Assembly (NCBI RefSeq): GCF_002499975.2
Contig: NZ_CP052766.1
Location: 3,038,001-3,102,000, forward strand
Source: Alteromonas pelagimontana
GTDB taxonomy: Bacteria > Pseudomonadota > Gammaproteobacteria > Enterobacterales > Alteromonadaceae
Direction of reading: 5' to 3'
DNA: 64,000 nt
The translations under genes were made by a program, and so were the position numbers. Below the pieces are notes generated by a model. That model made no database searches. It saw nothing but the letters and a program-made list of their open reading frames with translations, and was not told where the DNA came from. This document shows positions 1 through 64,000 of the stretch, piece by piece (the stretch's first letter is position 1; each line of letters opens with the position of its first letter).

Positions 1-817
1 TCCACTCCAGGCCGAATTGGTCTTTTAACTGGCCGTATAAGGGCGACCAGAACGTTTCAGTGAGCGGCATGGTTACTTCACCACCCTCGCTCAATGCCGC
101 AAATACATTTTTGGCAGTCTCTTCGTTTTCCACCGTAAGAGACTGACTAAATCCTGAAAATGACCCCGCTTCATTACAGCCATCGGAAGCAAAAATCCGG
201 GTATTGCCAATAGCAAATTCACAGTGCATTATTTTTGATTCGAATCCCGGCTGTAACAGGCCTTCCGGAAGGGGATCCGGCGCATCACTAAAGCGAAATT
301 TTGTAATTACTTTGGCTTTCAGATGCTTGACGTAAAAATTCAGAGCCGCTTCGCAGTCTCCCCGGAAAAACAAATAGGAATTAAGTTGGGCCTGTTGCAA
401 CGCCATCTCATTGCGACTGGCGAACTCCTTAGCAGCAATGTGTTCAAAGTTTTCCACATCACAAAAATCTTCTATTTCATAATGAGGTCTAACTTCAATC
501 TCAGAGTCTTCAGGCATTGGTTTTGGACATTGCTTTACCCATTCCAGCGCCTCTTCTATATTGTTAACTTCCCAGATCCAGTAGCCGGCAATCAGTTCAC
601 TCGTCTCGCTGAAGGGGCCTCGCACAACAGTGCGTTTATCGCCACTGAATTTGACTCTGAAACCTGTTGAACTTGGCTTTAATCCGTCACCTAATTTCAT
701 TACCCCGGCTTTTACTAGCTTGTCATTAAAATTTCCCATCGCTTCCATTAACTCGGGTGAAGGCAGTGTGCCGGCTTCTGAACTTGGCGTCGCTTTGACG
801 ATGACCATGACTTTCAT
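1..817 (-). CDS. YCII (DGPF) domain - VOC/PhnB-like fusion protein, 3' end outside window
   Basis: This minus-strand reading frame is open from the ATG at 817 to the left edge, so about 272 residues are visible and the C-terminus is missing. Residues 1-115 look like a YCII/DGPF domain, with the stretch VVRGPFSETSELIAGYWIWE. From about residue 145 (LNSYLFFRGDCEAALNFY) it becomes a PhnB-type vicinal-oxygen-chelate domain, running to SPLYGQLKDQFGLEW at the edge. The two domains are joined in one frame without a stop. The gene lies 105 bases downstream of an ECF sigma factor gene on the same strand. DGPF proteins are known genomic partners of ECF42-type sigma factors, so it is probably under that factor's control. 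Its enzymatic activity is not known. Confidence 0.85.
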   Translation of the reverse strand, partial: MKVMVIVKATPSSEAGTLPSPELMEAMGNFNDKLVKAGVMKLGDGLKPSSTGFRVKFSGDKRTVVRGPFSETSELIAGYWIWEVNNIEEALEWVKQCPKPMPEDSEIEVRPHYEIEDFCDVENFEHIAAKEFASRNEMALQQAQLNSYLFFRGDCEAALNFYVKHLKAKVITKFRFSDAPDPLPEGLLQPGFESKIMHCEFAIGNTRIFASDGCNEAGSFSGFSQSLTVENEETAKNVFAALSEGGEVTMPLTETFWSPLYGQLKDQFGLEW

Positions 818-922
818 TATTTTATTCCTTTTCGTTAGCTGTTGAGAAAAAGTAAGTTGCGCTTAGCTTTCGATAAGTAGTCGAAAGGGACGCGCTGAAT
901 TCGACAGAAAATTGAAAAAATT

Positions 923-2167
923 TTAATTTTTTTCCAGTTCTTTAATTCGACAGCTAATTAATTCTTTTTCGGCGAGGGTAGGTGCCAGGGAATGTGCGTG
1001 TTGAAGCACTGCTAGCGCTTCCTTATTCTGAGAGAGCCGGGTTAACATATCCGCTCGCGCACAATGAAAAAGATGCAATTTACACAGCGTGTGGTCCGCA
1101 GCAAGATTGTCCAGCAATTTAAGCGCCGCCAAAGGAGATTGCGCGTAAGAGACAGCGACAGCATGATTGAGGGCGGTCACAGGAGAAGGCTCAAGTTGTT
1201 GCATCAGGAGATATAAAGATTCAATTCTGTTCCAGTTGGTATCAGCAAAGTGCTCTGCAACAGCGTGTTCCCGGGCAATAGCGGCCTGTAACGTATAAAT
1301 ACCGTAATTTCCCATTGCCATAGCGTGAGATACAAGTTGCTGCGCGCGAGCAATCAATGTTCTGTTCCAACGCTGCCTGTCCTGATGCTGAAGTAAAACG
1401 ATGTGCCCGCCCTTTGACCTGCGCGCGTGCTTGCGGGCATCGTGAAACAACATCATTGCCAGCAATCCCATTACTTCTGCATCCTGATAAAGGGCCAGCA
1501 CACTTTCTGCTAAATGAATTGCCTGTTGACAGAGGTCCACTTGCGCAGCAGTGCCGTTTAATGACGTTGTATAGCCTTCATTGAAAACCAGATAAATCAC
1601 CGACAGCACACTATCAATACGATCTGCAAGTTGATTGTTATTAGGAACTTCAAAGGGAATTCGCGCCTGGCGGATTTTTGCTTTGCCTCTTACGATGCGC
1701 TGGGCAAGAGAGGCTGGCGAAATAAAAAAGGCGTCAGCTATGGCTTCAGTAGTTAATCCACATACTTCACGGAGCGTGAGCGCTACCTGGATTTGTGGTG
1801 CCAGTGCCGGATGGCAGCAAATAAAGATAAGACGTAAATAATCATTATTTATTGTGTCGATGTCGCTATGTAGTGGCAGATCAACTTCTGTTTGTTCGAC
1901 ATCTATACGCATTAACTGTTGCAGATGTTGCTGGCGGCGGAGGTGATCAATGCCTTTGAACTTCGCTGTGCTTATCAGCCACGCCACGGGGTTTTCAGGT
2001 AAAGAAGTTGCTTGCCAGCTGATTAATGCAGCGCTAAAGGCTTCGTGCATGGATTCTTCAGCCAATTCCATGTCGCCCAGAATACGCACAAGAGTCCCAT
2101 AGATCTTACGGGACTCAGCGACATAGAGTTTATCAACTTTGGTGTTGATAATCCCGGCTTCATTCAT
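923..2167 (-). CDS. ECF-family sigma factor with long C-terminal extension (ECF42-like)
   Basis: This is an RNA polymerase sigma factor of about 414 residues. The N-terminal part has region 2 (start of YVAESRKIYGTLVRILGD, then AEESMHEAFSAAL and AWLISTAKFKGIDHLRR) and region 4 (LTLREVCGLTTEAIADAF, LAQRIVRGKAKIR). The C-terminal half (RIDSVLSVIYLVFNEGY onwards) is the helical TPR-like extension typical of ECF41/42-type factors, which replaces a separate anti-sigma factor. I chose the ATG at 2167; the frame extends upstream to a TTG at 2236, but homologues begin close to MNEAG and AAGGGA lies 12 bases ahead. The next gene on the strand is the YCII-VOC fusion, which matches the known ECF42-DGPF pairing. 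Confidence 0.88.
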   Translation of the reverse strand: MNEAGIINTKVDKLYVAESRKIYGTLVRILGDMELAEESMHEAFSAALISWQATSLPENPVAWLISTAKFKGIDHLRRQQHLQQLMRIDVEQTEVDLPLHSDIDTINNDYLRLIFICCHPALAPQIQVALTLREVCGLTTEAIADAFFISPASLAQRIVRGKAKIRQARIPFEVPNNNQLADRIDSVLSVIYLVFNEGYTTSLNGTAAQVDLCQQAIHLAESVLALYQDAEVMGLLAMMLFHDARKHARRSKGGHIVLLQHQDRQRWNRTLIARAQQLVSHAMAMGNYGIYTLQAAIAREHAVAEHFADTNWNRIESLYLLMQQLEPSPVTALNHAVAVSYAQSPLAALKLLDNLAADHTLCKLHLFHCARADMLTRLSQNKEALAVLQHAHSLAPTLAEKELISCRIKELEKN

Positions 2168-2410
2168 CTGGCGCACTGATCCCTTATTCGAATTATTGCA
2201 TAATACTAAATTGATCAAAAAATAAACATCTTTCAAGCTGTAGTTATTGAAAGGTAAAGGCTAGTCGGTGGCTATGTCTTTCTAATTTCCTCTTATGTTA
2301 GGTACCACACCGAATAGTCGGGTTCTATTTGTCAAGATAAGCTTCGGGGTAGGGTGCCTTGCCATTGTTTTACCTGCCTTAACTAAGAAATCAATTAAAC
2401 AAGGAATTTA

Positions 2411-2929
2411 ATGATGAACATTAAGAGAATTTTTTCTACTGGTGCATTGGTTTGTATGGTGGGTGTCATATCCAACCTGGCATTTGCTGCAGATAAAATC
2501 GATGCTGATGACTTTGTGGAAGATGCTTCAGCAAAAGGTATTGCTGAAGTAGAGAGCGCAAAAGTAGCGCAGCAGAAATCCTCTTCTGCTGATATCAAAG
2601 CGTTTGCGCAAAAAATGATTACCGATCATTCGGCTGCTAATAAAGAACTCGCCAGTATCGCACGCAGTAAAAATCTTGAGATATCCGACGAAGCGGGAAT
2701 GGTCAGCAAAGCAAAAAAACTTATGATGGAACAACGTGACGACCAATCGTTTGATGAAGCTTATGCAGAAAGTCAGGTTGAAGCGCACGAAGATACCATC
2801 GAACTATTCAAACAAGCCGCTATGTCGGACGATGCTGAGATTGCCGCTTTTGCTAAAAAAACCTTACCCAAACTTCAGCACCATTTGAAAATGGCGAAAG
2901 ATTTGGCTGCCGCTCATAATGAGGATTAA
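2411..2929 (+). CDS. DUF4142 family periplasmic protein
   Basis: This 172-residue protein has a signal peptide that probably ends at AFA (about residue 26). The mature part is all helical and acidic, with the DUF4142 pattern: FVEDASAKGIAEVESAKVA, then SADIKAFAQKMITDHSAANKEL and a C-terminal HHLKMAKDL. The family is ferritin-like in predicted fold and is often found in stress-related settings, but no function is established. The start is an ATGATG pair (2411 or 2414) with AAGGA at 2401. The gene is followed by a strong hairpin and appears to be a single-gene transcription unit. Confidence 0.85.
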   Translation: MMNIKRIFSTGALVCMVGVISNLAFAADKIDADDFVEDASAKGIAEVESAKVAQQKSSSADIKAFAQKMITDHSAANKELASIARSKNLEISDEAGMVSKAKKLMMEQRDDQSFDEAYAESQVEAHEDTIELFKQAAMSDDAEIAAFAKKTLPKLQHHLKMAKDLAAAHNED

Positions 2930-2938
2930 ATTTTGTTA

Positions 2939-2970
2939 TGCCTGCTAGCCGCTTCCCGCGCTAGCAGGCA
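2939..2970 (+). terminator. Hairpin terminator after the DUF4142 gene
   Basis: An 11-bp perfect inverted repeat (TGCCTGCTAGC / GCTAGCAGGCA) encloses a 10-base loop and starts 9 bases after the stop codon. There is no clean U-tract behind it, so its strength is uncertain. Confidence 0.6.
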
Positions 2971-3311
2971 ACACTCTCATTGTTTCGATATTTTCGGGTG
3001 CTAAAAGCAGTCTGACATCCGGGGCCTGCTGGTTCTGTACCTACTAAAAATGGGCAAGCCGGGAGTAGTCAACATATTTCTCAGGTAAGGTTCGGTATCG
3101 CACAGAGCAGTTTTTCAGTGCTCTCTATTCTGACGTTATTATTGTAATTAACTAACCCAGGTCAAACTTCAAAGGCGATGTGGTTGCGGCGTCACGGCTG
3201 CAACGATGTAGATGATCTGTGTGTGAACGAAAGAGGAATACGAATAATGTGCAGCACACCATCGCCGCTGATTTTATCGCCAGATAAAATCGCCTTGTCT
3301 GCGTCCATCGC
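2971..3311. other. Intergenic region upstream of the three-domain fusion gene
   Basis: I see no gene or repeat here. It must hold the promoter of the following gene, but I cannot point to convincing -35/-10 boxes. A TAA at 3285-3287 in the frame of the downstream gene rules out an earlier start for it. Confidence 0.5.
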
Positions 3312-6300
3312 ATGAAAGGCTCTTCCGATGATCCTTTTAACACCTTCTGGCAAGCCGGGTACGAAGGTGCTGACCATATAAATCGTGCCCAGCAAGCGTT
3401 GTCCATGAATCAATCTACGGGACACTTAACGCAAGCGTTTGACGATTATTTGCTGCTACAGCAGTTCGGAATTCGAACGGTCAGAGAATCGATTGGCTGG
3501 CGCCTTGTCGAGATGAACGGAGAGTTTGACTTTTCGATTATCGAACAGCGTGCCCGCGCAGCTCAGCAACTGGGGATACAGATTTGCTGGACTTTTTGCC
3601 ATTACGGATGGCCCGAAGAAATTGATGTTTATTCACCCCAATTTATCACCCGTTTTGCACGTTTCTGCCATGCGGCGGCTGAATTTCTGGCACCTTTTTC
3701 AGATCTACCTCCTATTTACTCCCCCCTTAATGAAATTTCTTTTACCAGTTGGGGGCTTTCGGTTCATTTGTTTCACTGCAAAAACATGTTCGACGAGCGG
3801 GCTCAAACCGAAGCGAAACGACAGTTGGTGCGCGCCACCATTGCGGGTTGCGATGCTATCTGGCAGGTGAGTCCAGATGCCCGGATTTTGCACTGTGATC
3901 CCATTATTCATGTGATACCACCGCTGGAAAATCCGGAGTGGGCACAATGGGCAACCGATTGGACTTCAGCGCAATATGATTCATGGGACATGTTATGTGG
4001 GCGGCGCGAGCCGGAGCTGGGCGGCCACCCACGTTATCTTGACATCATCGGCGCGAATTACTACCACGACAATCAGTGGGAATGCGAAACCCATAACAGA
4101 TTATGGTGGCATTTAGCAGACTCGCGCCGCAAGCCTCTGCATGAAATGTTAGGGGAGCTTCAAAAGCGTTATCAGCGCCCGGTACTGCTGGCTGAAACCA
4201 GCCATGTCGGCAGTGGCCGTGGCATCTGGATAAAACAAGTCGCAGCAGAAGTCGCACTTGCGTTAAAACAAGGCGTGGAATGCGTAGGAATTTGTCTGTA
4301 TCCGGCAATTACGAGACACGATTGGGAAAACGAGCACTGGTGGCACCAAAGCGGGGTCTGGGATATCGAAGATCCCCCAAAAAACATGCGGCGAATTTTA
4401 CCTGGCTTCTATGCAGAAGGCCTGCGGCAAGCTCAACGTTTCATTGAAAACTTTCAGAAAAATACCTCTGCCCAAATTACATCAGGAGTTTATATGCCAA
4501 CCATTATCGTATTTTGTCACCTGCGCTGGGATTTCGTCTATCAAAGACCACAGCATCTATTGTGTCAGTTGGCACAGAATTTTGAAATTATTGTGGTGGA
4601 GGAGCCCCTTTACCATGAAGGAAAAAGTTTCCTTAAAACTTATGCACCCGCACCTAATATCACTGTATGCCAGCCCCACACCGCTGTTCATGCCACAGGG
4701 TTTCACGATGATCAATTAGCAGAGCTTGAGCCTTTAATTGCCGGACTGAGCCGTGAAGGTGACAAGCCTATTGTCTGGTTTTATACGCCCATGGCGCTGC
4801 CACTGCTGAAGCAATTACATGCACAAATGGTGGTATATGATTGCATGGACGAATTGTCCGCTTTTCACAATGCGCCCAGGCAACTGTTACAACGTGAAAA
4901 AGCTCTGTTAAATATTGCTGATATTGTCTTTACCGGCGGCCCCAGCTTGTTTCAGGCGAAACGCAATTTACATCAGAATGTACATTGCTTTCCCAGCAGT
5001 GTAGATGCGGTTCACTTTGAGCAGGCACTGGATCGCTGTAATGGCCATCCTTTGCAGGCCAATATTGAAGGTCCGAAACTGGGATTTTATGGTGTAATCG
5101 ATGAACGGCTGGATCTGAATCTAATTGCCGCACTTGCTGATGCAAACGCCAGCTGGCAGATAATCCTGGTGGGCCCGGTGGTTAAGATTAATCCAGACAC
5201 CTTGCCACAACGGGCTAATATTCACTATTTTGGTCAACAGCCTTATCAGGCGTTACCTCAATTTCTTACGGACTGGGACCTATGCTTACTTCCGTTCGCA
5301 TTAAACGAATCTACACGATTTATCAGCCCGACCAAGGTGTTGGAATATATGGCTGCACAGCTGCCTGTTGTCAGTACCGCGATTACTGATGTAGTGCTCC
5401 CTTACGGGGATATCGTTGCTATAGGCCATGACACTGCACAGTTTATTGGGGCCTGTGAAGATGCGTTAGCGCTTACTGAACAACAGAAAAAGGTGATGGC
5501 CGAGAAAATGCGCGCCGTTGTTGCGACCACTTCCTGGGAGCGTACCGGCGAGAAGATGTTTGAACTAATACAAAAAGTAGCGCAGGTGGATAAAACTAGC
5601 CGCTCGCATGACGCAATATCTGAACGTAATCAAGGCGCTTCCATGACGCAGCTTCCAGCAAATGTTAACGCCCTTCGCCCTAAAACCGCCTTGCCGTCGG
5701 TAAGTTGTGCAATTATTGGCGCAGGGCCTACGGGGTTAAGTGCAGCTTATCATTTAGGTGCAGACACATTGCTATTGGAGCGCAACGCGACAGTGGGTGG
5801 TTGGTGTAGATCAATCAAAGACCAAGGTTTTACCTTCGATTACGCGGGTCATATTATGTTTTCTAACGACCCTTATGTATTGAAGCTCTACGACATTTTG
5901 TTAGGAGACAATCAACACTGGCAAAACCGGGAAGCCTGGGTTTACAGCAAAAACGTCCACACACGGTATCCGTTTCAGGGCGCATTATACGGTTTACCTC
6001 CAGCGGTAATTAAGGAATGTATTCTTGGTGCTGTTGAGGCACGTTATAAGAACCCAGCAAGCAATGAGCCACTAGCCGGCCAATCTGCGACTGCTGCACC
6101 TGTCTTCGATCCCAAGGATGACGACTGCTGTGCAGACGGTACCAGCTTAAGTACAAGCGAAAGCCCCGTGTGCAGCCAAGGTCGCACCCAGAATTTTGAA
6201 GAATTTATCTACGGAGTCTGGGGCGCGGGTATCGCCAAACATTTTGCCATACCCTACAACAAAAAGTTGTGGACGGTGCCTTTAACGGAAATGGAAACCT

Positions 6301-7145
6301 CCTGGTTAGGAGGCCGTGTACCTTTGCCTGATCTGGGCGAAATTATCGACGGTGCCCTGGAACCTGTTGCTAAACCTATGGGCCCTAATGCACGCTTCGG
6401 CTATCCGAAAAAGGGCGGGTTTCAGGCGCTGGTTTCTGGCTTCGTCCCGCATATAAAAGGCCAAATCGAACTGAACGCCGATGTGGTGCAACTACTACCG
6501 AGCGAACATCTGATCGTGCTGGCGGACGGGCGTCGCTTCCGTTATGACAACCTGATCAGCACGATGCCGCTGCCTGAGCTAGTTCGTTTAATTGGTAAGG
6601 AAGCGCCAAAAGACGTTCAGGACGCTGCCAATGGACTACGTCATATTTCTGTTCGCTGCGTGAACATAGGTATCGATCGTGAAAAAGTTACCGATAAACA
6701 CTGGATTTATTACCCTGAAGATACCATTTTCCATCGCATTTTTGTGCAAGGAAATGCCAGTCCGGAATGTAATGCTCCTGGCGGTTTTGGCTTTACCTGT
6801 GAAATTTCCTACTCACCATGGAAACCGTTACCTGTTGACGGGGATGAACTTATTGCCCGCTGCGTCGAAGATTGCATCAAAGTTGGTCTGATGACTAAAG
6901 AAGATAAAGTGCTAACGGCAAATCTGGTAAATATGCCATATGCCTATGTAATTTATGACCACTCTCGAGCGAAAAATGTGGCTGTGGTTAAGGCATGGAT
7001 GGAAAAGCAAGACATCACTCTGGCAGGTCGTTACAGCGAATGGGAATACTATAATTCTGACCATGCATTTCTTGCCGGTAAGAAAGCCGCTGAAGCCGTT
7101 AGTCGTCAGATTGGTTCCCTGACCACCGTTGAGAGAAACTCATAG
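3312..7145 (+). CDS. Three-domain fusion: clan GH-A glycosidase-like + glycosyltransferase + FAD-dependent oxidoreductase
   Basis: This 1277-residue protein joins three modules usually found as separate proteins. Residues 1-390 resemble a family-1-like glycoside hydrolase, with a probable acid/base Glu141 (SPLNE) and nucleophile Glu295 (LLAETSHVG). Residues 395-770 resemble a GT4-type glycosyltransferase: FVYQRPQHLL, then FISPTKVLEYMAAQLPVV near the C-terminal end. Residues 795-1270 form a Rossmann FAD domain (AIIGAGPTGLSAAYHLG) like UDP-galactopyranose mutase or protoporphyrinogen-oxidase relatives, with an unusual Cys-rich insert around residues 914-958. No signal peptide is seen, so it is probably cytoplasmic. 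Internal methionines 395 and 778 each follow a Shine-Dalgarno-like sequence. A role in making an exopolysaccharide or other glycan is likely, but the substrate is unknown. ATG 3312 is the only possible start after an in-frame stop. Confidence 0.8.
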   Translation: MKGSSDDPFNTFWQAGYEGADHINRAQQALSMNQSTGHLTQAFDDYLLLQQFGIRTVRESIGWRLVEMNGEFDFSIIEQRARAAQQLGIQICWTFCHYGWPEEIDVYSPQFITRFARFCHAAAEFLAPFSDLPPIYSPLNEISFTSWGLSVHLFHCKNMFDERAQTEAKRQLVRATIAGCDAIWQVSPDARILHCDPIIHVIPPLENPEWAQWATDWTSAQYDSWDMLCGRREPELGGHPRYLDIIGANYYHDNQWECETHNRLWWHLADSRRKPLHEMLGELQKRYQRPVLLAETSHVGSGRGIWIKQVAAEVALALKQGVECVGICLYPAITRHDWENEHWWHQSGVWDIEDPPKNMRRILPGFYAEGLRQAQRFIENFQKNTSAQITSGVYMPTIIVFCHLRWDFVYQRPQHLLCQLAQNFEIIVVEEPLYHEGKSFLKTYAPAPNITVCQPHTAVHATGFHDDQLAELEPLIAGLSREGDKPIVWFYTPMALPLLKQLHAQMVVYDCMDELSAFHNAPRQLLQREKALLNIADIVFTGGPSLFQAKRNLHQNVHCFPSSVDAVHFEQALDRCNGHPLQANIEGPKLGFYGVIDERLDLNLIAALADANASWQIILVGPVVKINPDTLPQRANIHYFGQQPYQALPQFLTDWDLCLLPFALNESTRFISPTKVLEYMAAQLPVVSTAITDVVLPYGDIVAIGHDTAQFIGACEDALALTEQQKKVMAEKMRAVVATTSWERTGEKMFELIQKVAQVDKTSRSHDAISERNQGASMTQLPANVNALRPKTALPSVSCAIIGAGPTGLSAAYHLGADTLLLERNATVGGWCRSIKDQGFTFDYAGHIMFSNDPYVLKLYDILLGDNQHWQNREAWVYSKNVHTRYPFQGALYGLPPAVIKECILGAVEARYKNPASNEPLAGQSATAAPVFDPKDDDCCADGTSLSTSESPVCSQGRTQNFEEFIYGVWGAGIAKHFAIPYNKKLWTVPLTEMETSWLGGRVPLPDLGEIIDGALEPVAKPMGPNARFGYPKKGGFQALVSGFVPHIKGQIELNADVVQLLPSEHLIVLADGRRFRYDNLISTMPLPELVRLIGKEAPKDVQDAANGLRHISVRCVNIGIDREKVTDKHWIYYPEDTIFHRIFVQGNASPECNAPGGFGFTCEISYSPWKPLPVDGDELIARCVEDCIKVGLMTKEDKVLTANLVNMPYAYVIYDHSRAKNVAVVKAWMEKQDITLAGRYSEWEYYNSDHAFLAGKKAAEAVSRQIGSLTTVERNS
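4484..4496 (+). promoter_or_regulatory. Internal ribosome binding site before the glycosyltransferase domain
   Basis: AGGAG at 4484-4488 lies 5 bases before an in-frame ATG (4494) that opens the glycosyltransferase module. It is a better ribosome binding site than the one at the gene's own start, so the glycosyltransferase could also be made as a separate protein, or the site is a relic of gene fusion. Confidence 0.55.
5632..5645 (+). promoter_or_regulatory. Possible internal ribosome binding site before the FAD domain
   Basis: AAGG at 5632-5635 lies 7 bases before an in-frame ATG (5643) placed about 24 residues ahead of the GAGPTGL dinucleotide motif, where a free-standing oxidoreductase would start. 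It is weaker than the first internal site. Confidence 0.35.
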
Positions 7146-7211
7146 AAGCCTCGTTTTTGCAAAGCTTTTCGGTAACGGTATGAGAGTAAGGTAGCACATA
7201 CTTATCATCTA

Positions 7212-7241
7212 CAGTGAGCTTTTTCAGGCTCACTGCTTTTA
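7212..7241 (+). terminator. Rho-independent terminator after the fusion gene
   Basis: CAGTGAGC (7212-7219) pairs with GCTCACTG (7228-7235) around an 8-base loop, followed by CTTTTAT. It lies about 65 bases after the stop codon and also faces the converging Crp/Fnr gene. Confidence 0.75.
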
Positions 7242-7357
7242 TATTAGCTCCAACACGGAAGAAGAAATATTGTAACAATAAAAGATATTTTAAATCAAAG
7301 CGTTAGGTTATTGATTTCTATTTCAAATAGGGTGGCTAAGCGTCGAGAGTTCTGCGC

Positions 7358-7461
7358 GTAGCCAGGCGGGATTTCGTATGTCATAGCCGACTATGGCCAG
7401 AAAGGGCAACGATGCTAGGCGCACAAGCTCGTTATTGAGCGGCGCGGTTTATCGCGAATTT
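7358..7461 (+). repeat. Intergenic repeat family A, copy 1
   Basis: About 105 bases that match 49939-50046 at roughly 80 percent by eye, in the same orientation. Shared landmarks are a CATAG/CTATG inverted repeat (around 7382-7395), AGGCGCA, and CGTTATTGAG followed by GGCGCGG. It lies between two converging genes. No protein is encoded. It is probably a dispersed intergenic repeat, possibly a miniature mobile element. The remaining bases between 7146 and 7566 show nothing else beyond the terminator. Confidence 0.6.
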
Positions 7462-7566
7462 AGTCTATTAGCTATTCTACTCAACACTCGCCAAATGGCC
7501 CGCTTACAATAAGTGCTATAAAACGAAAATGAAGCTCTCCGTTTACGCCTGCCAAAAACGTTCGCG

Positions 7567-8364
7567 TTAAATATTTGCGCCATGAGCGCTGGCAGAAACA
7601 GTGGCACTGGTGACGCGAGTAACCCTGTGAATCGGTACAATACGAGTTGCATTATTGAGCCAAGGCAGCAACCGCTGCGCCTCTTTTCGAACTACGCCAT
7701 AACATTCACAGCTTAACGATTCGAGTTGACTGCGGTTTAGCACGTAAATGTGACCTCTGTGGTATTTAATTGCTCCCATACGTTGCAATCGACCGGCAGC
7801 TTCTGTAACACCTTCACGGCGCACACCCAACATGTTAGCTATCGTTTCCTGCGTTATTACCAGTTCGTTACCTTGCAGTCGGTCCAGAGCCATTAACAAC
7901 CAACGACAAAATCGCTGTTCAATAGAATGATGGCTATTGCAAACGGCTGTTTGTGACATTTGAGTGATCAACGTTTGGGTGTAACGCAGCACGGTATTTA
8001 ATAAAATACCGTGAAGATTAAATTCATCTTTTAAGCGCTGCCCAGGTATTCGATAGGCATGGCCGGAGCTTTGCACCAAGGCTCTGCTAATAGTACTATC
8101 GCCGCCCATACACAACGGGATGCCGACTAAGCCTTCACTGCCAATCATGGCAATTTCAGCGCACGCACCGCTTTGCGTCCCGTGTAATAAAGACACTATA
8201 CAATTGGAGGGAAAATAGGCATAACGCAGAATGTCGCCGGGCTCGTATAAAACCTTCCCCAAGGGTAAGTTGACCAAATCCATATAGGGATATAATCGCT
8301 CTTGAACGTCGAGGGGCAAGATTGCCAGCATTTGATTTTGCTGAAGGCCCTTTAGATAAGGCAT
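7567..8364 (-). CDS. Crp/Fnr family transcriptional regulator
   Basis: This 265-residue protein has an N-terminal cyclic-nucleotide-binding-like beta-roll (LPLGKVLYEPGDILRYAYFP, then MIGSEGLVGIPL) and a C-terminal winged helix (ITQETIANMLGVRREGVTEAAGRLQRMGAI). It lacks the N-terminal Cys cluster of Fnr, so it is not an oxygen-sensing Fnr, and the cAMP-contacting residues of Crp are not evident. The family often lies beside stress genes, but the target cannot be told. The start ATG has CGGAG 8 bases upstream. It is transcribed alone and converges with the fusion gene. Confidence 0.88.
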   Translation of the reverse strand: MPYLKGLQQNQMLAILPLDVQERLYPYMDLVNLPLGKVLYEPGDILRYAYFPSNCIVSLLHGTQSGACAEIAMIGSEGLVGIPLCMGGDSTISRALVQSSGHAYRIPGQRLKDEFNLHGILLNTVLRYTQTLITQMSQTAVCNSHHSIEQRFCRWLLMALDRLQGNELVITQETIANMLGVRREGVTEAAGRLQRMGAIKYHRGHIYVLNRSQLESLSCECYGVVRKEAQRLLPWLNNATRIVPIHRVTRVTSATVSASAHGANI

Positions 8365-9558
8365 GTAAAACTCCGTGAGTATTTATGTTCAAAACCCGTT
8401 AGCGAGAAAAGTGGTCTATCCTTCCCATGCAGTAGGCATTAAACATAGAATCAATTAAATGGCTTAAATCTGGCACCCTTGATTTAAGCCTTTGTCATTA
8501 CTGAGTTTTATCTTTACGAAGAGGCAGCGATGTACCATTTGACGTAACAGCAAGATTGGTACTGCAAATGGAGCGTTTTTCCTACAATTGTACTTAGCCG
8601 TTAGTTGCAGCTGAGCATTTTTCCAGCTCCGATAACAGATGTTTAAGGCGGTTGACGATATCGAAAGACCACAACCAAACCCAGTTAGCCCGGAGCTAAC
8701 GAGTAGCAGCATCTTCCGTTGCAGGTGTCGAATTAAAACTTCCTCTACAGCGTCTGGCTCTAAAGGATGATCCCTATCATGTTTCTGAGCCTGAATTACT
8801 GCAGCAGGAAGTGCATCTACTCAGAAAATATTGCAAGAAACGTACCCATCAAGAAGTTAAAGCTGCATTGGCTGAAATTAACTGGCACTGCTGCGCCTGA
8901 ATATTCCTTTGCGGGAAATGAAACTATTCCTTGAAATTTCCATTGCGAGTCCTTCTGCTCAGATTGAGCAATGAATCTTCAATACGTATACCTTGTATGT
9001 TAGTTATCGGGCATAACATAAATTTAACATTAGTTTAAAATCGATAATGTTGCACGGGTTATCACTGATGATAGGTACGTTGAATATTAATCCTATCTCT
9101 GCACTACCCGCTGTAAGCCGCAGAACACAGCTGCGTAATCCATAAAATTTTAACTGGTCCAGTAAACGAATCTTCGCTCGAAATAATAATTGGAGCTAGC
9201 GCTTCCATGCAGGGGGGACAACAGCTTCTATTTATTGAGCCATGGCCGCCTAAGTTTCAGCGCTGTACAAGAAAAGCGTTTTGCTGGTACTCAATGAATT
9301 GGTGCGGCTTATTCATTTGGCGACTGAGCAAAACGGTGGGTCATGTAGCCATCCACTAATCGGAATAGAGCATATTCTTTTGCTAACATTTTGCCTCCCG
9401 ATGGCTGGCCCAGACTCGCTGACGTTCTTCTTTCTGGATGAGTTTTTATCGCTCTAAATTGGTTTGCCAGGAGATAGCCGATGCTGCGGTTTTCCCCCAG
9501 TGAAGAACGTTCACCCGGAGGGAATTCCACAGAATCGTTTAAGGCAATAGATTAATTA
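8365..9558. other. 1.2-kb region with no confident gene
   Basis: No convincing gene is present. A plus-strand stretch at about 8706-8899 reads as an uninterrupted protein-like sequence (LKLPLQRLALKDDPYHVSEP, then VHLLRKYCKKRTHQEVKAA) that ends in TGA but has no start codon after an upstream TAA; it may be the tail of a decayed gene. A minus-strand frame at 9530-9309 (73 residues, GTG start, no ribosome binding site) follows the envelope operon but has no recognisable motif. The rest is AT-rich and featureless. Confidence 0.4.
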
Positions 9559-10728
9559 TTAATTTGCTCTGGAACCGGGAAGGATTATCCCGCCACTCGA
9601 TCCTACTTCAACCGAGCCTGGGGTAGCGCCAAGCCCGTCATCCACAAATTGGCTTCTTGCTAATCGTAAGATGCCGCCTTTCATCCTTCGCCAGTCACCT
9701 TCTAATACTCTGGCAATTGAGTACTTCGGCTTGGTCTCAACAACCTCTACAGTACCAACCAACAGCTCTTTATACCCCAGCGATTCACCATGGTAGGGAT
9801 CAATCAGCTTTTCGCCACGTTGGAACGCGGAGTACGTTTGACCTGCTTCAATAAATCCGCTGCCGACATTGATGGTGACTTCGTTTAATGATGTACTAAT
9901 TATCCGCAGAGGGTAGATAGCATCAATGATCTGCTCACTAATTTTTTTTCCCGTTTGTTCGAGCCCCTCGCTTGCATATACTGAAAGCGCGCCCTGTTTC
10001 ATTACTTGTCGTGTGGCTAGTAAAATTACGCTGTATTTTACTATGCCCGAAGGGATTTCGCCGAGACGTTCGCCGGTAAGGCTTAGTGCGTATTCGCCGC
10101 CTTCAGGCGCCTGCGCATTTTCCTTATACTCGCCAACGATCAAATAATCTAGCCCCATCACCTGGCCAATTCTAATTTGCTCTTTTTGCGAAGCATCACT
10201 ACTTAACAGTAGCGCTTTTTCTTGTTCGTATTCATCGTTGTGCTGACGATCGAGCACAGCGAATCGGCGGCTGGAAACAAGCGCGGCCTGTAGCCCGTCG
10301 GTGAGGTCGCTACTATTTATCCCTGAAAAGGGTGAAACTACAATTTTTCGCCGTTTTTCGGACGCTGGGCCGGGCGAATTATATTCAGCAAAGTAGACAT
10401 CCAATGTGGCCGTACATCTTTGGTCGCAGGTTATGTCAGCAATTTCGTAACCTTTTACGCCACCACGGGTTTTTAGCGACGTGCCTCCAGACAGAGAGTG
10501 TTGCGTCTCGACGTTTCCGTTCGTCTTTTGCTGCATCATCAGTCGGATTTGTTCATGATCCACGTCTACGCCTTTAAACTGACCTACCGCAGAAATGAGG
10601 GCATCTTCAGTCGCTAAATGTTCGTTGGCACCATAACCCGTAGCACTGACTGTCACTATTCGTTCCGAAGAGGCGAAGGCTGCTGCTGACAAGCTTGCCA
10701 GCAGCAGAACACATTTAAAAGTTTTCAT
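9559..10728 (-). CDS. Secreted CsgG/FlgT-like protein of the LpoB envelope operon
   Basis: This 389-residue protein has a signal peptide (cleavage probably after AFA near residue 19). The middle part (KIVVSPFSGINSSDLTDGLQ, then SSRRFAVLDRQ and IGQVMGLDYLIVGEYKE) has the pattern of the CsgG/TolB-N/FlgT-middle fold, which occurs in outer-membrane-associated assembly factors. There is no lipobox, so it is probably soluble in the periplasm. Its ATG overlaps the preceding gene by 14 bases, which suggests translational coupling. It is the last of four genes read leftward from 14198. Its exact role is unknown. Confidence 0.65.
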   Translation of the reverse strand: MKTFKCVLLLASLSAAAFASSERIVTVSATGYGANEHLATEDALISAVGQFKGVDVDHEQIRLMMQQKTNGNVETQHSLSGGTSLKTRGGVKGYEIADITCDQRCTATLDVYFAEYNSPGPASEKRRKIVVSPFSGINSSDLTDGLQAALVSSRRFAVLDRQHNDEYEQEKALLLSSDASQKEQIRIGQVMGLDYLIVGEYKENAQAPEGGEYALSLTGERLGEIPSGIVKYSVILLATRQVMKQGALSVYASEGLEQTGKKISEQIIDAIYPLRIISTSLNEVTINVGSGFIEAGQTYSAFQRGEKLIDPYHGESLGYKELLVGTVEVVETKPKYSIARVLEGDWRRMKGGILRLARSQFVDDGLGATPGSVEVGSSGGIILPGSRAN

Positions 10729-12106
10729 CGTCGCTATCTAACCCTTCATTGCTGCCCACTTTGTAGCGCGTGTCTTTCCCGGTACTTTTTGGCGAGCTAC
10801 GTTTTACGCCTTCTTTAAAGCTTCGCGTTGATTTTTCCGTTTCAGGATGCCATAACATAACCACGCCGTTGATTTCCCGGTTAGTGATAGGGTGTTTAAC
10901 AGTCCATTGAAACGCTGTTTGTATTCCCACTAAACCTTTTACAGAAGAGGTCATTTGAGACATTTGCTGGGTTTCATTGATTAGTTTTGTGACCGTTTCT
11001 TCTACAGTCTCAGTATCGCGGTTTTCTGTTAGCGTAGCGGTGGAGTCTTTTCGGCGATCTTTGCCCTTCGTTTGCTCAGATTCCACTTTTCCTCTTAAGT
11101 TGTACGCTTCCGCAAAGTTTGCCAGCGCACTGTTACGAGCAGAAATAAAGCTGAATTCGCGATTGTCCACACAAGACTCATAGTCACTAGGGTTACAGTC
11201 GTTTCCGGCCATACCAAAAGACGCCAGTACTGGATAACCTTTTTCATCCCAAAGTACTTTGGTTCCTATAGTGAACATCAGATTTTCTTTGTTCTGGACA
11301 AGATATTCGTTAATAGGCTGTTTGGCGCGATTAGGTTGAGGAGTGATGTTCCCCTTGCTTTGTCTGAAATCTGCCAGCATATTTTTCATTTTATTTGACG
11401 TTGCAATCACTACAGCAACTGCGGTATTGCCTTCGTCGTCTGTCGCTTCATACGACTTCAAGGTCATGGTGCCGCTGATATCTCCTCTTGCTCGCGTTGA
11501 GATGGTTTGAGTAATGGCCTTCTGCATCATGAGCTTTCGTTTCGTCGGAGGAGCTGAAGCGTATTGAGCTGGATCTACCCCCAGCTCTTCCAACTCTTCA
11601 TTAATTACTGCATCGCTTAGCGCCACTAACTTATCCAGTACAGCCCCCAGCATATTGGAGCTTTGCATCTCTTCTGGAGAAAATTCAGGTAACTGGTTCG
11701 ATTTAAACGAACGTCGAATGGTTTCTGAAGAAACATCGAGATAAAGTTGACGCAAAAGTTCCTCGCGCGCTTTTTGCAACGCTTCCTGATATGCCAGCAC
11801 GCGAGCATCTCCCCACCCGGGATGAGTGGGGCGAACTGAAATCATCGCTGCACCGGAATAAATAAACACTTGTTTGCCTTTCTGACGAAATTGCTCCCTT
11901 TTCCTATCCACGAAAGCTGTAGCCTGCTCGCTAACATGAGCATAAGCGTCATCTATGCCAGTATTTTCTTTTACTTCTTCAACAGTTGCGGCAGGTTCTT
12001 GGGGAGATTCCACCGCAGGATCAGCTATGTTTTCCGGTGAAGTTTGAGCATATACAGCTAGTGGGGAAAGTAGCGTAATTAAAGTAATGAGGAGGCTGGT
12101 TTTCAT
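10715..12106 (-). CDS. Uncharacterised secreted protein of the LpoB envelope operon
   Basis: This 463-residue protein starts with a signal peptide (cleaved near AVYAQ, residue 21), followed by an acidic Pro/Glu-rich linker (residues 25-50) and a conserved-looking body with WGDARVLAYQEALQKAREEL. The stretch HPITNREINGVVMLWHPETE lies near the C-terminus. I know of no assigned function. It has AAGGA 5 bases before the ATG, follows the LpoB-like gene by 51 bases and overlaps the next gene by 14, so it is part of the same operon and probably acts in the envelope with its neighbours. Confidence 0.6.
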   Translation of the reverse strand: MKTSLLITLITLLSPLAVYAQTSPENIADPAVESPQEPAATVEEVKENTGIDDAYAHVSEQATAFVDRKREQFRQKGKQVFIYSGAAMISVRPTHPGWGDARVLAYQEALQKAREELLRQLYLDVSSETIRRSFKSNQLPEFSPEEMQSSNMLGAVLDKLVALSDAVINEELEELGVDPAQYASAPPTKRKLMMQKAITQTISTRARGDISGTMTLKSYEATDDEGNTAVAVVIATSNKMKNMLADFRQSKGNITPQPNRAKQPINEYLVQNKENLMFTIGTKVLWDEKGYPVLASFGMAGNDCNPSDYESCVDNREFSFISARNSALANFAEAYNLRGKVESEQTKGKDRRKDSTATLTENRDTETVEETVTKLINETQQMSQMTSSVKGLVGIQTAFQWTVKHPITNREINGVVMLWHPETEKSTRSFKEGVKRSSPKSTGKDTRYKVGSNEGLDSDDENF

Positions 12107-12157
12107 GACAATCCTTAATTAAAAAGGCCATACCCGAAGAGTATTGCCTGTGGTCCC

Positions 12158-12778
12158 TTACCAAGTAACTGAATCGTTACTGACTTTTTTGGAAACCGGA
12201 TATTCACCTTCCCAATATGCAAGACCGGTTTCTAATTGGGTCAGGGTTAGCTGAAAATAATAATCAACTAGCTGATTGGAACGATCCAGCCGATTTGTAC
12301 GCTGGATGATCTTTCCGCTAAGGCTGAAATCCGGCGCAATAACTTGGCCGTCTTTTTTCACCGTGGTCTGATTGACCATTTTGGATTCATTCAGCTCCCG
12401 TACCCGGGCGGTCATTTCATCCTCTGCTCCGGACAACCCAATAGCGGTTGTAGTTAGAAATTTCCCACTGTTTAACAAACCGACACGGATTTTCTTGGTC
12501 AGCTGGTCGGTATCAATACGTTGGGAGGTGTCATTGATTATGTTGGATACTGCCATAATATAACGACCACCCTGTGCTGCTTGCGGGTGAACCAAAAGCG
12601 GACTACTGATGATATCGTTAAGTGCATCATTTGCAGCATTGTTGAAATCCGAAGAAGATAAGCCCGCAGTAACGTACTCACCAGAGCGAGTATCTACCAC
12701 CTCGGTACTTTTGCAGCCATTAAGGAACAACGCTGCCGCTACCATAACCAAACAGGATTTCTGGTTTATTATTTTCAT
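12158..12778 (-). CDS. LpoB-like penicillin-binding-protein activator lipoprotein
   Basis: This roughly 206-residue lipoprotein has lipobox LNGC near residue 21. The mature part matches the LpoB family: YIMAVSNIINDTSQRIDTDQ, KIRVGLLNSGKF and a final YWEGEYPVSKKV. In enterobacteria LpoB is an outer-membrane lipoprotein that stimulates PBP1b, but here the genomic setting differs (COG3014 operon), so it may serve another complex. The ATG at 12778 is preferred over a TTG at 12802, which has no ribosome binding site and would place charged residues ahead of a normal lipoprotein signal. It follows the COG3014 gene by 28 bases. Confidence 0.75.
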   Translation of the reverse strand: MKIINQKSCLVMVAAALFLNGCKSTEVVDTRSGEYVTAGLSSSDFNNAANDALNDIISSPLLVHPQAAQGGRYIMAVSNIINDTSQRIDTDQLTKKIRVGLLNSGKFLTTTAIGLSGAEDEMTARVRELNESKMVNQTTVKKDGQVIAPDFSLSGKIIQRTNRLDRSNQLVDYYFQLTLTQLETGLAYWEGEYPVSKKVSNDSVTW

Positions 12779-12806
12779 TTTTTTAATCTCTTTTAGCTTC
12801 AATTTC

Positions 12807-14198
12807 TTACATTAAGTGGATGGTAGGCGTTACCAGCGGATTCATTGCCTTTACATACACAACACCGGCATTAGGTTCTGTTAATTCGACTTCTAATGGT
12901 GTGGTGAGATGTTCTGCGGCAATTTTTACGCGGCCATCGGCAGGGCGAGGTAACATTACGGCCTGAAAGTTTTTAGGCAATAGAGACCAGGAACGCGTGT
13001 CTGCCTCTGTTGATAAACCTTGAACAAAACCCGCAGCCAATCCCAGAAGGGGGTTATGGTCGTTAATTTGTTTTTGAGCAACCGTTTTTATCGCCGTACG
13101 TGTGATTTCACGCGTGAGAATCAGTGGGAATTTATCTTTAAAGTCAGCCTGAATAATTCTGTCCATGTCTGCAACAGAAGTGGCCTGAATATCATTAACG
13201 GAAAATACGCCGAGAGTTTCCTCCCGCTCTTTCAGTTTAGGTAAAGCGACGCCAGCATAGTTGATATTGCTAGACACGAGGTATAAAGGTAGGTTTATTT
13301 CGAAAGCCTCTTTCTGAGTGGCTTCACCATTTTCTATAATGACCCACAGGTAATCGTTTTGCGCAGTGGGATTTGCTCTTAGCGACTTCGCATAATCTAA
13401 GGTGTCCTTAGCAGCCAGAGAACCTGTCAGTGCTACTACGCGCTCAAAGCTGTCGATGGCTTTTTCAATATCTGCTGCGTCGTTCGCATGACGTAGAAAG
13501 AACAGGCCATGCATAAAGGTGGAAAACGGGTTAACATAGCCGTCATAGGCTTTCCAACCTGACATATCGATACCTTGTTGTGCCAACAAATCATTGGCGC
13601 TAGCAACGCTTTTATCTATATCGCTAGCTTCCGCATCCTCGTCATCTTTTTGATTTTCCAGCTCTTCCTTAGACTTGTTAATCTGCTTTGCAAAAAACTC
13701 TGCGGCTCGACGCTGGCGGTCATCAGAACGGTTCCATTCCACACGAGCATTGGCAATGTCGCCTAGGGCCTCGAAATTGATAGCCTTATATGTGTTTACC
13801 ATTACGGCATCGTAAAGTGTTTGTTCGTAATCCAGGAACGTATCATTAGTCAGCATCGAACCTATTTGCTCGCCTCCTGACTCAAGTACGTTTTCTGTAT
13901 CTTCGCTATACATCACATCTTCGATCATATCGAAATAATTAGTGCTGGAGGCAAAGTCACCCTTCATGCGGTATAGCAAACCAGCTTGCATTGCCCAAAG
14001 TTGGTCATCAACGCTTTTCTTTTCAGGGTCGAATCCTGATTCTGTCTGAGCAAAAGAGATTGCGCCATCAAGATTATGTTGCTGTAAGTTTGTATAAAGA
14101 GGCGAGTTGGAAGTACCAGTACTACCGGTTAAATCTGATGTGCTGACACATCCAGACAAAAGAATTACAGGTATAATGGAAGCAAGACAACGCTTCAT
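12807..14198 (-). CDS. COG3014-family lipoprotein
   Basis: This 463-residue lipoprotein has lipobox LLSGC near residue 17. The body has TPR-like helical repeats (GAISFAQTESGF, LLYRMKGDFASSTNYFDMIE, AINFEALGDIANARVEW), an acidic coiled stretch (ELENQKDDEDAEASD), and a beta-rich end that runs to NPLVTPTIHLM. This is the layout of the COG3014 family, which is regularly encoded just upstream of an LpoB-like gene in marine gammaproteobacteria. Function is unknown. The ATG at 14198 has AAGGA 7 bases upstream, better placed than for the ATG at 14204. It is the first gene of the four-gene operon. Confidence 0.75.
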   Translation of the reverse strand: MKRCLASIIPVILLSGCVSTSDLTGSTGTSNSPLYTNLQQHNLDGAISFAQTESGFDPEKKSVDDQLWAMQAGLLYRMKGDFASSTNYFDMIEDVMYSEDTENVLESGGEQIGSMLTNDTFLDYEQTLYDAVMVNTYKAINFEALGDIANARVEWNRSDDRQRRAAEFFAKQINKSKEELENQKDDEDAEASDIDKSVASANDLLAQQGIDMSGWKAYDGYVNPFSTFMHGLFFLRHANDAADIEKAIDSFERVVALTGSLAAKDTLDYAKSLRANPTAQNDYLWVIIENGEATQKEAFEINLPLYLVSSNINYAGVALPKLKEREETLGVFSVNDIQATSVADMDRIIQADFKDKFPLILTREITRTAIKTVAQKQINDHNPLLGLAAGFVQGLSTEADTRSWSLLPKNFQAVMLPRPADGRVKIAAEHLTTPLEVELTEPNAGVVYVKAMNPLVTPTIHLM

Positions 14199-14271
14199 GA
14201 ACATTTCCTTATGAGAGTTATATGATTAATTTAGAAATCGGATTTAGCAGTACATGTACTTGGTTAAAAAA

Positions 14272-14394
14272 CTAATGCGATAATCTAAGGAGCTTATTTT
14301 TATTGACTTCAACCATCTCGGGGATGCTAACTTCACTACAGGCTGTCAGTAATTCAACTGAGGTCGCTAACAAAAAACCAATTAATTTCAACAT
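14272..14394 (-). CDS. Possible small lipoprotein (40 residues)
   Basis: A short frame encodes a hydrophobic start (MLKLIGFLLATSVELLTAC) that looks like a lipoprotein signal with lipobox LTAC, then about 20 polar residues. It resembles entericidin-type small lipoproteins in length and shape only. No clear ribosome binding site is seen and it lies just upstream of the COG3014 operon on the same strand. It could be chance. Confidence 0.25.
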   Translation of the reverse strand: MLKLIGFLLATSVELLTACSEVSIPEMVEVNKNKLLRLSH

Positions 14395-14782
14395 GGTGAT
14401 ACTGTCAATTTTTAAGTGAAGTATTGATAGAAGGACGTGGGGAAACTGAGACACATCCTTGTCACAATACAACTATTTTCGGGCGGAGATATTACCTAAC
14501 AAAACTTAATCTTGGGTATGAAATAAAATGCGCTAGTATAAACGCGAGTGGGTGAAATGTGTTGGCGCCCGCAAAGAGAAAGGCTTTCGACATATAACCT
14601 TAAATATTTCACAATTGATAAGATGAAAGACTGCTGAATTTTTATTCATTCATACTTGCCCTGATGCTCTGACAGCCTCAATTGAAGAATAAATATCTCT
14701 ATATCAACCTATTTAACTAAAACTTTAGCACTTGGTTGAAAAATAAAGCTAATGGAAAGTTGTCGAGTCTTGCATCAACTAT
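14395..14782. other. Intergenic region without a recognised gene
   Basis: AT-rich sequence between the possible small lipoprotein and the end of the tetR-like gene. I see no gene, strong hairpin or repeat. Confidence 0.4.
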
Positions 14783-15397
14783 TTAGCTCAAAAGGTACGA
14801 AACTGACTTCCCCGTGGCACTAGCTACAGCTAACGCTCTCGCTTTCGGCAAGCCAGAAAATGCGGCTGCAGATAATCCCTGAAGTGTTACCACTATGTAA
14901 TCAGCAAGAAAATCCGCTTTATCCGGATATTGCTGAAGAACGAAGTCTTTAATGTATATTCTGGATAGCTCCAAATACTTATTGGAAACCGCTCGAGCCT
15001 TGTTATCATCAGCCCTCAGCCCCTCTGCTACCATACATCCTTTTTTTAAGTCCGACTGCGTATACAGTTCTGCAGCACGTTGAATAAGTTCACTCAGTGC
15101 TTCAACAGTATCTCTTCCATCTGACAGTATTTCGTCTGCTGGTAAATTCCCTTCAGCAATATAGGCTTCGAGACACATCTCAAAAAGATTCACTTTACTA
15201 CCATATGCTGCGTAGAGGCTTGGTGGATTAATTCCCAGCGTCCGGGTAAGTTCAGCTATACCAACAGCATCAAAGCCGCGCTGGTGAAATAAATCCTTCG
15301 CTATTAAAGTCCCTTTCTCTTTATCAAAGATTCTTCTCGAGCCTTGCCTTTCACTTTTCCGCACGCTTTCTTGAGGATGGGATTTTGGGGTTATCAT
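14783..15397 (-). CDS. TetR family transcriptional regulator
   Basis: This 204-residue protein has an N-terminal helix-turn-helix typical of TetR (FHQRGFDAVGIAELTRTLGI, then NPPSLYAAYGSKVNLFEMCL) and a ligand-binding C-terminal part with GCMVAEGLRADD. It resembles the subgroup that controls short-chain dehydrogenases and electrophile-responsive genes. It is divergent from the SDR gene at 15613. Palindromic sites over that gene's promoter (15562-15603) are its likely operators, giving repression relieved by a small molecule. Confidence 0.85.
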   Translation of the reverse strand: MITPKSHPQESVRKSERQGSRRIFDKEKGTLIAKDLFHQRGFDAVGIAELTRTLGINPPSLYAAYGSKVNLFEMCLEAYIAEGNLPADEILSDGRDTVEALSELIQRAAELYTQSDLKKGCMVAEGLRADDNKARAVSNKYLELSRIYIKDFVLQQYPDKADFLADYIVVTLQGLSAAAFSGLPKARALAVASATGKSVSYLLS

Positions 15398-15549
15398 AAT
15401 CTTGCCTATTTCTAATTTTTCACAGCGGACTTCTTTACCCAGAAGGCGTAAAGAGGTGTCAGATTATCTCCGCATCGTCAAATGTTACCATGTTTCTGCA
15501 GCGCCAACGATTTACACGATTAAGTGATTTTTCGCCCAAAAAATGAACG

Positions 15550-15603
15550 TTGACACTTGCTATTGTAGTGACTACTATAGTTATCTTTAGTGATCACTAC
15601 AAT
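15550..15603 (+). promoter_or_regulatory. Sigma-70 promoter with overlapping TetR-type operators
   Basis: TTGACA (15550-15555), a 17-base spacer and TACTAT (15573-15578) form a near-consensus promoter for the SDR gene. ATTGTAGTGA occurs at 15562-15571 and inverted (TCACTACAAT) at 15594-15603, and TAGTGATCACTA at 15588-15599 is a perfect palindrome. The sites overlap the -10 box and the start of transcription, as expected for repression by the divergent TetR protein. Confidence 0.7.
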
Positions 15604-15612
15604 AGGTTTGTA

Positions 15613-16356
15613 ATGTTAAGTATTAATGGAAAAATAGCGCTTGTAACGGGCGCGAGTAGCGGGATCGGTTTTGCTATCGCAAAACATTTGTCAGAAAATG
15701 GCCTGAAGGTAGTAATCACTGGAAGAAGGCAAGGCGCGCTAGACGAGGCCGTTCAGAAACTCGGGAATGGCGTCATCGGCATTGTATCTGATGTTACTTC
15801 GCAAAGTAGCTTAAATAATCTCTATGCAAAAATTCATGAGCAATTTGGTCAGTTAGACATATTAGTAGCAAATGCCGGGGGAGGGGAGCACGCACCTTTG
15901 GGGCAAATCACAGAGGAGCAAATCGACAAACAATTTTCTACCAATGTAAAGGGAGTGGTATTTACCCTTCAGGAAGCTCTGCCCATTTTTGGTGAGTCTG
16001 CGAGTGTGATTATTATTGGCTCATCTGCCTCAATTGATCCTGGCGCCACTATGAGTATCTATGGTGGAACGAAAGCAGCAGTAAGAAACATGGTGCGTTC
16101 CTGGGTAAGCGAGCTGAAAGGGAAAGGCATTCGCATCAACATAGTAAGCCCCGGCCCGACAAACACTGATTCTCTCAAAGAAGCATTTGGAGAAAATGTC
16201 GAGGCTGGTTTAGCTTATTTAACGGATAAGAGCCCGATCGGCAGAATCGGAGAGCCTGCAGAAATTGCCTCAGTTGTTGCTTTTCTAGCTAGTGATTCAG
16301 CCAGTTATATAAACGGCGTGGAATTATTCGTAGATGGGGGAGCGTCACAAATATGA
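15613..16356 (+). CDS. Short-chain dehydrogenase/reductase (SDR)
   Basis: This is a classical SDR of about 247 residues. It shows the NAD(P)-binding TGASSGIG at residues 12-19, NAG at the end of beta-4 (LVANAGGG), a catalytic Ser (IIIGSSAS), YGGTK as the YxxxK active site, and the C-terminal INGVELFVDGGAS. The substrate cannot be told. The ATG at 15613 is right because earlier in-frame codons lie inside the promoter. The VOC gene follows after 13 bases and is probably co-transcribed. Confidence 0.88.
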   Translation: MLSINGKIALVTGASSGIGFAIAKHLSENGLKVVITGRRQGALDEAVQKLGNGVIGIVSDVTSQSSLNNLYAKIHEQFGQLDILVANAGGGEHAPLGQITEEQIDKQFSTNVKGVVFTLQEALPIFGESASVIIIGSSASIDPGATMSIYGGTKAAVRNMVRSWVSELKGKGIRINIVSPGPTNTDSLKEAFGENVEAGLAYLTDKSPIGRIGEPAEIASVVAFLASDSASYINGVELFVDGGASQI

Positions 16357-16369
16357 AGGTTTACCTGTT

Positions 16370-16765
16370 ATGAGTTTACTAGATCATATTGAAATTCCTG
16401 TGGCTGATGGTCCATCAGTCAAAGCATTTTACGAGCATACCCTTAAAGGATTAGGAATGTCTGTTGTAGTGGATATTCCTCCCGAGCACAACAAACACGG
16501 TGGGATGCGCTGTGGCTTTGGAGTAGATGATTATCCATGCTTCTGGATCCACGATAATGCTGAGACTAAGGCCTCTTTACATATTGCTTTTACAGCAAAA
16601 TCCCATGAACAAGTCAACGAACTCTTCAGGCTGGCTTTAGAAAGTGGGGGGAAAGACAACGGTTTGCCTGGGATAAGACAGCATTATCATAATAATTATT
16701 ATGCGGCTTATGTTTTAGATCCCGAAGGGAACAATATTGAGTTTGTGTGTCAAAAAAATAGTTAA
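16370..16765 (+). CDS. VOC family (glyoxalase/bleomycin-resistance fold) protein
   Basis: This 131-residue single-module VOC protein begins LLDHIEIPVADGPSVKAFYE and ends YAAYVLDPEGNNIEFVCQ, with the usual beta-alpha-beta-beta-beta pairs. His at residue 6 and Glu near the C-terminus are the expected metal ligands. The reaction is unknown. I chose the ATG at 16370 because the family starts at this point and AAGG lies 10 bases upstream, partly inside the end of the SDR gene. It forms a two-gene unit with that SDR. Confidence 0.82.
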   Translation: MSLLDHIEIPVADGPSVKAFYEHTLKGLGMSVVVDIPPEHNKHGGMRCGFGVDDYPCFWIHDNAETKASLHIAFTAKSHEQVNELFRLALESGGKDNGLPGIRQHYHNNYYAAYVLDPEGNNIEFVCQKNS

Positions 16766-17363
16766 AAGATAAATTCCTGGCAATGTTTGTTGCTGTACTC
16801 ATTGCCCAGTCGTGCCCCTGGTGTTTGTCCGTTCATCTCATTGACTATCACCAAAGTGTTGGATAACTTTAATAATGGCCGCAGCGTCAGTGCAAATCCG
16901 GTGGAATATCTCTGCTGCCTGTTTGTGCGAAGCTGACAATTAGGTGCAGAGGAGTCGTTGGGACTGTGATTGAAGGTGTGAGTTTTGGCTTGCAGTTATA
17001 AACGGGCTGAAGAAGTGAGGGCCAGACTATTTCTATCGCCTGCTGCGCCCGGCATCAATTGAAAAAAAGGGACATTATAATAAGGACCTGGAAAGCGGCC
17101 AAAAGCCAGTTCATGTACAGTGACCGGATACTAGTATGATATCCAGCCACTTACACATGAAACTTGAATATTTGGGTTTACAGGGTAAGAGTGGTTAAAA
17201 CTTCATCGCAGTTGAAAAGTAAGCAAAACTTTCTCATCCGAAACGCCCTAAAATCATCCCTGATGGCTCTGCCGGAGCATCCTTAATCCCTTGCTCCAGA
17301 AGTTCGGCTAAGAAAATCTCACTTATCGTTTAAAAAGCATCCGCGGTCTCTCCTTGTCGTGGC
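16766..17363. other. 600-bp intergenic region with a repeat and no gene
   Basis: No coding sequence is convincing. The right part holds copy 1 of repeat family B (17198-17319). The left part shows no recognised signal. Confidence 0.45.
17198..17319 (-). repeat. Intergenic repeat family B, copy 1
   Basis: Read on the minus strand, this stretch matches 55467-55590 on the plus strand along its length, including GAACTTCTGGAGCA, TGCTCCGGCAGAGCCATCAG and ATGATTTT, except for an extra roughly 10 bases in the loop between GGAGCA and TGCTCC. GGAGCA and TGCTCC can pair as a hairpin. The two copies lie in opposite orientation, both downstream of genes. It appears to be a dispersed intergenic repeat. 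Confidence 0.6.
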
Positions 17364-17924
17364 TTAGCCGACCTGTCTTCTAAAGCAAGTGTCGCTATGG
17401 TCGTTGGTAATACCTACCGCCTGCATCCAGGCATAAACGATAGTGGGACCCACAAATTTGAAACCACGTTTTTTCATCGACTTAGAAATAACGCCAGAGA
17501 GTTCCGTTTGTGTATTTAGAAAACTCCCTAGAATCACCTTGCCGTTCGTAAAAGACCAACAGTAAGTGGAAAAATCTTCACCTGATGCCTGCATATTGTT
17601 GAAGATTTTTGCGCCCTGAATGGTCGCTTCAATTTTGGCTCTTGAGCGCACTATTTTTGAATTGTTCATAAGCGATTCAACTTTCGGTTCATCAAAACTC
17701 GCCACCTTTTTAGGATCGAACCCTTCGAATGCTTCGCGAAAGGCTTCCCGTTTTCGTAAGATGATTTCCCAGGATAAACCTGCTTGAAAACCCTCCAACA
17801 TTAACGTTTCCCACAATAATCGACTGTCTCTCACTGGTACGCCCCATTCGGTGTCGTGATAGTGTTTCATCAAGTCGCTACCCGCGGCCCACGTGCATCG
17901 AGGCAAGTTTACTTCGTCGGTCAA
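17364..17924 (-). CDS. tag: DNA-3-methyladenine glycosylase I
   Basis: This 186-residue enzyme removes 3-methyladenine from alkylated DNA (base excision repair, cytoplasm). The zinc site is visible: Cys in RCTW, His in HDTEWG and the C-terminal His/Cys in NDHSDTCFR. The catalytic-region Glu lies in LEGFQAGLSWEIIL. The start is a TTG at 17924 that overlaps the stop of the upstream gene (TTGA), with GGAG 8 bases ahead inside that gene, so it is translationally coupled. It is the last gene of a four-gene leftward unit with an SDR, a VOC protein and a saccharopine-dehydrogenase-like protein, an unusual setting for tag. Confidence 0.92.
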   Translation of the reverse strand: MTDEVNLPRCTWAAGSDLMKHYHDTEWGVPVRDSRLLWETLMLEGFQAGLSWEIILRKREAFREAFEGFDPKKVASFDEPKVESLMNNSKIVRSRAKIEATIQGAKIFNNMQASGEDFSTYCWSFTNGKVILGSFLNTQTELSGVISKSMKKRGFKFVGPTIVYAWMQAVGITNDHSDTCFRRQVG

Positions 17925-18907
17925 GATATTAACTCCATTGTCGTGGTGGGAATATTAAGTATGAAACTACTACCAAACATTTCAGATGGCGTGCGAAACC
18001 CTGCTTTAACATTGCCATTGGCAATATTTTTAACCGCTAGAGCTGCTGCTCTTGGCGTAACTGAGTATCCGTTAAGCGTATCCAGCATCGCATGAACTTC
18101 GTTGCCATCAACATCAGTCAACTGAACAGCAGCTTGATACCGATTATTTTCACGTTCCTGTTCAGTGGGCCCCGCCGGAAGCGAAGATAAATCGCCCGTT
18201 GGAAATGCCTCACCAGAAACGTGAACATAGGTGGAAATGTCTGCAATACGGTTCTGTGCCCATAATGTAATGACTTCCGGTAAAGATACAGGAACACAAT
18301 CTACCATCCCCTTACCAAAATTGAAGGTCCTAGTAACTGAGTCTTCCGTTTCCGTCAGTTCGTGCGCATGCCGAACAATTAATGTCGGCGTTAAATAGTC
18401 GCTGGCGCTGATTGCTGAGCCGCGTGACATACTGCCTGAAACATGTAATGCAACACGAGCTTCTACAGGGTTTGGCATCTGCTTTTTTGCAAAGGCAGTC
18501 AGGCAGCCAATCATGGCAACACTGCCGCCACAACCTGGCATGAGCAGTACACCGGCGGCTTTGGCCTCCTCATCCAACGCTTCGGCCAGGTAATAGCTGT
18601 CCAGTTCTGCTGAAATATCCAGATAGTGAGTGTTGTTCTTGATTGCCGCCCTCATCAATGGCCTGACCGTTCGATTGAAGGGGCCAGCGCAATTAATAAT
18701 AATATCGATATCTTTTAAAATTCTGGCAAGCTCGTGTTCACTGCCCAAGGAGAAAACCTTCGACGGCACATTAAACTTTTCTTTAATTACGTTCAGCTTA
18801 CTTTCGTCACGACCAGCCACAATAATGTTCTGCCCTAAGATGCTAAGCTGCTCGGTTATCATAGCACCTGTATAACCGTAGGCTCCGTAAATCAATATCG
18901 TTTTCAT
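17921..18907 (-). CDS. Saccharopine dehydrogenase-like NAD(P)-binding protein (trans-acting enoyl reductase type)
   Basis: This protein of about 328 residues has an N-terminal Rossmann motif (TILIYGAYGYTGAMITEQL), NCAGPF in the middle of the nucleotide domain, and a catalytic-like domain with the glycine-rich PGCGGSVAMIG. It belongs to the saccharopine-dehydrogenase/trans-acting enoyl reductase superfamily; such proteins act on varied substrates and not usually lysine. The ATG at 18907 shares an ATGA overlap with the upstream VOC gene, and the tag TTG overlaps its stop, so all are read together. Confidence 0.8.
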   Translation of the reverse strand: MKTILIYGAYGYTGAMITEQLSILGQNIIVAGRDESKLNVIKEKFNVPSKVFSLGSEHELARILKDIDIIINCAGPFNRTVRPLMRAAIKNNTHYLDISAELDSYYLAEALDEEAKAAGVLLMPGCGGSVAMIGCLTAFAKKQMPNPVEARVALHVSGSMSRGSAISASDYLTPTLIVRHAHELTETEDSVTRTFNFGKGMVDCVPVSLPEVITLWAQNRIADISTYVHVSGEAFPTGDLSSLPAGPTEQERENNRYQAAVQLTDVDGNEVHAMLDTLNGYSVTPRAAALAVKNIANGNVKAGFRTPSEMFGSSFILNIPTTTMELIS

Positions 18908-19305
18908 GATGTGTGCTGCCAACTTTTATAAACTGCTTCAATAGTATAACCATCAAGATCACAGACCTTTGCGGCGTAATATCTTGGATCGTAATGCAGT
19001 CGAGGTCCTGGGGGCTCGATACTCCGGGCACCTGCTGCCGTCGCTGCTTGATGAAAAGCCTTGACTTCCTTTTCGCTCCTGGCGACAAATCCGATGTGAA
19101 TCATATCAGGAACCGCAATGCCTTCTCGTAGCCAAAAATAAACACGGTTTTCACTGCCAAAGCCATGTAAATCCGGATGATCTGGTGGCCCTTCAGCACC
19201 GTCATATTTCAGTTTAAAATGTATTCCAAGAGGGCTAAGCGCCTTTTTGTAGAAGGATATTGCTCGCGCAATATCCGGTGTATTAATGAAAATATGATCT
19301 AACAT
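18904..19305 (-). CDS. VOC family (glyoxalase-fold) protein
   Basis: This 133-residue single-module VOC protein starts LDHIFINTPDIARAISFYKK and ends YYAAKVCDLDGYTIEAVY. It is of the same type as the VOC protein at 16370, though clearly diverged. The strongest Shine-Dalgarno sequence of this cluster (AGGAGGT) lies just before it in the 9-base gap after the SDR gene. The substrate is unknown. Confidence 0.85.
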   Translation of the reverse strand: MLDHIFINTPDIARAISFYKKALSPLGIHFKLKYDGAEGPPDHPDLHGFGSENRVYFWLREGIAVPDMIHIGFVARSEKEVKAFHQAATAAGARSIEPPGPRLHYDPRYYAAKVCDLDGYTIEAVYKSWQHTS

Positions 19306-19314
19306 GCTAACCTC

Positions 19315-20061
19315 CTAGACATTAAAACCGCCGGCAACCTCTATGCGTTGTGCATTAACCCAGTGAGTGTCTGGTGAAATCAGAGCGGCAATTAATTTAC
19401 CTACATCACCTGGGCGCCCAATCCGACCAAGCGCCGTCTGTTCAGTAAGCAGCTTTTTAAATTCAGGGCTGGCGTCCAGGTCAGTCAAATCGGTAGCAAT
19501 TGCACCAGGTGAGACTGAATTAGCGCGAATTCCCCGACTGCCATATTCCTTTGCAAGACAACGCGTCCACACATCCACCGCTCCTTTAAACGACGCATAT
19601 GTGGAGGTGCCTTCAAAGATGACTCGGGTCGTGGCGCTGCTAAGGTTTACGATTGCGCCATTATCATTAATCATCGGCAGGAGTGTTTGAGTGAAAAAAT
19701 AAGGCCCTTTAAAATGGGTTAAATACATGGTTTCAAAATAGTCCTCCGTAACGTCGCTATAAAGACTGAACCCACCCACGCCCGCGTTATTGATAAGAAA
19801 TTCAAAACTGTCAACGCGCCATTTTTCTTTCAACAGCGTCTTTAGCGATTCTTTAAAACTGCTAAATGACTTAACATCTGTTAAATCAAGCGGCATTGCT
19901 GCCGCGGTTGCTCCGGCCTTACCAATTGCTTCTACTACAACGTTTGCTGCTTCCAAATTAGACTTATAGGTCACAATAACATCATGACCTTTCGCAGCGA
20001 TTTCTAACGCTGCACTTTTGCCTATTCCTCTGCTGGAACCCGTAACCATTGCAATACCCAT
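19315..20061 (-). CDS. Short-chain dehydrogenase/reductase (SDR)
   Basis: This is a classical SDR of 248 residues: TGSSRGIG in the nucleotide site, NNAG at the end of beta-4, Ser in NLSSATT, the YASFK active site and a C-terminal AGGFNV. The ATG at 20061 has TTGGAG 6 bases ahead, better than the ATG at 20076. It is the first gene of the leftward unit SDR-VOC-saccharopine-dehydrogenase-like-tag and is divergent from an AraC regulator, which probably controls it. Confidence 0.87.
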   Translation of the reverse strand: MGIAMVTGSSRGIGKSAALEIAAKGHDVIVTYKSNLEAANVVVEAIGKAGATAAAMPLDLTDVKSFSSFKESLKTLLKEKWRVDSFEFLINNAGVGGFSLYSDVTEDYFETMYLTHFKGPYFFTQTLLPMINDNGAIVNLSSATTRVIFEGTSTYASFKGAVDVWTRCLAKEYGSRGIRANSVSPGAIATDLTDLDASPEFKKLLTEQTALGRIGRPGDVGKLIAALISPDTHWVNAQRIEVAGGFNV

Positions 20062-20079
20062 TTTATTCTCCAACATTTA

Positions 20080-20094
20080 ACCGTAATCAACGGT
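20080..20094. promoter_or_regulatory. Inverted repeat in the SDR/AraC divergent control region
   Basis: ACCGT and ACGGT flank 5 bases (AATCA), 19 bases before the SDR start. Nearby 20101-20128 holds three related CGTT-containing elements. Either could be a binding site for the AraC protein encoded on the other side. The assignment is only positional. Confidence 0.3.
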
Positions 20095-20168
20095 AATTAA
20101 TATAACGTTGGCGAGCGTTAATACGTTATCCTGCAACTATCATTCTTTTGCCTAATACTGTCACATTG

Positions 20169-21053
20169 ATGAAATCAAAGTTAAACGAGCTAATTTCAAT
20201 AGTTGGCGACATTGCGACATCGGGGAAAACGGATACTGGCATCCCAAGGATAGCCGTTGTCAAAGGAAAAATACCTGAACATAAGCTTTCTGGCCTATAC
20301 GAGCCGATGATTAATCTTGTCATTCAGGGCAGTAAGCGGCTGAACGTGGGGGGCGATGTTTTCCATTACTCACCTTCAACCTATTTTGTGATGTCAGTAG
20401 ATCTACCGGCCACAGGAGAAGTGTTTCCCGATACTTCTTCCGGCGAACCCTATATGGCCATCGCCCTGACGATCAGCTCCGCAGTGCTGGGTGAAATACT
20501 GGAAGGCTTTCAACCTCATTCCATTCCGTCCGCTTCCAAGGGCTATGGCATAGGTAACATGACCAGCGAACTGTTAGATGTATGGCTTAGGTTATTAAAA
20601 CTAACGCAAAGGCCCGAGATGATAGCTTTCCTTGCGCCCCTGTACGAAAAAGAACTGTTGTACCTTACCTTGTTAGGAGCACAAGGCGCTGTACTGAGAG
20701 ACATAGCCATTCAGGGGACGACACTTAAACAAGTCCACACGTCAATTAAATGGATACGGGCTCACTTTAAAGAGGCAATTACAGTGCCCGAGCTAGCTGA
20801 AATCGCTGGAATGAGTGAACCGTCTTTTTTTAGAAAATTCAAATCTGTGACATCATTAACCCCAATCCAGTATCAAAAGCAAATGCGCTTGCTCGAGGCC
20901 CGCCGGTTGCTAGTGGAAACTGACAGCAGTGCGGGAGCAGTCAGTTATGAAGTCGGTTACGAGAGTCACTCTCAGTTTACCCGTGACTACACGCGTTTCT
21001 TTGAGCGAAGCCCTTCAAAGGACGCGAAGGTCATCAAGGCACTATTTATGTAG
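20169..21053 (+). CDS. AraC family transcriptional regulator with N-terminal AraC_N domain
   Basis: This roughly 294-residue regulator has an N-terminal cupin-like domain (LSGLYEPMINLVIQGSKRLN, YFVMSVDLPATGEV) of the AraC_N type and two C-terminal helix-turn-helix motifs (ITVPELAEIAGMSEPSFFRKF and VSYEVGYESHSQFTRDYTRF). The conserved ending before SPSKD is intact. The ATG at 20169 is preferred over a TTG at 20148. It is divergent from the SDR-VOC cluster and is its probable activator. Confidence 0.85.
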   Translation: MKSKLNELISIVGDIATSGKTDTGIPRIAVVKGKIPEHKLSGLYEPMINLVIQGSKRLNVGGDVFHYSPSTYFVMSVDLPATGEVFPDTSSGEPYMAIALTISSAVLGEILEGFQPHSIPSASKGYGIGNMTSELLDVWLRLLKLTQRPEMIAFLAPLYEKELLYLTLLGAQGAVLRDIAIQGTTLKQVHTSIKWIRAHFKEAITVPELAEIAGMSEPSFFRKFKSVTSLTPIQYQKQMRLLEARRLLVETDSSAGAVSYEVGYESHSQFTRDYTRFFERSPSKDAKVIKALFM

Positions 21054-21390
21054 CCGAAATAGCGATGAAACTCCCTTTCATTAACTTCTAGTACTTCGAA
21101 AATTCACGAGGCGGAAATACTAAAAGCAAACAGTTGCTGGACTGATAAAAGGCGCTTTCTTGCTGAGGAGCCATAACACCATATCGCAAAGTTCTTTCAA
21201 TCTATCAAGCTGTAGAAAGAGCAGCCGAGCCTATACGCTTGCGAGATATCTCTGCTTAGTGAGGCGATGCTATGCACATTGGCTGCGTCTTGTTAGAGCC
21301 TTTAGATTCTTGACAGATGAAGAGGGGTATCCTGTCCTAAAGTATACCCACTGATAGTAGAAAGGGTAGGGGGAATAGCCTTGTCAAAAG
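21054..21390. other. Intergenic region between converging genes, nothing recognised
   Basis: I find no gene, strong terminator hairpin or repeat in these 337 bases. Confidence 0.4.
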
Positions 21391-22875
21391 CTAGAATACC
21401 AGTGGTGCTAACCACACAGCAATCGCGGTAACCAGCACAATACTGATAAGGTTAAGCATGAATCCGGCTTTGACCATTTGGGGAATACTGATGTAACCAG
21501 AAGAAAACACGATAGCATTGGGCGGTGTTGCCACCGGCAGCATAAATGCGCAACTCGCGGCCAGCGTCACAGGGAGAATAAGCGTCATCGGTGTTCCCCC
21601 CATTTCCAGTGCAATCACTGCCACTACCGGCAGAAATGTCGCAGCCGTAGCCAGATTACTGGTTAATTCGGTGAGAAATATCACGAGTGTAGTAGCACAT
21701 AACACCAGTATCACCACGCCGAAAGCGTCAATATTAAGCAATCCTTCGCCTAGCCATTGTGCCAGCCCCGACGTAGAAACTGCTGCTGCCAGACTCAGAC
21801 CGCCACCGAACAAGATCAGGATGCCCCAAGGTATATCTTTCATATTTGACCATTCCATCAGGGAGCCGGTAGATTTTCCGTTAGGAATAATAAAGAGCGA
21901 CACTGCTGCCAACATCGCGATGCCGGCATCAGAAACGCCATCAATGTTCAGCCAGCGAGCAAATAATGGGCGGGTCATCCACGCCATGGCGACCAATGCA
22001 AAGACAATACCTACACGCCATTCCTCACTCCGGATTGGGCCTAATGCTTTACGTTGCTGTTCGAGTTCGCTCCTTGCACTGGAAGGTGTAACAAATGATA
22101 CCGGATAGATCCACCGGGTAAGCACTATCCACGCAATAGGCAACAACGTAACACTTAGTGGTATGCCGATAAGCATCCACTTGGCAAAATCCAGTTGCAC
22201 ACCATAGGTTTCACTCATAAAGCCAACAAGAAAGGCATTGGGAGGTGTTCCCACCAGGGTAGACATTCCGCCAATAGTAGCGGCGTAAGCAATTCCCAGC
22301 AGTAGCGCGATTTGAAAATGTTTACGTTCACGAGCCGAAAAATTGCCCGTTTCACCGTCAAGTGTAGAGACAATAGATAAAGCAATAGGCAACAGCATCA
22401 TAGTGGTAGAGGTATTAGTCATCCACATACTAAGCAGCGCGCTAACAATCATAAACCCCAAGATAATAGAGCGCGCCGAACGGCTAACATAACTCAAGAT
22501 AAAATAGGCAATACGACGGTGCAGATCCGCCTTTTGCAACGCCGCGGCAATGATAAAGCCACCCAGAAAAAGATAAATGGTGGGGTTAGCGTAGGGGGCC
22601 GCGGCAGCTTTAATCGGTAATATACCCAATGGTGCAAATACCACTAACGGCAGTAAAGCGGTTACTGCCACATGAACTGCCTCGGTCGACCACCATATCG
22701 CCATCCAGGTCGCGACAGCAGCGGTAAACCACGCCGATTGACTAAGATCTCCTGGTGCAGGCAGTATTGCAATCAGTAAGAAAACTGCCGGCCCCAATAG
22801 TAAACCGACTTTTTGATAGGTGGCTTTGTCTTCGCTAGTCTTCTGTGACTCTGCCATGGGGATGTTTTTTGTCAC
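21391..22875 (-). CDS. DASS (SLC13) family sodium-coupled anion transporter
   Basis: This 494-residue inner-membrane protein has the two inverted halves of divalent anion:Na+ symporters. The substrate/sodium motifs are visible as TNTSTTMMLLPI in the first half and TSNLATAATFLPV in the second, together with a paired GTPPNAFLVGF and ATPPNAIVFSSG. Likely substrates are C4-dicarboxylates or another divalent anion (sulfate is possible). The start is a GTG with AGGAG 9 bases ahead. It stands alone, with no regulator beside it. Confidence 0.88.
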   Translation of the reverse strand: MTKNIPMAESQKTSEDKATYQKVGLLLGPAVFLLIAILPAPGDLSQSAWFTAAVATWMAIWWSTEAVHVAVTALLPLVVFAPLGILPIKAAAAPYANPTIYLFLGGFIIAAALQKADLHRRIAYFILSYVSRSARSIILGFMIVSALLSMWMTNTSTTMMLLPIALSIVSTLDGETGNFSARERKHFQIALLLGIAYAATIGGMSTLVGTPPNAFLVGFMSETYGVQLDFAKWMLIGIPLSVTLLPIAWIVLTRWIYPVSFVTPSSARSELEQQRKALGPIRSEEWRVGIVFALVAMAWMTRPLFARWLNIDGVSDAGIAMLAAVSLFIIPNGKSTGSLMEWSNMKDIPWGILILFGGGLSLAAAVSTSGLAQWLGEGLLNIDAFGVVILVLCATTLVIFLTELTSNLATAATFLPVVAVIALEMGGTPMTLILPVTLAASCAFMLPVATPPNAIVFSSGYISIPQMVKAGFMLNLISIVLVTAIAVWLAPLVF

Positions 22876-23525
22876 GTTCTGTTACTCCTGGGCCATTAGA
22901 ACAGTTCTGTCCATCATCATAGCGTGTTGTCACAAACTGATTTCGAATATTGAGCGGCAAACGGCTTTTCCACCGCGCCCTTCATCGGGGTTATAAAATA
23001 GCGGTTGCTCCTATACGAACAACGCTTTTTCCAGATTATGCTCGTGTCGGCACGACCATGTTTAGGCGAATTTTTAAGGTTAGAGCAGCTTTAAGTTTCT
23101 CACATCTATTAGCTTCGGAACATACTTTAGCGTAAGAAGTCCTTTAGAAGAAACGCGATATAACGATCAAGGATATCGTAAACACGATTGAATGCGACAT
23201 CACCATTACCTATCTCCTGAACTAGCACCAGCTCTTTTCATGTGTAGCACACTTACGAACAGCTATTTAGTAGAAGACAGGCAACTGCAGTTTCATGCTT
23301 ATAGAGCAAATCTACGGATTTCGTGCTACCGGACAGACCACGGGCGCACTAAACAGATTGACACTATAATTAATCAAGAACATTCGATCACCCGTACACA
23401 GGATAATTGCCGACAACGGCATAGAGTACCCAATGGTACTGAACGAGTTTAGTGTCAGCGTAGCCGAGAGGCTCGGTGGCTCACGGTTCTATTTGCGAAC
23501 AGAGATAGCTTCCCACGGAGAAAAT
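22876..23525. other. 650-bp region upstream of the ankyrin-catalase pair
   Basis: Between two divergently read genes; it must carry both promoters. I see no gene. I could not identify a convincing OxyR or other operator by eye. Confidence 0.4.
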
Positions 23526-24020
23526 ATGAGTGTTCAGGAAAGGCCAGCTTCACCCCCTCAAGCGCTCGATGCCGAAACTCATGCGCTGGTAGAGGAACTG
23601 TTTCAGGTGGTGCGCGCGGGCGAAACGGCACGTATCAAAGGCTTGTTGGCTATGGGGCTGGTACCCAACCTGCGAGATAGTAAGGGCGACAGCCTGCTGA
23701 TGCTGGCAAGCTATCACGGCCACGCGGAAATGGCCGACCTTCTTTTGAAACACGGCGCAGATCCTGAGCTTGCCAACGATCGCTGCCAAACGCCTTTGGC
23801 GGGCGCCGCTTTTAAGGGCGACATCGCCATGGCGCGCCTTCTTCTTCAGCATGGCGCCGATGCCAATGGTCGCATTCCCGGCGGCAAAACCCCTATAATG
23901 TTTGCTGCAATGTTTGATCGGGCGGACATGATAGATTTATTGTTGGAGCACGGAGCGGACCCATCATTTCCCGAGTTGGGGTTAAGCACGACAGCACTGG
24001 CTGGAGAGGTTCCAGTGTGA
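23526..24020 (+). CDS. Ankyrin-repeat protein linked to catalase (AnkB-like)
   Basis: This 164-residue protein has three to four ankyrin repeats (GDSLLMLASYHGHAEMADLL, CQTPLAGAAFKGDIAMARLL, GKTPIMFAAMFDRADMIDLL, each followed by HGAD) and no signal peptide. The ATG at 23526 has GGAG 5 bases ahead; the frame is open further upstream but without a ribosome binding site. The catalase gene starts 59 bases downstream. In Pseudomonas aeruginosa AnkB, encoded beside katB, is needed for full catalase activity, and other catalase-ankyrin pairs are known, so this protein probably supports or protects the catalase. Confidence 0.82.
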   Translation: MSVQERPASPPQALDAETHALVEELFQVVRAGETARIKGLLAMGLVPNLRDSKGDSLLMLASYHGHAEMADLLLKHGADPELANDRCQTPLAGAAFKGDIAMARLLLQHGADANGRIPGGKTPIMFAAMFDRADMIDLLLEHGADPSFPELGLSTTALAGEVPV

Positions 24021-24079
24021 TTACTGTCGGGTTAGCCACCCGTACGATTCGAAATATTATCTTCTGAAGGATTATCACT

Positions 24080-25747
24080 ATGAAAGAACAGGACAAACGT
24101 CCGGCTAACAGAGTGTTAACCACTCGCCAAGGCCACCCAGTCACAAATAACCAGTCACAGCGCACCGTAGGTAGCCGTGGGCCGGCCACGCTGGAGAACT
24201 ATCATTTTCTGGAGAAAATCAGCCATTTTGACCGCGAACGTATTCCTGAGCGGGTCGTACACGCCCGCGGCTTTGTTGCCTACGGTGAGCTCGAAGTCAC
24301 CGGTAAAATAGGAGACGAGCCCGCCTCCAAATATACCCGCGCCAAGCTGTTTCAGGATGCGGGCAAGAAGACCGACCTGGCCATTCGCTTTTCCACAGTG
24401 ATAGGCGGGCGAGATTCTTCGGAAGCAGCACGGGATCCTCGCGGTTTTGCTGTGAAGTTCTATACCGAGGACGGTAACTGGGATTTAGTCGGCAATAACC
24501 TGTCGATTTTCTTTATCCGCGACGCCATTAAATTCCCCGATGTCATTCATGCACTGAAGCCCGATCCGGTGACGTTCCGGCAGGAACCAAACCGGATTTT
24601 TGATTTCATGAGCCAGACACCCGAATCTATGCATATGCTCACGCATTTGTTCAGCCCGCGCGGAATTCCCGCCACCTACCGGCACATGGAAGGCTTTGGG
24701 GTAAATACCTATAAAATGGTGAACGAACAAGGCGAGACGTTTCTGGTGAAATATCACTTCCACCCAAAATGTGGCATTGCCAGTTTGACGGATATGGAAG
24801 CTGCAAAACTGCAGGGGCAGGATTTGGGGCATGCCTCTAAAGACTTGTACGAAGCCATAGAGCGCGGTGAATATCCGCAATGGGATATGTACGTGCAGAT
24901 CATGGAAGACCATGAGCATCCCGAATTGGAATGGGACCCGCTGGATGACACCAAGGTCTGGCCCGAGCGCGACTTTCCTCTACGTCACGTCGGCGTGATG
25001 ACGCTGAATCGCAACGTAAAAGATTTCTTCAATGAGAATGAGCAAATCGCAATGGGAACTGGCGTGCTGGTGGATGGGTTGGATTTCTCTGACGATAAAA
25101 TGCTCGTCGGCCGAACCTTTTCCTATTCCGATACCCAACGTTACCGCCTGGGCGCCAACTACCTGCAGTTACCGGTGAACCAGCCCAAGAACGCACGTCA
25201 GCAAACCAACCAGACCGGCGGCCAAGGCTCCTATTACCGTGATATGGCTCCAGAGCAAAACCCCCACGTAAACTACGAGCCATCAATTCACAACGGACTG
25301 AACGAGGCGCAGCACGAGCAGCCATTCCAGCCCCCGGAAATTACCGGCCGGCTAACACGCAGTGTGCTGGAGCGCCGCAACGACTACCAACAAGCGCGAG
25401 CTCGCTACGAAACAATGATGGACTGGGAGCGCGACGATCTGGTCAACAACATGGGCAACATGCTCAGTCAGTGCGAAAGGGATGTTCAGGAGCGCATGCT
25501 CTGGCACTTCTTATTGGTGCACGACGACTATGGCAACCGCGTAGGTGAAAAGCTCGGCCTTACCGCTGACGATGTGCGCAATCTGGAGCCACTGCCAAAA
25601 CAGGTTCTGACAGATGACGATAAGCGCCGCCTGCAACACCTTGGTGCTAATGGCGATGGCTTCAATTCAGAGGTTTGGGGTCAGTGGACAAGCTCTGTTA
25701 ACAACCGTATGGTCACTGCAGAAGAGGTGATGAGCGGTAAGCTTTAG
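24080..25747 (+). CDS. kat: Monofunctional haem catalase
   Basis: This 555-residue enzyme breaks down hydrogen peroxide. The catalytic His61 (RVVHARG), Asn140 (DLVGNN) and the haem-ligand Tyr349 ([14 protein letters not shown]) are all present, as are RFSTV and [17 protein letters not shown]. The usual VPGI before the final haem motif is changed to VDGL. The C-terminal tail (about residues 480-555) extends past a small-subunit catalase, with [20 protein letters not shown]. No signal peptide is seen. Its base composition looks richer in G+C than its neighbours. It is in an apparent operon with the ankyrin gene. Confidence 0.95.
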
Positions 25748-25772
25748 GGCCGGCGATAGCGGCAATATAGAC

Positions 25773-25801
25773 GGGCGGCGAGCTGAATCAGGCTGCCGCC
25801 C
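25773..25801 (+). terminator. Hairpin terminator after catalase
   Basis: GGGCGGC (25773-25779) pairs with GCCGCCC (25795-25801), with extra pairing inside the loop, 25 bases after the stop. There is only a weak T-rich stretch behind it. Confidence 0.55.
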
Positions 25802-26037
25802 ACTTTCGTTTCGGGGATGCACCAAATCCCGTCGCCTCTCCCAATACCTGACATATCAACCGAAAACGGGGGCAATTTTGTTCCGCGGCATCCTTTTCAG
25901 TACGTCATCAACGCAGGAGATGCGGGATATGTGGTACCAAAATTCAATTTACTGTTCCCCCTATTAAGCGGCGATGCTAATGGAAGCCTTGAATAAATCA
26001 ACTTCAACTTTTTAGCATCATGTCATGCATTAGGCGG

Positions 26038-27642
26038 TTAAAACGTCTCCAGCGCCATCAGCTCGCGGTATTCGTCAAGGGCATACTGGTCAGTCATTCC
26101 ACTGACCAGATCTTGGATGAGACGACAGCGATAGTAGTATTCCATCACCCGCTCCGAATCAAACCGTTGTATATTTTTCTGCTCCGGCGCCAATGCTTCC
26201 CGATACGCACGCAGATGCTTCTGAGGTAATTTCTTGCACATTCGGGAGAGAAGCACCGGAACCTTTTTATCGTTATTCAGGGCTTTTTCAAATGTTTCTC
26301 TGGTCGCTTCGAGCAGGGGCCTATACCTGTCCAGCAGTCCTGTTATGACCGTATAACCCTTGAGTTCATTCGCTTCTACTTCTGGGTGGCAAAACACATG
26401 CTTAAAGGCAGTATCTTTCATGGCTTTCGCCAGACGACCATAAGCGGAATCATCTTCAAGCACATGTTTATCGTAGCTGCCCTCCAGAATCCGAGGGAGA
26501 TGCTGGAAGAGTGTATCGGCCGCATGGGAGACAAGTGCACTTACGAAATTCGCCCGCATGGCAACAAAGAATTGAGAAGCATCCTCCTTGTCATAGTTAG
26601 ACCAATTCTTGCTACTGCCTAGTAAAGTTTCCATGGCTTTGCATTCTGGTACCTCTTTCCAGCCGACTTTCACAGTTGAGCAGGTACAGTCCGTGTCGCA
26701 GGCTTCATAGTGCTTTCGGAAATTTTCATTAAGCAAAACCTGAAGCTGACCGAATGTCATCAAATTTTTGTCGACAGCATCTTCTAAATCGGCGATACAG
26801 TATGAAATGTCATCAGCAGCCTCCATTATGTAAGCTATGGGATGACGATGCCATTGCTTCAGCTTGTGAAAGCTAAGTATCTTGTCAATCGGTATTTTCT
26901 CACTGTAATAAAAACCGACTTTTTTGCGTTTGTAATAATGGGGCTCCGACTTTTCTTCCGGCTCCTTCTCGTTTCCGCAGCGTGTATATTTCAGCACCGA
27001 AGCAATTTGAGTTTTGGTAAGATTCAGTTTCTGAAGATGTGTTATCAGCCTTATACCCTGAGCGTTCCCCTCAAAATGAATAATGTCATTCAGCAACGCC
27101 TTTGAGAGTGACTCGGGCTCTGACGCATGCTCATCTTCGCTTCCTTCCTCATCCGCTGCTTTGAGAGCCTTCTTGCTGCACGCTACTATAGCGCTATCAA
27201 ACCAATCCTGAATGGCTCTTTCACCGAAGTGACCAAAAGGAGGATTGCCCACATCATGCATTAAGCACGACATTTCCACGAGGCTTTCCAATGCCTGCTC
27301 AAGTCCTTCAATATCCTGCGAATATAGCGGCTCCGTTTGCAGTAGCGTTATCAGTTTCCGTGCAATGAAGCGCCCCACCTGCATCACTTCCAAACTGTGA
27401 GTAAGACGGCTTCTTACTGCAGCGTTGCGTTCCAGTGGAAATACTTGAGTTTTTTGCTGCAGACGGCGTACGGCAGCAGAATTTATTATGCGACCTCGAT
27501 CACTCTCACACTGAAAAGTAATTGTGTTGTTCAAGGAAGCTCTGTCCGGGCCTGAAACTTCTGCGGGAAATGAGGGGTTGGTGTGTTCGCTCTTTCGTTC
27601 GTAAAAGCGTTTATGGGATATTTTCGAAGAAAAACCAGCCAT
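26038..27642 (-). CDS. dgt: dGTP triphosphohydrolase (dGTPase), HD superfamily
   Basis: This 534-residue protein has the dGTPase pattern: RLQQKTQVFPLE, the first metal His in RSRLTHSLEVMQVGR, the HD pair in LMHDVGNPPFGHFGE, and DDISYCIADLEDA. The enzyme cuts dGTP to deoxyguanosine and triphosphate, which affects nucleotide pools and can limit phages. An acidic insert (ADEEGSEDEHASEPES) follows the HD motif. It stands alone and lies just left of the genomic island. Confidence 0.9.
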   Translation of the reverse strand: MAGFSSKISHKRFYERKSEHTNPSFPAEVSGPDRASLNNTITFQCESDRGRIINSAAVRRLQQKTQVFPLERNAAVRSRLTHSLEVMQVGRFIARKLITLLQTEPLYSQDIEGLEQALESLVEMSCLMHDVGNPPFGHFGERAIQDWFDSAIVACSKKALKAADEEGSEDEHASEPESLSKALLNDIIHFEGNAQGIRLITHLQKLNLTKTQIASVLKYTRCGNEKEPEEKSEPHYYKRKKVGFYYSEKIPIDKILSFHKLKQWHRHPIAYIMEAADDISYCIADLEDAVDKNLMTFGQLQVLLNENFRKHYEACDTDCTCSTVKVGWKEVPECKAMETLLGSSKNWSNYDKEDASQFFVAMRANFVSALVSHAADTLFQHLPRILEGSYDKHVLEDDSAYGRLAKAMKDTAFKHVFCHPEVEANELKGYTVITGLLDRYRPLLEATRETFEKALNNDKKVPVLLSRMCKKLPQKHLRAYREALAPEQKNIQRFDSERVMEYYYRCRLIQDLVSGMTDQYALDEYRELMALETF

Positions 27643-28076
27643 TAATTACCCTCAGTCCAGATAACACGTGCACCACTCATCAAGGGAGGAAGATTAGGGA
27701 TCTACTCCTTGAAAGTTATTATCACAGTTGCAAAACAACAGGCCCTGGTATTTTGTCACGAGTTACAAGCAGTTAATGAAAACTACGATACCAGATTAAG
27801 ACCTGTTTATCCTACATTTTCAGTTATCCGGATGAGTGGGAAGCGTGGAGACTAATTCTATGAACTGCAACACAATGTATTCCATCGGGGGGAAAGCAGA
27901 TAAATATAGACGGGCTGGTACCAATCTCGCGTTAAGTATTAACCTAAGCTTGAATTCATTTGCACATGGTTGTGTACATCCACCAATGATGTGCGATAAA
28001 TGTGCGACAGGAAATCACGTGAAACGTTGAAGATCCTGAAAAATATTTTAACTTGCTGATTATTAATAGTAAAAAA
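27643..28076. other. Intergenic region left of the genomic island
   Basis: No gene or strong repeat is seen. It ends at the tRNA fragment that marks the island boundary. Confidence 0.4.
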
Positions 28077-28124
28077 TGGTGGCCCCACCCTGACTTGAAC
28101 AGGGGACCTGCCGATTATGAGTCG
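28077..28124 (-). pseudogene. tRNA 3' fragment, left attachment site of the island
   Basis: On the minus strand this is the 3' half of a CAT tRNA: CGACTCATAATCGGCAGGTC, a T arm with stem CCCTG/CAGGG, then GGGGCCACCA. The 5' half is missing. It agrees with the intact tRNA at 47882 except in the T arm, where stem changes are compensatory (CCCTG/CAGGG here, GCAAG/CTTGC there). It is most simply the 3' end of the host tRNA displaced when the island inserted. Confidence 0.8.
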
Positions 28125-28251
28125 TAAGCTCAGGTGGAGTAAAAAATCTTAAAAATATAGGATAAAGCGCTTAATATCAACATCATACCGTTGCGAATTC
28201 ATTTCATTGAATTTCAAAAACTATCTCTCTATCTTCTTCAGTGCTATAGTT

Positions 28252-28275
28252 AAGCCTCTTCAAGGGACTCTTCAT
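28252..28275 (+). repeat. Tandem arm-type repeat, left end of the island
   Basis: AGCCTCTTC followed by AGGGACTCTTCAT forms two similar 10-11 base units in tandem. The same arrangement occurs at 47802-47825 near the other end in the same orientation. Position and layout fit arm-type binding sites of the recombinase. Confidence 0.55.
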
Positions 28276-28340
28276 CGGAAAAGCCAGTAATCGAAAGTTG
28301 GCGGTGGATCTGTTTCCCCCAAGTTGCTGAGGCGGTAGTA

Positions 28341-29651
28341 GTGATAGAAAAAGCTCAACATATTGAAGCGGCAATACGCGCTTTCAAAACAGGTAATTCT
28401 AAACACCGTCAGCAGGATATTACGGTTGTTTGCAACGATTTAATTCGTGGAATGGGTACATTGGTGCTCCAGGTAAGTACTACGGGTTCTGCGACATTTC
28501 GTTATATTCAGAAAGTAGCTGGGAAACGAAGTTATAGTGTTATTGGTACATATTCCAAGAATGGGCGTGGTGGAATCACGTTGGCTCAAGCGCGTCAAGT
28601 AGCCTTGGAATATGGCGCTTTGGCAAAGCGAGGTATCAATGTAAAAGAACATCTGAGTAACGAAAGGGATAAGCAGGAAACGCTGAAAAGATTGGAGGCA
28701 GACCAATTGCGGAGTGGGAGTTTCGGTCAGTTGATTGATTCATACATTACCACAATGCAAGTAGAGGGAAAACGAACATGGCATCGGGTATTAGCGTCCA
28801 TTGAGAAAGATGTTTATCCTCTAATTTCCCCGGAACAGAAAGCAGCTACCGTTACAGATACTCAGATCATTCAAGTACTAGCAAAAATGATTGACAGAGG
28901 CGCTGACACCCAAGCGAACAGAGTAAGATCTTACTTGCACACCGCGTTTCGAAATGGCTTGAAGCACGACAAAGATCCGGCAAAACAACATACGTCGGTA
29001 TTATTTGCGTTACAGGGTAATCCGGTCGCTGGTGTCCCCAGACAAGGGGGAGCGGAGCGCGTGGGTAACCGGCATCTGGATAAATTGGAACTCAAAAAAC
29101 TACTGGAGTTACTCGATAGATGTTCGGGCATCAGCATGTGGTCAGCGAACATTATTAAGCTTTGCATTTTTACGGGTGGGCAGCGTCCTTATGAAATTGT
29201 CACTTTAAAGCCGGGATGTGTGGACTTTGGCTACAGCTTGATCGAAGTCAGTGAGAATTACAGCAAGAACAAGACTAGCCATCTTATCCCTCTTACGAAT
29301 AGTGCATTGAGTATTGTTCAGTGGTTCTACGAGCGGAGCCTTAACTACGACGCTGACTTTTTGATCTACAAAGGGACAAATCTCACTGAGCATTATCGAA
29401 CAGACTCGCTAAGTACGGCCATCAGCCGGTTTTGCGCTGCTAACGATTTTGCTCACTTTACCCCTCGCGATATCAGACGCACTGTTAAAACATTGATGGG
29501 CTCGATCGGCTTGTCGAAAGAAATCAGAGATCGTATCCAAAATCACGCGTTTGGTGATACATCAAGTAAACACTATGATCGCTGGGAATATTTACCGGAA
29601 AAACGAGCGGCTTTGGAAAAATGGGAGAAGTGGTATTTAAGTCTGCGCTAA
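28341..29651 (+). CDS. int: Tyrosine recombinase (integrase) of the genomic island
   Basis: This 436-residue protein has an N-terminal arm-binding domain (residues about 25-110, TLVLQVSTTGSATFRYIQK, YSVIGTYSKNG), a core-binding domain and a C-terminal catalytic domain. Catalytic residues are visible: Arg in GGQRPYEIV, Lys in SKNKTSHLIPL, Arg in TPRDIRRTVKT and the nucleophile Tyr in SSKHYDRW. It resembles P4-type island integrases. The start is a GTG with GAGG 8 bases ahead. It is read away from the left attachment site, toward the cargo. Confidence 0.9.
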   Translation: MIEKAQHIEAAIRAFKTGNSKHRQQDITVVCNDLIRGMGTLVLQVSTTGSATFRYIQKVAGKRSYSVIGTYSKNGRGGITLAQARQVALEYGALAKRGINVKEHLSNERDKQETLKRLEADQLRSGSFGQLIDSYITTMQVEGKRTWHRVLASIEKDVYPLISPEQKAATVTDTQIIQVLAKMIDRGADTQANRVRSYLHTAFRNGLKHDKDPAKQHTSVLFALQGNPVAGVPRQGGAERVGNRHLDKLELKKLLELLDRCSGISMWSANIIKLCIFTGGQRPYEIVTLKPGCVDFGYSLIEVSENYSKNKTSHLIPLTNSALSIVQWFYERSLNYDADFLIYKGTNLTEHYRTDSLSTAISRFCAANDFAHFTPRDIRRTVKTLMGSIGLSKEIRDRIQNHAFGDTSSKHYDRWEYLPEKRAALEKWEKWYLSLR

Positions 29652-29860
29652 AAAGGAGCAGGCAGTCAGTAAATCGAAGCTGTATGTTGCCAATAAGTAC
29701 ATGAATTGAGAAAAAATGACAAATAAATCCCTTAGAAATAAGGGGTTTCATGTAGATTAAAAATTATTTATTGACTGCAAAATTTTTCGGCTCCAAATCC
29801 ACTACTATAAGAAAGAACGGGTAACCCCAGAATGGATTAAGTAGTCTCAAGGAGCCACAA

Positions 29861-30043
29861 ATGAAGCCGGATCTCTATCCTTCTGAACAAAAAACTGTTT
29901 TAACCGCAACCGAGTTGATGATGTTACTTTCGATCAGCTCCACCACTCTTTGGAGACACGTAAAGAGCGGGGAACTTCCTCCACCAAAATACGTGGGTAA
30001 ATCCAGGTACTGGCGCTACGAAGACATATTACGGTTCGTCTAA
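29861..30043 (+). CDS. AlpA/excisionase-like helix-turn-helix protein
   Basis: This 60-residue protein is a MerR-type winged helix-turn-helix (LTATELMMLLSISSTTLWRH, then GELPPPKYVGKSRYWRYEDI) of the AlpA kind. Such proteins regulate integrase or act as excision factors in P4-like elements. It has AAGGAGCC before the ATG and lies 209 bases after the integrase on the same strand. Confidence 0.75.
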   Translation: MKPDLYPSEQKTVLTATELMMLLSISSTTLWRHVKSGELPPPKYVGKSRYWRYEDILRFV

Positions 30044-30259
30044 CCTGGCGGTTGAATAGCCGCTATAGGCGTATCGCAGCGTTACCGACTTCGCGTTGAG
30101 GAGAACGCGGGTATCCATTCCACTCCGTTTCGCCAGTAAATGATCAACCTAATCCCTTCGCTGATTGCGTGAGGTCCTATGTCCTTGACGCAGAATCAGC
30201 CAAAAAGGTGGTAGTTCGCAACTGACGCCATGCTACTAAAAAATGTAATTTTTTTCGGC

Positions 30260-30283
30260 GGGACGCTATTGCGTCCCTTCTTA
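30260..30283 (+). terminator. Rho-independent terminator
   Basis: GGGACGC (30260-30266), a TATT loop and GCGTCCC (30271-30277) are followed by TTCTTATTCTTT. It works best for rightward transcription from the integrase/alpA side and separates it from the converging phosphatase operon. Confidence 0.6.
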
Positions 30284-30287
30284 TTCT

Positions 30288-31622
30288 TTACGACGAAGTT
30301 CGACGGTCCAGTAAGTCGAAAATATGCTTTGCAATATCGGTGTTGTCAATCTGGCCTGTAAAGAGCTGGCTCTGTTTACCAAAGGCGAAAACTTCAACGT
30401 CTGTGCCGGTATGTCCGGTAGTGGTCCAGCCGGTATTCGTTCGCTTGTCTATGATGTATTTTAGTACTTTTTCTACTTCCTCTACAGAAAGTAATTTAAC
30501 TTGCTCAAGTTGAGCTGTTTCTTGCGCATTTAACGTAAAGCCGAGTTTATCGCTGACATATGATTCAACATCTGCGGCTTTAACCAAGTCCTTAGAAATA
30601 GCAGTAACAGAAGCGCTTATTCTGTGCAAAGGGGCCGGGTCCCAATGATATTCCCCGTCGGCACCAATCGTTAACCCTCCGGTATTGTGGTCTGCGGTTA
30701 ATATCACGAGCGTGTCGGGGTGCGCTGCCACATAGCTTTGGAGATAATCCAGCGTTTGAGCGAGATCATCCATTTCGGCAACCACTGAGGCAATATCATT
30801 ACTATGACCTGCCCAGTCAACCTGACTTGCTTCTACCAGTAAAAAAAATCCGTTGGGATTCTCTAAAAAGCGAATAGCGTGTTTGGTTAAAAACGCAAGA
30901 CGATCATCCTTGGGATCATCAAGTGCAGGTGGTAATCCCACTTCTGCGAACAAACCCAATACATTACTGCCCTCGTCAATTTTTAACAAATCATCGTATT
31001 GTTCTGCAAACTCATAACCGGCGTTGATGAATTCAGCAGTTACATCCCTGTCTTCTCGATTAAAGTACCGCGTTCCACCACCCAGCATAACATCAGCTAT
31101 TAATTGATTATCGACACGGCTATCGAAAAAACTATCCGCTATTTGCGGATAGTTTTGTCTGCTTTCATTATGCGCAATATAAGCGGCAGGAGTGGCGTGA
31201 TTAATTTGAGAAGTTACGGCTAAGCCAGTGCGTAAACCCAGGGTTTTTGCGCGTTGTAGCACTGATTCAACGGGTTGCTTGTTGACGTCCACGCCTATGG
31301 CACCGTTGTAAGTTTTTATACCGGTCGCTAGCGCGGTCGCTGCGGCTGCGGAATCTGTTACATACCCAGACTCGGATGCCGGGTAGGTTGATGCATTTCC
31401 AACAAAGATGTCGTCAAATATTACCGGCTCAACCATATCGGTGTTCGGATCATCAGAAAAGTTGCGGTAAGCCGTGGTATAGGCGGGGCCCATACCATCT
31501 GCGATAACCATAATAATATTTCGTGGAAATTGCCTCGCTTCTTCTGTGTTTTGTTGTGGCTTAGCCATTGCTGAGGAACAGTTTGCTACGGCTAGGAAGA
31601 GTAAAAGCAAAAATCGTTTCAT
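30288..31622 (-). CDS. Alkaline phosphatase, exported
   Basis: This 444-residue enzyme has a signal peptide (to about residue 20, with a Cys at 15 that could alternatively be lipidated). Metal and catalytic residues of the PhoA superfamily are present: Asp42 in IADGMG, the nucleophile Ser91 in VTDSAAAATALATG, DWAGHSND, TADHNTGG and TTGHTGTDV. It releases phosphate from monoesters in the periplasm. It is the last gene of the leftward unit behind the TonB receptor and follows the EEP gene by 32 bases. With its neighbours it probably strips phosphate from products made by the phosphodiester-cleaving enzymes. Confidence 0.9.
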   Translation of the reverse strand: MKRFLLLLFLAVANCSSAMAKPQQNTEEARQFPRNIIMVIADGMGPAYTTAYRNFSDDPNTDMVEPVIFDDIFVGNASTYPASESGYVTDSAAAATALATGIKTYNGAIGVDVNKQPVESVLQRAKTLGLRTGLAVTSQINHATPAAYIAHNESRQNYPQIADSFFDSRVDNQLIADVMLGGGTRYFNREDRDVTAEFINAGYEFAEQYDDLLKIDEGSNVLGLFAEVGLPPALDDPKDDRLAFLTKHAIRFLENPNGFFLLVEASQVDWAGHSNDIASVVAEMDDLAQTLDYLQSYVAAHPDTLVILTADHNTGGLTIGADGEYHWDPAPLHRISASVTAISKDLVKAADVESYVSDKLGFTLNAQETAQLEQVKLLSVEEVEKVLKYIIDKRTNTGWTTTGHTGTDVEVFAFGKQSQLFTGQIDNTDIAKHIFDLLDRRTSS

Positions 31623-31654
31623 TGTTACATCCCAATGCGTTACTGAGCTGGTGA

Positions 31655-32629
31655 TTACCAGCTCAGGGTTGCGTTTAATGAAAAGTGATCAGTCAGCAAG
31701 CAGCTATTGTCGACGAATGGTCGATCCAGTTGCAGGCTTGTGGTGAAAGCGGTGTTCGCGCTACGCAGGAAGATGTAATCCATGCGAGCGTAATTTGCTC
31801 CGGTTGCTTTAAATGAGCATGTATTGTTGTTCCAGCAAGCGCCCGCGTAACTGCCTAACTCGCTAAATCCAGAGTTATCTAAAGCATTAACCATATCCTG
31901 GTAGGCTTGTTGGTGGTCAGCACCATTACATAACCCTCCTGAAGGGCATAACGTCTTGTGTAATCCATCACGGTAAATATTGAAGTCTCCGGCAATAACG
32001 ACATTTACCGTCGGATCAAGTGTGTCAACATAATTGAGTACTTCATCAAGCTGTTGCTGTGCTACCAGCGGATCGCCCGCTGTAAAATGTGTATTAATCA
32101 CCCAAAACCATTCACCATCGGCGTTAACTTTGACGGACTGGTAGACTTGATTGTGTGGATCGTCATTAACCTGGTGGAAACGGGTGGTGGACTTCTGTAA
32201 AGAGGCGCTCGAAAGTGTGGCAATACCATACTGACCATTACGGTAAGGAATACCTGAAAAATGGCTGGTCCATTGCCAATTATATATTCCGTTAGACTGC
32301 ATATATTGGTTGAGGTGGTTGGCAAAATATTCTGGCATATTCCAGCCAATGTTGCGTTGAGTGAGTACATCTACTTCTTGTAGCAGTAAAAGACTTTGGT
32401 CACTACCGTAACTGTAATTATCCACGGCTATCTGACCCAGGTAACGACGCAATCCCACTATGGTGAGATCATTGTTGCTACCAAACTGACTGTGGGTGCA
32501 AAGACCCTGGTAATTCAAACCTTTTGTACCTGCTCCTATGTTGAGACTGGTAATCGACAGTTCACCGGCTTGTGCATTAATGCTAACGCAGCCAAACAGG
32601 GCTAATAATATAAACAGATAACGCTTCAT
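31655..32629 (-). CDS. Exported endonuclease/exonuclease/phosphatase (EEP, DNase I-fold) protein
   Basis: This 324-residue protein has a signal peptide (cleaved near NAQA, residue 21) and the metal-dependent EEP motifs in order: SLNIGAG, LLQEVD, NTHFTAGD, IAGDFNIY, ARMDYIF and LTDHFSLNA. EEP enzymes cut phosphodiesters or phosphomonoesters in DNA, sphingomyelin or inositol phosphates, and the substrate cannot be read from the motifs. Several Cys pairs (LCPSGGLC, ACWNNNTC) suggest disulfides. It lies between another EEP gene and the alkaline phosphatase in the same leftward unit. Confidence 0.85.
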   Translation of the reverse strand: MKRYLFILLALFGCVSINAQAGELSITSLNIGAGTKGLNYQGLCTHSQFGSNNDLTIVGLRRYLGQIAVDNYSYGSDQSLLLLQEVDVLTQRNIGWNMPEYFANHLNQYMQSNGIYNWQWTSHFSGIPYRNGQYGIATLSSASLQKSTTRFHQVNDDPHNQVYQSVKVNADGEWFWVINTHFTAGDPLVAQQQLDEVLNYVDTLDPTVNVVIAGDFNIYRDGLHKTLCPSGGLCNGADHQQAYQDMVNALDNSGFSELGSYAGACWNNNTCSFKATGANYARMDYIFLRSANTAFTTSLQLDRPFVDNSCLLTDHFSLNATLSW

Positions 32630-32699
32630 TTCCTTCTCCTTAACGGATTTCCCACTGACACTCAGCTTTTTAGGAAGTTATAGGTTCTCGAAAGTATTG

Positions 32700-33536
32700 C
32701 TATTGATTGAGGTATTCCAATTCCACTACATAAGGGCGATGGTCGGACAGATTGGGGAAGGCCAGAACTTCAGTGCTGAGCACCCGCCAGCTATCCTTTG
32801 GATAAAATGCGACATAATCAATTTTTTTGGTGGGGTTTGATGCCGGGAAAGTCAGATTCGTGCCCTCCGGATCCGATAATTGCCAGGTTTGGCTTAGAAC
32901 CTTGATGCTTTCACTGCCGAGTACAGCATTGAGATCGCCGGCCAGAACAGCTGGACGCTGATTGTCAGTTGCCAGGGTGTTAAGCTGATATGCTGAGTCT
33001 ACGCGGGCAAGTCTTTCCCAGGCATCAAAGTGAGCACTATATAAATCCACCTGAATATCACTGGGAATTGTGATTGTTCCCTTGGCTGCGCTGCGAGGCT
33101 CTCCACCTTCCGCTAATTGAAGGGTAGTTGTTTCAACGAAAGAGGTCTTACTAAGCAGTGCATTACCGTAATGTCCATTGTCGTATTCCATAGCAGGACC
33201 AAAGCTGGCTTCATAGCCGGTCAGATTAGCCAAAATAGCGACCATGTCGAGACCGCCACTGCGGTCGGTGTTCATGTCGACTTCCTGTAAGGCAACGATA
33301 TCGGGGGCGGCAAGCTCAATTAATTTGGCAATAGATTCAAGGTTTATCTCGCCATCGGCGTTACGACCCGCCTGGATGTTAAACGCCATGATCTTCAAAG
33401 CCATCTTACTTTCAGTTGGCGGCTCCTCTTTTACAGGCGGCGATATATCACTACTGCTGTCATCGGAATCGCATCCTGCCAAAAGCAACAGCCCCATTAA
33501 AAAGGCGGCAATAGCAGGTAACTTTTTTATGTTCAT
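32700..33536 (-). CDS. EEP-family lipoprotein
   Basis: This 278-residue lipoprotein has lipobox LLLAGC (Cys about residue 22), a Ser/Asp/Pro linker (residues 23-44) and a full EEP domain: IMAFNIQAGRN, ALQEVDMNTDR, SAHFDAWE, LAGDLNAV, KKIDYVAF and LSDHRPYVVELE. All the metal and catalytic positions appear to be kept. It is probably anchored in the outer membrane beside the TonB receptor encoded upstream. The substrate is likely a phosphodiester or phosphomonoester; a GlcNAc-phosphate polymer is an inference from context. Confidence 0.85.
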   Translation of the reverse strand: MNIKKLPAIAAFLMGLLLLAGCDSDDSSSDISPPVKEEPPTESKMALKIMAFNIQAGRNADGEINLESIAKLIELAAPDIVALQEVDMNTDRSGGLDMVAILANLTGYEASFGPAMEYDNGHYGNALLSKTSFVETTTLQLAEGGEPRSAAKGTITIPSDIQVDLYSAHFDAWERLARVDSAYQLNTLATDNQRPAVLAGDLNAVLGSESIKVLSQTWQLSDPEGTNLTFPASNPTKKIDYVAFYPKDSWRVLSTEVLAFPNLSDHRPYVVELEYLNQ

Positions 33537-33611
33537 AGTTGAGCTCTCTTAATACAGACGCGCTTGCTCTTACTGCGTGAAAAAAGTAAAAGCAGCGGCA
33601 AGACTGATACT

Positions 33612-33638
33612 GCCGCATACCCGCAAGGAGTATGCGGC
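33612..33638 (-). terminator. Intercistronic hairpin after the TonB receptor gene
   Basis: GCCGCATAC pairs perfectly with GTATGCGGC around a 9-base loop, starting 14 bases after the receptor's stop codon. There is no U-tract, so it may lower but not stop transcription into the EEP genes, or protect the receptor mRNA. Confidence 0.5.
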
Positions 33639-33651
33639 TTGTAGTCGTTAA

Positions 33652-36321
33652 TCAGAACTTATAGGTAATACCTACTTTGTAGTTGCGGCCTTCATTACGA
33701 TAGCGGTATAAAGCGCCGTCTGGCCTTACGTCGGTGAAATCTTCAGAAGTTAAATTGGTGCCTGATGCATACAGTTCCAGGTTGTCGTTTACAAAGTAGC
33801 GGACCTTTGCAGACAAATCGGTTCGGGACAGGCGAATAAGATCATTGGCTTCATTGGCGACATCAAAGCCAACGGGTTTTTCGCCGGTATAGGAGTAAAT
33901 AATTCTGGCATCAAAAAGCTCACCGGAATAGTAAACAGCTACGTTCGCCAGTTTTTCTGGTTGAGTGAGCAGGAAGCCCGGGTCCTGACGGCTTGAAGAG
34001 TCAGGTACTTTAAAATCACCAGACATCAGCGTGCCGTTAATATTTACCCCCAGGTTGTCCCATGGAGCCGGTAAAAAGGTCAGCTCTTTCATTACATTAA
34101 GTTCGAAGCCGGAGAGACGTGCGCTTTGGGAGTTCACTTTCTGGGAAATCGTCATGTCATAGACCTGACCATCTATAGTAAGTTCGTCCATCTCACGCAG
34201 TGTGATGATTTCGTCTTTAATATCTTTGTAGAAATAGCCTGCGGAGATAAGCCCGTCGGTAATGACCCAATCAGCATAAACATCATAGTTGTTAGATGAG
34301 CGGGGTTTTAAGTCAGGATTAGAGCGAGTAATCGAGCCCACGCCCGTTTCACTCAAGTCCAGCACCTCGCCTAGAGGGGCAAGATCAACATAGTCTGGAC
34401 GAGCAATGGTTTTGCTATAAGTAGCGCTAAGCCGCAGATCATCCGTTAGATGATAATTAATGCCAGCTGAGGGCAGCAGTTTAGCGTAATCATTACTCAG
34501 AGAGGATGCTATCCAATCGCCGTTTTCCAAACGGTACCCTGTTCCGGAATAGTCAGTGTCCTCATATCGCAGGCCGGCGTGGGCAAAAAAATCATCACTA
34601 TTGTACTCAGCTTTTGCATATGCACTGCTGATGGTCTCATCAAGCGTGTAGTCACTTGAGTAGTCATTGCTGTCGGAGGTCATCAGGGTGAACAAATTGG
34701 CATCCGACACGTGAGAGCTGATTAAACTGTTACGTAAACCGAGATCTCCAAACATCGCGCGCCTGTTTGAGTTCATACCGGGATAGGGCACATTAGGCGG
34801 ATCCACATAGATAGTCGCTAGGGTAAACTGTTCAGCGCCCGCATCAGTAGTACGGTATTCGTGTTTATTGTAATCGTAGCTGCGATCAGAAGTGGTGTAT
34901 TTTGCACCAACCTTAAAGCCAAGTCCGTCCGCGACTTTACCTGTGTTCCAACTGTAGTTTAATGCTAAGTCAATCATGTCAGCATCAGTTTCGCGCGGAT
35001 TATACTGATCGTTTTGCAGATGGTATTTTTCGGGCGCATAAAAGGTATCGAGGGTCTGTCCATCGGTTTCTACCAATCCAATGGTTGGCAAACTGGGGTT
35101 GGATTTATCGTAGAAAAAAGTCGCCCGTTCCGGAGTATGGAAAAAGAGACTATAACGGTCCAATCGGCTTTCCGTTGCCTTAGAGTAGCTACCTTTTACT
35201 TCTAAAAATCCCAGGTCCCCAATGAGCTTTTCGTATCCCGCCTGGATAAACCCCATATCTGAATCAGTGTTAATGGTGGCGATCTCGGCAAAGTGTGCGC
35301 CGCCGTATACGCCATCTTCGGTGCTTTCATCGACGGTGACATAACCGGTATTTTCATCGATTGGATCAATGCTGTAGGTCCCGGACGTGATCCGCTCGTC
35401 AGACTTGTAATGGTATTTGGTAAACTCAGTTTTATTAAACCCGGCAGCCAGCCAGAGCGTGGTGGATTCATCTAATAAATAATCAACAGTTGTGCTGAGG
35501 TTAACGCGTTCAATGTCGGTGGTTTCGAAGGCTAATCTATACTCACGGGGAATGGTAATGCCATCAATCGTTGTGCTGCGTGAACGCGGCAAAGTCGATG
35601 GTTGCGAGCGCGCCCTTTGATTATATGATGCAGAAACGGAAACGCCGAGCTTTTCTGTTAACTTAGAAGCATAGGTTAAATCAATATTGAACGGCAGCTT
35701 ACGGTCTTCTACAGATTCATCGATTTCAGCAAATCCGACACCTCCTGTTGCGATGAATATCGGTTTGTCAAACTCTGAACCACGGCGAGATACAAAGTTA
35801 GTTACCCCGCCGATGGAACCACCCTGGTCACTGGCGGTGAACGTTTTGAAGACCTCGATACGCTTAGCCAGATTGCTTGGAAACAGATCAAAATACTGAG
35901 AACGGCTGCTCGCATTGGGGGTTGCAACATTCAGATCGTTTAAAGTGGTTAAGTTCCAATCTGGATTGATACCGCGAATGGTAACAAATCTGTTTGTAAT
36001 CGTTTCACCGTTCCCCTGGATAGTAATCGCGGGGAGGGAAGTAAGTGTCTCTGCGGCATTTTCGCCGGCAAATGATGCAGCCTCGTCTTCACTAATTGAA
36101 TCGACAAACTTGTCAGTCGACAGTTTGGTTGCAATGGCTTTTGTGGTTTGCAAGCGACTACCCACCACATTAATTTTTTCCACCGTCTCCTGATCAGCTT
36201 GTACTGGATTCTCGCTTGACGTTTGAGCCTCGGCCGTAAAAGCAAGGCTGACGAGCAACGCACATAACGTTGGCTTGAACTGTGGTGACGCAGGGATCCT
36301 GGACGGATTAGATGCTTTCAT
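33652..36321 (-). CDS. TonB-dependent outer-membrane receptor
   Basis: This 889-residue protein has a signal peptide (cleaved near AEAQ, residue 32), a plug domain (ETLTSLPAITIQGN, FVTIRGINPDWNLTTLNDLN, IEVFKTFTASDQGGSIGGVT) and a 22-strand barrel that ends in a Phe (YKVGITYKF). It resembles receptors for oligosaccharides in marine gammaproteobacteria. GAGGA lies before the ATG. A 23-bp palindrome 40 bases upstream is shared with the ROK gene and the divergent GlcNAc operon, so it is probably induced together with them. Confidence 0.9.
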   Translation of the reverse strand: MKASNPSRIPASPQFKPTLCALLVSLAFTAEAQTSSENPVQADQETVEKINVVGSRLQTTKAIATKLSTDKFVDSISEDEAASFAGENAAETLTSLPAITIQGNGETITNRFVTIRGINPDWNLTTLNDLNVATPNASSRSQYFDLFPSNLAKRIEVFKTFTASDQGGSIGGVTNFVSRRGSEFDKPIFIATGGVGFAEIDESVEDRKLPFNIDLTYASKLTEKLGVSVSASYNQRARSQPSTLPRSRSTTIDGITIPREYRLAFETTDIERVNLSTTVDYLLDESTTLWLAAGFNKTEFTKYHYKSDERITSGTYSIDPIDENTGYVTVDESTEDGVYGGAHFAEIATINTDSDMGFIQAGYEKLIGDLGFLEVKGSYSKATESRLDRYSLFFHTPERATFFYDKSNPSLPTIGLVETDGQTLDTFYAPEKYHLQNDQYNPRETDADMIDLALNYSWNTGKVADGLGFKVGAKYTTSDRSYDYNKHEYRTTDAGAEQFTLATIYVDPPNVPYPGMNSNRRAMFGDLGLRNSLISSHVSDANLFTLMTSDSNDYSSDYTLDETISSAYAKAEYNSDDFFAHAGLRYEDTDYSGTGYRLENGDWIASSLSNDYAKLLPSAGINYHLTDDLRLSATYSKTIARPDYVDLAPLGEVLDLSETGVGSITRSNPDLKPRSSNNYDVYADWVITDGLISAGYFYKDIKDEIITLREMDELTIDGQVYDMTISQKVNSQSARLSGFELNVMKELTFLPAPWDNLGVNINGTLMSGDFKVPDSSSRQDPGFLLTQPEKLANVAVYYSGELFDARIIYSYTGEKPVGFDVANEANDLIRLSRTDLSAKVRYFVNDNLELYASGTNLTSEDFTDVRPDGALYRYRNEGRNYKVGITYKF

Positions 36322-36360
36322 CGTGTATTCCTCTACAGATTTGTTTTATAGCTATTGTGA

Positions 36361-36383
36361 TTTATTACCGCAGCGGTATTTAA
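36361..36383. promoter_or_regulatory. ROK-type operator, site 1 (TonB receptor)
   Basis: TTTATTACC-GCAGC-GGTATTTAA, containing the 13-bp perfect palindrome TACCGCAGCGGTA (36366-36378). It lies 40 bases before the receptor start and matches three sites around the ROK gene and the phosphodiester glycosidase gene. Confidence 0.6.
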
Positions 36384-36725
36384 TTAAAAGTATGTGACAT
36401 TAAGATTAAAATTACACCATTTTTTGGTGAAAAAGTTGTAACTATCTGATTGTAAAAGTAATAAAGCCTATTTTTTGAGCTATTATTTCGGTTTTAGAGG
36501 TTTTTTTATTACGGGGAAACAATATTTTTGTGGTTTTTAAATTTTGCTAGGGGATTTAATGGGGGCTGGAGAGTTTGGCTGTGGTGAGGCCGTACATGTG
36601 AGGCGATGTCGAGCTTGTTGTGTTAGTTCGGTAGCGGCTGGAAACTGTAGGCGCAAATGGGGTGAGTCAGTTTAGATAAGGTGACGGAGAACGTTTAGTT
36701 AATCTTGCTAAACGGTTTCTCACAG
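36384..36725. other. AT-rich intergenic region between the receptor and the ROK gene
   Basis: It lies between the start of the receptor gene and the end of the ROK gene, both read leftward. It should hold the receptor promoter. No gene is seen. Confidence 0.4.
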
Positions 36726-37862
36726 TTACCGATTGAAGAAGTAAAACGCGGGAATAGAAGTCACGCCAAGCTCCAGTATATTGCTGCCTCCCGATACGTA
36801 GATTGTGGGCTTGGGTGCAGTCAGGCCGCCAAAGGATGGTGCGGCAATGTGAATATTCTCCGACAATTTTTTCTGTAGCGCGTCAGGTAATCTGCCGGCA
36901 AAGATAATGGCTTCGGGATCCAACAGACTTTGAATTGCCTTCAAGGGGTATTTCATCGATTCAACACAGGACATCGTCCAGGATTCGATGATTGGGTCAC
37001 CTTTTGCAATGGCTTTTTCAATATCACCATAATCTGTCGGCTGCGCGGCCGCATCGCTGTAATATTGTTGCAAGGAACCAATAGTAGGTCGTGGCATACT
37101 TGCATTTGAGTTAAACAAAGCCGCTATTTCCCCAGCGTTCCCATAAGCTCCGTCTACTAACTGCCCATTAAATACAAACCCACCACCAACATCCAGCGTG
37201 AACAATAATAGGAAGAAACTCTGAAATGTTGCCCCCTCTTGGGTTTGGGAAAAGCCGATAGACGCTGCGTTACCATCATTTTCCACAAAACAGGGGCAAT
37301 TGAAACGCTCAGCGAACATAGCCTGGAAATTAATTTGTGACCATCCGACAGGGTCCTGTTGAGAACAAATTTGTCCTTCAATATTCATAAAAAAACCGGA
37401 GATCGAGACGCCAATACCTAGTACTGTGATCGAATCTTCGATGGTTGCGAATAGTTTTTCGAGCATGTCTTGAGCTAACTTTGTAGCCCTGGCGGCAGAT
37501 AAAAAAGTACCGTGTTCGGTAAATTTCAGAATATTTTTACAATTGAAGTCATCCAGTACAACGGTTATGCGGTCGTGTTCAAACACCACACCCACACAGC
37601 AAAAGCGCTTCTCTGTGATGGTAAGGTAAATCGCAGGCTGGCCCCGATGTCCTTCAACTCTGGAATGCTCTGAAATAAGATCTAGTTGCATCAGTTGCTT
37701 GGTTAGACGCGTCAGCGATTGGGTAGACAGCCCGGTCTCTTTAGCAATTTGTGCTCGAGTCGCTTTTTTATTACGGCGAATAATTTCCAGCACCCGCTTA
37801 TGGCTGCTGTTAAGTTCCGACTCGAGTCCGGAAATAGGCGTGTTACGAGGTTGGTGATGCAA
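36726..37862 (-). CDS. ROK-family transcriptional regulator (NagC/Mlc type)
   Basis: This 378-residue protein has an N-terminal winged helix-turn-helix (NKKATRAQIAKETGLSTQSL, TRLTKQLMQLDLI) and a ROK sugar-kinase-like domain (GVSISGFFMN, FVENDGNAASIGF, LDVGGGFVFNGQLVDGAYGN). The zinc motif CxCGxxGC of most ROK proteins is absent; the region after GNAGEIAALF has no cysteines. The start is a TTG with AGAGGA 7 bases ahead. It lies between the two halves of the GlcNAc/phosphate cluster, and four similar palindromes there are its likely operators, so it is the probable repressor, with GlcNAc or a phosphate derivative as effector. Confidence 0.88.
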   Translation of the reverse strand: MHHQPRNTPISGLESELNSSHKRVLEIIRRNKKATRAQIAKETGLSTQSLTRLTKQLMQLDLISEHSRVEGHRGQPAIYLTITEKRFCCVGVVFEHDRITVVLDDFNCKNILKFTEHGTFLSAARATKLAQDMLEKLFATIEDSITVLGIGVSISGFFMNIEGQICSQQDPVGWSQINFQAMFAERFNCPCFVENDGNAASIGFSQTQEGATFQSFFLLLFTLDVGGGFVFNGQLVDGAYGNAGEIAALFNSNASMPRPTIGSLQQYYSDAAAQPTDYGDIEKAIAKGDPIIESWTMSCVESMKYPLKAIQSLLDPEAIIFAGRLPDALQKKLSENIHIAAPSFGGLTAPKPTIYVSGGSNILELGVTSIPAFYFFNR

Positions 37863-37956
37863 TTGAAGATCCTCTTGTTACGGCAAACTAGCTGCCTTCC
37901 TTGTCTTCTTAATTTAGCAACAGAGAGGTTTACAATCCACAGGTAAATCTTCCTAT

Positions 37957-37979
37957 CTAAGTATTGCTTCGGTATTTAT
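37957..37979. promoter_or_regulatory. ROK-type operator, site 2 (ROK gene)
   Basis: CTAAGTATT-GCTTC-GGTATTTAT, a less perfect version of the shared palindrome, 95 bases before the ROK start. It suggests autoregulation. Confidence 0.45.
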
Positions 37980-38051
37980 TTTTGGACTCTCGTTTCTTCT
38001 CTAAAACTTAATTGCCTTAAAATCAAACTCTTATGACATTTATGTGAAAAC

Positions 38052-38074
38052 TTAAGTATCGAAACGGTATAAAA
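38052..38074. promoter_or_regulatory. ROK-type operator, site 3
   Basis: TTAAGTATC-GAAAC-GGTATAAAA, immediately upstream of the -35 box of the rightward operon. It differs from site 4 mainly in the outer right half. Confidence 0.5.
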
Positions 38075-38078
38075 ACGA

Positions 38079-38107
38079 TTGACTTAACTCAACTGCTCGC
38101 CTAGATT
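38079..38107 (+). promoter_or_regulatory. Sigma-70 promoter of the phosphodiester glycosidase-nag operon
   Basis: TTGACT (38079-38084), a 17-base spacer and TAGATT (38102-38107). Operator sites lie on both sides, one of them overlapping the -10 box. Confidence 0.65.
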
Positions 38108-38128
38108 AAGTACCGCGGTGGTACTTAA
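38106..38128. promoter_or_regulatory. ROK-type operator, site 4 (perfect palindrome)
   Basis: TTAAGTACC-GCGGT-GGTACTTAA: the 9-base arms are perfect inverted repeats. It overlaps the -10 box and the transcription start of the rightward operon, a typical repressor position. Confidence 0.65.
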
Positions 38129-38267
38129 CTGGATTTTTAGCAAGTTTTTTCTGATTCCGGAATCATGCAACACGCGTTGAGCAGAGGCTGCCTCTTAACC
38201 GCGTTTGTATTTTCGTTTTTTCTCGCAGTAGAGTTGGTTCTCCTCTGCACTGATGATGAGAGTAGAT

Positions 38268-39887
38268 ATGTTCTATAAAATGCCCGCAGTTATTGTGCTG
38301 GCACTTGCGGCGGCGATTCCTGTGTTTGCGAAGGACTTTGGATTGCCTGACAGCTTAGCTGGATTCAGCCTGACGGAATCGGATCGCATTCAACTGCATC
38401 CCGGTCTGGTGTTTTATTCACTCAGCCACTCTAGCGGTAATGATCAGTATGTTCTTTCCGGGCCTCTGACTTCAATGCAGGACGCGAGTCACCAGATGGT
38501 GCAAGTCAATGCTGTGCTAGATACCAACAAGGACAGTGTCTTTGAGGCAGAGGTAGAAAACGCCGGTGCCATTGGCAAAGACAATTTTGATGTTGGTTAC
38601 AGATTAGTAGTAAGTGGTTTTGCAAACCCCGTGGTGGCGCAGCAGGTACTGCACGATCTGGGGGAGCATGCGAATAAATTCACCATACATCATCATTCTT
38701 CTTTCCCCGGAACGCCTGCTAACCAGCAGCTCAGTGTACTGGAAGTCATCCCCGAGAAGTTTCGCGGAAGCGTACAGATGAAGTTGGCTAAAGATCAGGT
38801 TGAAGGGGTCGAAGTGGTATCAGAAATGGTGGCGCGTACATCTGCTGTGGCAGGAGTTAACGGTGGCTTTTTTGTTTATAAAAAAGCACTTGGGGTCATT
38901 GGCGACCCTGCTGGTCTGGCGATTATTAATGGTCAGCTAATCAGCGAAGCAGTCGCCCATCGTCCAGCATTGCTAATTCAACAAGAACCGCAATTACGTT
39001 TTGAAGTGCTACCTGATGTAACTACTCAATTGCGCTTGCAGGCAGAGGGTCGCTCACTACCTGTAAATGGCATCAACAGGGAGCCCGGCAAAGTATTTAA
39101 CTGCGGATTTTACAAAGAGGCGTCTTTGGTTTCATCAGCCCACGACACCGTGTGTCACAGCCTGGATGAAATAGTAGTACTTACTTCTGATTATGGTCAG
39201 TTACCAGACTTATCACCTTTGGCAGCAATGGCATATATCGATCATGCGGGGCAAATAAAACCAGTTTCAACTTTTGAAAAAAAAGCACTACCTGAAAAGC
39301 ATCTTTTAGTTATTGCTACCGGAGATAAACGCCAGGCTTTAACCAGGTTCACCGCCAGCAGCGACAGCGCAACAATGGAATTCGAGGTGTTCAGTAATGG
39401 TGAGCTGGTAACTATCGACGCCGGTACATCGCTAATAAACGGCGGGCCGACGCTCCTATTGAACGGGGCAAAACCAGTTGATCTTTGGCAGCAGGAGGGT
39501 TGGTCTCCCTTACATGCAGAGGGTGTTCTAAGCCAGGATGAAAAAGACGATATTGCATCCGACCCGGTTGCCAGAGGCAAGAGGGCAGTATTTTTCGATG
39601 GTTGGGTAAATAAACGTCATCCAAGAACCGCGGTGGGCATAGCGCCTGACGGGACTGCATATTTTGTAGTCGCTTACGGTCGGGATCCAACAAAAAGCGC
39701 TGGGTTAACCATATATGAAATGGCGCAGGTACTTTCTGACTTAGGAGCCGTCCGGGCAATCAACCTGGATGGTGGAGGTTCAAGCGTGATGATTGTAAAT
39801 GGAAAAGCGACCGGCATGCCCTCGGATCGCAGCGGTGAGCGGGCGGTCGCAGATGCACTGCTTGTTTTGCCGCCTTCAGAAGATTAA
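38268..39887 (+). CDS. Exported phosphodiester glycosidase (NAGPA / uncovering-enzyme domain)
   Basis: This 539-residue protein has a signal peptide (cleaved after PVFA, about residue 21) and a C-terminal NAGPA domain: AGVNGGFFVYKK, HPRTAVGIAPDG, AINLDGGGSSVMIVNG and SGERAVADALLV. The domain's animal member removes GlcNAc from GlcNAc-alpha-1-phospho-6-mannose, and bacterial members cut phosphodiester-linked sugars. The roughly 180 N-terminal residues are of unknown fold. The ATG at 38268 has GAGAG 5 bases ahead; ATGs at 38253 and 38256 have none. It is the first gene of the rightward operon and probably frees GlcNAc from a phosphodiester in the periplasm for its neighbours to use. Confidence 0.85.
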   Translation: MFYKMPAVIVLALAAAIPVFAKDFGLPDSLAGFSLTESDRIQLHPGLVFYSLSHSSGNDQYVLSGPLTSMQDASHQMVQVNAVLDTNKDSVFEAEVENAGAIGKDNFDVGYRLVVSGFANPVVAQQVLHDLGEHANKFTIHHHSSFPGTPANQQLSVLEVIPEKFRGSVQMKLAKDQVEGVEVVSEMVARTSAVAGVNGGFFVYKKALGVIGDPAGLAIINGQLISEAVAHRPALLIQQEPQLRFEVLPDVTTQLRLQAEGRSLPVNGINREPGKVFNCGFYKEASLVSSAHDTVCHSLDEIVVLTSDYGQLPDLSPLAAMAYIDHAGQIKPVSTFEKKALPEKHLLVIATGDKRQALTRFTASSDSATMEFEVFSNGELVTIDAGTSLINGGPTLLLNGAKPVDLWQQEGWSPLHAEGVLSQDEKDDIASDPVARGKRAVFFDGWVNKRHPRTAVGIAPDGTAYFVVAYGRDPTKSAGLTIYEMAQVLSDLGAVRAINLDGGGSSVMIVNGKATGMPSDRSGERAVADALLVLPPSED

Positions 39888-39916
39888 CTGTGCCGATGAT
39901 TAATAAAGAGAGATAT

Positions 39917-40816
39917 ATGTATTACAATTCAGAACGCCTTTACCTGGGCATTGACGGCGGTGGAACGAAATGTAAAGCGGTGTTGATTGACGACTACCAC
40001 AGTATCCTGGGTATAGGCGTTGCCGGTGCTGGTAATCCGGTTTATGGTTTGCAGAAGGCTAAGAACTCCATTGTTGAATCTGCGTTAAAAGCATTGGAAG
40101 CTGCGCAACGAAACATTCCAAAACTTAGTGGGCTGCAACTTAACAATATTCCTGCCGGCCTTGGTTTGGCCGGTGTCAATATTCCCGCATTTTTTTCTCA
40201 GATCGCAGACTGGGAGTCACCATTTCATTCGCAGTATCTCACTACGGATTTATCTGTTGCCTGTCTGGGGGCTCACAACGGTACAGATGGCGCAGTTATA
40301 GTATCAGGAACCGGAACATGTGGTTTCGCTACTGTCGCTGGAGAGTCCTTTATGTTAGGCGGCCATGGATTTCCGCAAGGCGATAAGGGCAGTGGCGCCT
40401 GGTTCGGAATGCGGGCGGTGCAGTCAGTATTGCTGTCTATGGATAGGCTGGGACCACAGACCAGAATTACCCATCATCTTTTTAATCACCTGAATACCCA
40501 AAGTGCCAATGACATTATTTCTTACGTTGCAACTAAATCCCCGTCTAAGTTTGCGGGCTTGGCGCATTGCGTATTTCAAGCTGCGGTAGAGCAGGATGCA
40601 ATTGCTCAAACCATTCTGGATGAAGGTGTAGGTTATCTGGAGAACATGGCCGATAGCTTACTGGCACATGATCCACCCCGGCTTTCCTTCATCGGGGGGA
40701 TGGCGGACACCATTAAAGAATTTTTATCTTCTGAACTTCAGGAGAAACTGGCAAAACCGATTCATCCGCCTGAAGTTGGGGCTGCCCTTTTTGCAAAAAA
40801 CAGTATCGCGAAGTAG
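39917..40816 (+). CDS. BadF/BadG-type N-acetylglucosamine kinase
   Basis: This roughly 299-residue sugar kinase of the ASKHA fold shows YLGIDGGGTKCKAVLID (phosphate 1), GLAGVNIP, VSGTGTCGFAT (phosphate 2), GDKGSGAWFGMRAV and FIGGMADTIKEFL (adenosine). BadF-type GlcNAc kinases make GlcNAc-6-phosphate in the cytoplasm. The ATG at 39917 has AAAGAGAG ahead; a GTG at 39890 and an ATG at 39896 are also in frame. It lies between the glycosidase and the SIS gene in one operon. Confidence 0.85.
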   Translation: MYYNSERLYLGIDGGGTKCKAVLIDDYHSILGIGVAGAGNPVYGLQKAKNSIVESALKALEAAQRNIPKLSGLQLNNIPAGLGLAGVNIPAFFSQIADWESPFHSQYLTTDLSVACLGAHNGTDGAVIVSGTGTCGFATVAGESFMLGGHGFPQGDKGSGAWFGMRAVQSVLLSMDRLGPQTRITHHLFNHLNTQSANDIISYVATKSPSKFAGLAHCVFQAAVEQDAIAQTILDEGVGYLENMADSLLAHDPPRLSFIGGMADTIKEFLSSELQEKLAKPIHPPEVGAALFAKNSIAK

Positions 40817-40831
40817 AGGTTTGTAAACATT

Positions 40832-41830
40832 ATGACTCAATCAATAATGGAGCAGGAGGCGTTACAAACAGCCTCTGTAGTCGAGCACCAGATTAGACGT
40901 AATATAGACGTAGTGGAAAGACTGGTTAGTCACCTTAAACATCTTGATCCGACCATGGTGATGTTAATTGGCCGGGGATCGTCTGATCATGCCGGAGTGT
41001 TTGCAAAATATTTAATAGAAGTTGAATTAAACATACCAACTTTTGCTGCAGCCCCCTCCGTATCCAGCGTGTTTAAACAACAGCTTCGATTGAAAGGGGC
41101 TGTGGCAATTATTATCTCTCAATCCGGCCGCAGTCCCGACATTATTTCACAAGCTGAAATGGCGAAAGCCGGCGGAGCCTACTGTATTGCGATAGTAAAT
41201 GATGAAAGCTCACCGTTGGCCGAACTGGTTGATGCAGTGATCCCCATTTGTGCAGGCGAAGAGCAGTCCGTGGCTGCCACCAAAAGCTTCCTGGGTACCC
41301 TGTCAGCATTAGTACACCTGGTATCAGTGTGGTCTGACAATCGCACGCTGTATAACGAGTTTCAACGTTTGCCAGGAGCATTAGTTAATGCTGCAGCAGA
41401 CTCGGTCCAGTTACAACCTGACGATTTTGCTTCCACAACAAGTTTGGTTGTACTAGGACGTGGCTTTGGGTATGCCATAGCGAAAGAAATTGCGCTAAAA
41501 ATGAAAGAGGTATGTTGTATCCAGGCGGAAGCCTTTAGTAGTGCTGAATTTTCTCATGGCCCCATCACGCTGGTCTCTCGCGGTTTAACTGTGTTGAACT
41601 GTAATATTATGGATGAAAGTTACCAGTCTCACGCAACGCAGGTGGCAGAAGTTAAAAACAGAAAAGCCACGGTATTAGAACTTAATGCTGCCAGCAAGAA
41701 AACTCACCCACGCCTTTTGCCACTATTAGTGTTACAGCGTTTTTATATAGATGTGGCACGAATATCTGTCAGTCTGGGGTTAAACCCCGATAGTCCCCAA
41801 GGGTTGAAGAAAGTCACTGAGACATTGTGA
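40832..41830 (+). CDS. nagB-II: SIS-domain glucosamine-6-phosphate deaminase (NagB-II type)
   Basis: This 332-residue protein has two SIS domains but no glutaminase domain: MLIGRGSSDHAGVFAKY, SQSGRSPDIISQ, AATKSFLGTL, LGRGFGYAIAKEIALKMKEV and AEFSHGPITLV. It corresponds to the sugar half of GlmS and to the NagB-II deaminase of Shewanella, which turns glucosamine-6-phosphate into fructose-6-phosphate and ammonia. No classical nagB is in the window. Its stop overlaps the nagA start (TGATG), so the two are translationally coupled. Confidence 0.87.
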   Translation: MTQSIMEQEALQTASVVEHQIRRNIDVVERLVSHLKHLDPTMVMLIGRGSSDHAGVFAKYLIEVELNIPTFAAAPSVSSVFKQQLRLKGAVAIIISQSGRSPDIISQAEMAKAGGAYCIAIVNDESSPLAELVDAVIPICAGEEQSVAATKSFLGTLSALVHLVSVWSDNRTLYNEFQRLPGALVNAAADSVQLQPDDFASTTSLVVLGRGFGYAIAKEIALKMKEVCCIQAEAFSSAEFSHGPITLVSRGLTVLNCNIMDESYQSHATQVAEVKNRKATVLELNAASKKTHPRLLPLLVLQRFYIDVARISVSLGLNPDSPQGLKKVTETL

Positions 41831-42996
41831 TGAGCTCGGATGGCATTTTGAGAATAAAAACTAAATCACTCTTTGATGGCGCGACTACTCAAACAAATGT
41901 GGTAATGCATATTAATGATGGCGTAGTCAGCGCCATGGAGAAAAATGGCAGTCACTTTGATGTAGAACTGGAAGGATTGTGCGTACCTGGCTTTGTTGAT
42001 GTGCAGGTTAACGGAGGTGGCGGTGTGTTATTTAATGATGCACCGACGGTCGCTTCGATAGCCGCGATTACCTCGGCGCACGCCAGATATGGTACCACAG
42101 GGATGTTACCTACGATTATCACTGATGACATCTTGAAAATGGAAGTTGCAGCGGATGCTGTGGCCCAGGCTCTCCGTCGACGAATCCCCGGTGTACTGGG
42201 TATTCATTTTGAAGGACCTCACATCGCGCAGGCTAAAAAGGGGGCTCACAGCGCACAGTTTATCCGCTCACTCTCGTCGGCCGAATTAGATATTTTTACA
42301 CGTAAGGATATCGGAAGGGTAGTAGTTACCCTGGCACCTGAGTGTGTGAGCGAGGCAGATATAAAACGGTTGACCGACGCTGGGGTAATTGTCTCGCTGG
42401 GGCACACCAATGCCAGCTTTGATTGCGCCCAGCGTGCATTTGAAGCTGGTGCAACCGGAATTACTCATTTATTTAACGCCATGTCTGCGCTTACCAGTCG
42501 CGAGCCTGGAGTTACTGGTGCCGCGCTGCTTTCCGATAAGACATTGTGCGGTTTGATTCTGGATGGACACCATGTGTCAGCGAAAACTTGTCAGCTAGCG
42601 CTGAGAGCCAAACCTGCTGGTGGCATCTTTCTGGTTACTGACGCTATGCCTCCTGTTGGCTCATCCGTTGACCGGTTTGAATTCTTTGACCGGGAAGTTT
42701 ATCTCGTTGATGGTGAGTTACGATCCACCACCGGTGAGTTGGCAGGCTCTGCCCTGAACATGGTAGGTGCAGTAAAAAACTGTATTCATCTCCTTGACCT
42801 TTCTCTTGAAGAAGCCATTCGAATGGCAAGCCTGTATCCCCTGATGTTTTTAGCGGGTAAAAGCCAGTTGCCAATAAAACCAGAGCCATTGATTACTGTA
42901 GGGGCGCCAGCTTCCTTTGTGCAGTTAACGGCAAATAGAGATGTGGCCTCAACCTGGATTGACGGTCACCAAATATACGCTGCAAACGCCAGATAA
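41830..42996 (+). CDS. nagA: N-acetylglucosamine-6-phosphate deacetylase
   Basis: This 388-residue amidohydrolase takes the acetyl group from GlcNAc-6-phosphate. Motifs are DVQVNGGGGVLFND (with the Gln that replaces the first metal His in this family), GIHFEGPHIAQ, VSLGHTNASFDCA, THLFNAMSALTSREPG, LILDGHHV and FLVTDAMPPVG. The ATG at 41830 shares its A with the upstream TGA; a GTG at 41827 is possible. It lies between the deaminase and the transporter in the operon. Confidence 0.93.
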   Translation: MSSDGILRIKTKSLFDGATTQTNVVMHINDGVVSAMEKNGSHFDVELEGLCVPGFVDVQVNGGGGVLFNDAPTVASIAAITSAHARYGTTGMLPTIITDDILKMEVAADAVAQALRRRIPGVLGIHFEGPHIAQAKKGAHSAQFIRSLSSAELDIFTRKDIGRVVVTLAPECVSEADIKRLTDAGVIVSLGHTNASFDCAQRAFEAGATGITHLFNAMSALTSREPGVTGAALLSDKTLCGLILDGHHVSAKTCQLALRAKPAGGIFLVTDAMPPVGSSVDRFEFFDREVYLVDGELRSTTGELAGSALNMVGAVKNCIHLLDLSLEEAIRMASLYPLMFLAGKSQLPIKPEPLITVGAPASFVQLTANRDVASTWIDGHQIYAANAR

Positions 42997-43020
42997 AATG
43001 CTAGCAAACGTGAGAACTAT

Positions 43021-44376
43021 ATGAAGTTTAGTAATAAAACCAATATCCAATCAGTTATTTCAATGACAATAATCGGCATCTTATTTTTTATTTTTGGCTT
43101 CGTCACATGGCTGAATGGCTCGCTTATTCCGTTTTTACAGATAATCTGTGAGCTCGATGAGTTTGAAGCATTACTGGTCACGTTTTCTTTTTATATTGCA
43201 TACACAGTTATGGCCTATCCAATGTCCATGATCCTTTCTCGCTCTGGATACAAGAACGGGATGGCCATCGGGTTGTTGATTATGTCTGTGGGAGCCTTAC
43301 TGCATATCCCTGCTGCTTTGAGCGGAATTTATTCGTTATTTTTACTGGCTTTATTTGTGCTGGCTACCGGCCTTACTATTCTACAGACTGCCTCTAACCC
43401 CTATCTGGTTTATCTTGGACCGGAAAAAAGTGCGGCAATGCGAATTAGTATTATGGGTATCGTAAATAAGGGCGCTGGAGTAGTTGTTCCTATTATATTT
43501 ACGGCACTTATTTTATCTGACATTGGCGATATATCTAAAAGCTATGTGATGTCCTTATCGGATGAGCAATTTCTGATCTATAAAGAAACGCTCTCACAAA
43601 AGCTCATAATGCCTTATACCATAATGGCGGGAGTGTTATTTGTACTGATTGGATTACTAAAGTTTGCACCGTTACCTGAGATCCAGCCCACAAGTGATCC
43701 TAGCGGCAGTATTGCGACAGCCGAAAAGAAATCTTCAATTTTAAATTATCCTCAGGCAGTGCTGGGTGCTTTTGCATTATTTGCTTATGTGGGGGTTGAG
43801 GTAATCGCCGGCGATACGATAGGCTTGTATGGTGCATCACTGGATGTCCCTAATTTCTCCGGATTAACTTCCTATACCATGTTTTTTATGGTTATAGGTT
43901 ATGTGCTTGGCATCATTTGTATTCCGCGTTTTATTTCACAACAAAAAGCGTTAACTCTTTCTGCAGTGGCAGGGAGTGCCTGCATCGTGGGGATTATTAC
44001 AGCTTCGCCGGACTCAGTAAGTCTGTCTCAGTTACTGTGGGGCTGGACAGGAATTCCGGTATTGCCGAACCCGGTGACATGGGTCGCATTAATGGGGCTC
44101 GCTCACGCATTGGTCTGGCCATCCGTATGGCCCCTGGCTTTAAAAGATCTTGGGCAGCACTCAGCTCAGGGTTCTGCGCTCCTTATTATGGGAATATCCG
44201 GAGGGGCGATTTTGCCGCTGGTATTCGGTAAAATTTCATCCGCCACCGGCGACTTACAACTTGCATATCTTGTAGGCTTGCCGTGCTATTTGTTCATACT
44301 TTTCTATGCGCTGAGAGGCCATAAAATTCGCCGTTGGCCATGGTCTGCGAGTACGAGCTCAATGGGAAAGCGATAA
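43021..44376 (+). CDS. nagP: FHS-family sugar:proton symporter (NagP-like)
   Basis: This 451-residue inner-membrane MFS protein has 12 predicted helices and belongs to the fucose-glucose/galactose-GlcNAc symporter family. Visible features are FFIFGFVTWLNGSLIPFLQ (helix 1), NPYLVYLGPEKSAAMRISI, YVGVEVIAGDTIG and WPSVWPLALKDLG. NagP in Shewanella and Xanthomonas relatives imports GlcNAc. It is the last gene of the rightward operon, so free GlcNAc made in the periplasm has a way in. Confidence 0.85.
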   Translation: MKFSNKTNIQSVISMTIIGILFFIFGFVTWLNGSLIPFLQIICELDEFEALLVTFSFYIAYTVMAYPMSMILSRSGYKNGMAIGLLIMSVGALLHIPAALSGIYSLFLLALFVLATGLTILQTASNPYLVYLGPEKSAAMRISIMGIVNKGAGVVVPIIFTALILSDIGDISKSYVMSLSDEQFLIYKETLSQKLIMPYTIMAGVLFVLIGLLKFAPLPEIQPTSDPSGSIATAEKKSSILNYPQAVLGAFALFAYVGVEVIAGDTIGLYGASLDVPNFSGLTSYTMFFMVIGYVLGIICIPRFISQQKALTLSAVAGSACIVGIITASPDSVSLSQLLWGWTGIPVLPNPVTWVALMGLAHALVWPSVWPLALKDLGQHSAQGSALLIMGISGGAILPLVFGKISSATGDLQLAYLVGLPCYLFILFYALRGHKIRRWPWSASTSSMGKR

Positions 44377-44773
44377 ATTGGTGCATCTTGTTATAGCAAT
44401 GGCCAACGGGAAAGATGGTGACTATCAGATTGGTTGCCGTTTTACTATTTACTACTTTATAGGCCGATGCTCACGTGATGCAATCGACAACTTCCACATG
44501 TTGACTCTCTTTGCCCAGTAAATGAGGACATAATTAAAAGGTCAGTTATGGGAAGAAAACCGTTTGCCTTCAATATCGGAAATATAAACTGCACTTGGCT
44601 TAGAGATACTAAGGGAAGACTTTGCTAGTCTCATTTTTTCGATAAAAATCAGCATAAATGAGCCGTGCGAGAGGGACTAATATCAACTTGTCAGGAGATG
44701 TTGTCAGATTTCATACAATATTGCAGGCAGTATTTGTTTCCTATGCTACATGCTCACAATCTATAGCTAATTC
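44377..44773. other. Intergenic region between nagP and the IS5-type element
   Basis: I see no gene, repeat or clear terminator in this AT-rich stretch. Confidence 0.4.
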
Positions 44774-45822
44774 GGGCGTTGTTGATCAAATAATTGCTTC
44801 TATTCCTTTGGGGTTGGGCGCTCCGGCCGATTAATCAGTTTCCTGACGAACAGGCACACTAAGCCCAATGACCCTGTTCATTATCTTAACACCCACCATC
44901 ATTTCCGCGACCTGAGCATTATGACTGCGCAGACTTAATCGGTTGCTGACCAAGGTTTTATAACGGTACATCGCGGTTTCTGACAGGGAGCGACGATGGT
45001 AGCCGCTTTCCTGCTTCCAATCTGCCAGTTTCCCCGCTTTGAGTGCCTTCACTGCATTGTTACGAGGATGACCTTCTTGCCAGAAGCCTGCATTTTCTCG
45101 CGGCGGGATACTGGCCGCTACCTTTTTCTTCATCAACAACTGATGGCAGCCTTTGGTATCATAGGCTCCGTCGGCGCTGAGCTGATCTATTCTGCGCCGA
45201 AGCGGATTTAGTAGTGAGGGCAATACTTGGTTATCGCCCACATTTTCCATACTCATTTGTGCGGCAATGACTTCATGGGTATCGCTGTTCACCGCGACGT
45301 GTAGTTTACGCCAGCGCCGCCGTTTCTCTCTTCCGTGTTTATGAGCATGCCATTCGCCTTCACCATAGATCTTTAATCCTGTGGCATCAACGACCACGTG
45401 GGCGACAGGGCCACGAGAGCGGCATTTATAATTAATCTCAACCGTCTTTGCTCGCTTGCTCAAGCAACTGTAACCAGGAGAGCGGCAAGGCAGTTTCATC
45501 AAGGCAAACACTGAATTCAGAAATCCTTCTGTGGCTCTAAGAGGCAAACTAAACACAGCTTTTATCGTCAGTGCCGTTTCGATGGCAGTATTCGAAAACT
45601 GAAATCCTCGCCCCCGACCACCATGATGTGTTTCGCAGTGCCAGGCAGCAATAGCTTTGTCATCTATCCAGAAGGTAATCGAGCCGCGATTAACCAGTGC
45701 CTGATTGTACTTCGACCAATTGGATATCTTGTTTTTTGCCTTGCCCATGTTCATTCGCCGCTAATGAGTGTGACGATCTGATCCGGCAAACGCAGGAAAG
45801 TTCAATTTAGGCAACAACGCCC
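44774..45822. mobile_element. IS5-family insertion sequence (1049 bp)
   Basis: The ends carry matching inverted repeats: GGGCGTTGTTG from 44774 inward, and its complement ending at 45822. Past these 11 bases the ends diverge. One complete transposase gene lies inside. I could not define an identical target duplication (CTAA and CTAG are near the two ends), so the exact limits may differ by a few bases. Confidence 0.75.
44831..45754 (-). CDS. IS5-family transposase
   Basis: This intact 307-residue DDE transposase has VVDATGLKIYGEGEWH (first Asp), ADGAYDTKGCHQLL (second Asp) and a C-terminal SLSETAMYRYKTL (Glu). The N-terminal YNQALVNRGSITFWIDDKAI is typical of the IS5 group with ISL-like members. 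No frameshift is seen, so the copy may be active. Expression is likely from a promoter within the IS end. Confidence 0.92.
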   Translation of the reverse strand: MNMGKAKNKISNWSKYNQALVNRGSITFWIDDKAIAAWHCETHHGGRGRGFQFSNTAIETALTIKAVFSLPLRATEGFLNSVFALMKLPCRSPGYSCLSKRAKTVEINYKCRSRGPVAHVVVDATGLKIYGEGEWHAHKHGREKRRRWRKLHVAVNSDTHEVIAAQMSMENVGDNQVLPSLLNPLRRRIDQLSADGAYDTKGCHQLLMKKKVAASIPPRENAGFWQEGHPRNNAVKALKAGKLADWKQESGYHRRSLSETAMYRYKTLVSNRLSLRSHNAQVAEMMVGVKIMNRVIGLSVPVRQETD

Positions 45823-46784
45823 TCCTAGTATCAAAAAAATTTGTAGCTTACAGTAGAAAAATTAAATTTTGGTAAAAAGTGGGTCAGGGTTTGTGCTTTC
45901 AGGTTTTCGAACGCACCATTGCGGCCACGCGGCACCGGATATGAAATACTCTGTAGCGACGAGTAGAGAGAGAATAAAATAGTGGTCTCATGGAGCCTTC
46001 TGAGTGAACCTACGTTTAAAAATCATTATGGCTCATAGTTGCACTTTAACAGGAGAACGAGCTGTAGTGTTTACTTATCTGAATGACCAACACCGTCCGT
46101 TATGAAAGCTGCTGCCGGAAAGCGTAATTATTCATGAAATTTATCACGTCACTCCATTAAACTCGAAGAAGCTTTTAGGTGAACATGATCATCCGAAAAG
46201 TCTGAGGTATCGCTTAAGATTAAGCAGAAAATTCCGCGTCACCGGGTACCTTCAATGTTTCTGTCATCAGCGGGCATGATGCAGGAGAAAAAAAAATCGC
46301 ATCGGCGACAGCGCCGGATTTTACCTTTAATACGGAATAGTAGGTGGCGGTAGTTGACTGATCCTTACGTTGCCCGATGTACTTCAGAATTAACTGGTTA
46401 ACGTGAACTGTATCAAGGCCGTCGGCGAGGCTTCTGGTTAGTCGCCGCGGTAAACGCCATTGCCTTTAAAATCTGGTGTATATTGTCGAGGTATGCTTCC
46501 CTGCCGCAGGTTCAGTTTTTTACGTTTAACACCGGCACGGGATGTATGAGGACTTCAACGGAATTGGTTTCTCATTTACTGAGCGACCAAAGGTTTGAGC
46601 AAGTGTTGTAGAATACCGCTTCCAAAAGTTATAGGGTTCGACTGGCCTGAAACGAGAGCAAAACTATTTGATTTGCTGTATTTACAGCCAAGGACTAATC
46701 CATCAAATGCAGATGTCCTGTTAGCGGTCGCGTGATATAAAATTCACTGAATTTTCTTTATGTTGGACTGGGGTAGAACAAAGA
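45823..46784. other. Degraded region inside the island
   Basis: No intact gene is present. On the minus strand at about 46460-46290 a protein-like stretch (LADGLDTVHVNQLILKYIGQ, then STTATYYSVL) resembles the C-terminal end of a tyrosine recombinase but lacks a start and upstream catalytic parts. On the plus strand about 46586-46735 an open stretch ends in TGA with FDWPETRAKLFDLLYLQPRT and no start. Both look like decayed gene ends left by earlier rearrangements. Confidence 0.4.
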
Positions 46785-47390
46785 TTGAAAGTATTGCATG
46801 CAACCGACTTACACTTTAACAAAAACGCGTGTGAGTGGCTTACCGTTAACCAGGCGTGTGCCGACGTAGTATGTTTAACCGGCGACTTCCTCGACACAAG
46901 AATTGATGCGGCTGAACCGCCCGAATTACAGGTATTATTCTTTTTAAAATGGTTTCAATCATTCTCGCGTCCTCTGCTGGTTTGCTCGGGAAATCATGAT
47001 GTAAGTTATAGAGAAGGAAGCTGGTTAAACAATGAAGGAGTGAAGGACGTTTACGGTGATGGAGCGAAAGTAAGGCTCAATGGCATCACGTTTGGATGTG
47101 TGCCCTATGTCGGTAATCTGGACGTGTACAGGGAGTGCGACGTATTGCTTCATCATGAGCCACCCGCGCGATCAAAAACGGCAGTTCAGGACGGTATTGA
47201 TTACGGTTGCACTTCCCTTAGCTACGCGCTTACGCATAAAACACTTTTAGCCAAATATGTTTTGTGCGGGCATGTCCATAGACCCAGCAAATCAGCAGTG
47301 AGAAAAGGTAACTGCATCGTGATTAATGCAGGAGGTACGCACAGTCAAACTCAAGCGAGTCATGCTTTGATTGAAGTAGACGAGAAATGA
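46785..47390 (+). CDS. Calcineurin-like metallophosphoesterase
   Basis: This compact 201-residue protein has all metal-binding motifs of the family: ATDLHFN, LTGDFLD, CSGNHDV, LLHHEPP and CGHVHRPS. It is probably cytoplasmic (no signal peptide). The start is a TTG at 46785 with a poor GGGG-containing upstream sequence, so expression may be low. It is an orphan in the right end of the island, behind a decayed gene. Substrate unknown. Confidence 0.8.
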   Translation: MKVLHATDLHFNKNACEWLTVNQACADVVCLTGDFLDTRIDAAEPPELQVLFFLKWFQSFSRPLLVCSGNHDVSYREGSWLNNEGVKDVYGDGAKVRLNGITFGCVPYVGNLDVYRECDVLLHHEPPARSKTAVQDGIDYGCTSLSYALTHKTLLAKYVLCGHVHRPSKSAVRKGNCIVINAGGTHSQTQASHALIEVDEK

Positions 47391-47801
47391 ACACAACCAA
47401 CAATGAAAATTTCATTTCTGAACTGATCCCATCGTTATGGATGCAAGCCTTTGCTGGCTGAGTGGAGCTTCGGCTTTTGATCGTTGAAAAGCAATTCTAT
47501 CGGCTTATGTAAATGGAGTAGTGGACTAGCTTACCTTACCTTCAACAGTTTTTACTGTCCCCCTTACTTCCCATGCCACCTGGTACTCTGACTTTACTGT
47601 ACCGAAAGGGTAGAGATATTTAACAGATGGCCTTACGAGTGTTAGTGACTAGCTGTGCATCAAAGTGCATCTAGTTTGAGGCAGCATTGTAAGCAGTAGA
47701 ATTAGAGCTGCATGTGCCAATGAGAATGGTTGACCTGATCAATCGTCAGCGATGTGGGAATCTCCCGATTATGGGGTAGAGCCAGAGTGAATAAAACCGT
47801 T
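47391..47801. other. Intergenic region at the right end of the island
   Basis: No gene or strong structure is seen before the arm-type repeat at 47802. Confidence 0.4.
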
Positions 47802-47825
47802 AGGACTCTTCCAGGGACTCTTCAT
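47802..47825 (+). repeat. Tandem arm-type repeat, right end of the island
   Basis: AGGACTCTTCC followed by AGGGACTCTTCAT: the same two-unit arrangement as at 28252-28275, in the same orientation, 57 bases left of the tRNA gene and inside the island. Confidence 0.55.
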
Positions 47826-47881
47826 GGAAGGTGTGGATAAAATATGTTAGTGCCTACATACTATGAAAGCACTGAAGAACT

Positions 47882-47958
47882 TGGTGGCCCCAGCAAGACT
47901 CGAACTTGCGACCTGCCGATTATGAGTCGGATGCTCTAACCAACTGAGCTATGGGGCC
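47882..47958 (-). tRNA. tRNA with CAT anticodon (probably tRNA-Ile2, otherwise tRNA-Met), island integration site
   Basis: This 77-base gene folds as a complete cloverleaf: acceptor GGCCCCA/TGGGGCC, D arm AGCTCAGTTGGTTAGAGC, anticodon loop CTCATAA (anticodon 47922-47924), T arm GCAAG-TTCGAGT-CTTGC and an encoded CCA end. The GGCCCC acceptor is characteristic of the lysidine-type tRNA-Ile2 that reads AUA; elongator tRNA-Met usually has another acceptor, but the sequence alone does not settle it. The first anticodon-stem pair is a mismatch. Its 3' part is duplicated at 28077-28124, so its 3' half may have been brought by the island. Confidence 0.88.
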
Positions 47959-48005
47959 ATTGGAGATGTCGATGTAAAGCCGGACGGTTTTTACAAGCGG
48001 GGCGA

Positions 48006-48034
48006 AGTATAAGCAGTTTTTTCGGCCTTGTCAC
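48006..48034 (-). promoter_or_regulatory. Promoter of the CAT-anticodon tRNA gene
   Basis: On the minus strand GTGACA (48034-48029), a 17-base spacer and TATACT (48011-48006) lie about 50 bases upstream of the tRNA. The bases after the -10 box are GC-rich, as in stringently controlled promoters. Confidence 0.6.
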
Positions 48035-48279
48035 CCCATCTTAATACGGTTTTTTAACGCTTGATGGTTTCTTATACAGTCTCATTGCTTTGTGGCTTTT
48101 AGACGTCTTAATTTTTGCTTTTGGCTACACTGTCAAATAGGATGCAATGAATGATTGACTGGCGAGAACAAAACCGTCGTTCTTAATGATGTTGCGCTAA
48201 CACTGTTACTATGGTTAAGTGTGGTTACACCCAGTGTTTTTATGCGTAAGCCTTGCCTTTAATTTAATAAGACTAAAAT

Positions 48280-49095
48280 ATGTTACCTGCTAAGAATTTC
48301 GGTTTATTCCTGTTAATTTGCCTATGTTGTGCTTGCGATACTATGTCATCGAAGTCTTCCGGTCCTGGCGATATTCCCATCAGGTTTGTGGATTTACAAA
48401 AAGGTGAAGATTGCAGCTATTTAGTGGATATCAATCATGAGTTATGGAAAGTTAACTATCTGTCTTTTTATCTGACCGAGCCTGAACTGAAAGTAGAAGG
48501 CAGATGGGTGCCACTTAATTTTGATGAAAACGAATGGCAGTCGAAGAAGGCGTCACTGCTGCAGTTTCACAATGCATGTGATGCGAGCGCGAACAATACC
48601 CACATTAAATTAAACACCAACGTTAAGCTATTGGCGCGTGCTACCTCTTTACGTTTTTCAATGGGCCTGCCTTTTAAAGAAAACCATGCGCCTGTGGCCG
48701 AGCAGGTGGCGCCATTAAATAATGCTGCTATGTTTCAGTCGCCTCGCGTAGGGCATTCTTTTATGCGCCTGGAATTGCAAGATGCCAAGAACTCTACTTC
48801 CATATGGTCGTTTATGTTGGCCAGTGGAAACTGTCAGTCTGAAGATTCAAAAACGCCGCCCACTGTCTGCCAATATCCAAATCGGGTGACCGTGGAGCTG
48901 CCAATGGCGCAAAATGTGTCGAACTTACGATTAAACGCGCGCTTGACGCAGCTATTGTTTCGGGCCGATTTACGCGCGCAGGCAGAATGCAATATGGCCA
49001 ACCCAGGAAGTGCAAGTTGTGAAAAAGTGATGCGTAACTTAACTTCTAGAGAATGGCTGCGCTGGGATGCACCGGATAAAGTTTACTTGCGTTAG
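48280..49095 (+). CDS. MbnP-like lipoprotein (metallo-mystery-pair four-Cys family)
   Basis: This 271-residue protein has a lipoprotein signal (lipobox LCCAC, Cys about residue 19). It follows the MbnP pattern: IRFVDLQKGEDCSY, VNYLSFYLTEPELK, LLQFHNACD, LRFSMGLPFKENHAP, APLNNAAMFQSP, FMRLEL, SGNCQS and VCQYPNRVTVELP, with the four conserved cysteines. MbnP proteins bind copper and are usually encoded with MbnH, a di-haem enzyme that oxidises one of their Trp residues. No MbnH gene is next to this one. The gene stands just right of the island. Confidence 0.75.
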   Translation: MLPAKNFGLFLLICLCCACDTMSSKSSGPGDIPIRFVDLQKGEDCSYLVDINHELWKVNYLSFYLTEPELKVEGRWVPLNFDENEWQSKKASLLQFHNACDASANNTHIKLNTNVKLLARATSLRFSMGLPFKENHAPVAEQVAPLNNAAMFQSPRVGHSFMRLELQDAKNSTSIWSFMLASGNCQSEDSKTPPTVCQYPNRVTVELPMAQNVSNLRLNARLTQLLFRADLRAQAECNMANPGSASCEKVMRNLTSREWLRWDAPDKVYLR

Positions 49096-49223
49096 ATGCG
49101 GAGTCGGTCGAAAATAAGTAAATAATCAGGCTTAGAAGAGAACGTGAGGTTAGTGCATCATTTCCCTTTCTTTGCTATCTTTGGCAACTATTTATTCAGC
49201 ACCAAGCCAGCGCGGAGATAAAA

Positions 49224-49553
49224 ATGACTGAAAAGCCCTTTCTGGTAAGTGGTAGAAATACAATCATCCACAAAATTCGGAAGTTCGACCTGTTAATTCT
49301 CAATGGTGATGAGAACCCGCCTATTTTGGTTACGTTTCGAAGCATCAAGCCCTACGAAGGGAAAATTCCCGAAAACAAACGCGATGCAAAAATGATGGAT
49401 ATGGAACTGGTAGATATCACTACCGGTGAAGTATTTGGTGATGAGAAAACGCTGCTGTTTATTCAAACCCTGAATGGGAAAGAATATAAAATAGATTACA
49501 GTAAGGCGGGCACCGATATGTTTATAAAAATACATCAGGATAGCTTCTTTTAA
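49224..49553 (+). CDS. Hypothetical protein, 109 residues
   Basis: I do not recognise this protein. It is soluble and charged, with no signal peptide or cysteine, and reads like a small beta-rich domain (DLLILNGDENPPILVTFRSI, VDITTGEVFGDEKTLLFIQT). It has CGGAG before the ATG and is 128 bases after the MbnP-like gene, on the same strand. Codon use looks like that of its neighbours. Confidence 0.6.
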   Translation: MTEKPFLVSGRNTIIHKIRKFDLLILNGDENPPILVTFRSIKPYEGKIPENKRDAKMMDMELVDITTGEVFGDEKTLLFIQTLNGKEYKIDYSKAGTDMFIKIHQDSFF

Positions 49554-50202
49554 CCCGCTTAGTTAGGCGGTGCTGTCGTCGTTAAGTAGCGCTTCGGCTT
49601 TTTCGATGATATACCCCAACCATCTGGTAGCAGCGAATTGAAGGTTTCGATTACGCTGCTGTTTCCTTTGATTTGTTTCTATTACTCGCCGAAAATATTA
49701 AAGCTGCAGATGTCGATCCGTGTTGTTTTTGCTGCATTTGTGTCTTTTGCTACGCCTGATGTATTTTATACTTCTGCTACCCGCTTTGAGCAAAACCAGC
49801 GTTTTTGATTCTTATTAAGCGTAAGTTTGTGCCAAAATGGGTGATGCTCGAGTCAATCTACCGCAGTGCCAAATAATTGCCAGATATCGTAATAGATTTA
49901 TTAATTAGATAGTTCTGGCTCAATGATGAGATTTTTGTACATAGCAAGGCTGGGGTTCATGCGTCATAGCAGACTATGACCGGAAAGCACAACGGTGCCA
50001 GGCGCAAAAAGGTCGTTATTGAGTGGCGCGGCTTATCTCGAATTAGGGTTACTTGACGCAAATAGACGGGAAAGAAGCGGGTTTGCGCGCTTGCTGGCGC
50101 AGCGTAAAGAAAAGATCGCCTCTATAAGTTCAAGGCTACTGGTTCTTTGAAAGCTCCTTAGTTACTATGAAATTCTAAGTCGCCAATAACTGCGTAAAAT
50201 AA
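49554..50202. other. 650-bp intergenic region with a family A repeat
   Basis: No gene is seen. It contains copy 2 of repeat family A (49939-50046) and the upstream control region of the cidA/lrgA gene. Confidence 0.45.
49939..50046 (+). repeat. Intergenic repeat family A, copy 2
   Basis: It matches 7358-7461 at about 80 percent by eye over some 105 bases: CATAGCAGACTATG, AGGCGCA and CGTTATTGAGTGGCGCGG are the main shared blocks. Both copies lie in the same orientation. Confidence 0.6.
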
Positions 50203-50565
50203 ATGCTAAAGCATCATCTGGTGGGCTGGTTTTGGCTCCTTTTTAGTTTCTTTCTCGGCGAGTTTCTGGTGGCATGGTTTGGTATCGCCATTCCGGGCGC
50301 GCTTATGGGGCTATTGCTACTACTACTATTTTTAACCCTTCGAAAACGTACGCCTCTGCCGTTAACAACGGCATCACGGCCGTTGCTGAAGCATATGGTT
50401 TTGTTGTTTGTGCCGGCAGTGCTCGGGGTGGGGCTGTACCGGGATGAAATAGCGCAAAACCTTTTCGCTGTTGTCGGTGCCATTGTTATCACTACTACAG
50501 TTTCATTAGGATTGACGGCGTGGGTAGCTCAGCGTGTATTAAGGCATGGGAGGCAGGAAGAGTAG
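50203..50565 (+). CDS. CidA/LrgA family membrane protein
   Basis: This 120-residue protein has four predicted membrane helices and the family motifs FGIAIPGALMGLLLLL and VLLFVPAVLGVGLYRDEI. CidA/LrgA proteins were described as holin-like, and their pairing with LrgB is now linked to export or uptake of small metabolites such as pyruvate. The ATG lacks a good Shine-Dalgarno. Its stop codon directly abuts the lrgB start. Confidence 0.85.
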   Translation: MLKHHLVGWFWLLFSFFLGEFLVAWFGIAIPGALMGLLLLLLFLTLRKRTPLPLTTASRPLLKHMVLLFVPAVLGVGLYRDEIAQNLFAVVGAIVITTTVSLGLTAWVAQRVLRHGRQEE

Positions 50566-51300
50566 ATGGCAAACGCGTTTGAAAGCATTTTCACCCCTGT
50601 CTATGAAGCGCTGGGTGCAGCGTTTTCGCTCGCTGGCCTGTTGTGGATATCGGTAACGCTGGCAGCCTATGTCTTTGCTGTGATTGTGGCGCGCATGAGC
50701 AGAGACAATCCGATACTCCATCCGCTGGTTATAACTGCTGGACTGGTGGCCATAGTGCTGGCGCTGACTAGCACTCCTCTTGCTGAGTATTTACTTTCTA
50801 CCCGCAGTATTCATTGGTTGCTTGGGCCGGCCACCGTTGCATTGGCGCTGCCGATGTACGCTCAGTGGCAGCGAATTCGGCAGAATGGCTGGCGGCTTAC
50901 AGTTGCGGTTATGATCGGGGGCGTGGTTTCTCCTGTAATCGCTTGGAGCCTGTTGTACAGTTTTGATGCCCCGCTTGCTATTCAGATGTCAATGCTGACT
51001 AAATCTATTACCACTCCCCTGGCTATGGAAACCAGTGAAATCATCGGTGGCGTGCCCGCAATGGCAGCCGTATTCGTTATAACCTCTGGGATTGTTGGTG
51101 CCATTACGGCGCCCTGGGCGTATCGAATATTAGCCGTTAATTGTCCACAAGCGCAGGGGATAGCGTTAGGGGCGGTATGTCATGCAATCGGCACCGCAAA
51201 GGCTTTGCAAATAAGTGAAGAGGCCGGTGCGCTGGCCACTCTTGGCCTGTGTTTAAACGGTATTATGACAGCCTTGGTGTTGCCCGTATTGATAAGCTAG
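50566..51300 (+). CDS. lrgB: LrgB family membrane protein
   Basis: This 244-residue protein has about eight membrane helices and the LrgB motifs LGPATVALALPMYAQW, SITTPLAMETSEIIGG and GAVCHAIGTAKALQIS. It is the partner of the CidA/LrgA-type protein encoded directly upstream. Together they probably form one transport or permeability system in the inner membrane. No lytSR regulator lies beside them. Confidence 0.9.
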   Translation: MANAFESIFTPVYEALGAAFSLAGLLWISVTLAAYVFAVIVARMSRDNPILHPLVITAGLVAIVLALTSTPLAEYLLSTRSIHWLLGPATVALALPMYAQWQRIRQNGWRLTVAVMIGGVVSPVIAWSLLYSFDAPLAIQMSMLTKSITTPLAMETSEIIGGVPAMAAVFVITSGIVGAITAPWAYRILAVNCPQAQGIALGAVCHAIGTAKALQISEEAGALATLGLCLNGIMTALVLPVLIS

Positions 51301-51468
51301 AAAAGAATTCCTTAACTCGGTTTATGGACATTTGGCAGATAAATGCTATTTGTTAACTGTACGATTCGGTTTTTCCGTGTCACGTTACTTTATTCAATAT
51401 GCTGGCGCATAAGCGCCGGTTTTCCATGCTTATCTGCGTAAGCATTACATAAATGGTAGTCTCGCTTA

Positions 51469-52464
51469 ATGTATTCAGTGCTGGTTTGTGATGATTCTCT
51501 GGTTGCGCGGAAACAAGTTGCCAAATGCCTGCCGCAAGACTGGCAGGTTGCGGTGCATTTTGCCAAAAACGGTAGCGAAGCGCTCAATAGTTTGCAACAA
51601 GGCAAAGGGCAACTGTTGTTGTTAGATCTTAATATGCCGGTAATGGACGGTTACGAAACCCTTAAAGCTATTAAGGAGCAAAGGTTAGATACCAAAACCA
51701 TTGTTATTTCTGGTGATATTCAACCGGAAGCCTTTGAGCGGGTGACCCAACTCGGGGCCATAGATTTTATTCGTAAACCGGTGAATCCAGAGACGCTTAA
51801 GCAAGTGCTGGTTAGCCATCAAATTTTGGCGGGCGACGAATCTGGCAATACAGATACGTATGAATTGGATCCTGACATTCGCGATTGCTATCAGGAAATC
51901 ACCAACATAGCGATGGGGCAGGCCGGTGATCATCTTGCTCGTATTATGAACGTATTTGTGCGGCTACCTATCCCTAATGTGAATTTAATTGAAGTGTCAG
52001 AACTGCACATGATGTTGTCTGATATTGAAAGCCATGAGCAGGTTACCGCTGTCTGCCAGGGATTTCTGGGGCCGGGAATTCGAGGTGAAGCCATTTGTAT
52101 TTTAAGCGATTCAAGTTTTGAAGATGTCGCTAAAATTTTGGATATTCAGGAAGACGTTGACGATCAGGTGCAGTTAGAGTTGCTAATGGACGCCGCCAGT
52201 ATTCTTATCGGCACCTGTTTAACCGGCTTGGCAGGTCAGATGGACGTTAATTTCAGCCAAGGGCATCCGGTAGTCCTGGGGCAGCATCGAGCAATTACTG
52301 ACATTATCGGCATGAACCGCCTGAAATGGCGGCGTACACTCGCCATCGAATTAAGCTATGGCCTTGAAGGCTACAATGTGCAGTGTGACCTTATTTTGCT
52401 TTTCACCGAGGATTCGATGATCACGATGAACAAGAAGCTGTCTCATCTACTGGAGGATTTCTAG
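51469..52464 (+). CDS. Response regulator with CheC/CheX-type phosphatase domain
   Basis: This 331-residue protein has a receiver domain (CDDSLVARK, phospho-acceptor Asp53 in LLLDLNMPVMDGYE, Thr/Ser in TIVISGD, Lys in IRKPVNP) joined to a CheC-like domain. One active-site motif of the E-x2-N kind is kept (EITNIAMGQAGDHLA followed about 20 residues later by Pro), while the second half-site is changed (LLMDAASILIG). Such proteins remove phosphate from CheY-like receivers. It overlaps the PAS gene and may act with chemotaxis or another two-component chain encoded elsewhere. Confidence 0.82.
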   Translation: MYSVLVCDDSLVARKQVAKCLPQDWQVAVHFAKNGSEALNSLQQGKGQLLLLDLNMPVMDGYETLKAIKEQRLDTKTIVISGDIQPEAFERVTQLGAIDFIRKPVNPETLKQVLVSHQILAGDESGNTDTYELDPDIRDCYQEITNIAMGQAGDHLARIMNVFVRLPIPNVNLIEVSELHMMLSDIESHEQVTAVCQGFLGPGIRGEAICILSDSSFEDVAKILDIQEDVDDQVQLELLMDAASILIGTCLTGLAGQMDVNFSQGHPVVLGQHRAITDIIGMNRLKWRRTLAIELSYGLEGYNVQCDLILLFTEDSMITMNKKLSHLLEDF

Positions 52465-52958
52465 TGGCCGATTCAGATTTGGAAGAACTGCAGTCATTCC
52501 ACTGGATGATGGATATGTTGCAGACGGTAGATGTTGGAATTGTGGTACTGGACCGTGAGTTTAAAGTAAAGGTATGGAATGGCTTTATGGAAAGCCATAG
52601 CGGTATGCTACCCAGTGAAGTGCGCGATAAATCTTTTTTGTCCTTGTTCCCTCACATAGACCCGCAGTGGTTTGCAAAAAAATCCCGCCCTGTTTTTGAG
52701 CTAAAAACCCGCGCATTTATGACATGGGAACAACGGCCTTATTTGCTCAAGTTTCCTAATTACCGGCCGATTACAGGCAATGAGCAGTTCATGTACCAGA
52801 ATATCACGCTGTCTCCGCTAACTTCTGCAAACGGTAAAGTCGAATATCTCAGTATGATGATTTACGATGTTACTGACATTGCCGCAGGTAAAAAGCAACT
52901 TGAAGCCTTACAGGTGTTGCGTAGCGAGGAAGAAGAACAAACGAATAGACAACGCTGA
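52464..52958 (+). CDS. PAS-domain protein
   Basis: This 164-residue protein is essentially one PAS sensor domain: VDVGIVVLDREFKVKVWNGF, then LFPHID and YLSMMIYDVTDIAAG. There is no output domain, so it must act by contact with a partner. The GTG start at 52464 overlaps the TAG of the REC-CheC gene, so they are translationally coupled and probably work as a pair. The signal it senses is unknown. Confidence 0.82.
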   Translation: MADSDLEELQSFHWMMDMLQTVDVGIVVLDREFKVKVWNGFMESHSGMLPSEVRDKSFLSLFPHIDPQWFAKKSRPVFELKTRAFMTWEQRPYLLKFPNYRPITGNEQFMYQNITLSPLTSANGKVEYLSMMIYDVTDIAAGKKQLEALQVLRSEEEEQTNRQR

Positions 52959-52986
52959 GCTTTGTTCGGCATGCTGCTTAATCTCA

Positions 52987-53016
52987 GCACACACTAATGT
53001 GTGCAGTTTATCTTTT
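52987..53016 (+). terminator. Rho-independent terminator after the PAS gene
   Basis: GCACACA (52987-52993), CTAA loop and TGTGTGC (52998-53004), followed by the T-rich AGTTTATCTTTT. It separates the REC-CheC/PAS unit from the following lipoprotein gene and shows that the latter does not start within the PAS gene. Confidence 0.7.
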
Positions 53017-53037
53017 GCATTAACTATGGATGTAGGC

Positions 53038-54786
53038 ATGCGGTACCGTAGCGCTTCAATAATATCTTTCTTTTTTACTTGTGGGCGATCTGCAAACCGT
53101 AATATCAGTCAAGGGCTGGTTGGGTTAGTAGTATTGCTGTCCGTTAGCGGCTGCGGGGGCGGTGGTTCTGATTCAGCTTCTTCATCAGATAATATCTTCA
53201 TCAATGCTGGCGCCGATCGCAACGTTACCGAAGGCGCAACTGTTACCTTAACAGCTGAAGTCAGCGGCGGTTCCGAAAGCCTGACCTATCGCTGGTCTGC
53301 TTCACCTGCTTTATCGATTACGCAAGCAGATAACGCAGCTCCTACTGCCACCTTTACCGCACCAGCGGCGGCTCAGCATACAGAATATACGTTAACGGCA
53401 ACGGTAACTGACACCAATGGGCGTACGGCCACCGACACTGTAGTGATCATGGTGGTGCCGGATAACATTGCTCCGGTGGCACAAATAGTTGTGCCCACTT
53501 ATGAAGATTTACCCGTCAATACCTTCCCAGCAGGGGCAAAAATTACCTTAAGTGGCACCGGTAGTAGCGACGCCGATGCGCCAGACACAACAGATCCAAT
53601 CGCGAAATGGGCCTGGCAACAAACTGAAGGTACGGATGTTGTTGCTGATGTAGAGAAAAATAAACCGCGGCTGACTTTTACCACACCCATTGCCAATACT
53701 GCACAAACTCTTAAGTTTGAATTGGTAGTTACCGATGCCGAGGGCGCGACTAATACCGCTGGCGTTGCCCTTTCTATTCAGTCCGGTTCTGATACCAAGC
53801 CCACGGTGACTGCAGGTGAAAATCACGCAGTGTTCAGTGGTGAATCGATCATATTAAACGGCACTGCCGATTCTTCCGTCCCTTCAGCATTTCCTTTGCA
53901 AAGCCAATGGGAAGCAAGCGGAGCGCAAAGTGTGCAAATCCAGCAGCCTGAGAACGTATTAACGTTTGCCGTTGCCCCGGTCGTATCGAGCAAAACCAAT
54001 CTAACTTTTACACTTGGTGTAACAGATGCCAACGGTAATCATGTAGAGAAGGAAATTGAGGTCGTGGTGCGGCCTTTTCCTGTTCCTCTTATTAATGACA
54101 CGGGAATGATTACCCAAGGGACAAATAAAGACATAACAGACACACATCAAAATGCCTGGCCCGGACAAGATGGACAACGTGGCGCTGACGTTGTAGCAAA
54201 AAGCGGTTTTATTGAAAAAGCGGGTCGGGGCGAAGCCAGCTTTGATTTTACTAAGCTTAATTCAAATGGTGATGAGGAAGATGGCGACGCTTCAAACTGG
54301 TCTTGCGTTCGGGATAATGTGACGGGATTGGTATGGGAAAATAAAACCAGTGACGGCGGCATTCATGATGCCGGAAATTCCTATAGCTGGTATCAATCGG
54401 ACGATAATGGCGGCTACTCAGGGGCGCTCGCCAGTGCAGACGCGGTATGCACTTTATCGCAATGCAATGCACAAGCTTATGCCCAGGCGGTAAACGCAGA
54501 AGGACTTTGCGGCTTCTATGACTGGCGCTTACCAACGCACTTTGAACTTATGTCGCTGGTTCATTTTGGAATAAAGAACGGCGCCATGATAGATGAAAGC
54601 TATTTTCCTTTTACAGGAGATTTGAGCGATGCGCCGCTATGGTACTGGACAAGGCAGCCCGGTGCCGATGGTGTTCAGGGCGATGTGGCGAACAATGCCT
54701 GGGCATTAGATTTTGCCTCCGGGGTAGATAATTTCTTAAACAAAGCTGAGGTTGCTCACGTGCGCCTGGTAAGGGCAGGGAGATAA
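53038..54786 (+). CDS. PKD/Ig-like repeat lipoprotein with DUF1566 (Lcl-type) C-terminal domain
   Basis: This roughly 582-residue protein has a lipoprotein signal (lipobox VSGC, Cys about 39, then a Gly/Ser run). Three PKD/Ig-like domains follow (VTLTAEVSGGSESLTYRWSA; AKWAWQQTEGTDVV; SIILNGTADSS). From about residue 400 it is a DUF1566 domain: NVTGLVWENKT, CGFYDWRLPTHFELMSLVHF and HVRLVRAGR. It is probably displayed on the cell surface or outer membrane. The ATG at 53038 (or 53026) is used since earlier codons lie before the terminator. The DUF1566 gene follows after 1 base. Confidence 0.8.
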   Translation: MRYRSASIISFFFTCGRSANRNISQGLVGLVVLLSVSGCGGGGSDSASSSDNIFINAGADRNVTEGATVTLTAEVSGGSESLTYRWSASPALSITQADNAAPTATFTAPAAAQHTEYTLTATVTDTNGRTATDTVVIMVVPDNIAPVAQIVVPTYEDLPVNTFPAGAKITLSGTGSSDADAPDTTDPIAKWAWQQTEGTDVVADVEKNKPRLTFTTPIANTAQTLKFELVVTDAEGATNTAGVALSIQSGSDTKPTVTAGENHAVFSGESIILNGTADSSVPSAFPLQSQWEASGAQSVQIQQPENVLTFAVAPVVSSKTNLTFTLGVTDANGNHVEKEIEVVVRPFPVPLINDTGMITQGTNKDITDTHQNAWPGQDGQRGADVVAKSGFIEKAGRGEASFDFTKLNSNGDEEDGDASNWSCVRDNVTGLVWENKTSDGGIHDAGNSYSWYQSDDNGGYSGALASADAVCTLSQCNAQAYAQAVNAEGLCGFYDWRLPTHFELMSLVHFGIKNGAMIDESYFPFTGDLSDAPLWYWTRQPGADGVQGDVANNAWALDFASGVDNFLNKAEVAHVRLVRAGR

Positions 54787-54787
54787 T

Positions 54788-55300
54788 ATGAAAGGCCTAT
54801 TTTGTTTTATTGCCTTTGCGGTATCTTTTTCAGCACTGGCACAAACCTGTTTAACTGACGCAATTGCAACCACGCCTACACAGGATTTTGTGGAACTTCA
54901 AAATGATGAAGTATGGCATCAAACCACGGATTTGGTGTGGAAACGGTGTGCTGAAGGACAAACGTGGAACGGCACGACTTGTGCTGGTGAGGCAATAAAG
55001 TATACCTGGCAACAGGCACTGACGTTAGCGCACACTGCCAGCAAAGAAGATTTGCTTGGATGGCGGTTACCAAACGTTAAAGAGCTGGCGTCGGTTACAG
55101 AGCGTTTATGCGTTCGACCAGCAATCAATGATTCCGTTTTTCCGCAGACACCCCCAGACGATTTTTGGACATCAACACCTTCTACCCGCGATCCAGAAAG
55201 GGCTTGGGTTGTAGCCTTTTTTAACTCCAGCCATTCCATAAAACAAAAAGACCGGTTTGTGTATGTTCGGCTAGTGCGTACGTATATTGCAGAAGAATAA
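54788..55300 (+). CDS. Exported DUF1566 protein
   Basis: This 170-residue protein has a signal peptide (cleaved after ALA, residue 18) and one DUF1566 domain: TTDLVWKRCAEGQTWNGTTC, LLGWRLPNVKELASVTE, DDFWTSTPS and YVRLVR. Cys pairs suggest disulfides. The family is common in surface proteins and has no settled function. It overlaps the upstream lipoprotein transcript directly and is ended by a long hairpin. Confidence 0.82.
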   Translation: MKGLFCFIAFAVSFSALAQTCLTDAIATTPTQDFVELQNDEVWHQTTDLVWKRCAEGQTWNGTTCAGEAIKYTWQQALTLAHTASKEDLLGWRLPNVKELASVTERLCVRPAINDSVFPQTPPDDFWTSTPSTRDPERAWVVAFFNSSHSIKQKDRFVYVRLVRTYIAEE

Positions 55301-55318
55301 TTCAGGTGCGAATGGAAG

Positions 55319-55356
55319 GTGCTCAGCTCAGAGCTTTCTTCCTCTGAGCTGAGCAC
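55319..55356 (+). terminator. Long hairpin terminator after the DUF1566 genes
   Basis: GTGCTCAGCTCAGAG pairs perfectly over 15 bases with CTCTGAGCTGAGCAC around an 8-base loop, 18 bases after the stop. It has no U-tract. Confidence 0.65.
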
Positions 55357-55466
55357 ACATCAATGGGTATTAGTATTATAGCTTGCGCGCAGCAATTTAG
55401 TTTTCAGGCACAACTCTGAGTACAGAATCAGGGCGAGACTCTGAACATTTATTAAACAATAAGTGA

Positions 55467-55590
55467 AAATATCTTAACCGAACTTCTGGAGCATGGGTGC
55501 TCCGGCAGAGCCATCAGGAATGATTTTGCGGCATTTCGGATAAGAAACTTTTACATATTTTCACAGCTGATGTTTTTTGTTCACTCAGGC
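55467..55590 (+). repeat. Intergenic repeat family B, copy 2
   Basis: It matches the complement of 17198-17319, including GAACTTCTGGAGCATG, TGCTCCGGCAGAGCCATCAG and ATGATTTTGCGGCATTTCGG. The surrounding gap 55357-55712 shows no gene. Confidence 0.6.
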
Positions 55591-55712
55591 GGTTGCCCTG
55601 AGTACAGAATGGTCAACAATCCCTCGAATGTCGCGACGTATTCAACCTGAATTTTAGCGAGTTGGGCTTATCCCGGCTTTCTATTTTCAGCAAAGGTCGA
55701 CACAATATCAGC

Positions 55713-56504
55713 ATGAAAATGCGGAAATATCTCTCTGTTGCCCAATGGGGCGCTTTTGCTCTTTTCAGCTGGCCATTAAGTGCTTCAGCGGAATTGACTT
55801 GTGAAATCGATTTTGCCTACGGGTTGGTTGTCAACGATCACCAACTGAGAGTGATGGACGATTCTCGCACTGTTTTACAGGTTAATGAAAAAGAAGAACT
55901 TTTCATTGAAGGACGTTGGCAGTCCCTTACTCCTGAGCAGCAAGTTTGGCTGCATGACTACGCTACAGGTTTACACTACGTCGTGCCAAAAATGATAATA
56001 CTGGCTACTGAAGGCGTTGACCTGGCTATTGAAACGATAGACCAGGTTTATCAGGGGTTAGTGGGTAGTGATCATGACAGTTATGAGAAACTACGTACAG
56101 CTATGCAACGGGTGAAAGGTCGCGTAAAAGATAAGTTCAGGCATGTGAGTAACCATTACTCCATCGGACCCGGTTCATTGGAAAGCGTAGATGAATTTGT
56201 CGACAGTGAAATCGAAGCGCAACTGGAAGAGGCTATTTCTACCTCCATCGGGGGCATTCTCTCGGCTATCAGCGGGATCGACGCCAATAACTCAGATGTA
56301 AACAGTGACAAAGTGGCAGCAATTACCCGTCAGCTGGATTCGATGGGAGAACAGTTTGAGCAGGATGTTGATCCTAAAGCCTCTACGCTTAAGGCTAAGG
56401 CACAATGGTTTTGTGACAAGCTAAAAAGTCTTGATGAGACTGAAGAAAAGCTGCGTAAATCTGTACCTGGTTTTGCACCCTACGATATTATCACGTCAGA
56501 ATAG
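55713..56504 (+). CDS. yggN: YggN/DUF2884 family exported protein
   Basis: This roughly 263-residue protein has a signal peptide (cleaved near SASA, about residue 28). The mature part follows DUF2884: CEIDFAYGLVVNDHQLRVMD, LFIEGRWQSLTPEQQVWLHD, LHYVVPKMIILATEGVDLAI and a later WFCDKLKSLDETEEKL. Function is unknown in all members; they are periplasmic. The ATG at 55713 (or 55719) is preferred because upstream codons would extend the signal peptide unnaturally. It converges with the disrupted chemoreceptor gene. Confidence 0.82.
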   Translation: MKMRKYLSVAQWGAFALFSWPLSASAELTCEIDFAYGLVVNDHQLRVMDDSRTVLQVNEKEELFIEGRWQSLTPEQQVWLHDYATGLHYVVPKMIILATEGVDLAIETIDQVYQGLVGSDHDSYEKLRTAMQRVKGRVKDKFRHVSNHYSIGPGSLESVDEFVDSEIEAQLEEAISTSIGGILSAISGIDANNSDVNSDKVAAITRQLDSMGEQFEQDVDPKASTLKAKAQWFCDKLKSLDETEEKLRKSVPGFAPYDIITSE

Positions 56505-57152
56505 TACGCATTTTCCAGTAATTTTCTCACGCCCTTTTTTGCATCTTGTGATTATTAACCAGCAACAACCGGGTATACGGTATACGCCCGACATCCAAAT
56601 GACATTAATAGCGGTAAGCGCGGAGTTGACGCTGCATAGTATCCACCTGCTCGGCCAGCGTTTTACAATTTTTCTCAAAAGAGTTGGCAAAGCTGCGGTT
56701 TTCTTCTCCCATGGCTTTAATACGTTCGATGCTCTCGCTGGCTTTCACGGCAACATTTTTTTGTTCAAGAGCCATAGCGGCATTTTGGCTGTTCAAGTCG
56801 CTGATAGTAGCCACCGCGGCTAATGCCTGGTGCAAGCTTTCACCAGCATTGCGGGTGCTGGTAACGGTTTTAGATGCTGTTTCTTTATTTAGCTGCATTC
56901 GCGTGGAGGCATCACGACTGCCCAGCTGTAACCGCTCAATCATGCCCCGTATTTCTTCTGTGGATGTCTGCGTGCGGCTGGCCAGGGAGCGCACTTCATC
57001 AGCGACAACAGCAAAGCCGCGCCCCTGTTCTCCTGCCCGCGCGGCTTCAATAGCGGCATTGAGTGCAAGCAAATTAGTTTGTTCGGCAATATTGCGAATA
57101 ACGTCCATTACACCGCTGATTTCTTCGCTGGCCTTTGCCAGTTGATTAATTA

Positions 57153-58140
57153 ACCCCAGATCGGCTTAAGCAACAACCATCGCATTGCGCTCAATGTCAC
57201 TGATATTAAGGGATGGCTTGTTTTCTTTAAGACAATAAGCCACCAGACCAGCCATTAAATTGAGTGTAAAACCATTTATACTGCGATGCCTTGAGTGCTC
57301 AATGTATGAAATGTTCTTTAATTGGTCGTTGATAGTTTCAATAATGAAGCGCTTCGATAGCATCGCTCTGTCCCATAAAGACATCGCTTTTGCTTTCATA
57401 TTTTTGCGAACCGTGGTGATAAGTTTGACGCCTTTCTCAAATAAATTAGCTTCTAATGCTTTGCTCAAATACCCTTTATCGCCATACAATTTGTCGGGTA
57501 AATGTCGAGCTAATTCTTCGACAGGTTTTGTGTCATGGACATTCCCCGTCGTCACTTTTGTCGCCACGATTTCACCCAGATGGCTCACTATCAAGTGTAG
57601 TTTAAAGCCGTAAAACCAGCCCATTGTTCCTTTTCCTCTTTGCGCTATCCCGTCAAAGGTTTTATGGCGAGGTATGCGAATGTTATGGCAAACCTTTAGG
57701 CTGGTAGAGTCAATGAATTCAATGCCTGTAGGCTTTCCCTTTAAAGTACTGAAGTAGGCACACATGGGCACAATTGTTCGCGGCATTACTTCTAAAAAGC
57801 GCGTATAACTAAGCAAATCCGGAAATGCGTTGCGATAAAATACTCTTACATATCCCGAGTAATAATTCTTAAAATCGCGATGATGTGACATGTGAAAACC
57901 GATGATGATTGTCATCATTTCACTCATTGACATACGGCACTCACGTCGTCGTCTTCTGGTGCCGTCTTCAAGTAGCTGCTTTTGCCATTGGGGAATAAAA
58001 ACTTTGCAAAAGTCATCGACATCGCAAAATAATTCAACTAGATTCTTCATGCCTGTTCCTTGTTGATTTGGTCATTTCTTTGTCGAAAGATCCGATCTTG
58101 GAACAGGCTTTTAGTTCAATTTCTTAAACAGGATTGGGGT
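57153..58140. mobile_element. IS982-family insertion sequence (988 bp) in the chemoreceptor gene
   Basis: Ends are ACCCCAGATCGGCTTAAG and, on the other strand, ACCCCAATCCTGTTTAAG, imperfect inverted repeats. The 6-bp target duplication TAATTA is at 57147-57152 and 58141-58146. One intact transposase is inside. Confidence 0.88.
57166..58050 (-). CDS. IS982-family transposase
   Basis: This intact 294-residue transposase has the IS982 pattern: RECRMSMSEMMTIIIGFHMS, GIEFIDSTSLKVCHN (first Asp), LYGDKGYLSKALE (second Asp), and SKRFIIETINDQLKNI with the C-terminal Glu. AAGGA lies 6 bases before the ATG. With a matching target duplication this copy could still move. Confidence 0.93.
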   Translation of the reverse strand: MKNLVELFCDVDDFCKVFIPQWQKQLLEDGTRRRRRECRMSMSEMMTIIIGFHMSHHRDFKNYYSGYVRVFYRNAFPDLLSYTRFLEVMPRTIVPMCAYFSTLKGKPTGIEFIDSTSLKVCHNIRIPRHKTFDGIAQRGKGTMGWFYGFKLHLIVSHLGEIVATKVTTGNVHDTKPVEELARHLPDKLYGDKGYLSKALEANLFEKGVKLITTVRKNMKAKAMSLWDRAMLSKRFIIETINDQLKNISYIEHSRHRSINGFTLNLMAGLVAYCLKENKPSLNISDIERNAMVVA

Positions 58141-59698
58141 TAATTACGGCCACCGACGCATCCACATCTTCAGCTTGTCGTTCAATATCGCTGATAGACA
58201 TATTCAACACGCTGACACTGTTGGTAGTATCTTTATCAGCGGTTTGGGCAGCTTCATTAGCTAACGAGGTATTCGACGCCACACGGCTGGCGTTTTCCTG
58301 TAACTCATCAATAGCGTTGGCGATACGATCGGTTTGTGACGTTAACGACATAATGGAGTTATTGGATTTCACCGCAGTGGCCTGTAATTCGCTGCTTCGC
58401 TGTAACAGTGAATCGGTGGCAGAACTTACCACTTGAATGGTGGTTTGTAACTTTGCCAGTAAAAGATTGAAGCCGTTGGCCATACGGCCGAACTCATCGT
58501 TGCGGGTGCTGTCAAAACGGAAGGTAAGATCTCCTTCACCGCTGGCGATATTTTCTACCACATCGGTAAAGTGATTAAGCGGCTTCCCGACAATGCGTTT
58601 TACCAGAAAATAAATCGTGACTAAAATCGCGCCGCCAGCAATAAGAATTTTAATAAAAAGTATCCCGAGAGCCTTAGCTAACAAACCTTCTGTTTCGTCG
58701 TGAGACACCGCTAACACGATATCATAGTTCCAGAATTCAAAGGGGACTTCTGTAATTGTCCATTCGTCTGTGGATGAACGTAAGATGGATTCGGCTTGTT
58801 CTGTTGTGACATGATCTGAATGAATGCGAACAGATCCGTTACTGTCTCTTAGCGCCACAAAGCCGCTTTGCAATATCCGGCTGTCAGCAATTGCTTCTTT
58901 CAGAAACTTCATATCGGCAGAATAGCCTACATACCAAATTCCTATTACATTGCCGCTGCCATCCAGCATAGGTTCGTAACCGGTAAGATAGGGATTCCCC
59001 AGTATATCCACCTGGCCATAAAACGGCTGCTTTTGCTGGATTTTCTTTATAGCCTGGCCGTCAGTAGCAAGGCGTGTGCCTATTGCTCTTTCGCCTTGAT
59101 TTTTTACATTGGTGGAAATGCGGATAAAATCGCTACCTGTCTTACTGAATAAGGTAGCGGTTCCACCCATCACATCAGTAAGTTCATCCACTAACGCAAA
59201 ATTATTAGCTTGTGGCTGATTGCCAAGTAACAGTTGGTACGCAGATGTTGCCTTTACCCTGATCATATCGCCCTGAGCCGGCAAGCCAAGTTCCGCTCCT
59301 CGTTGCATCAGCAGCTTCATACTGCTTTGCACCCGATCACGCATGATGGTGTCGGTAACGCGCAATATATCAATAATTTGCGACGTAGCGGCTTTTTGTT
59401 CTTTTTCGATCTGCGCTTCTACTGTTCTGGAGTTGGTATAAATACTATACCCAAGAACTACCAGCGTAAAAAATCCGATAACACCGGCTACCGAAAACAA
59501 AAACTTTCGTTGTATCGACATACCATCTCCAAGCCGTGGATGCCGTGTTTCCTCGACCCACAACTGCTATTCACTCCGAATGATCGAACAGAGAGTTACG
59601 TTAGGAAATTACATCATGAGCCAAGCGTAGTAAAATTTGAACAAAAACAGCAACTAATTCCGTAAAACAAAGCATTAAAAGCCGGTAAGGGTGAAATA

Positions 59699-60838
59699 TC
59701 AGACAAAACATGACAGCAGACTGTTTAAGTATCGGCGGCCTTTCTCGGTCACCTGCCAGTTTGTTTGGCTAATAGTCAGCAATCCTTGTCGCTGAGCATC
59801 GTCAAGAGCAGCTTGCTGAGCCGCAGTAAGATGGGTACCGGTGAGCAGAGTAAAATCATCGATAGGACAGGGCTCCACCAGACGGAACCGGTTCATAAAA
59901 AATTCAAAGGCGAGGTCGTCCTGCTCGACGTTTGTGGCCTGATCCAGATAGGGACGAGTGATATCCATGTAGCCGCGTGGATGTTTGGTTTTCACAGTGC
60001 GGGTAATAGTGTTGTTAGTGGTATCGGTAATTTTGCCGTGAGCGCCGCAGCCTATACCAATATAGTCGCCAAAGCGCCAGTAGTTAAGGTTGTGCTGGCA
60101 CTGATAACCAGGCTTACTATAACCGGAAATTTCGTATTGCTGATATCCGGCCTGCATCAAAACATCATGACCTTTTGCCTGAATATCCCACAAAACATCA
60201 TCATCGGGTAACTCAGGAGGGCGCGAATAAAATGGCGTATTGGGCTCAATGGTAAGTTGGTACCAGGAAAGATGATGAGGTTTCAATGCAATAGCCGTGG
60301 CTAAATCTTCCATGGCATTGTCAATGCGTTGATCTGGCAGACCGTGCATTAAATCTATATTGAAACTTTGTAAACCTGCCTGATGCGCCTGTGTAACAGC
60401 GTGCTGTGCCTGTGCGGCATCATGAATACGGCCTAAAGCCTGCAAGTGCTTTTGCTGAAAGCTTTGCACACCTATCGATATACGATTGACGCCTGCTTGC
60501 ACATAACCGCTAAAGCGACCCGTTTCCACCGTGCCAGGGTTAGCTTCCAACGTAATCTCTGCATCTTCTGTCAAAGGAATACGCTCTCGCACCCCTGCCA
60601 GCAACGTGGCGATGGCATCCTCAGAAAACAGGCTGGGCGTGCCGCCGCCAAAAAAAATTGTATTAACTGCGCGCTGCGGAACGCGCTGAGCATCCAGCGC
60701 CAGATCGTCGAGCAGGTGAGAAACGTATTCCTTTTCAGGAATTACCGATTTTACCCCGTGGGAATTAAAATCACAGTAGGGACATTTTTGTACACACCAG
60801 GGAATATGGATATACAATCCCAAAGGCGGATTACGCAA
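59699..60838 (-). CDS. hemW: Radical SAM haem chaperone HemW
   Basis: This 379-residue protein has the radical SAM cluster motif CVQKCPYC at residues 15-22, followed by IFFGGGTPS and TLEANPGT. It shows the HemW features IGVQSFQQKHLQALGR and HNLNYWRFGDYIGIGCGAHG. HemW inserts haem into respiratory enzymes; it is not a coproporphyrinogen oxidase. The start is a TTG that overlaps the end of rdgB by 8 bases, consistent with coupling. The rdgB-hemW order is usual in gammaproteobacteria. Confidence 0.94.
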   Translation of the reverse strand: MRNPPLGLYIHIPWCVQKCPYCDFNSHGVKSVIPEKEYVSHLLDDLALDAQRVPQRAVNTIFFGGGTPSLFSEDAIATLLAGVRERIPLTEDAEITLEANPGTVETGRFSGYVQAGVNRISIGVQSFQQKHLQALGRIHDAAQAQHAVTQAHQAGLQSFNIDLMHGLPDQRIDNAMEDLATAIALKPHHLSWYQLTIEPNTPFYSRPPELPDDDVLWDIQAKGHDVLMQAGYQQYEISGYSKPGYQCQHNLNYWRFGDYIGIGCGAHGKITDTTNNTITRTVKTKHPRGYMDITRPYLDQATNVEQDDLAFEFFMNRFRLVEPCPIDDFTLLTGTHLTAAQQAALDDAQRQGLLTISQTNWQVTEKGRRYLNSLLSCFV

Positions 60839-61433
60839 ACGTTTGTCTCATGTTTTCAAGCAGAAAACTCATTGCTTTACCACGGTGGCTAAGCTGATTT
60901 TTTACCTGTCTGTCCAGTTGTGCCGCCGTACGTTCCTGGGTGGGAATATAGAACACGGGATCGTAACCAAACCCGCCAGCGCCATCAAGTTCGTGAGTGA
61001 TAACACCGTGCCAGTGTCCTTCAGAAATGAGCGGAACCGGGTCATCACCATGGCGCATAAAAGCTAAGGTACAAATAAAATGCGCTCTGCGATCTGCTTC
61101 ATCCTGTAGTCGTGAAAGCAATAGCTGAATATTGTCACTGTCCGTCGCTTGTTCCCCGGCAAAGCGTGCAGAATAAATACCCGGCGCACCACCTAAGGCG
61201 TTCACCACTAATCCAGAATCATCAGCGATGGCGGGAAGACCTGTTAGCCGCGCCGCATGACGGGCTTTAATAATGGCATTTTCAATGAAAGTAGTGCCGG
61301 TCTCAGGAACGTCAGTTACGCCTAATTCCTTTTGCGGAACAATGGTCACATTCATTGCCTGGAACAGTTGTGTGAACTCTTTGACTTTACCTGAGTTGCC
61401 GGTGGCAAGAACAATCTTCTGTGGAAATGCCAT
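60831..61433 (-). CDS. rdgB: dITP/XTP pyrophosphatase RdgB/HAM1
   Basis: This 200-residue enzyme removes non-canonical purine nucleotides. Motifs are LATGNSGKVKEF near the start, PAIADDSGLVVNALGGAPGIYSARF and SHRGKA near the end, with GGFGYDPVF for base recognition. It sits between srmB and hemW on the same strand. The gap to srmB is only 11 bases, so these genes may be co-transcribed. Confidence 0.95.
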   Translation of the reverse strand: MAFPQKIVLATGNSGKVKEFTQLFQAMNVTIVPQKELGVTDVPETGTTFIENAIIKARHAARLTGLPAIADDSGLVVNALGGAPGIYSARFAGEQATDSDNIQLLLSRLQDEADRRAHFICTLAFMRHGDDPVPLISEGHWHGVITHELDGAGGFGYDPVFYIPTQERTAAQLDRQVKNQLSHRGKAMSFLLENMRQTFA

Positions 61434-61444
61434 AGTATGTAACC

Positions 61445-62665
61445 TTATTTCTTTTTCGCGGATTTTTTCTTTGCCGTAGCGCCAGACTTCTTTACTTTTT
61501 TCTTTTTTGAGGTAATTTTAGGCGCTTTATGTTTGGGGCGTAAGCCTTCAATGTAGCGGGCTTTTAAAGGCTCTTCGGTATAGCGGCTGATTTTACCAAT
61601 AACTTCAAAATCGTGGGCTTCTACCAGGGATATCGCGGTACCTTTAGCGCCAGCGCGTCCTGTGCGGCCAATGCGGTGCACGTAGATGTCTGCCTTGCGC
61701 GGCATATCGAAATTAATAACATGGGTGACATTGGGGACATCGATTCCGCGGGCCGCGACATCTGTGGCAACAAGTACCGGTACCTCACCAGCCTTAAAGC
61801 GCGCCAGAGCAGCATTACGCTTATCTTGCGGCATTTCTCCCTGCAGCCAGCAAACAGAAATTCCCTGGCTGGTTAAATAATCTTTGACTTCCTGCAGCCG
61901 ATCCCGGGTTTTCACAAACACGATGGCGGTGGTGACGTGTTCTTTTAAAATGTGCACCAGCAGCGCGCGTTTATGATTGATGTCATCAGCCAAATGATAC
62001 CACTGATGAATTTTTGCTTTTTCCTTGCGCGAAGGATGAGCTTCAAGAATGGCCGGTGTATCCAGCAATTCTCTGGCAAACTGCTGAACGCCGCCGCCTT
62101 CCAGTGTGGCAGAAAACAGCATATTCTGTTTACGCCAGCGAGCTTCTGCTGCTATCTGGTTAACGATACTGCCAAAGCCCATGTCGAGCATACGGTCGGC
62201 TTCATCAAGAATAAGGCATTCAATGTCACGGCAATCGGCGCTTTCAGTATTGATATGCTCAAACAGACGGCCCGGTGTTGCCACAAGAATATCCAGATTC
62301 TGCTCAAGCGTATCCCGGTCAGTGCCGTAGTTAATGCCGCCGGTGATTACGCCGCAAATTATATCGGTGTGGACAGTAAGGGCTTTCGCCTGTTCGTAAA
62401 CCTGCAACGCCAGTTCGCGGGTAGGCGTGAGAATAAGGATGCGGGTAGCGCCAGGTTGTTGTCTGGGGTAATCCAATAAAAACTGGCAGACAGGCAGCAG
62501 GAAGGCGGCAGTTTTGCCGGTTCCCGTTGGTGCTGAGGCAAGTATGTCCTTGCCTTCCATGGCAACGGGGATCACCAGACTCTGGATAGCAGTTGGCGTG
62601 GCGTAACCCATTTCGGCGACTGCCTGGCAAAGGGAATCATCCAGTTCTAATTCTTCGAACGTCAT
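61445..62665 (-). CDS. srmB: DEAD-box RNA helicase SrmB
   Basis: This 406-residue helicase shows Q motif (MGYATPTAIQ), ASAPTGTGKT, PTREL, TPGRL, DEAD, SAT, ATDVAARGID and HRIGRTGRAG in order. The basic C-terminal tail (residues 380-406, many Lys) fits SrmB, which assists 50S ribosome assembly. Length and the short Lys-rich end favour SrmB over RhlE or DbpA. It is directly upstream of rdgB. Confidence 0.9.
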   Translation of the reverse strand: MTFEELELDDSLCQAVAEMGYATPTAIQSLVIPVAMEGKDILASAPTGTGKTAAFLLPVCQFLLDYPRQQPGATRILILTPTRELALQVYEQAKALTVHTDIICGVITGGINYGTDRDTLEQNLDILVATPGRLFEHINTESADCRDIECLILDEADRMLDMGFGSIVNQIAAEARWRKQNMLFSATLEGGGVQQFARELLDTPAILEAHPSRKEKAKIHQWYHLADDINHKRALLVHILKEHVTTAIVFVKTRDRLQEVKDYLTSQGISVCWLQGEMPQDKRNAALARFKAGEVPVLVATDVAARGIDVPNVTHVINFDMPRKADIYVHRIGRTGRAGAKGTAISLVEAHDFEVIGKISRYTEEPLKARYIEGLRPKHKAPKITSKKKKVKKSGATAKKKSAKKK

Positions 62666-62751
62666 ATTTTGGCTATTTAGCTAACACGAAACCACTATTG
62701 TACCACCCTGTGACAATTGACGGGCATAGCGAATGAATTATTTTTCGGAAG

Positions 62752-63864
62752 TTAATTTTTCATCGTACTTCGTAATAATTCAAGGCGTTGGGAACGCAAA
62801 GCGTCCCGTATGGCTTTTCCATGTTTGCCGCTGGCAATGATTTCCTGAACATCGATGTTTGCAGCGCGGCTTAAAGCGCGTTCAAACGCTTTACGTTTTT
62901 TGGTGATATTTTCTTCATCGGCTGTGGCCGTGATAGCCTGGAATGAGGCGACTTTCAGCAGTGCCTGGAATCGTTCAGGTTTACGCCAGGCGTCGGCTTT
63001 ATCTAAAATTTCTAACAACGCATCCGGTGATTTTGTATGGGTAAGTAAACTGCTAAAGGAGGCCGACAATAATGCCAGTTCCCTGTAGGAATTTGGAGCC
63101 TTTAACCGCTGACAAAGAGCCGTTGCTTCGGATTGGCTAAGCCCTAAAGCTAATGCGGCAAAACGTTCTTCATTGCTGGCTTTGCTGTTTGCTGCCAGAA
63201 TCAATGGTTGATATTTATCATCACCAAATTCCGCTAGTTCTGGAAACCAGTGTGACAGCGCGCCGCATTGTTGTAATACATGAAAATAAATGGCGGGTGA
63301 TTTTTCCATCAAGCTACGGCGCGTTTCCAGCCAGACGCGTTCGGCGCTCAAACTTTGTAATTCTCCACTCGCTGCCATTGACTTCATAAGCGCAAGAGTG
63401 TCATCGGCGACTTTAAAACCGAGATAGGCGTAACGGGCGGCAAAACGCGCTACGCGAAATACCCGTAAGGGATCTTCTGAAAAGGCGGCTGACACATGCC
63501 GAAGGCGCTTTTTCTCAAGGTCGGCTAAACCATGGTACGGGTCAATGATTTTTCCTCTGCTGTCCTTCGCCATCGCATTAATGGTGAGATCACGTCGAAG
63601 TAAATCTTCTTCAAGGGTAACGTCAGAATTAGCAACGCAGACAAAGCCAGTGTAGCCGGAGCCCGTTTTCCTTTCGGTACGTGCCAGCGCGTACTCTTCT
63701 CTGGTCTCGGGGTGCAGAAATACCGGAAAATCTTTGCCCACCTGAGTGTACCCTTTTGAAAGCAGTTGTTCTGCGGTAGCACCGACAACAACCCAGTCTC
63801 TTTCTGTGACTTTACGATGAAGCAGCTCATCCCTAACCGCACCGCCCACCAAATAGATTTTCAT
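62752..63864 (-). CDS. cca: CCA tRNA nucleotidyltransferase
   Basis: This 370-residue enzyme adds the CCA end to tRNAs. It begins MKIYLVGGAVRDELL with the metal-binding DWVVVGATAEQLL close behind; RRDLTINAMA, DPYHGLADLEKKRLRHV and FSEDPLRVFRVARFAARY follow. No C-terminal HD phosphohydrolase region is seen, so it is the shorter form of bacterial class II enzyme. The ATG at 63864 has AAGGA 5 bases ahead and is preferred over upstream codons reaching 63996. Confidence 0.93.
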   Translation of the reverse strand: MKIYLVGGAVRDELLHRKVTERDWVVVGATAEQLLSKGYTQVGKDFPVFLHPETREEYALARTERKTGSGYTGFVCVANSDVTLEEDLLRRDLTINAMAKDSRGKIIDPYHGLADLEKKRLRHVSAAFSEDPLRVFRVARFAARYAYLGFKVADDTLALMKSMAASGELQSLSAERVWLETRRSLMEKSPAIYFHVLQQCGALSHWFPELAEFGDDKYQPLILAANSKASNEERFAALALGLSQSEATALCQRLKAPNSYRELALLSASFSSLLTHTKSPDALLEILDKADAWRKPERFQALLKVASFQAITATADEENITKKRKAFERALSRAANIDVQEIIASGKHGKAIRDALRSQRLELLRSTMKN

Positions 63865-64000
63865 GACATTCCTTAAGCGTGCAGAAACCCTCGACGATAA
63901 TGAGATTATACCACTACTTTTGTCCGGTTGAGAGAAGAGAAGCGCTTCAGTGTTTATCGATAAGAACAACATTTGTTGCCACTTTCGCGGGAACATTTTG

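What the first reader, a model, noticed from the sequence alone, without database searches (positions are those of the whole stretch)
30288..44376. Two-sided locus that looks built to use GlcNAc-1-phosphodiester glycans
On one side of a ROK repressor: TonB receptor, two exported EEP-fold proteins, alkaline phosphatase. On the other: an exported NAGPA-type phosphodiester glycosidase, a BadF-type GlcNAc kinase, NagB-II, NagA and a NagP-like transporter. The set has every step from outer-membrane uptake to fructose-6-phosphate but no chitinase or hexosaminidase, while it has three or four phosphoesterases. That points to a substrate in which GlcNAc is held by phosphodiester (teichoic-acid-like polymer, capsule or LPS phosphodiester, or phosphoglycan of algae), giving carbon, nitrogen and phosphate together. 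I know of no described pathway of this exact make-up.
Basis: partly seen in the sequence, partly recalled or inferred. Interest (0 to 1): 0.85.

Follow-up and report, generated by a model that had tools for sequence, protein, structure and literature searches.

The report
Mobile GlcNAc-phosphodiester utilisation gene cluster
A probably marine bacterium carries, on a mobile DNA island, a jointly controlled gene set that seems built to eat an amino sugar held to phosphate, which could feed it carbon, nitrogen and phosphorus at once.

Summary
A 23-bp palindrome (TTAAnTACC-N5-GGTAnTTAA), learned only from relatives, has its two strongest window matches at the promoters of the NAGPA-nag operon and of the TonB-EEP-EEP-phosphatase block. 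The genome has another GlcNAc cluster, beside a GH20, elsewhere; this is a second, separately regulated set. The core (ROK // TonB-NAGPA-NagK-[NagB-NagA]-NagP) recurs in 7 of the 8 other NAGPA loci found in 395 family genomes; 6 of the 7 end with a phosphatase, and the eighth locus has PhoD but no nag genes. The window's phosphatase has a separate, genus-type origin. The EEPs and the TonB type are peculiar to the window. Everything rides on a ~19.8-kb island in a tRNA-Met gene. Best reading: a regulon for GlcNAc-1-phosphodiester glycans; anatomy and regulation are well supported, the substrate is inferred. Bolder: NAGPA and phosphatase alternately strip a GlcNAc-1-phosphate polymer. Against: loci were found through NAGPA, so cassettes without it would be missed; five relatives have no other NagB-II. 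No activity or structure was obtained.

The parts
28105..47929 (.). integrative island (~19.8 kb) inserted in a tRNA-Met gene; carries the whole locus
   Evidence: 20-bp direct repeat at 28105-28124 and 47910-47929; the left copy ends a 48-base tRNA 3'-half remnant, the right copy lies in intact tRNA-Met 47882-47958; the joined empty site matches 76-77 of 77 bases in 9 of the 11 loci from other genus genomes that were held
28341..29651 (+). tyrosine integrase
   Evidence: Phage_integrase, arm and core domains over cut-off
30288..31622 (-). exported alkaline phosphatase, PhoA family
   Evidence: PF00245 E 1e-90; nearest solved structure 3a52 cold-active AP; groups with genus-type PhoAs, not with the six cassette APs
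31655..32629 (-). exported EEP-fold phosphoesterase B (324 aa), rare family
   Evidence: PF03372; 3 homologues reported; no match at E 1e-20 in 215 other family genomes; EEP motif residues conserved by eye
32700..33536 (-). EEP-fold phosphoesterase A (278 aa), putative lipoprotein (LLAG-C)
   Evidence: PF03372 E 1.9e-21; lipobox read by eye
33652..36321 (-). TonB-dependent outer-membrane receptor
   Evidence: TIGR01782 over cut-off; 27-30% identical, over partial alignments, to 7 receptors at other NAGPA loci; of these, L017's is 74-95% identical to five of the other six compared and 40% to the sixth
36361..36383 (-). predicted ROK operator in the TonB/EEP/EEP/AP promoter
   Evidence: 1 mismatch; score 26.0 with a matrix trained on relatives only, 0 of 200 simulated windows reach it
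36726..37862 (-). ROK-family regulator with winged-helix DNA-binding domain
   Evidence: PF00480 plus MarR_2/HTH_24; 60-69% identical to the ROK of 7 cassettes
37957..37979 (+). weak third operator-like site (4 mismatches)
   Evidence: PWM score 14.2; 12 of 200 simulated windows reach it
38052..38074 (+). second operator-like site, 54 bp upstream of the main one
   Evidence: 3 mismatches; score 17.6, 3 of 200 simulated windows reach it; a site (up to 4 mismatches) 53-54 bp upstream of the main one is seen in 8 of 8 promoters
38106..38128 (+). main predicted operator, overlapping the end of the -10 box of the NAGPA operon
   Evidence: 0 mismatches, the only perfect site in the genome; score 30.9; -10/-35 read by eye
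38253..39887 (+). exported NAGPA-family phosphodiester glycosidase
   Evidence: PF09992 109 bits, cut-off 25; only PF09992 match in the genome; shares RTA-G, NLDGGGS and PSD with solved NAGPA 6pku
39890..40816 (+). NagK, BadF-type GlcNAc kinase
   Evidence: NF046058 380 bits, cut-off 370
40832..41830 (+). NagB-II glucosamine-6-phosphate deaminase
   Evidence: NF046059 505 bits, cut-off 430
41827..42996 (+). NagA GlcNAc-6-phosphate deacetylase
   Evidence: TIGR00221 259 bits, cut-off 226; the other NagA model NF008371 271 bits, below its 483 cut-off
43021..44376 (+). NagP-like inner-membrane sugar symporter
   Evidence: TIGR01272 over cut-off; NF046060 490 bits, below its 625 cut-off

Best explanation
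The locus is one ROK-controlled catabolic regulon, carried on a tRNA-Met integrative island, for using a glycan in which alpha-GlcNAc is held by a phosphodiester. Proposed route: the TonB receptor brings GlcNAc-phosphate-containing oligomers into the periplasm. The EEP proteins cut phosphodiesters within the polymer (an addition seen only in the window). NAGPA cuts GlcNAc from its 1-phosphate, leaving a phosphomonoester on the next unit, and the alkaline phosphatase removes it. GlcNAc enters through the NagP-like symporter and becomes fructose-6-phosphate plus ammonia and acetate through NagK, NagA and NagB-II; phosphate is released in the periplasm. A GlcNAc-derived ligand presumably lifts ROK from operators that overlap the core promoter. 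Shown here at sequence level: gene families, shared operator-like sites, conservation, separate origins of the phosphoesterases, island insertion. Inferred: that ROK binds those sites, the substrate, the order of steps, the inducer.
For: Families confirmed. The core gene order is found in 7 of the 8 other NAGPA loci read in the family. An operator matrix trained on 21 sites from 7 relatives and none from the window puts its five best window positions all inside the two regulatory regions; the TonB-side site beats all 200 simulated windows, the fifth is only at the simulated mean. In six genomes scanned whole (the window's and 5 of the 8 relatives) the perfect operator occurs once, at this locus, and every 1-mismatch site also lies there. 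A phosphoesterase stands in the cluster in 8 of 9 family loci counting the window: AP in 7, PhoD in 1. The window AP groups with genus-type PhoAs while six cassette APs are set apart by a 100/100 branch. The window's nag genes are closer to cassette nag genes than to the genome's own second nag set, e.g. NagK 49-53% against 35%. That second set lies beside a LacI-type regulator, a TonB receptor and GH20. Human NAGPA removes GlcNAc from GlcNAc-phospho-mannose and is assayed on UDP-GlcNAc (PMC12024695, part 1 of 3 read).
Against: No enzyme here has a measured activity, and bacterial PF09992 proteins may act on other bonds; the best-matching solved structure (6ozd) is only a 'putative exported protein'. 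All loci were found by searching for NAGPA, so ROK-nag cassettes without NAGPA would not have been seen. The EEPs have no relative at the other family loci. In 5 of the 8 relatives the cassette holds the only NagB-II over cut-off, so it may be their general GlcNAc operon. G180 and G654 lack NagB and NagA in the cassette and have no NagB-II over cut-off elsewhere. G140 has no relative of the window AP in the 20-kb stretch read. G062 has no nag genes beside its NAGPA. G643 has no perfect operator; its best sites have 2 mismatches.
Confidence: 0.57

Rival explanations
1. It is a general GlcNAc-utilisation operon under a ROK regulator, in which NAGPA and a phosphatase are accessories that widen the range; the main food is ordinary GlcNAc from peptidoglycan or chitin.
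For: In G121, G164, G183, G140 and G643 the only NagB-II over cut-off lies at the cassette. NagK, NagB-II and NagA match ordinary models over cut-off. Because loci were found through NAGPA, the same cassette without NAGPA may be common and unseen.
Against: The window genome already has a separate nag cluster beside GH20 and a LacI-type regulator, and no operator-like site scores above 4.8 in that 19.9-kb stretch. No other glycosidase is among the ten window genes.
Confidence: 0.22
2. The substrate is UDP-GlcNAc or other small nucleotide sugars from lysed cells: NAGPA frees GlcNAc, and EEP and phosphatase strip the nucleotide.
For: Human NAGPA is assayed on UDP-GlcNAc (PMC12024695). AP and EEP folds fit nucleotide breakdown.
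Against: A TonB receptor gene at all nine family loci, counting the window, is hard to explain for a molecule of porin size (inference), and none of the ten window genes is a nucleoside gene.
Confidence: 0.1
3. The NAGPA-family protein here cuts a bond that is not a phosphodiester (another alpha-GlcNAc glycan), and the phosphatases scavenge phosphate independently.
For: I found no tested bacterial PF09992 enzyme in what I could read; some sources name relatives 'exopolysaccharide biosynthesis protein'.
Against: Phosphoesterases of separate lineages stand in NAGPA clusters, and the window block carries the same operator-like site.
Confidence: 0.08
4. The EEP/EEP/AP/TonB block is a phosphate-starvation or extracellular-DNA scavenging unit, independent of the nag genes.
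For: AP and EEP proteins are commonly of this kind (recalled); the window AP resembles genus-type PhoA.
Against: The block's promoter carries the ROK operator-like site. A PhoB-box consensus scan gave 3 window hits against 4.9 expected, none in these promoters.
Confidence: 0.03

Closest known systems
Shewanella / Alteromonadales GlcNAc pathway (nagP, nagA, nagBII, nagK under NagR)
   Same: same enzyme types NagK, NagB-II, NagA, a NagP-like permease and an outer-membrane receptor (PMC2996990, passages)
   Different: ROK instead of LacI regulator, its own operator-like site, NAGPA as first enzyme gene, a phosphatase, no chitin hydrolase at the locus
NagC regulon (ROK) of E. coli and other Gammaproteobacteria
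   Same: ROK-family regulator of GlcNAc genes (PMC5343134 and PMC2996990, passages); several spaced operators (recalled for NagC)
   Different: far below the NagC model cut-off (66 against 650 bits); the strong sites are all local; includes NAGPA, phosphatase and EEPs
Human uncovering enzyme NAGPA (GlcNAc-1-phosphodiester alpha-N-acetylglucosaminidase)
   Same: PF09992 domain with the RTA-G, NLDGGGS and PSD signatures also in solved NAGPA 6pku
   Different: bacterial exported enzyme in a catabolic operon, with an N-terminal region that aligns to 6ozd; activity untested
Wall teichoic acid degradation by GlpQ/PhoD in Bacillus under phosphate limitation
   Same: phosphoesterases that open a phosphodiester glycopolymer for phosphate (PMC11488536, passages); PhoD occurs at one NAGPA locus, G062
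   Different: Gram-negative, TonB-linked, coupled to an amino-sugar pathway, no Pho-box-like site found

Membership tests
NAGPA family (PF09992) | profile match over the curated cut-off | tested here: met
   109 bits, cut-off 25
NAGPA family (PF09992) | conserved C-terminal signature shared with solved NAGPA enzymes | tested here: met
   RTA-G and NLDGGGS invariant in 12 aligned proteins, PSD in 11 (L022 reads PSS); 6pku has all three, 3ohg has RTS, NLDGGGS and PAD
NAGPA family (PF09992) | release of GlcNAc from an alpha-1-phosphodiester | not testable with these tools
   needs purified enzyme
Alteromonadales NagR-type GlcNAc cluster | SO3507-type NagK and NagB-II | tested here: met
   both over cut-off
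Alteromonadales NagR-type GlcNAc cluster | LacI-family NagR regulator | tested here: not met
   ROK protein; a LacI-type protein, by eye, sits at the genome's other cluster
Alteromonadales NagR-type GlcNAc cluster | NagP equivalog transporter | tested here: inconclusive
   490 bits, below the 625 cut-off, but the best-scoring model
NagC (ROK) equivalog | score over the NagC model cut-off | tested here: not met
   65.7 bits, cut-off 650
chitin utilisation locus | GH18 or GH20 in the locus | tested here: not met
   none among the ten genes; genome has one GH20 match elsewhere and no GH18 match; GH3 and GH19 not searched
Pho regulon unit | PhoB-box-like site in the promoter | tested here: not met
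   3 window hits at up to 3 mismatches against 4.9 expected, none in these promoters; the consensus is recalled and the test weak
tRNA-integrated genomic island | integrase, flanking repeat in a tRNA gene, empty site in relatives | tested here: met

The most novel reading that the evidence does not exclude
A catabolic system, not described in anything I could find, in which NAGPA and an alkaline phosphatase alternate along a poly(GlcNAc-1-phosphate) or similar phosphoglycan. Each cut by NAGPA exposes a phosphomonoester, each phosphatase step exposes the next GlcNAc, and the pair turns the polymer into GlcNAc and phosphate. In the window, endo-acting EEP phosphodiesterases are added. A mobile island spreads it as a combined carbon, nitrogen and phosphorus supply.
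Probability: 0.3. Interest if true: 0.8.

Novelty: new variant of a known kind. Interest (0 to 1): 0.62.

Why it matters
If right, it gives bacterial NAGPA-family proteins, which to my knowledge (recalled) are widely annotated but little characterised, a pathway-level role. It also points to GlcNAc-phosphodiester glycans as a food source that supplies carbon, nitrogen and phosphorus together. The predicted operator, the clear knockouts and a simple enzyme assay make it directly testable.

Tried and rejected
Rejected: that the EEPs define the system. EEP-B has 3 reported homologues in the large protein set and no match at E 1e-20 in 215 other family genomes, and neither EEP has a relative at the 8 other family NAGPA loci. 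That last test was blastp of frames of 100 aa or more against the window EEPs at E 1e-5, within 20-kb stretches; unrelated EEP families could be missed. EEP-A was not searched in other genomes.

Rejected: that the window AP is simply the cassette AP moved to the other strand; the tree groups it with genus-type PhoAs. Tree rows were chosen by similarity to the window AP (22 of the 120 listed, plus the window AP and six cassette APs), so near kin of the cassette APs are under-sampled, and the root is a midpoint.

Rejected: a wider ROK regulon. The only extra site of up to 2 mismatches in the genome lies inside a coding frame; in the six genomes the 2-mismatch sites elsewhere number no more than the reversed-pattern control.

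Withdrawn while checking: an argument that NAGPA is kept at every cassette; it is so by construction, since loci were found through NAGPA. For that reason the best explanation was lowered from 0.60 to 0.57, the general-GlcNAc rival raised from 0.20 to 0.22, and the phosphate-scavenging rival set at 0.03 instead of 0.04.

Led nowhere: a genome-contig scan with the single protein gave one locus, which has the contig length of G140's contig and is counted once with it. The NAGPA of G390 and of a Vibrio nigripulchritudo plasmid (its gene table is incomplete) show no nag genes beside them. The structure machine was busy at every try, so no fold search was made. Papers: ten searches showed no description of this gene make-up in the listings seen, which are capped; subscription papers are mostly not held.
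Full report
WHAT IS THERE. Ten genes at the stated coordinates were confirmed by Pfam and NCBIfam. On the minus strand, after the ROK gene (36726-37862): TonB receptor, EEP-A, EEP-B, alkaline phosphatase. On the plus strand: NAGPA, NagK, NagB-II, NagA, NagP-like transporter, with gaps of at most 24 bases or slight overlap, i.e. a likely operon. NAGPA, both EEPs, AP and the receptor begin with export signals, read by eye. NAGPA is the only PF09992 match in the genome.

A SECOND NAG SET IN THE SAME GENOME. The genome (4.31 Mb, one contig) holds another NagB-II over cut-off, in a run NagP-NagA-NagB-NagK next to a LacI-type regulator and a TonB receptor (these labels are by eye and by blastp) and near the genome's only GH20 match. 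No GH18 match was found; GH3 and GH19 were not searched. This resembles the layout known from Shewanella, where NagR is of the LacI family (PMC2996990, passages; PMC5343134, passages). The window set is not a recent copy of it: identity between the two sets is 35% (NagK), 53% (NagB), 41% (NagA) and 52% (NagP), whereas the window genes are 49-53%, 62%, 52-58% and 67-70% identical to the cassette genes of relatives compared.

DISTRIBUTION. NAGPA relatives (profile A1, E up to 1e-30) occur in 9 of 395 sampled family genomes including the window's own, in 2 of 394 sampled from the order (the window's and G390) and in 1 of 369 sampled from the class (the window's); the samples overlap. All 20 same-genus genomes shown in the list lack it. 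I read 20-kb neighbourhoods of all 8 other family loci. Seven have a ROK protein 60-69% identical to the window's, divergent from TonB-NAGPA-NagK-(NagB-NagA)-NagP: G121, G164, G183, G140 and G643 with NagB and NagA; G180 and G654 without. Six of these seven (all but G140) end with a relative of the window AP. The eighth, G062, has a more distant ROK (38%), then NAGPA, TonB and a PhoD phosphatase (PF09423), and no nag gene in the stretch. G164 and G183 are near-identical, so independent cases are fewer than the counts. Relatives of the window EEPs are in none of the eight. G390's NAGPA has no such neighbours, nor has that of a Vibrio plasmid in its incomplete gene table. All these loci were found by searching for NAGPA, so how often the ROK-nag cassette exists without NAGPA is unknown.

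ONE REGULON. The ROK-divergent intergenic regions of the seven close relatives share a 23-bp palindrome. I scanned six genomes whole (G000, G121, G164, G183, G140, G180; not G643, G654 or G062): the perfect form occurs once in each, at this locus, and all 1-mismatch sites lie there too, while 2-mismatch sites elsewhere number no more than the reversed-pattern control. G654 also has a perfect site at the locus; G643 does not, its best sites having 2 mismatches. In the window the perfect site 38106-38128 overlaps the end of a -10 box (TTGACT, 17 bp, TAGATT, by eye), with similar placement in relatives. The 1-mismatch site 36361-36383 stands 39 bp before the TonB start. A matrix from 21 relatives' sites (some near-duplicates), none from the window, puts the five best of all window positions inside the two regulatory regions: 30.9, 26.0, 17.6, 14.2 and 9.6. 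In 200 simulated windows the best score averaged 9.3 and never exceeded 23.6, so the first two stand out, the third was reached in 3 and the fourth in 12, and the fifth means nothing. A site of up to 4 mismatches lies 53-54 bp upstream of the main one in 8 of 8 promoters, window included, and a further one 149-183 bp upstream. This fits helical phasing and DNA looping, which is inference. The stretch with the other nag cluster has no site scoring above 4.8 and one 3-mismatch match away from the nag promoters. In G062, 3-mismatch matches lie at the ROK/NAGPA junction and before TonB (scores 7.5 and 16.5). A PhoB-box scan found nothing above chance.

PHOSPHATASE OF SEPARATE ORIGINS. The six cassette APs are set apart by a 100/100 branch. 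The window AP lies among genus-type PhoAs (100/98 for that 20-row group), 65% identical to the genome's second AP (P0036) and 50-54% to cassette APs. With PhoD in G062, phosphoesterases of three lineages stand in NAGPA clusters. This is the best comparative evidence that phosphate is part of the substrate. The caveat is that tree rows were picked by similarity to the window AP.

MOBILE ISLAND. The locus lies between a 20-bp repeat at 28105-28124 and 47910-47929. The right copy is in an intact tRNA-Met. The left copy ends a 3'-half remnant that is matched, often perfectly, across the genus genomes. Joining remnant and 5' half gives a tRNA matching 76-77 of 77 bases in 9 of the 11 loci held from other genus genomes, against 69-70 of 77 for the window's restored tRNA; the other two loci are hits to a different part of the query. 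A tyrosine integrase and an AlpA-like 60-aa frame (29861-30043; name by eye) sit beside the left end. So the set was most likely brought in as cargo. The genus is probably Alteromonas, inferred from the named homologues.

MECHANISM. Shown at sequence level: parts, regulation sites, conservation, insertion. Inferred: TonB uptake of a GlcNAc-phospho oligomer; NAGPA cutting GlcNAc from its 1-phosphate (the reaction of the human enzyme, PMC12024695, part 1 of 3 read); AP removing the exposed phosphomonoester; import, phosphorylation, deacetylation and deamination to fructose-6-phosphate. If the glycan is a chain of GlcNAc-1-phosphate units, NAGPA and AP acting in turn would suffice to take it apart, which would explain why no other sugar enzyme is among the ten genes. 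The EEPs would then be endo-acting helpers of this lineage. Sugars held by phosphodiester are known in marine bacterial LPS, e.g. glucose on heptose in Alteromonas addita (PMC4052302, passages; PMC3210612, passages); poly(GlcNAc-1-phosphate) in bacterial walls and capsules is recalled, not from a call.

LIMITS. Ten literature searches showed no description of this gene make-up in their capped listings.

Noticed in passing
28105-47929; genus genomes G149, G615, G679, G627: The tRNA-Met 3' half recurs 15.6-18.4 kb apart in these four genus genomes, suggesting this tRNA is a repeated island insertion site.
   Followed up: partly
44831-45754: IS transposase (DDE_Tnp_1) just downstream of the nagP-like gene.
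   Followed up: no
46785-47390: Calcineurin-like phosphoesterase (Metallophos) inside the island, without an obvious export signal by eye; possible link to the locus unknown.
   Followed up: no
48280-49095: MbnP-family protein, with an export signal by eye, just outside the island.
   Followed up: no
L007:17142-18641: Flavin-dependent (tryptophan-halogenase-like, by eye) protein beside the TonB receptor of the genome's other nag cluster.
   Followed up: no
L021, L052 (G180, G654): Cassettes without NagB and NagA in genomes without any NagB-II over cut-off; how GlcNAc-6-phosphate is used there is unexplained.
   Followed up: partly
L067: A conjugative Vibrio nigripulchritudo plasmid carries a NAGPA relative, 34% identical, with no nag gene in the listed neighbours.
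   Followed up: partly
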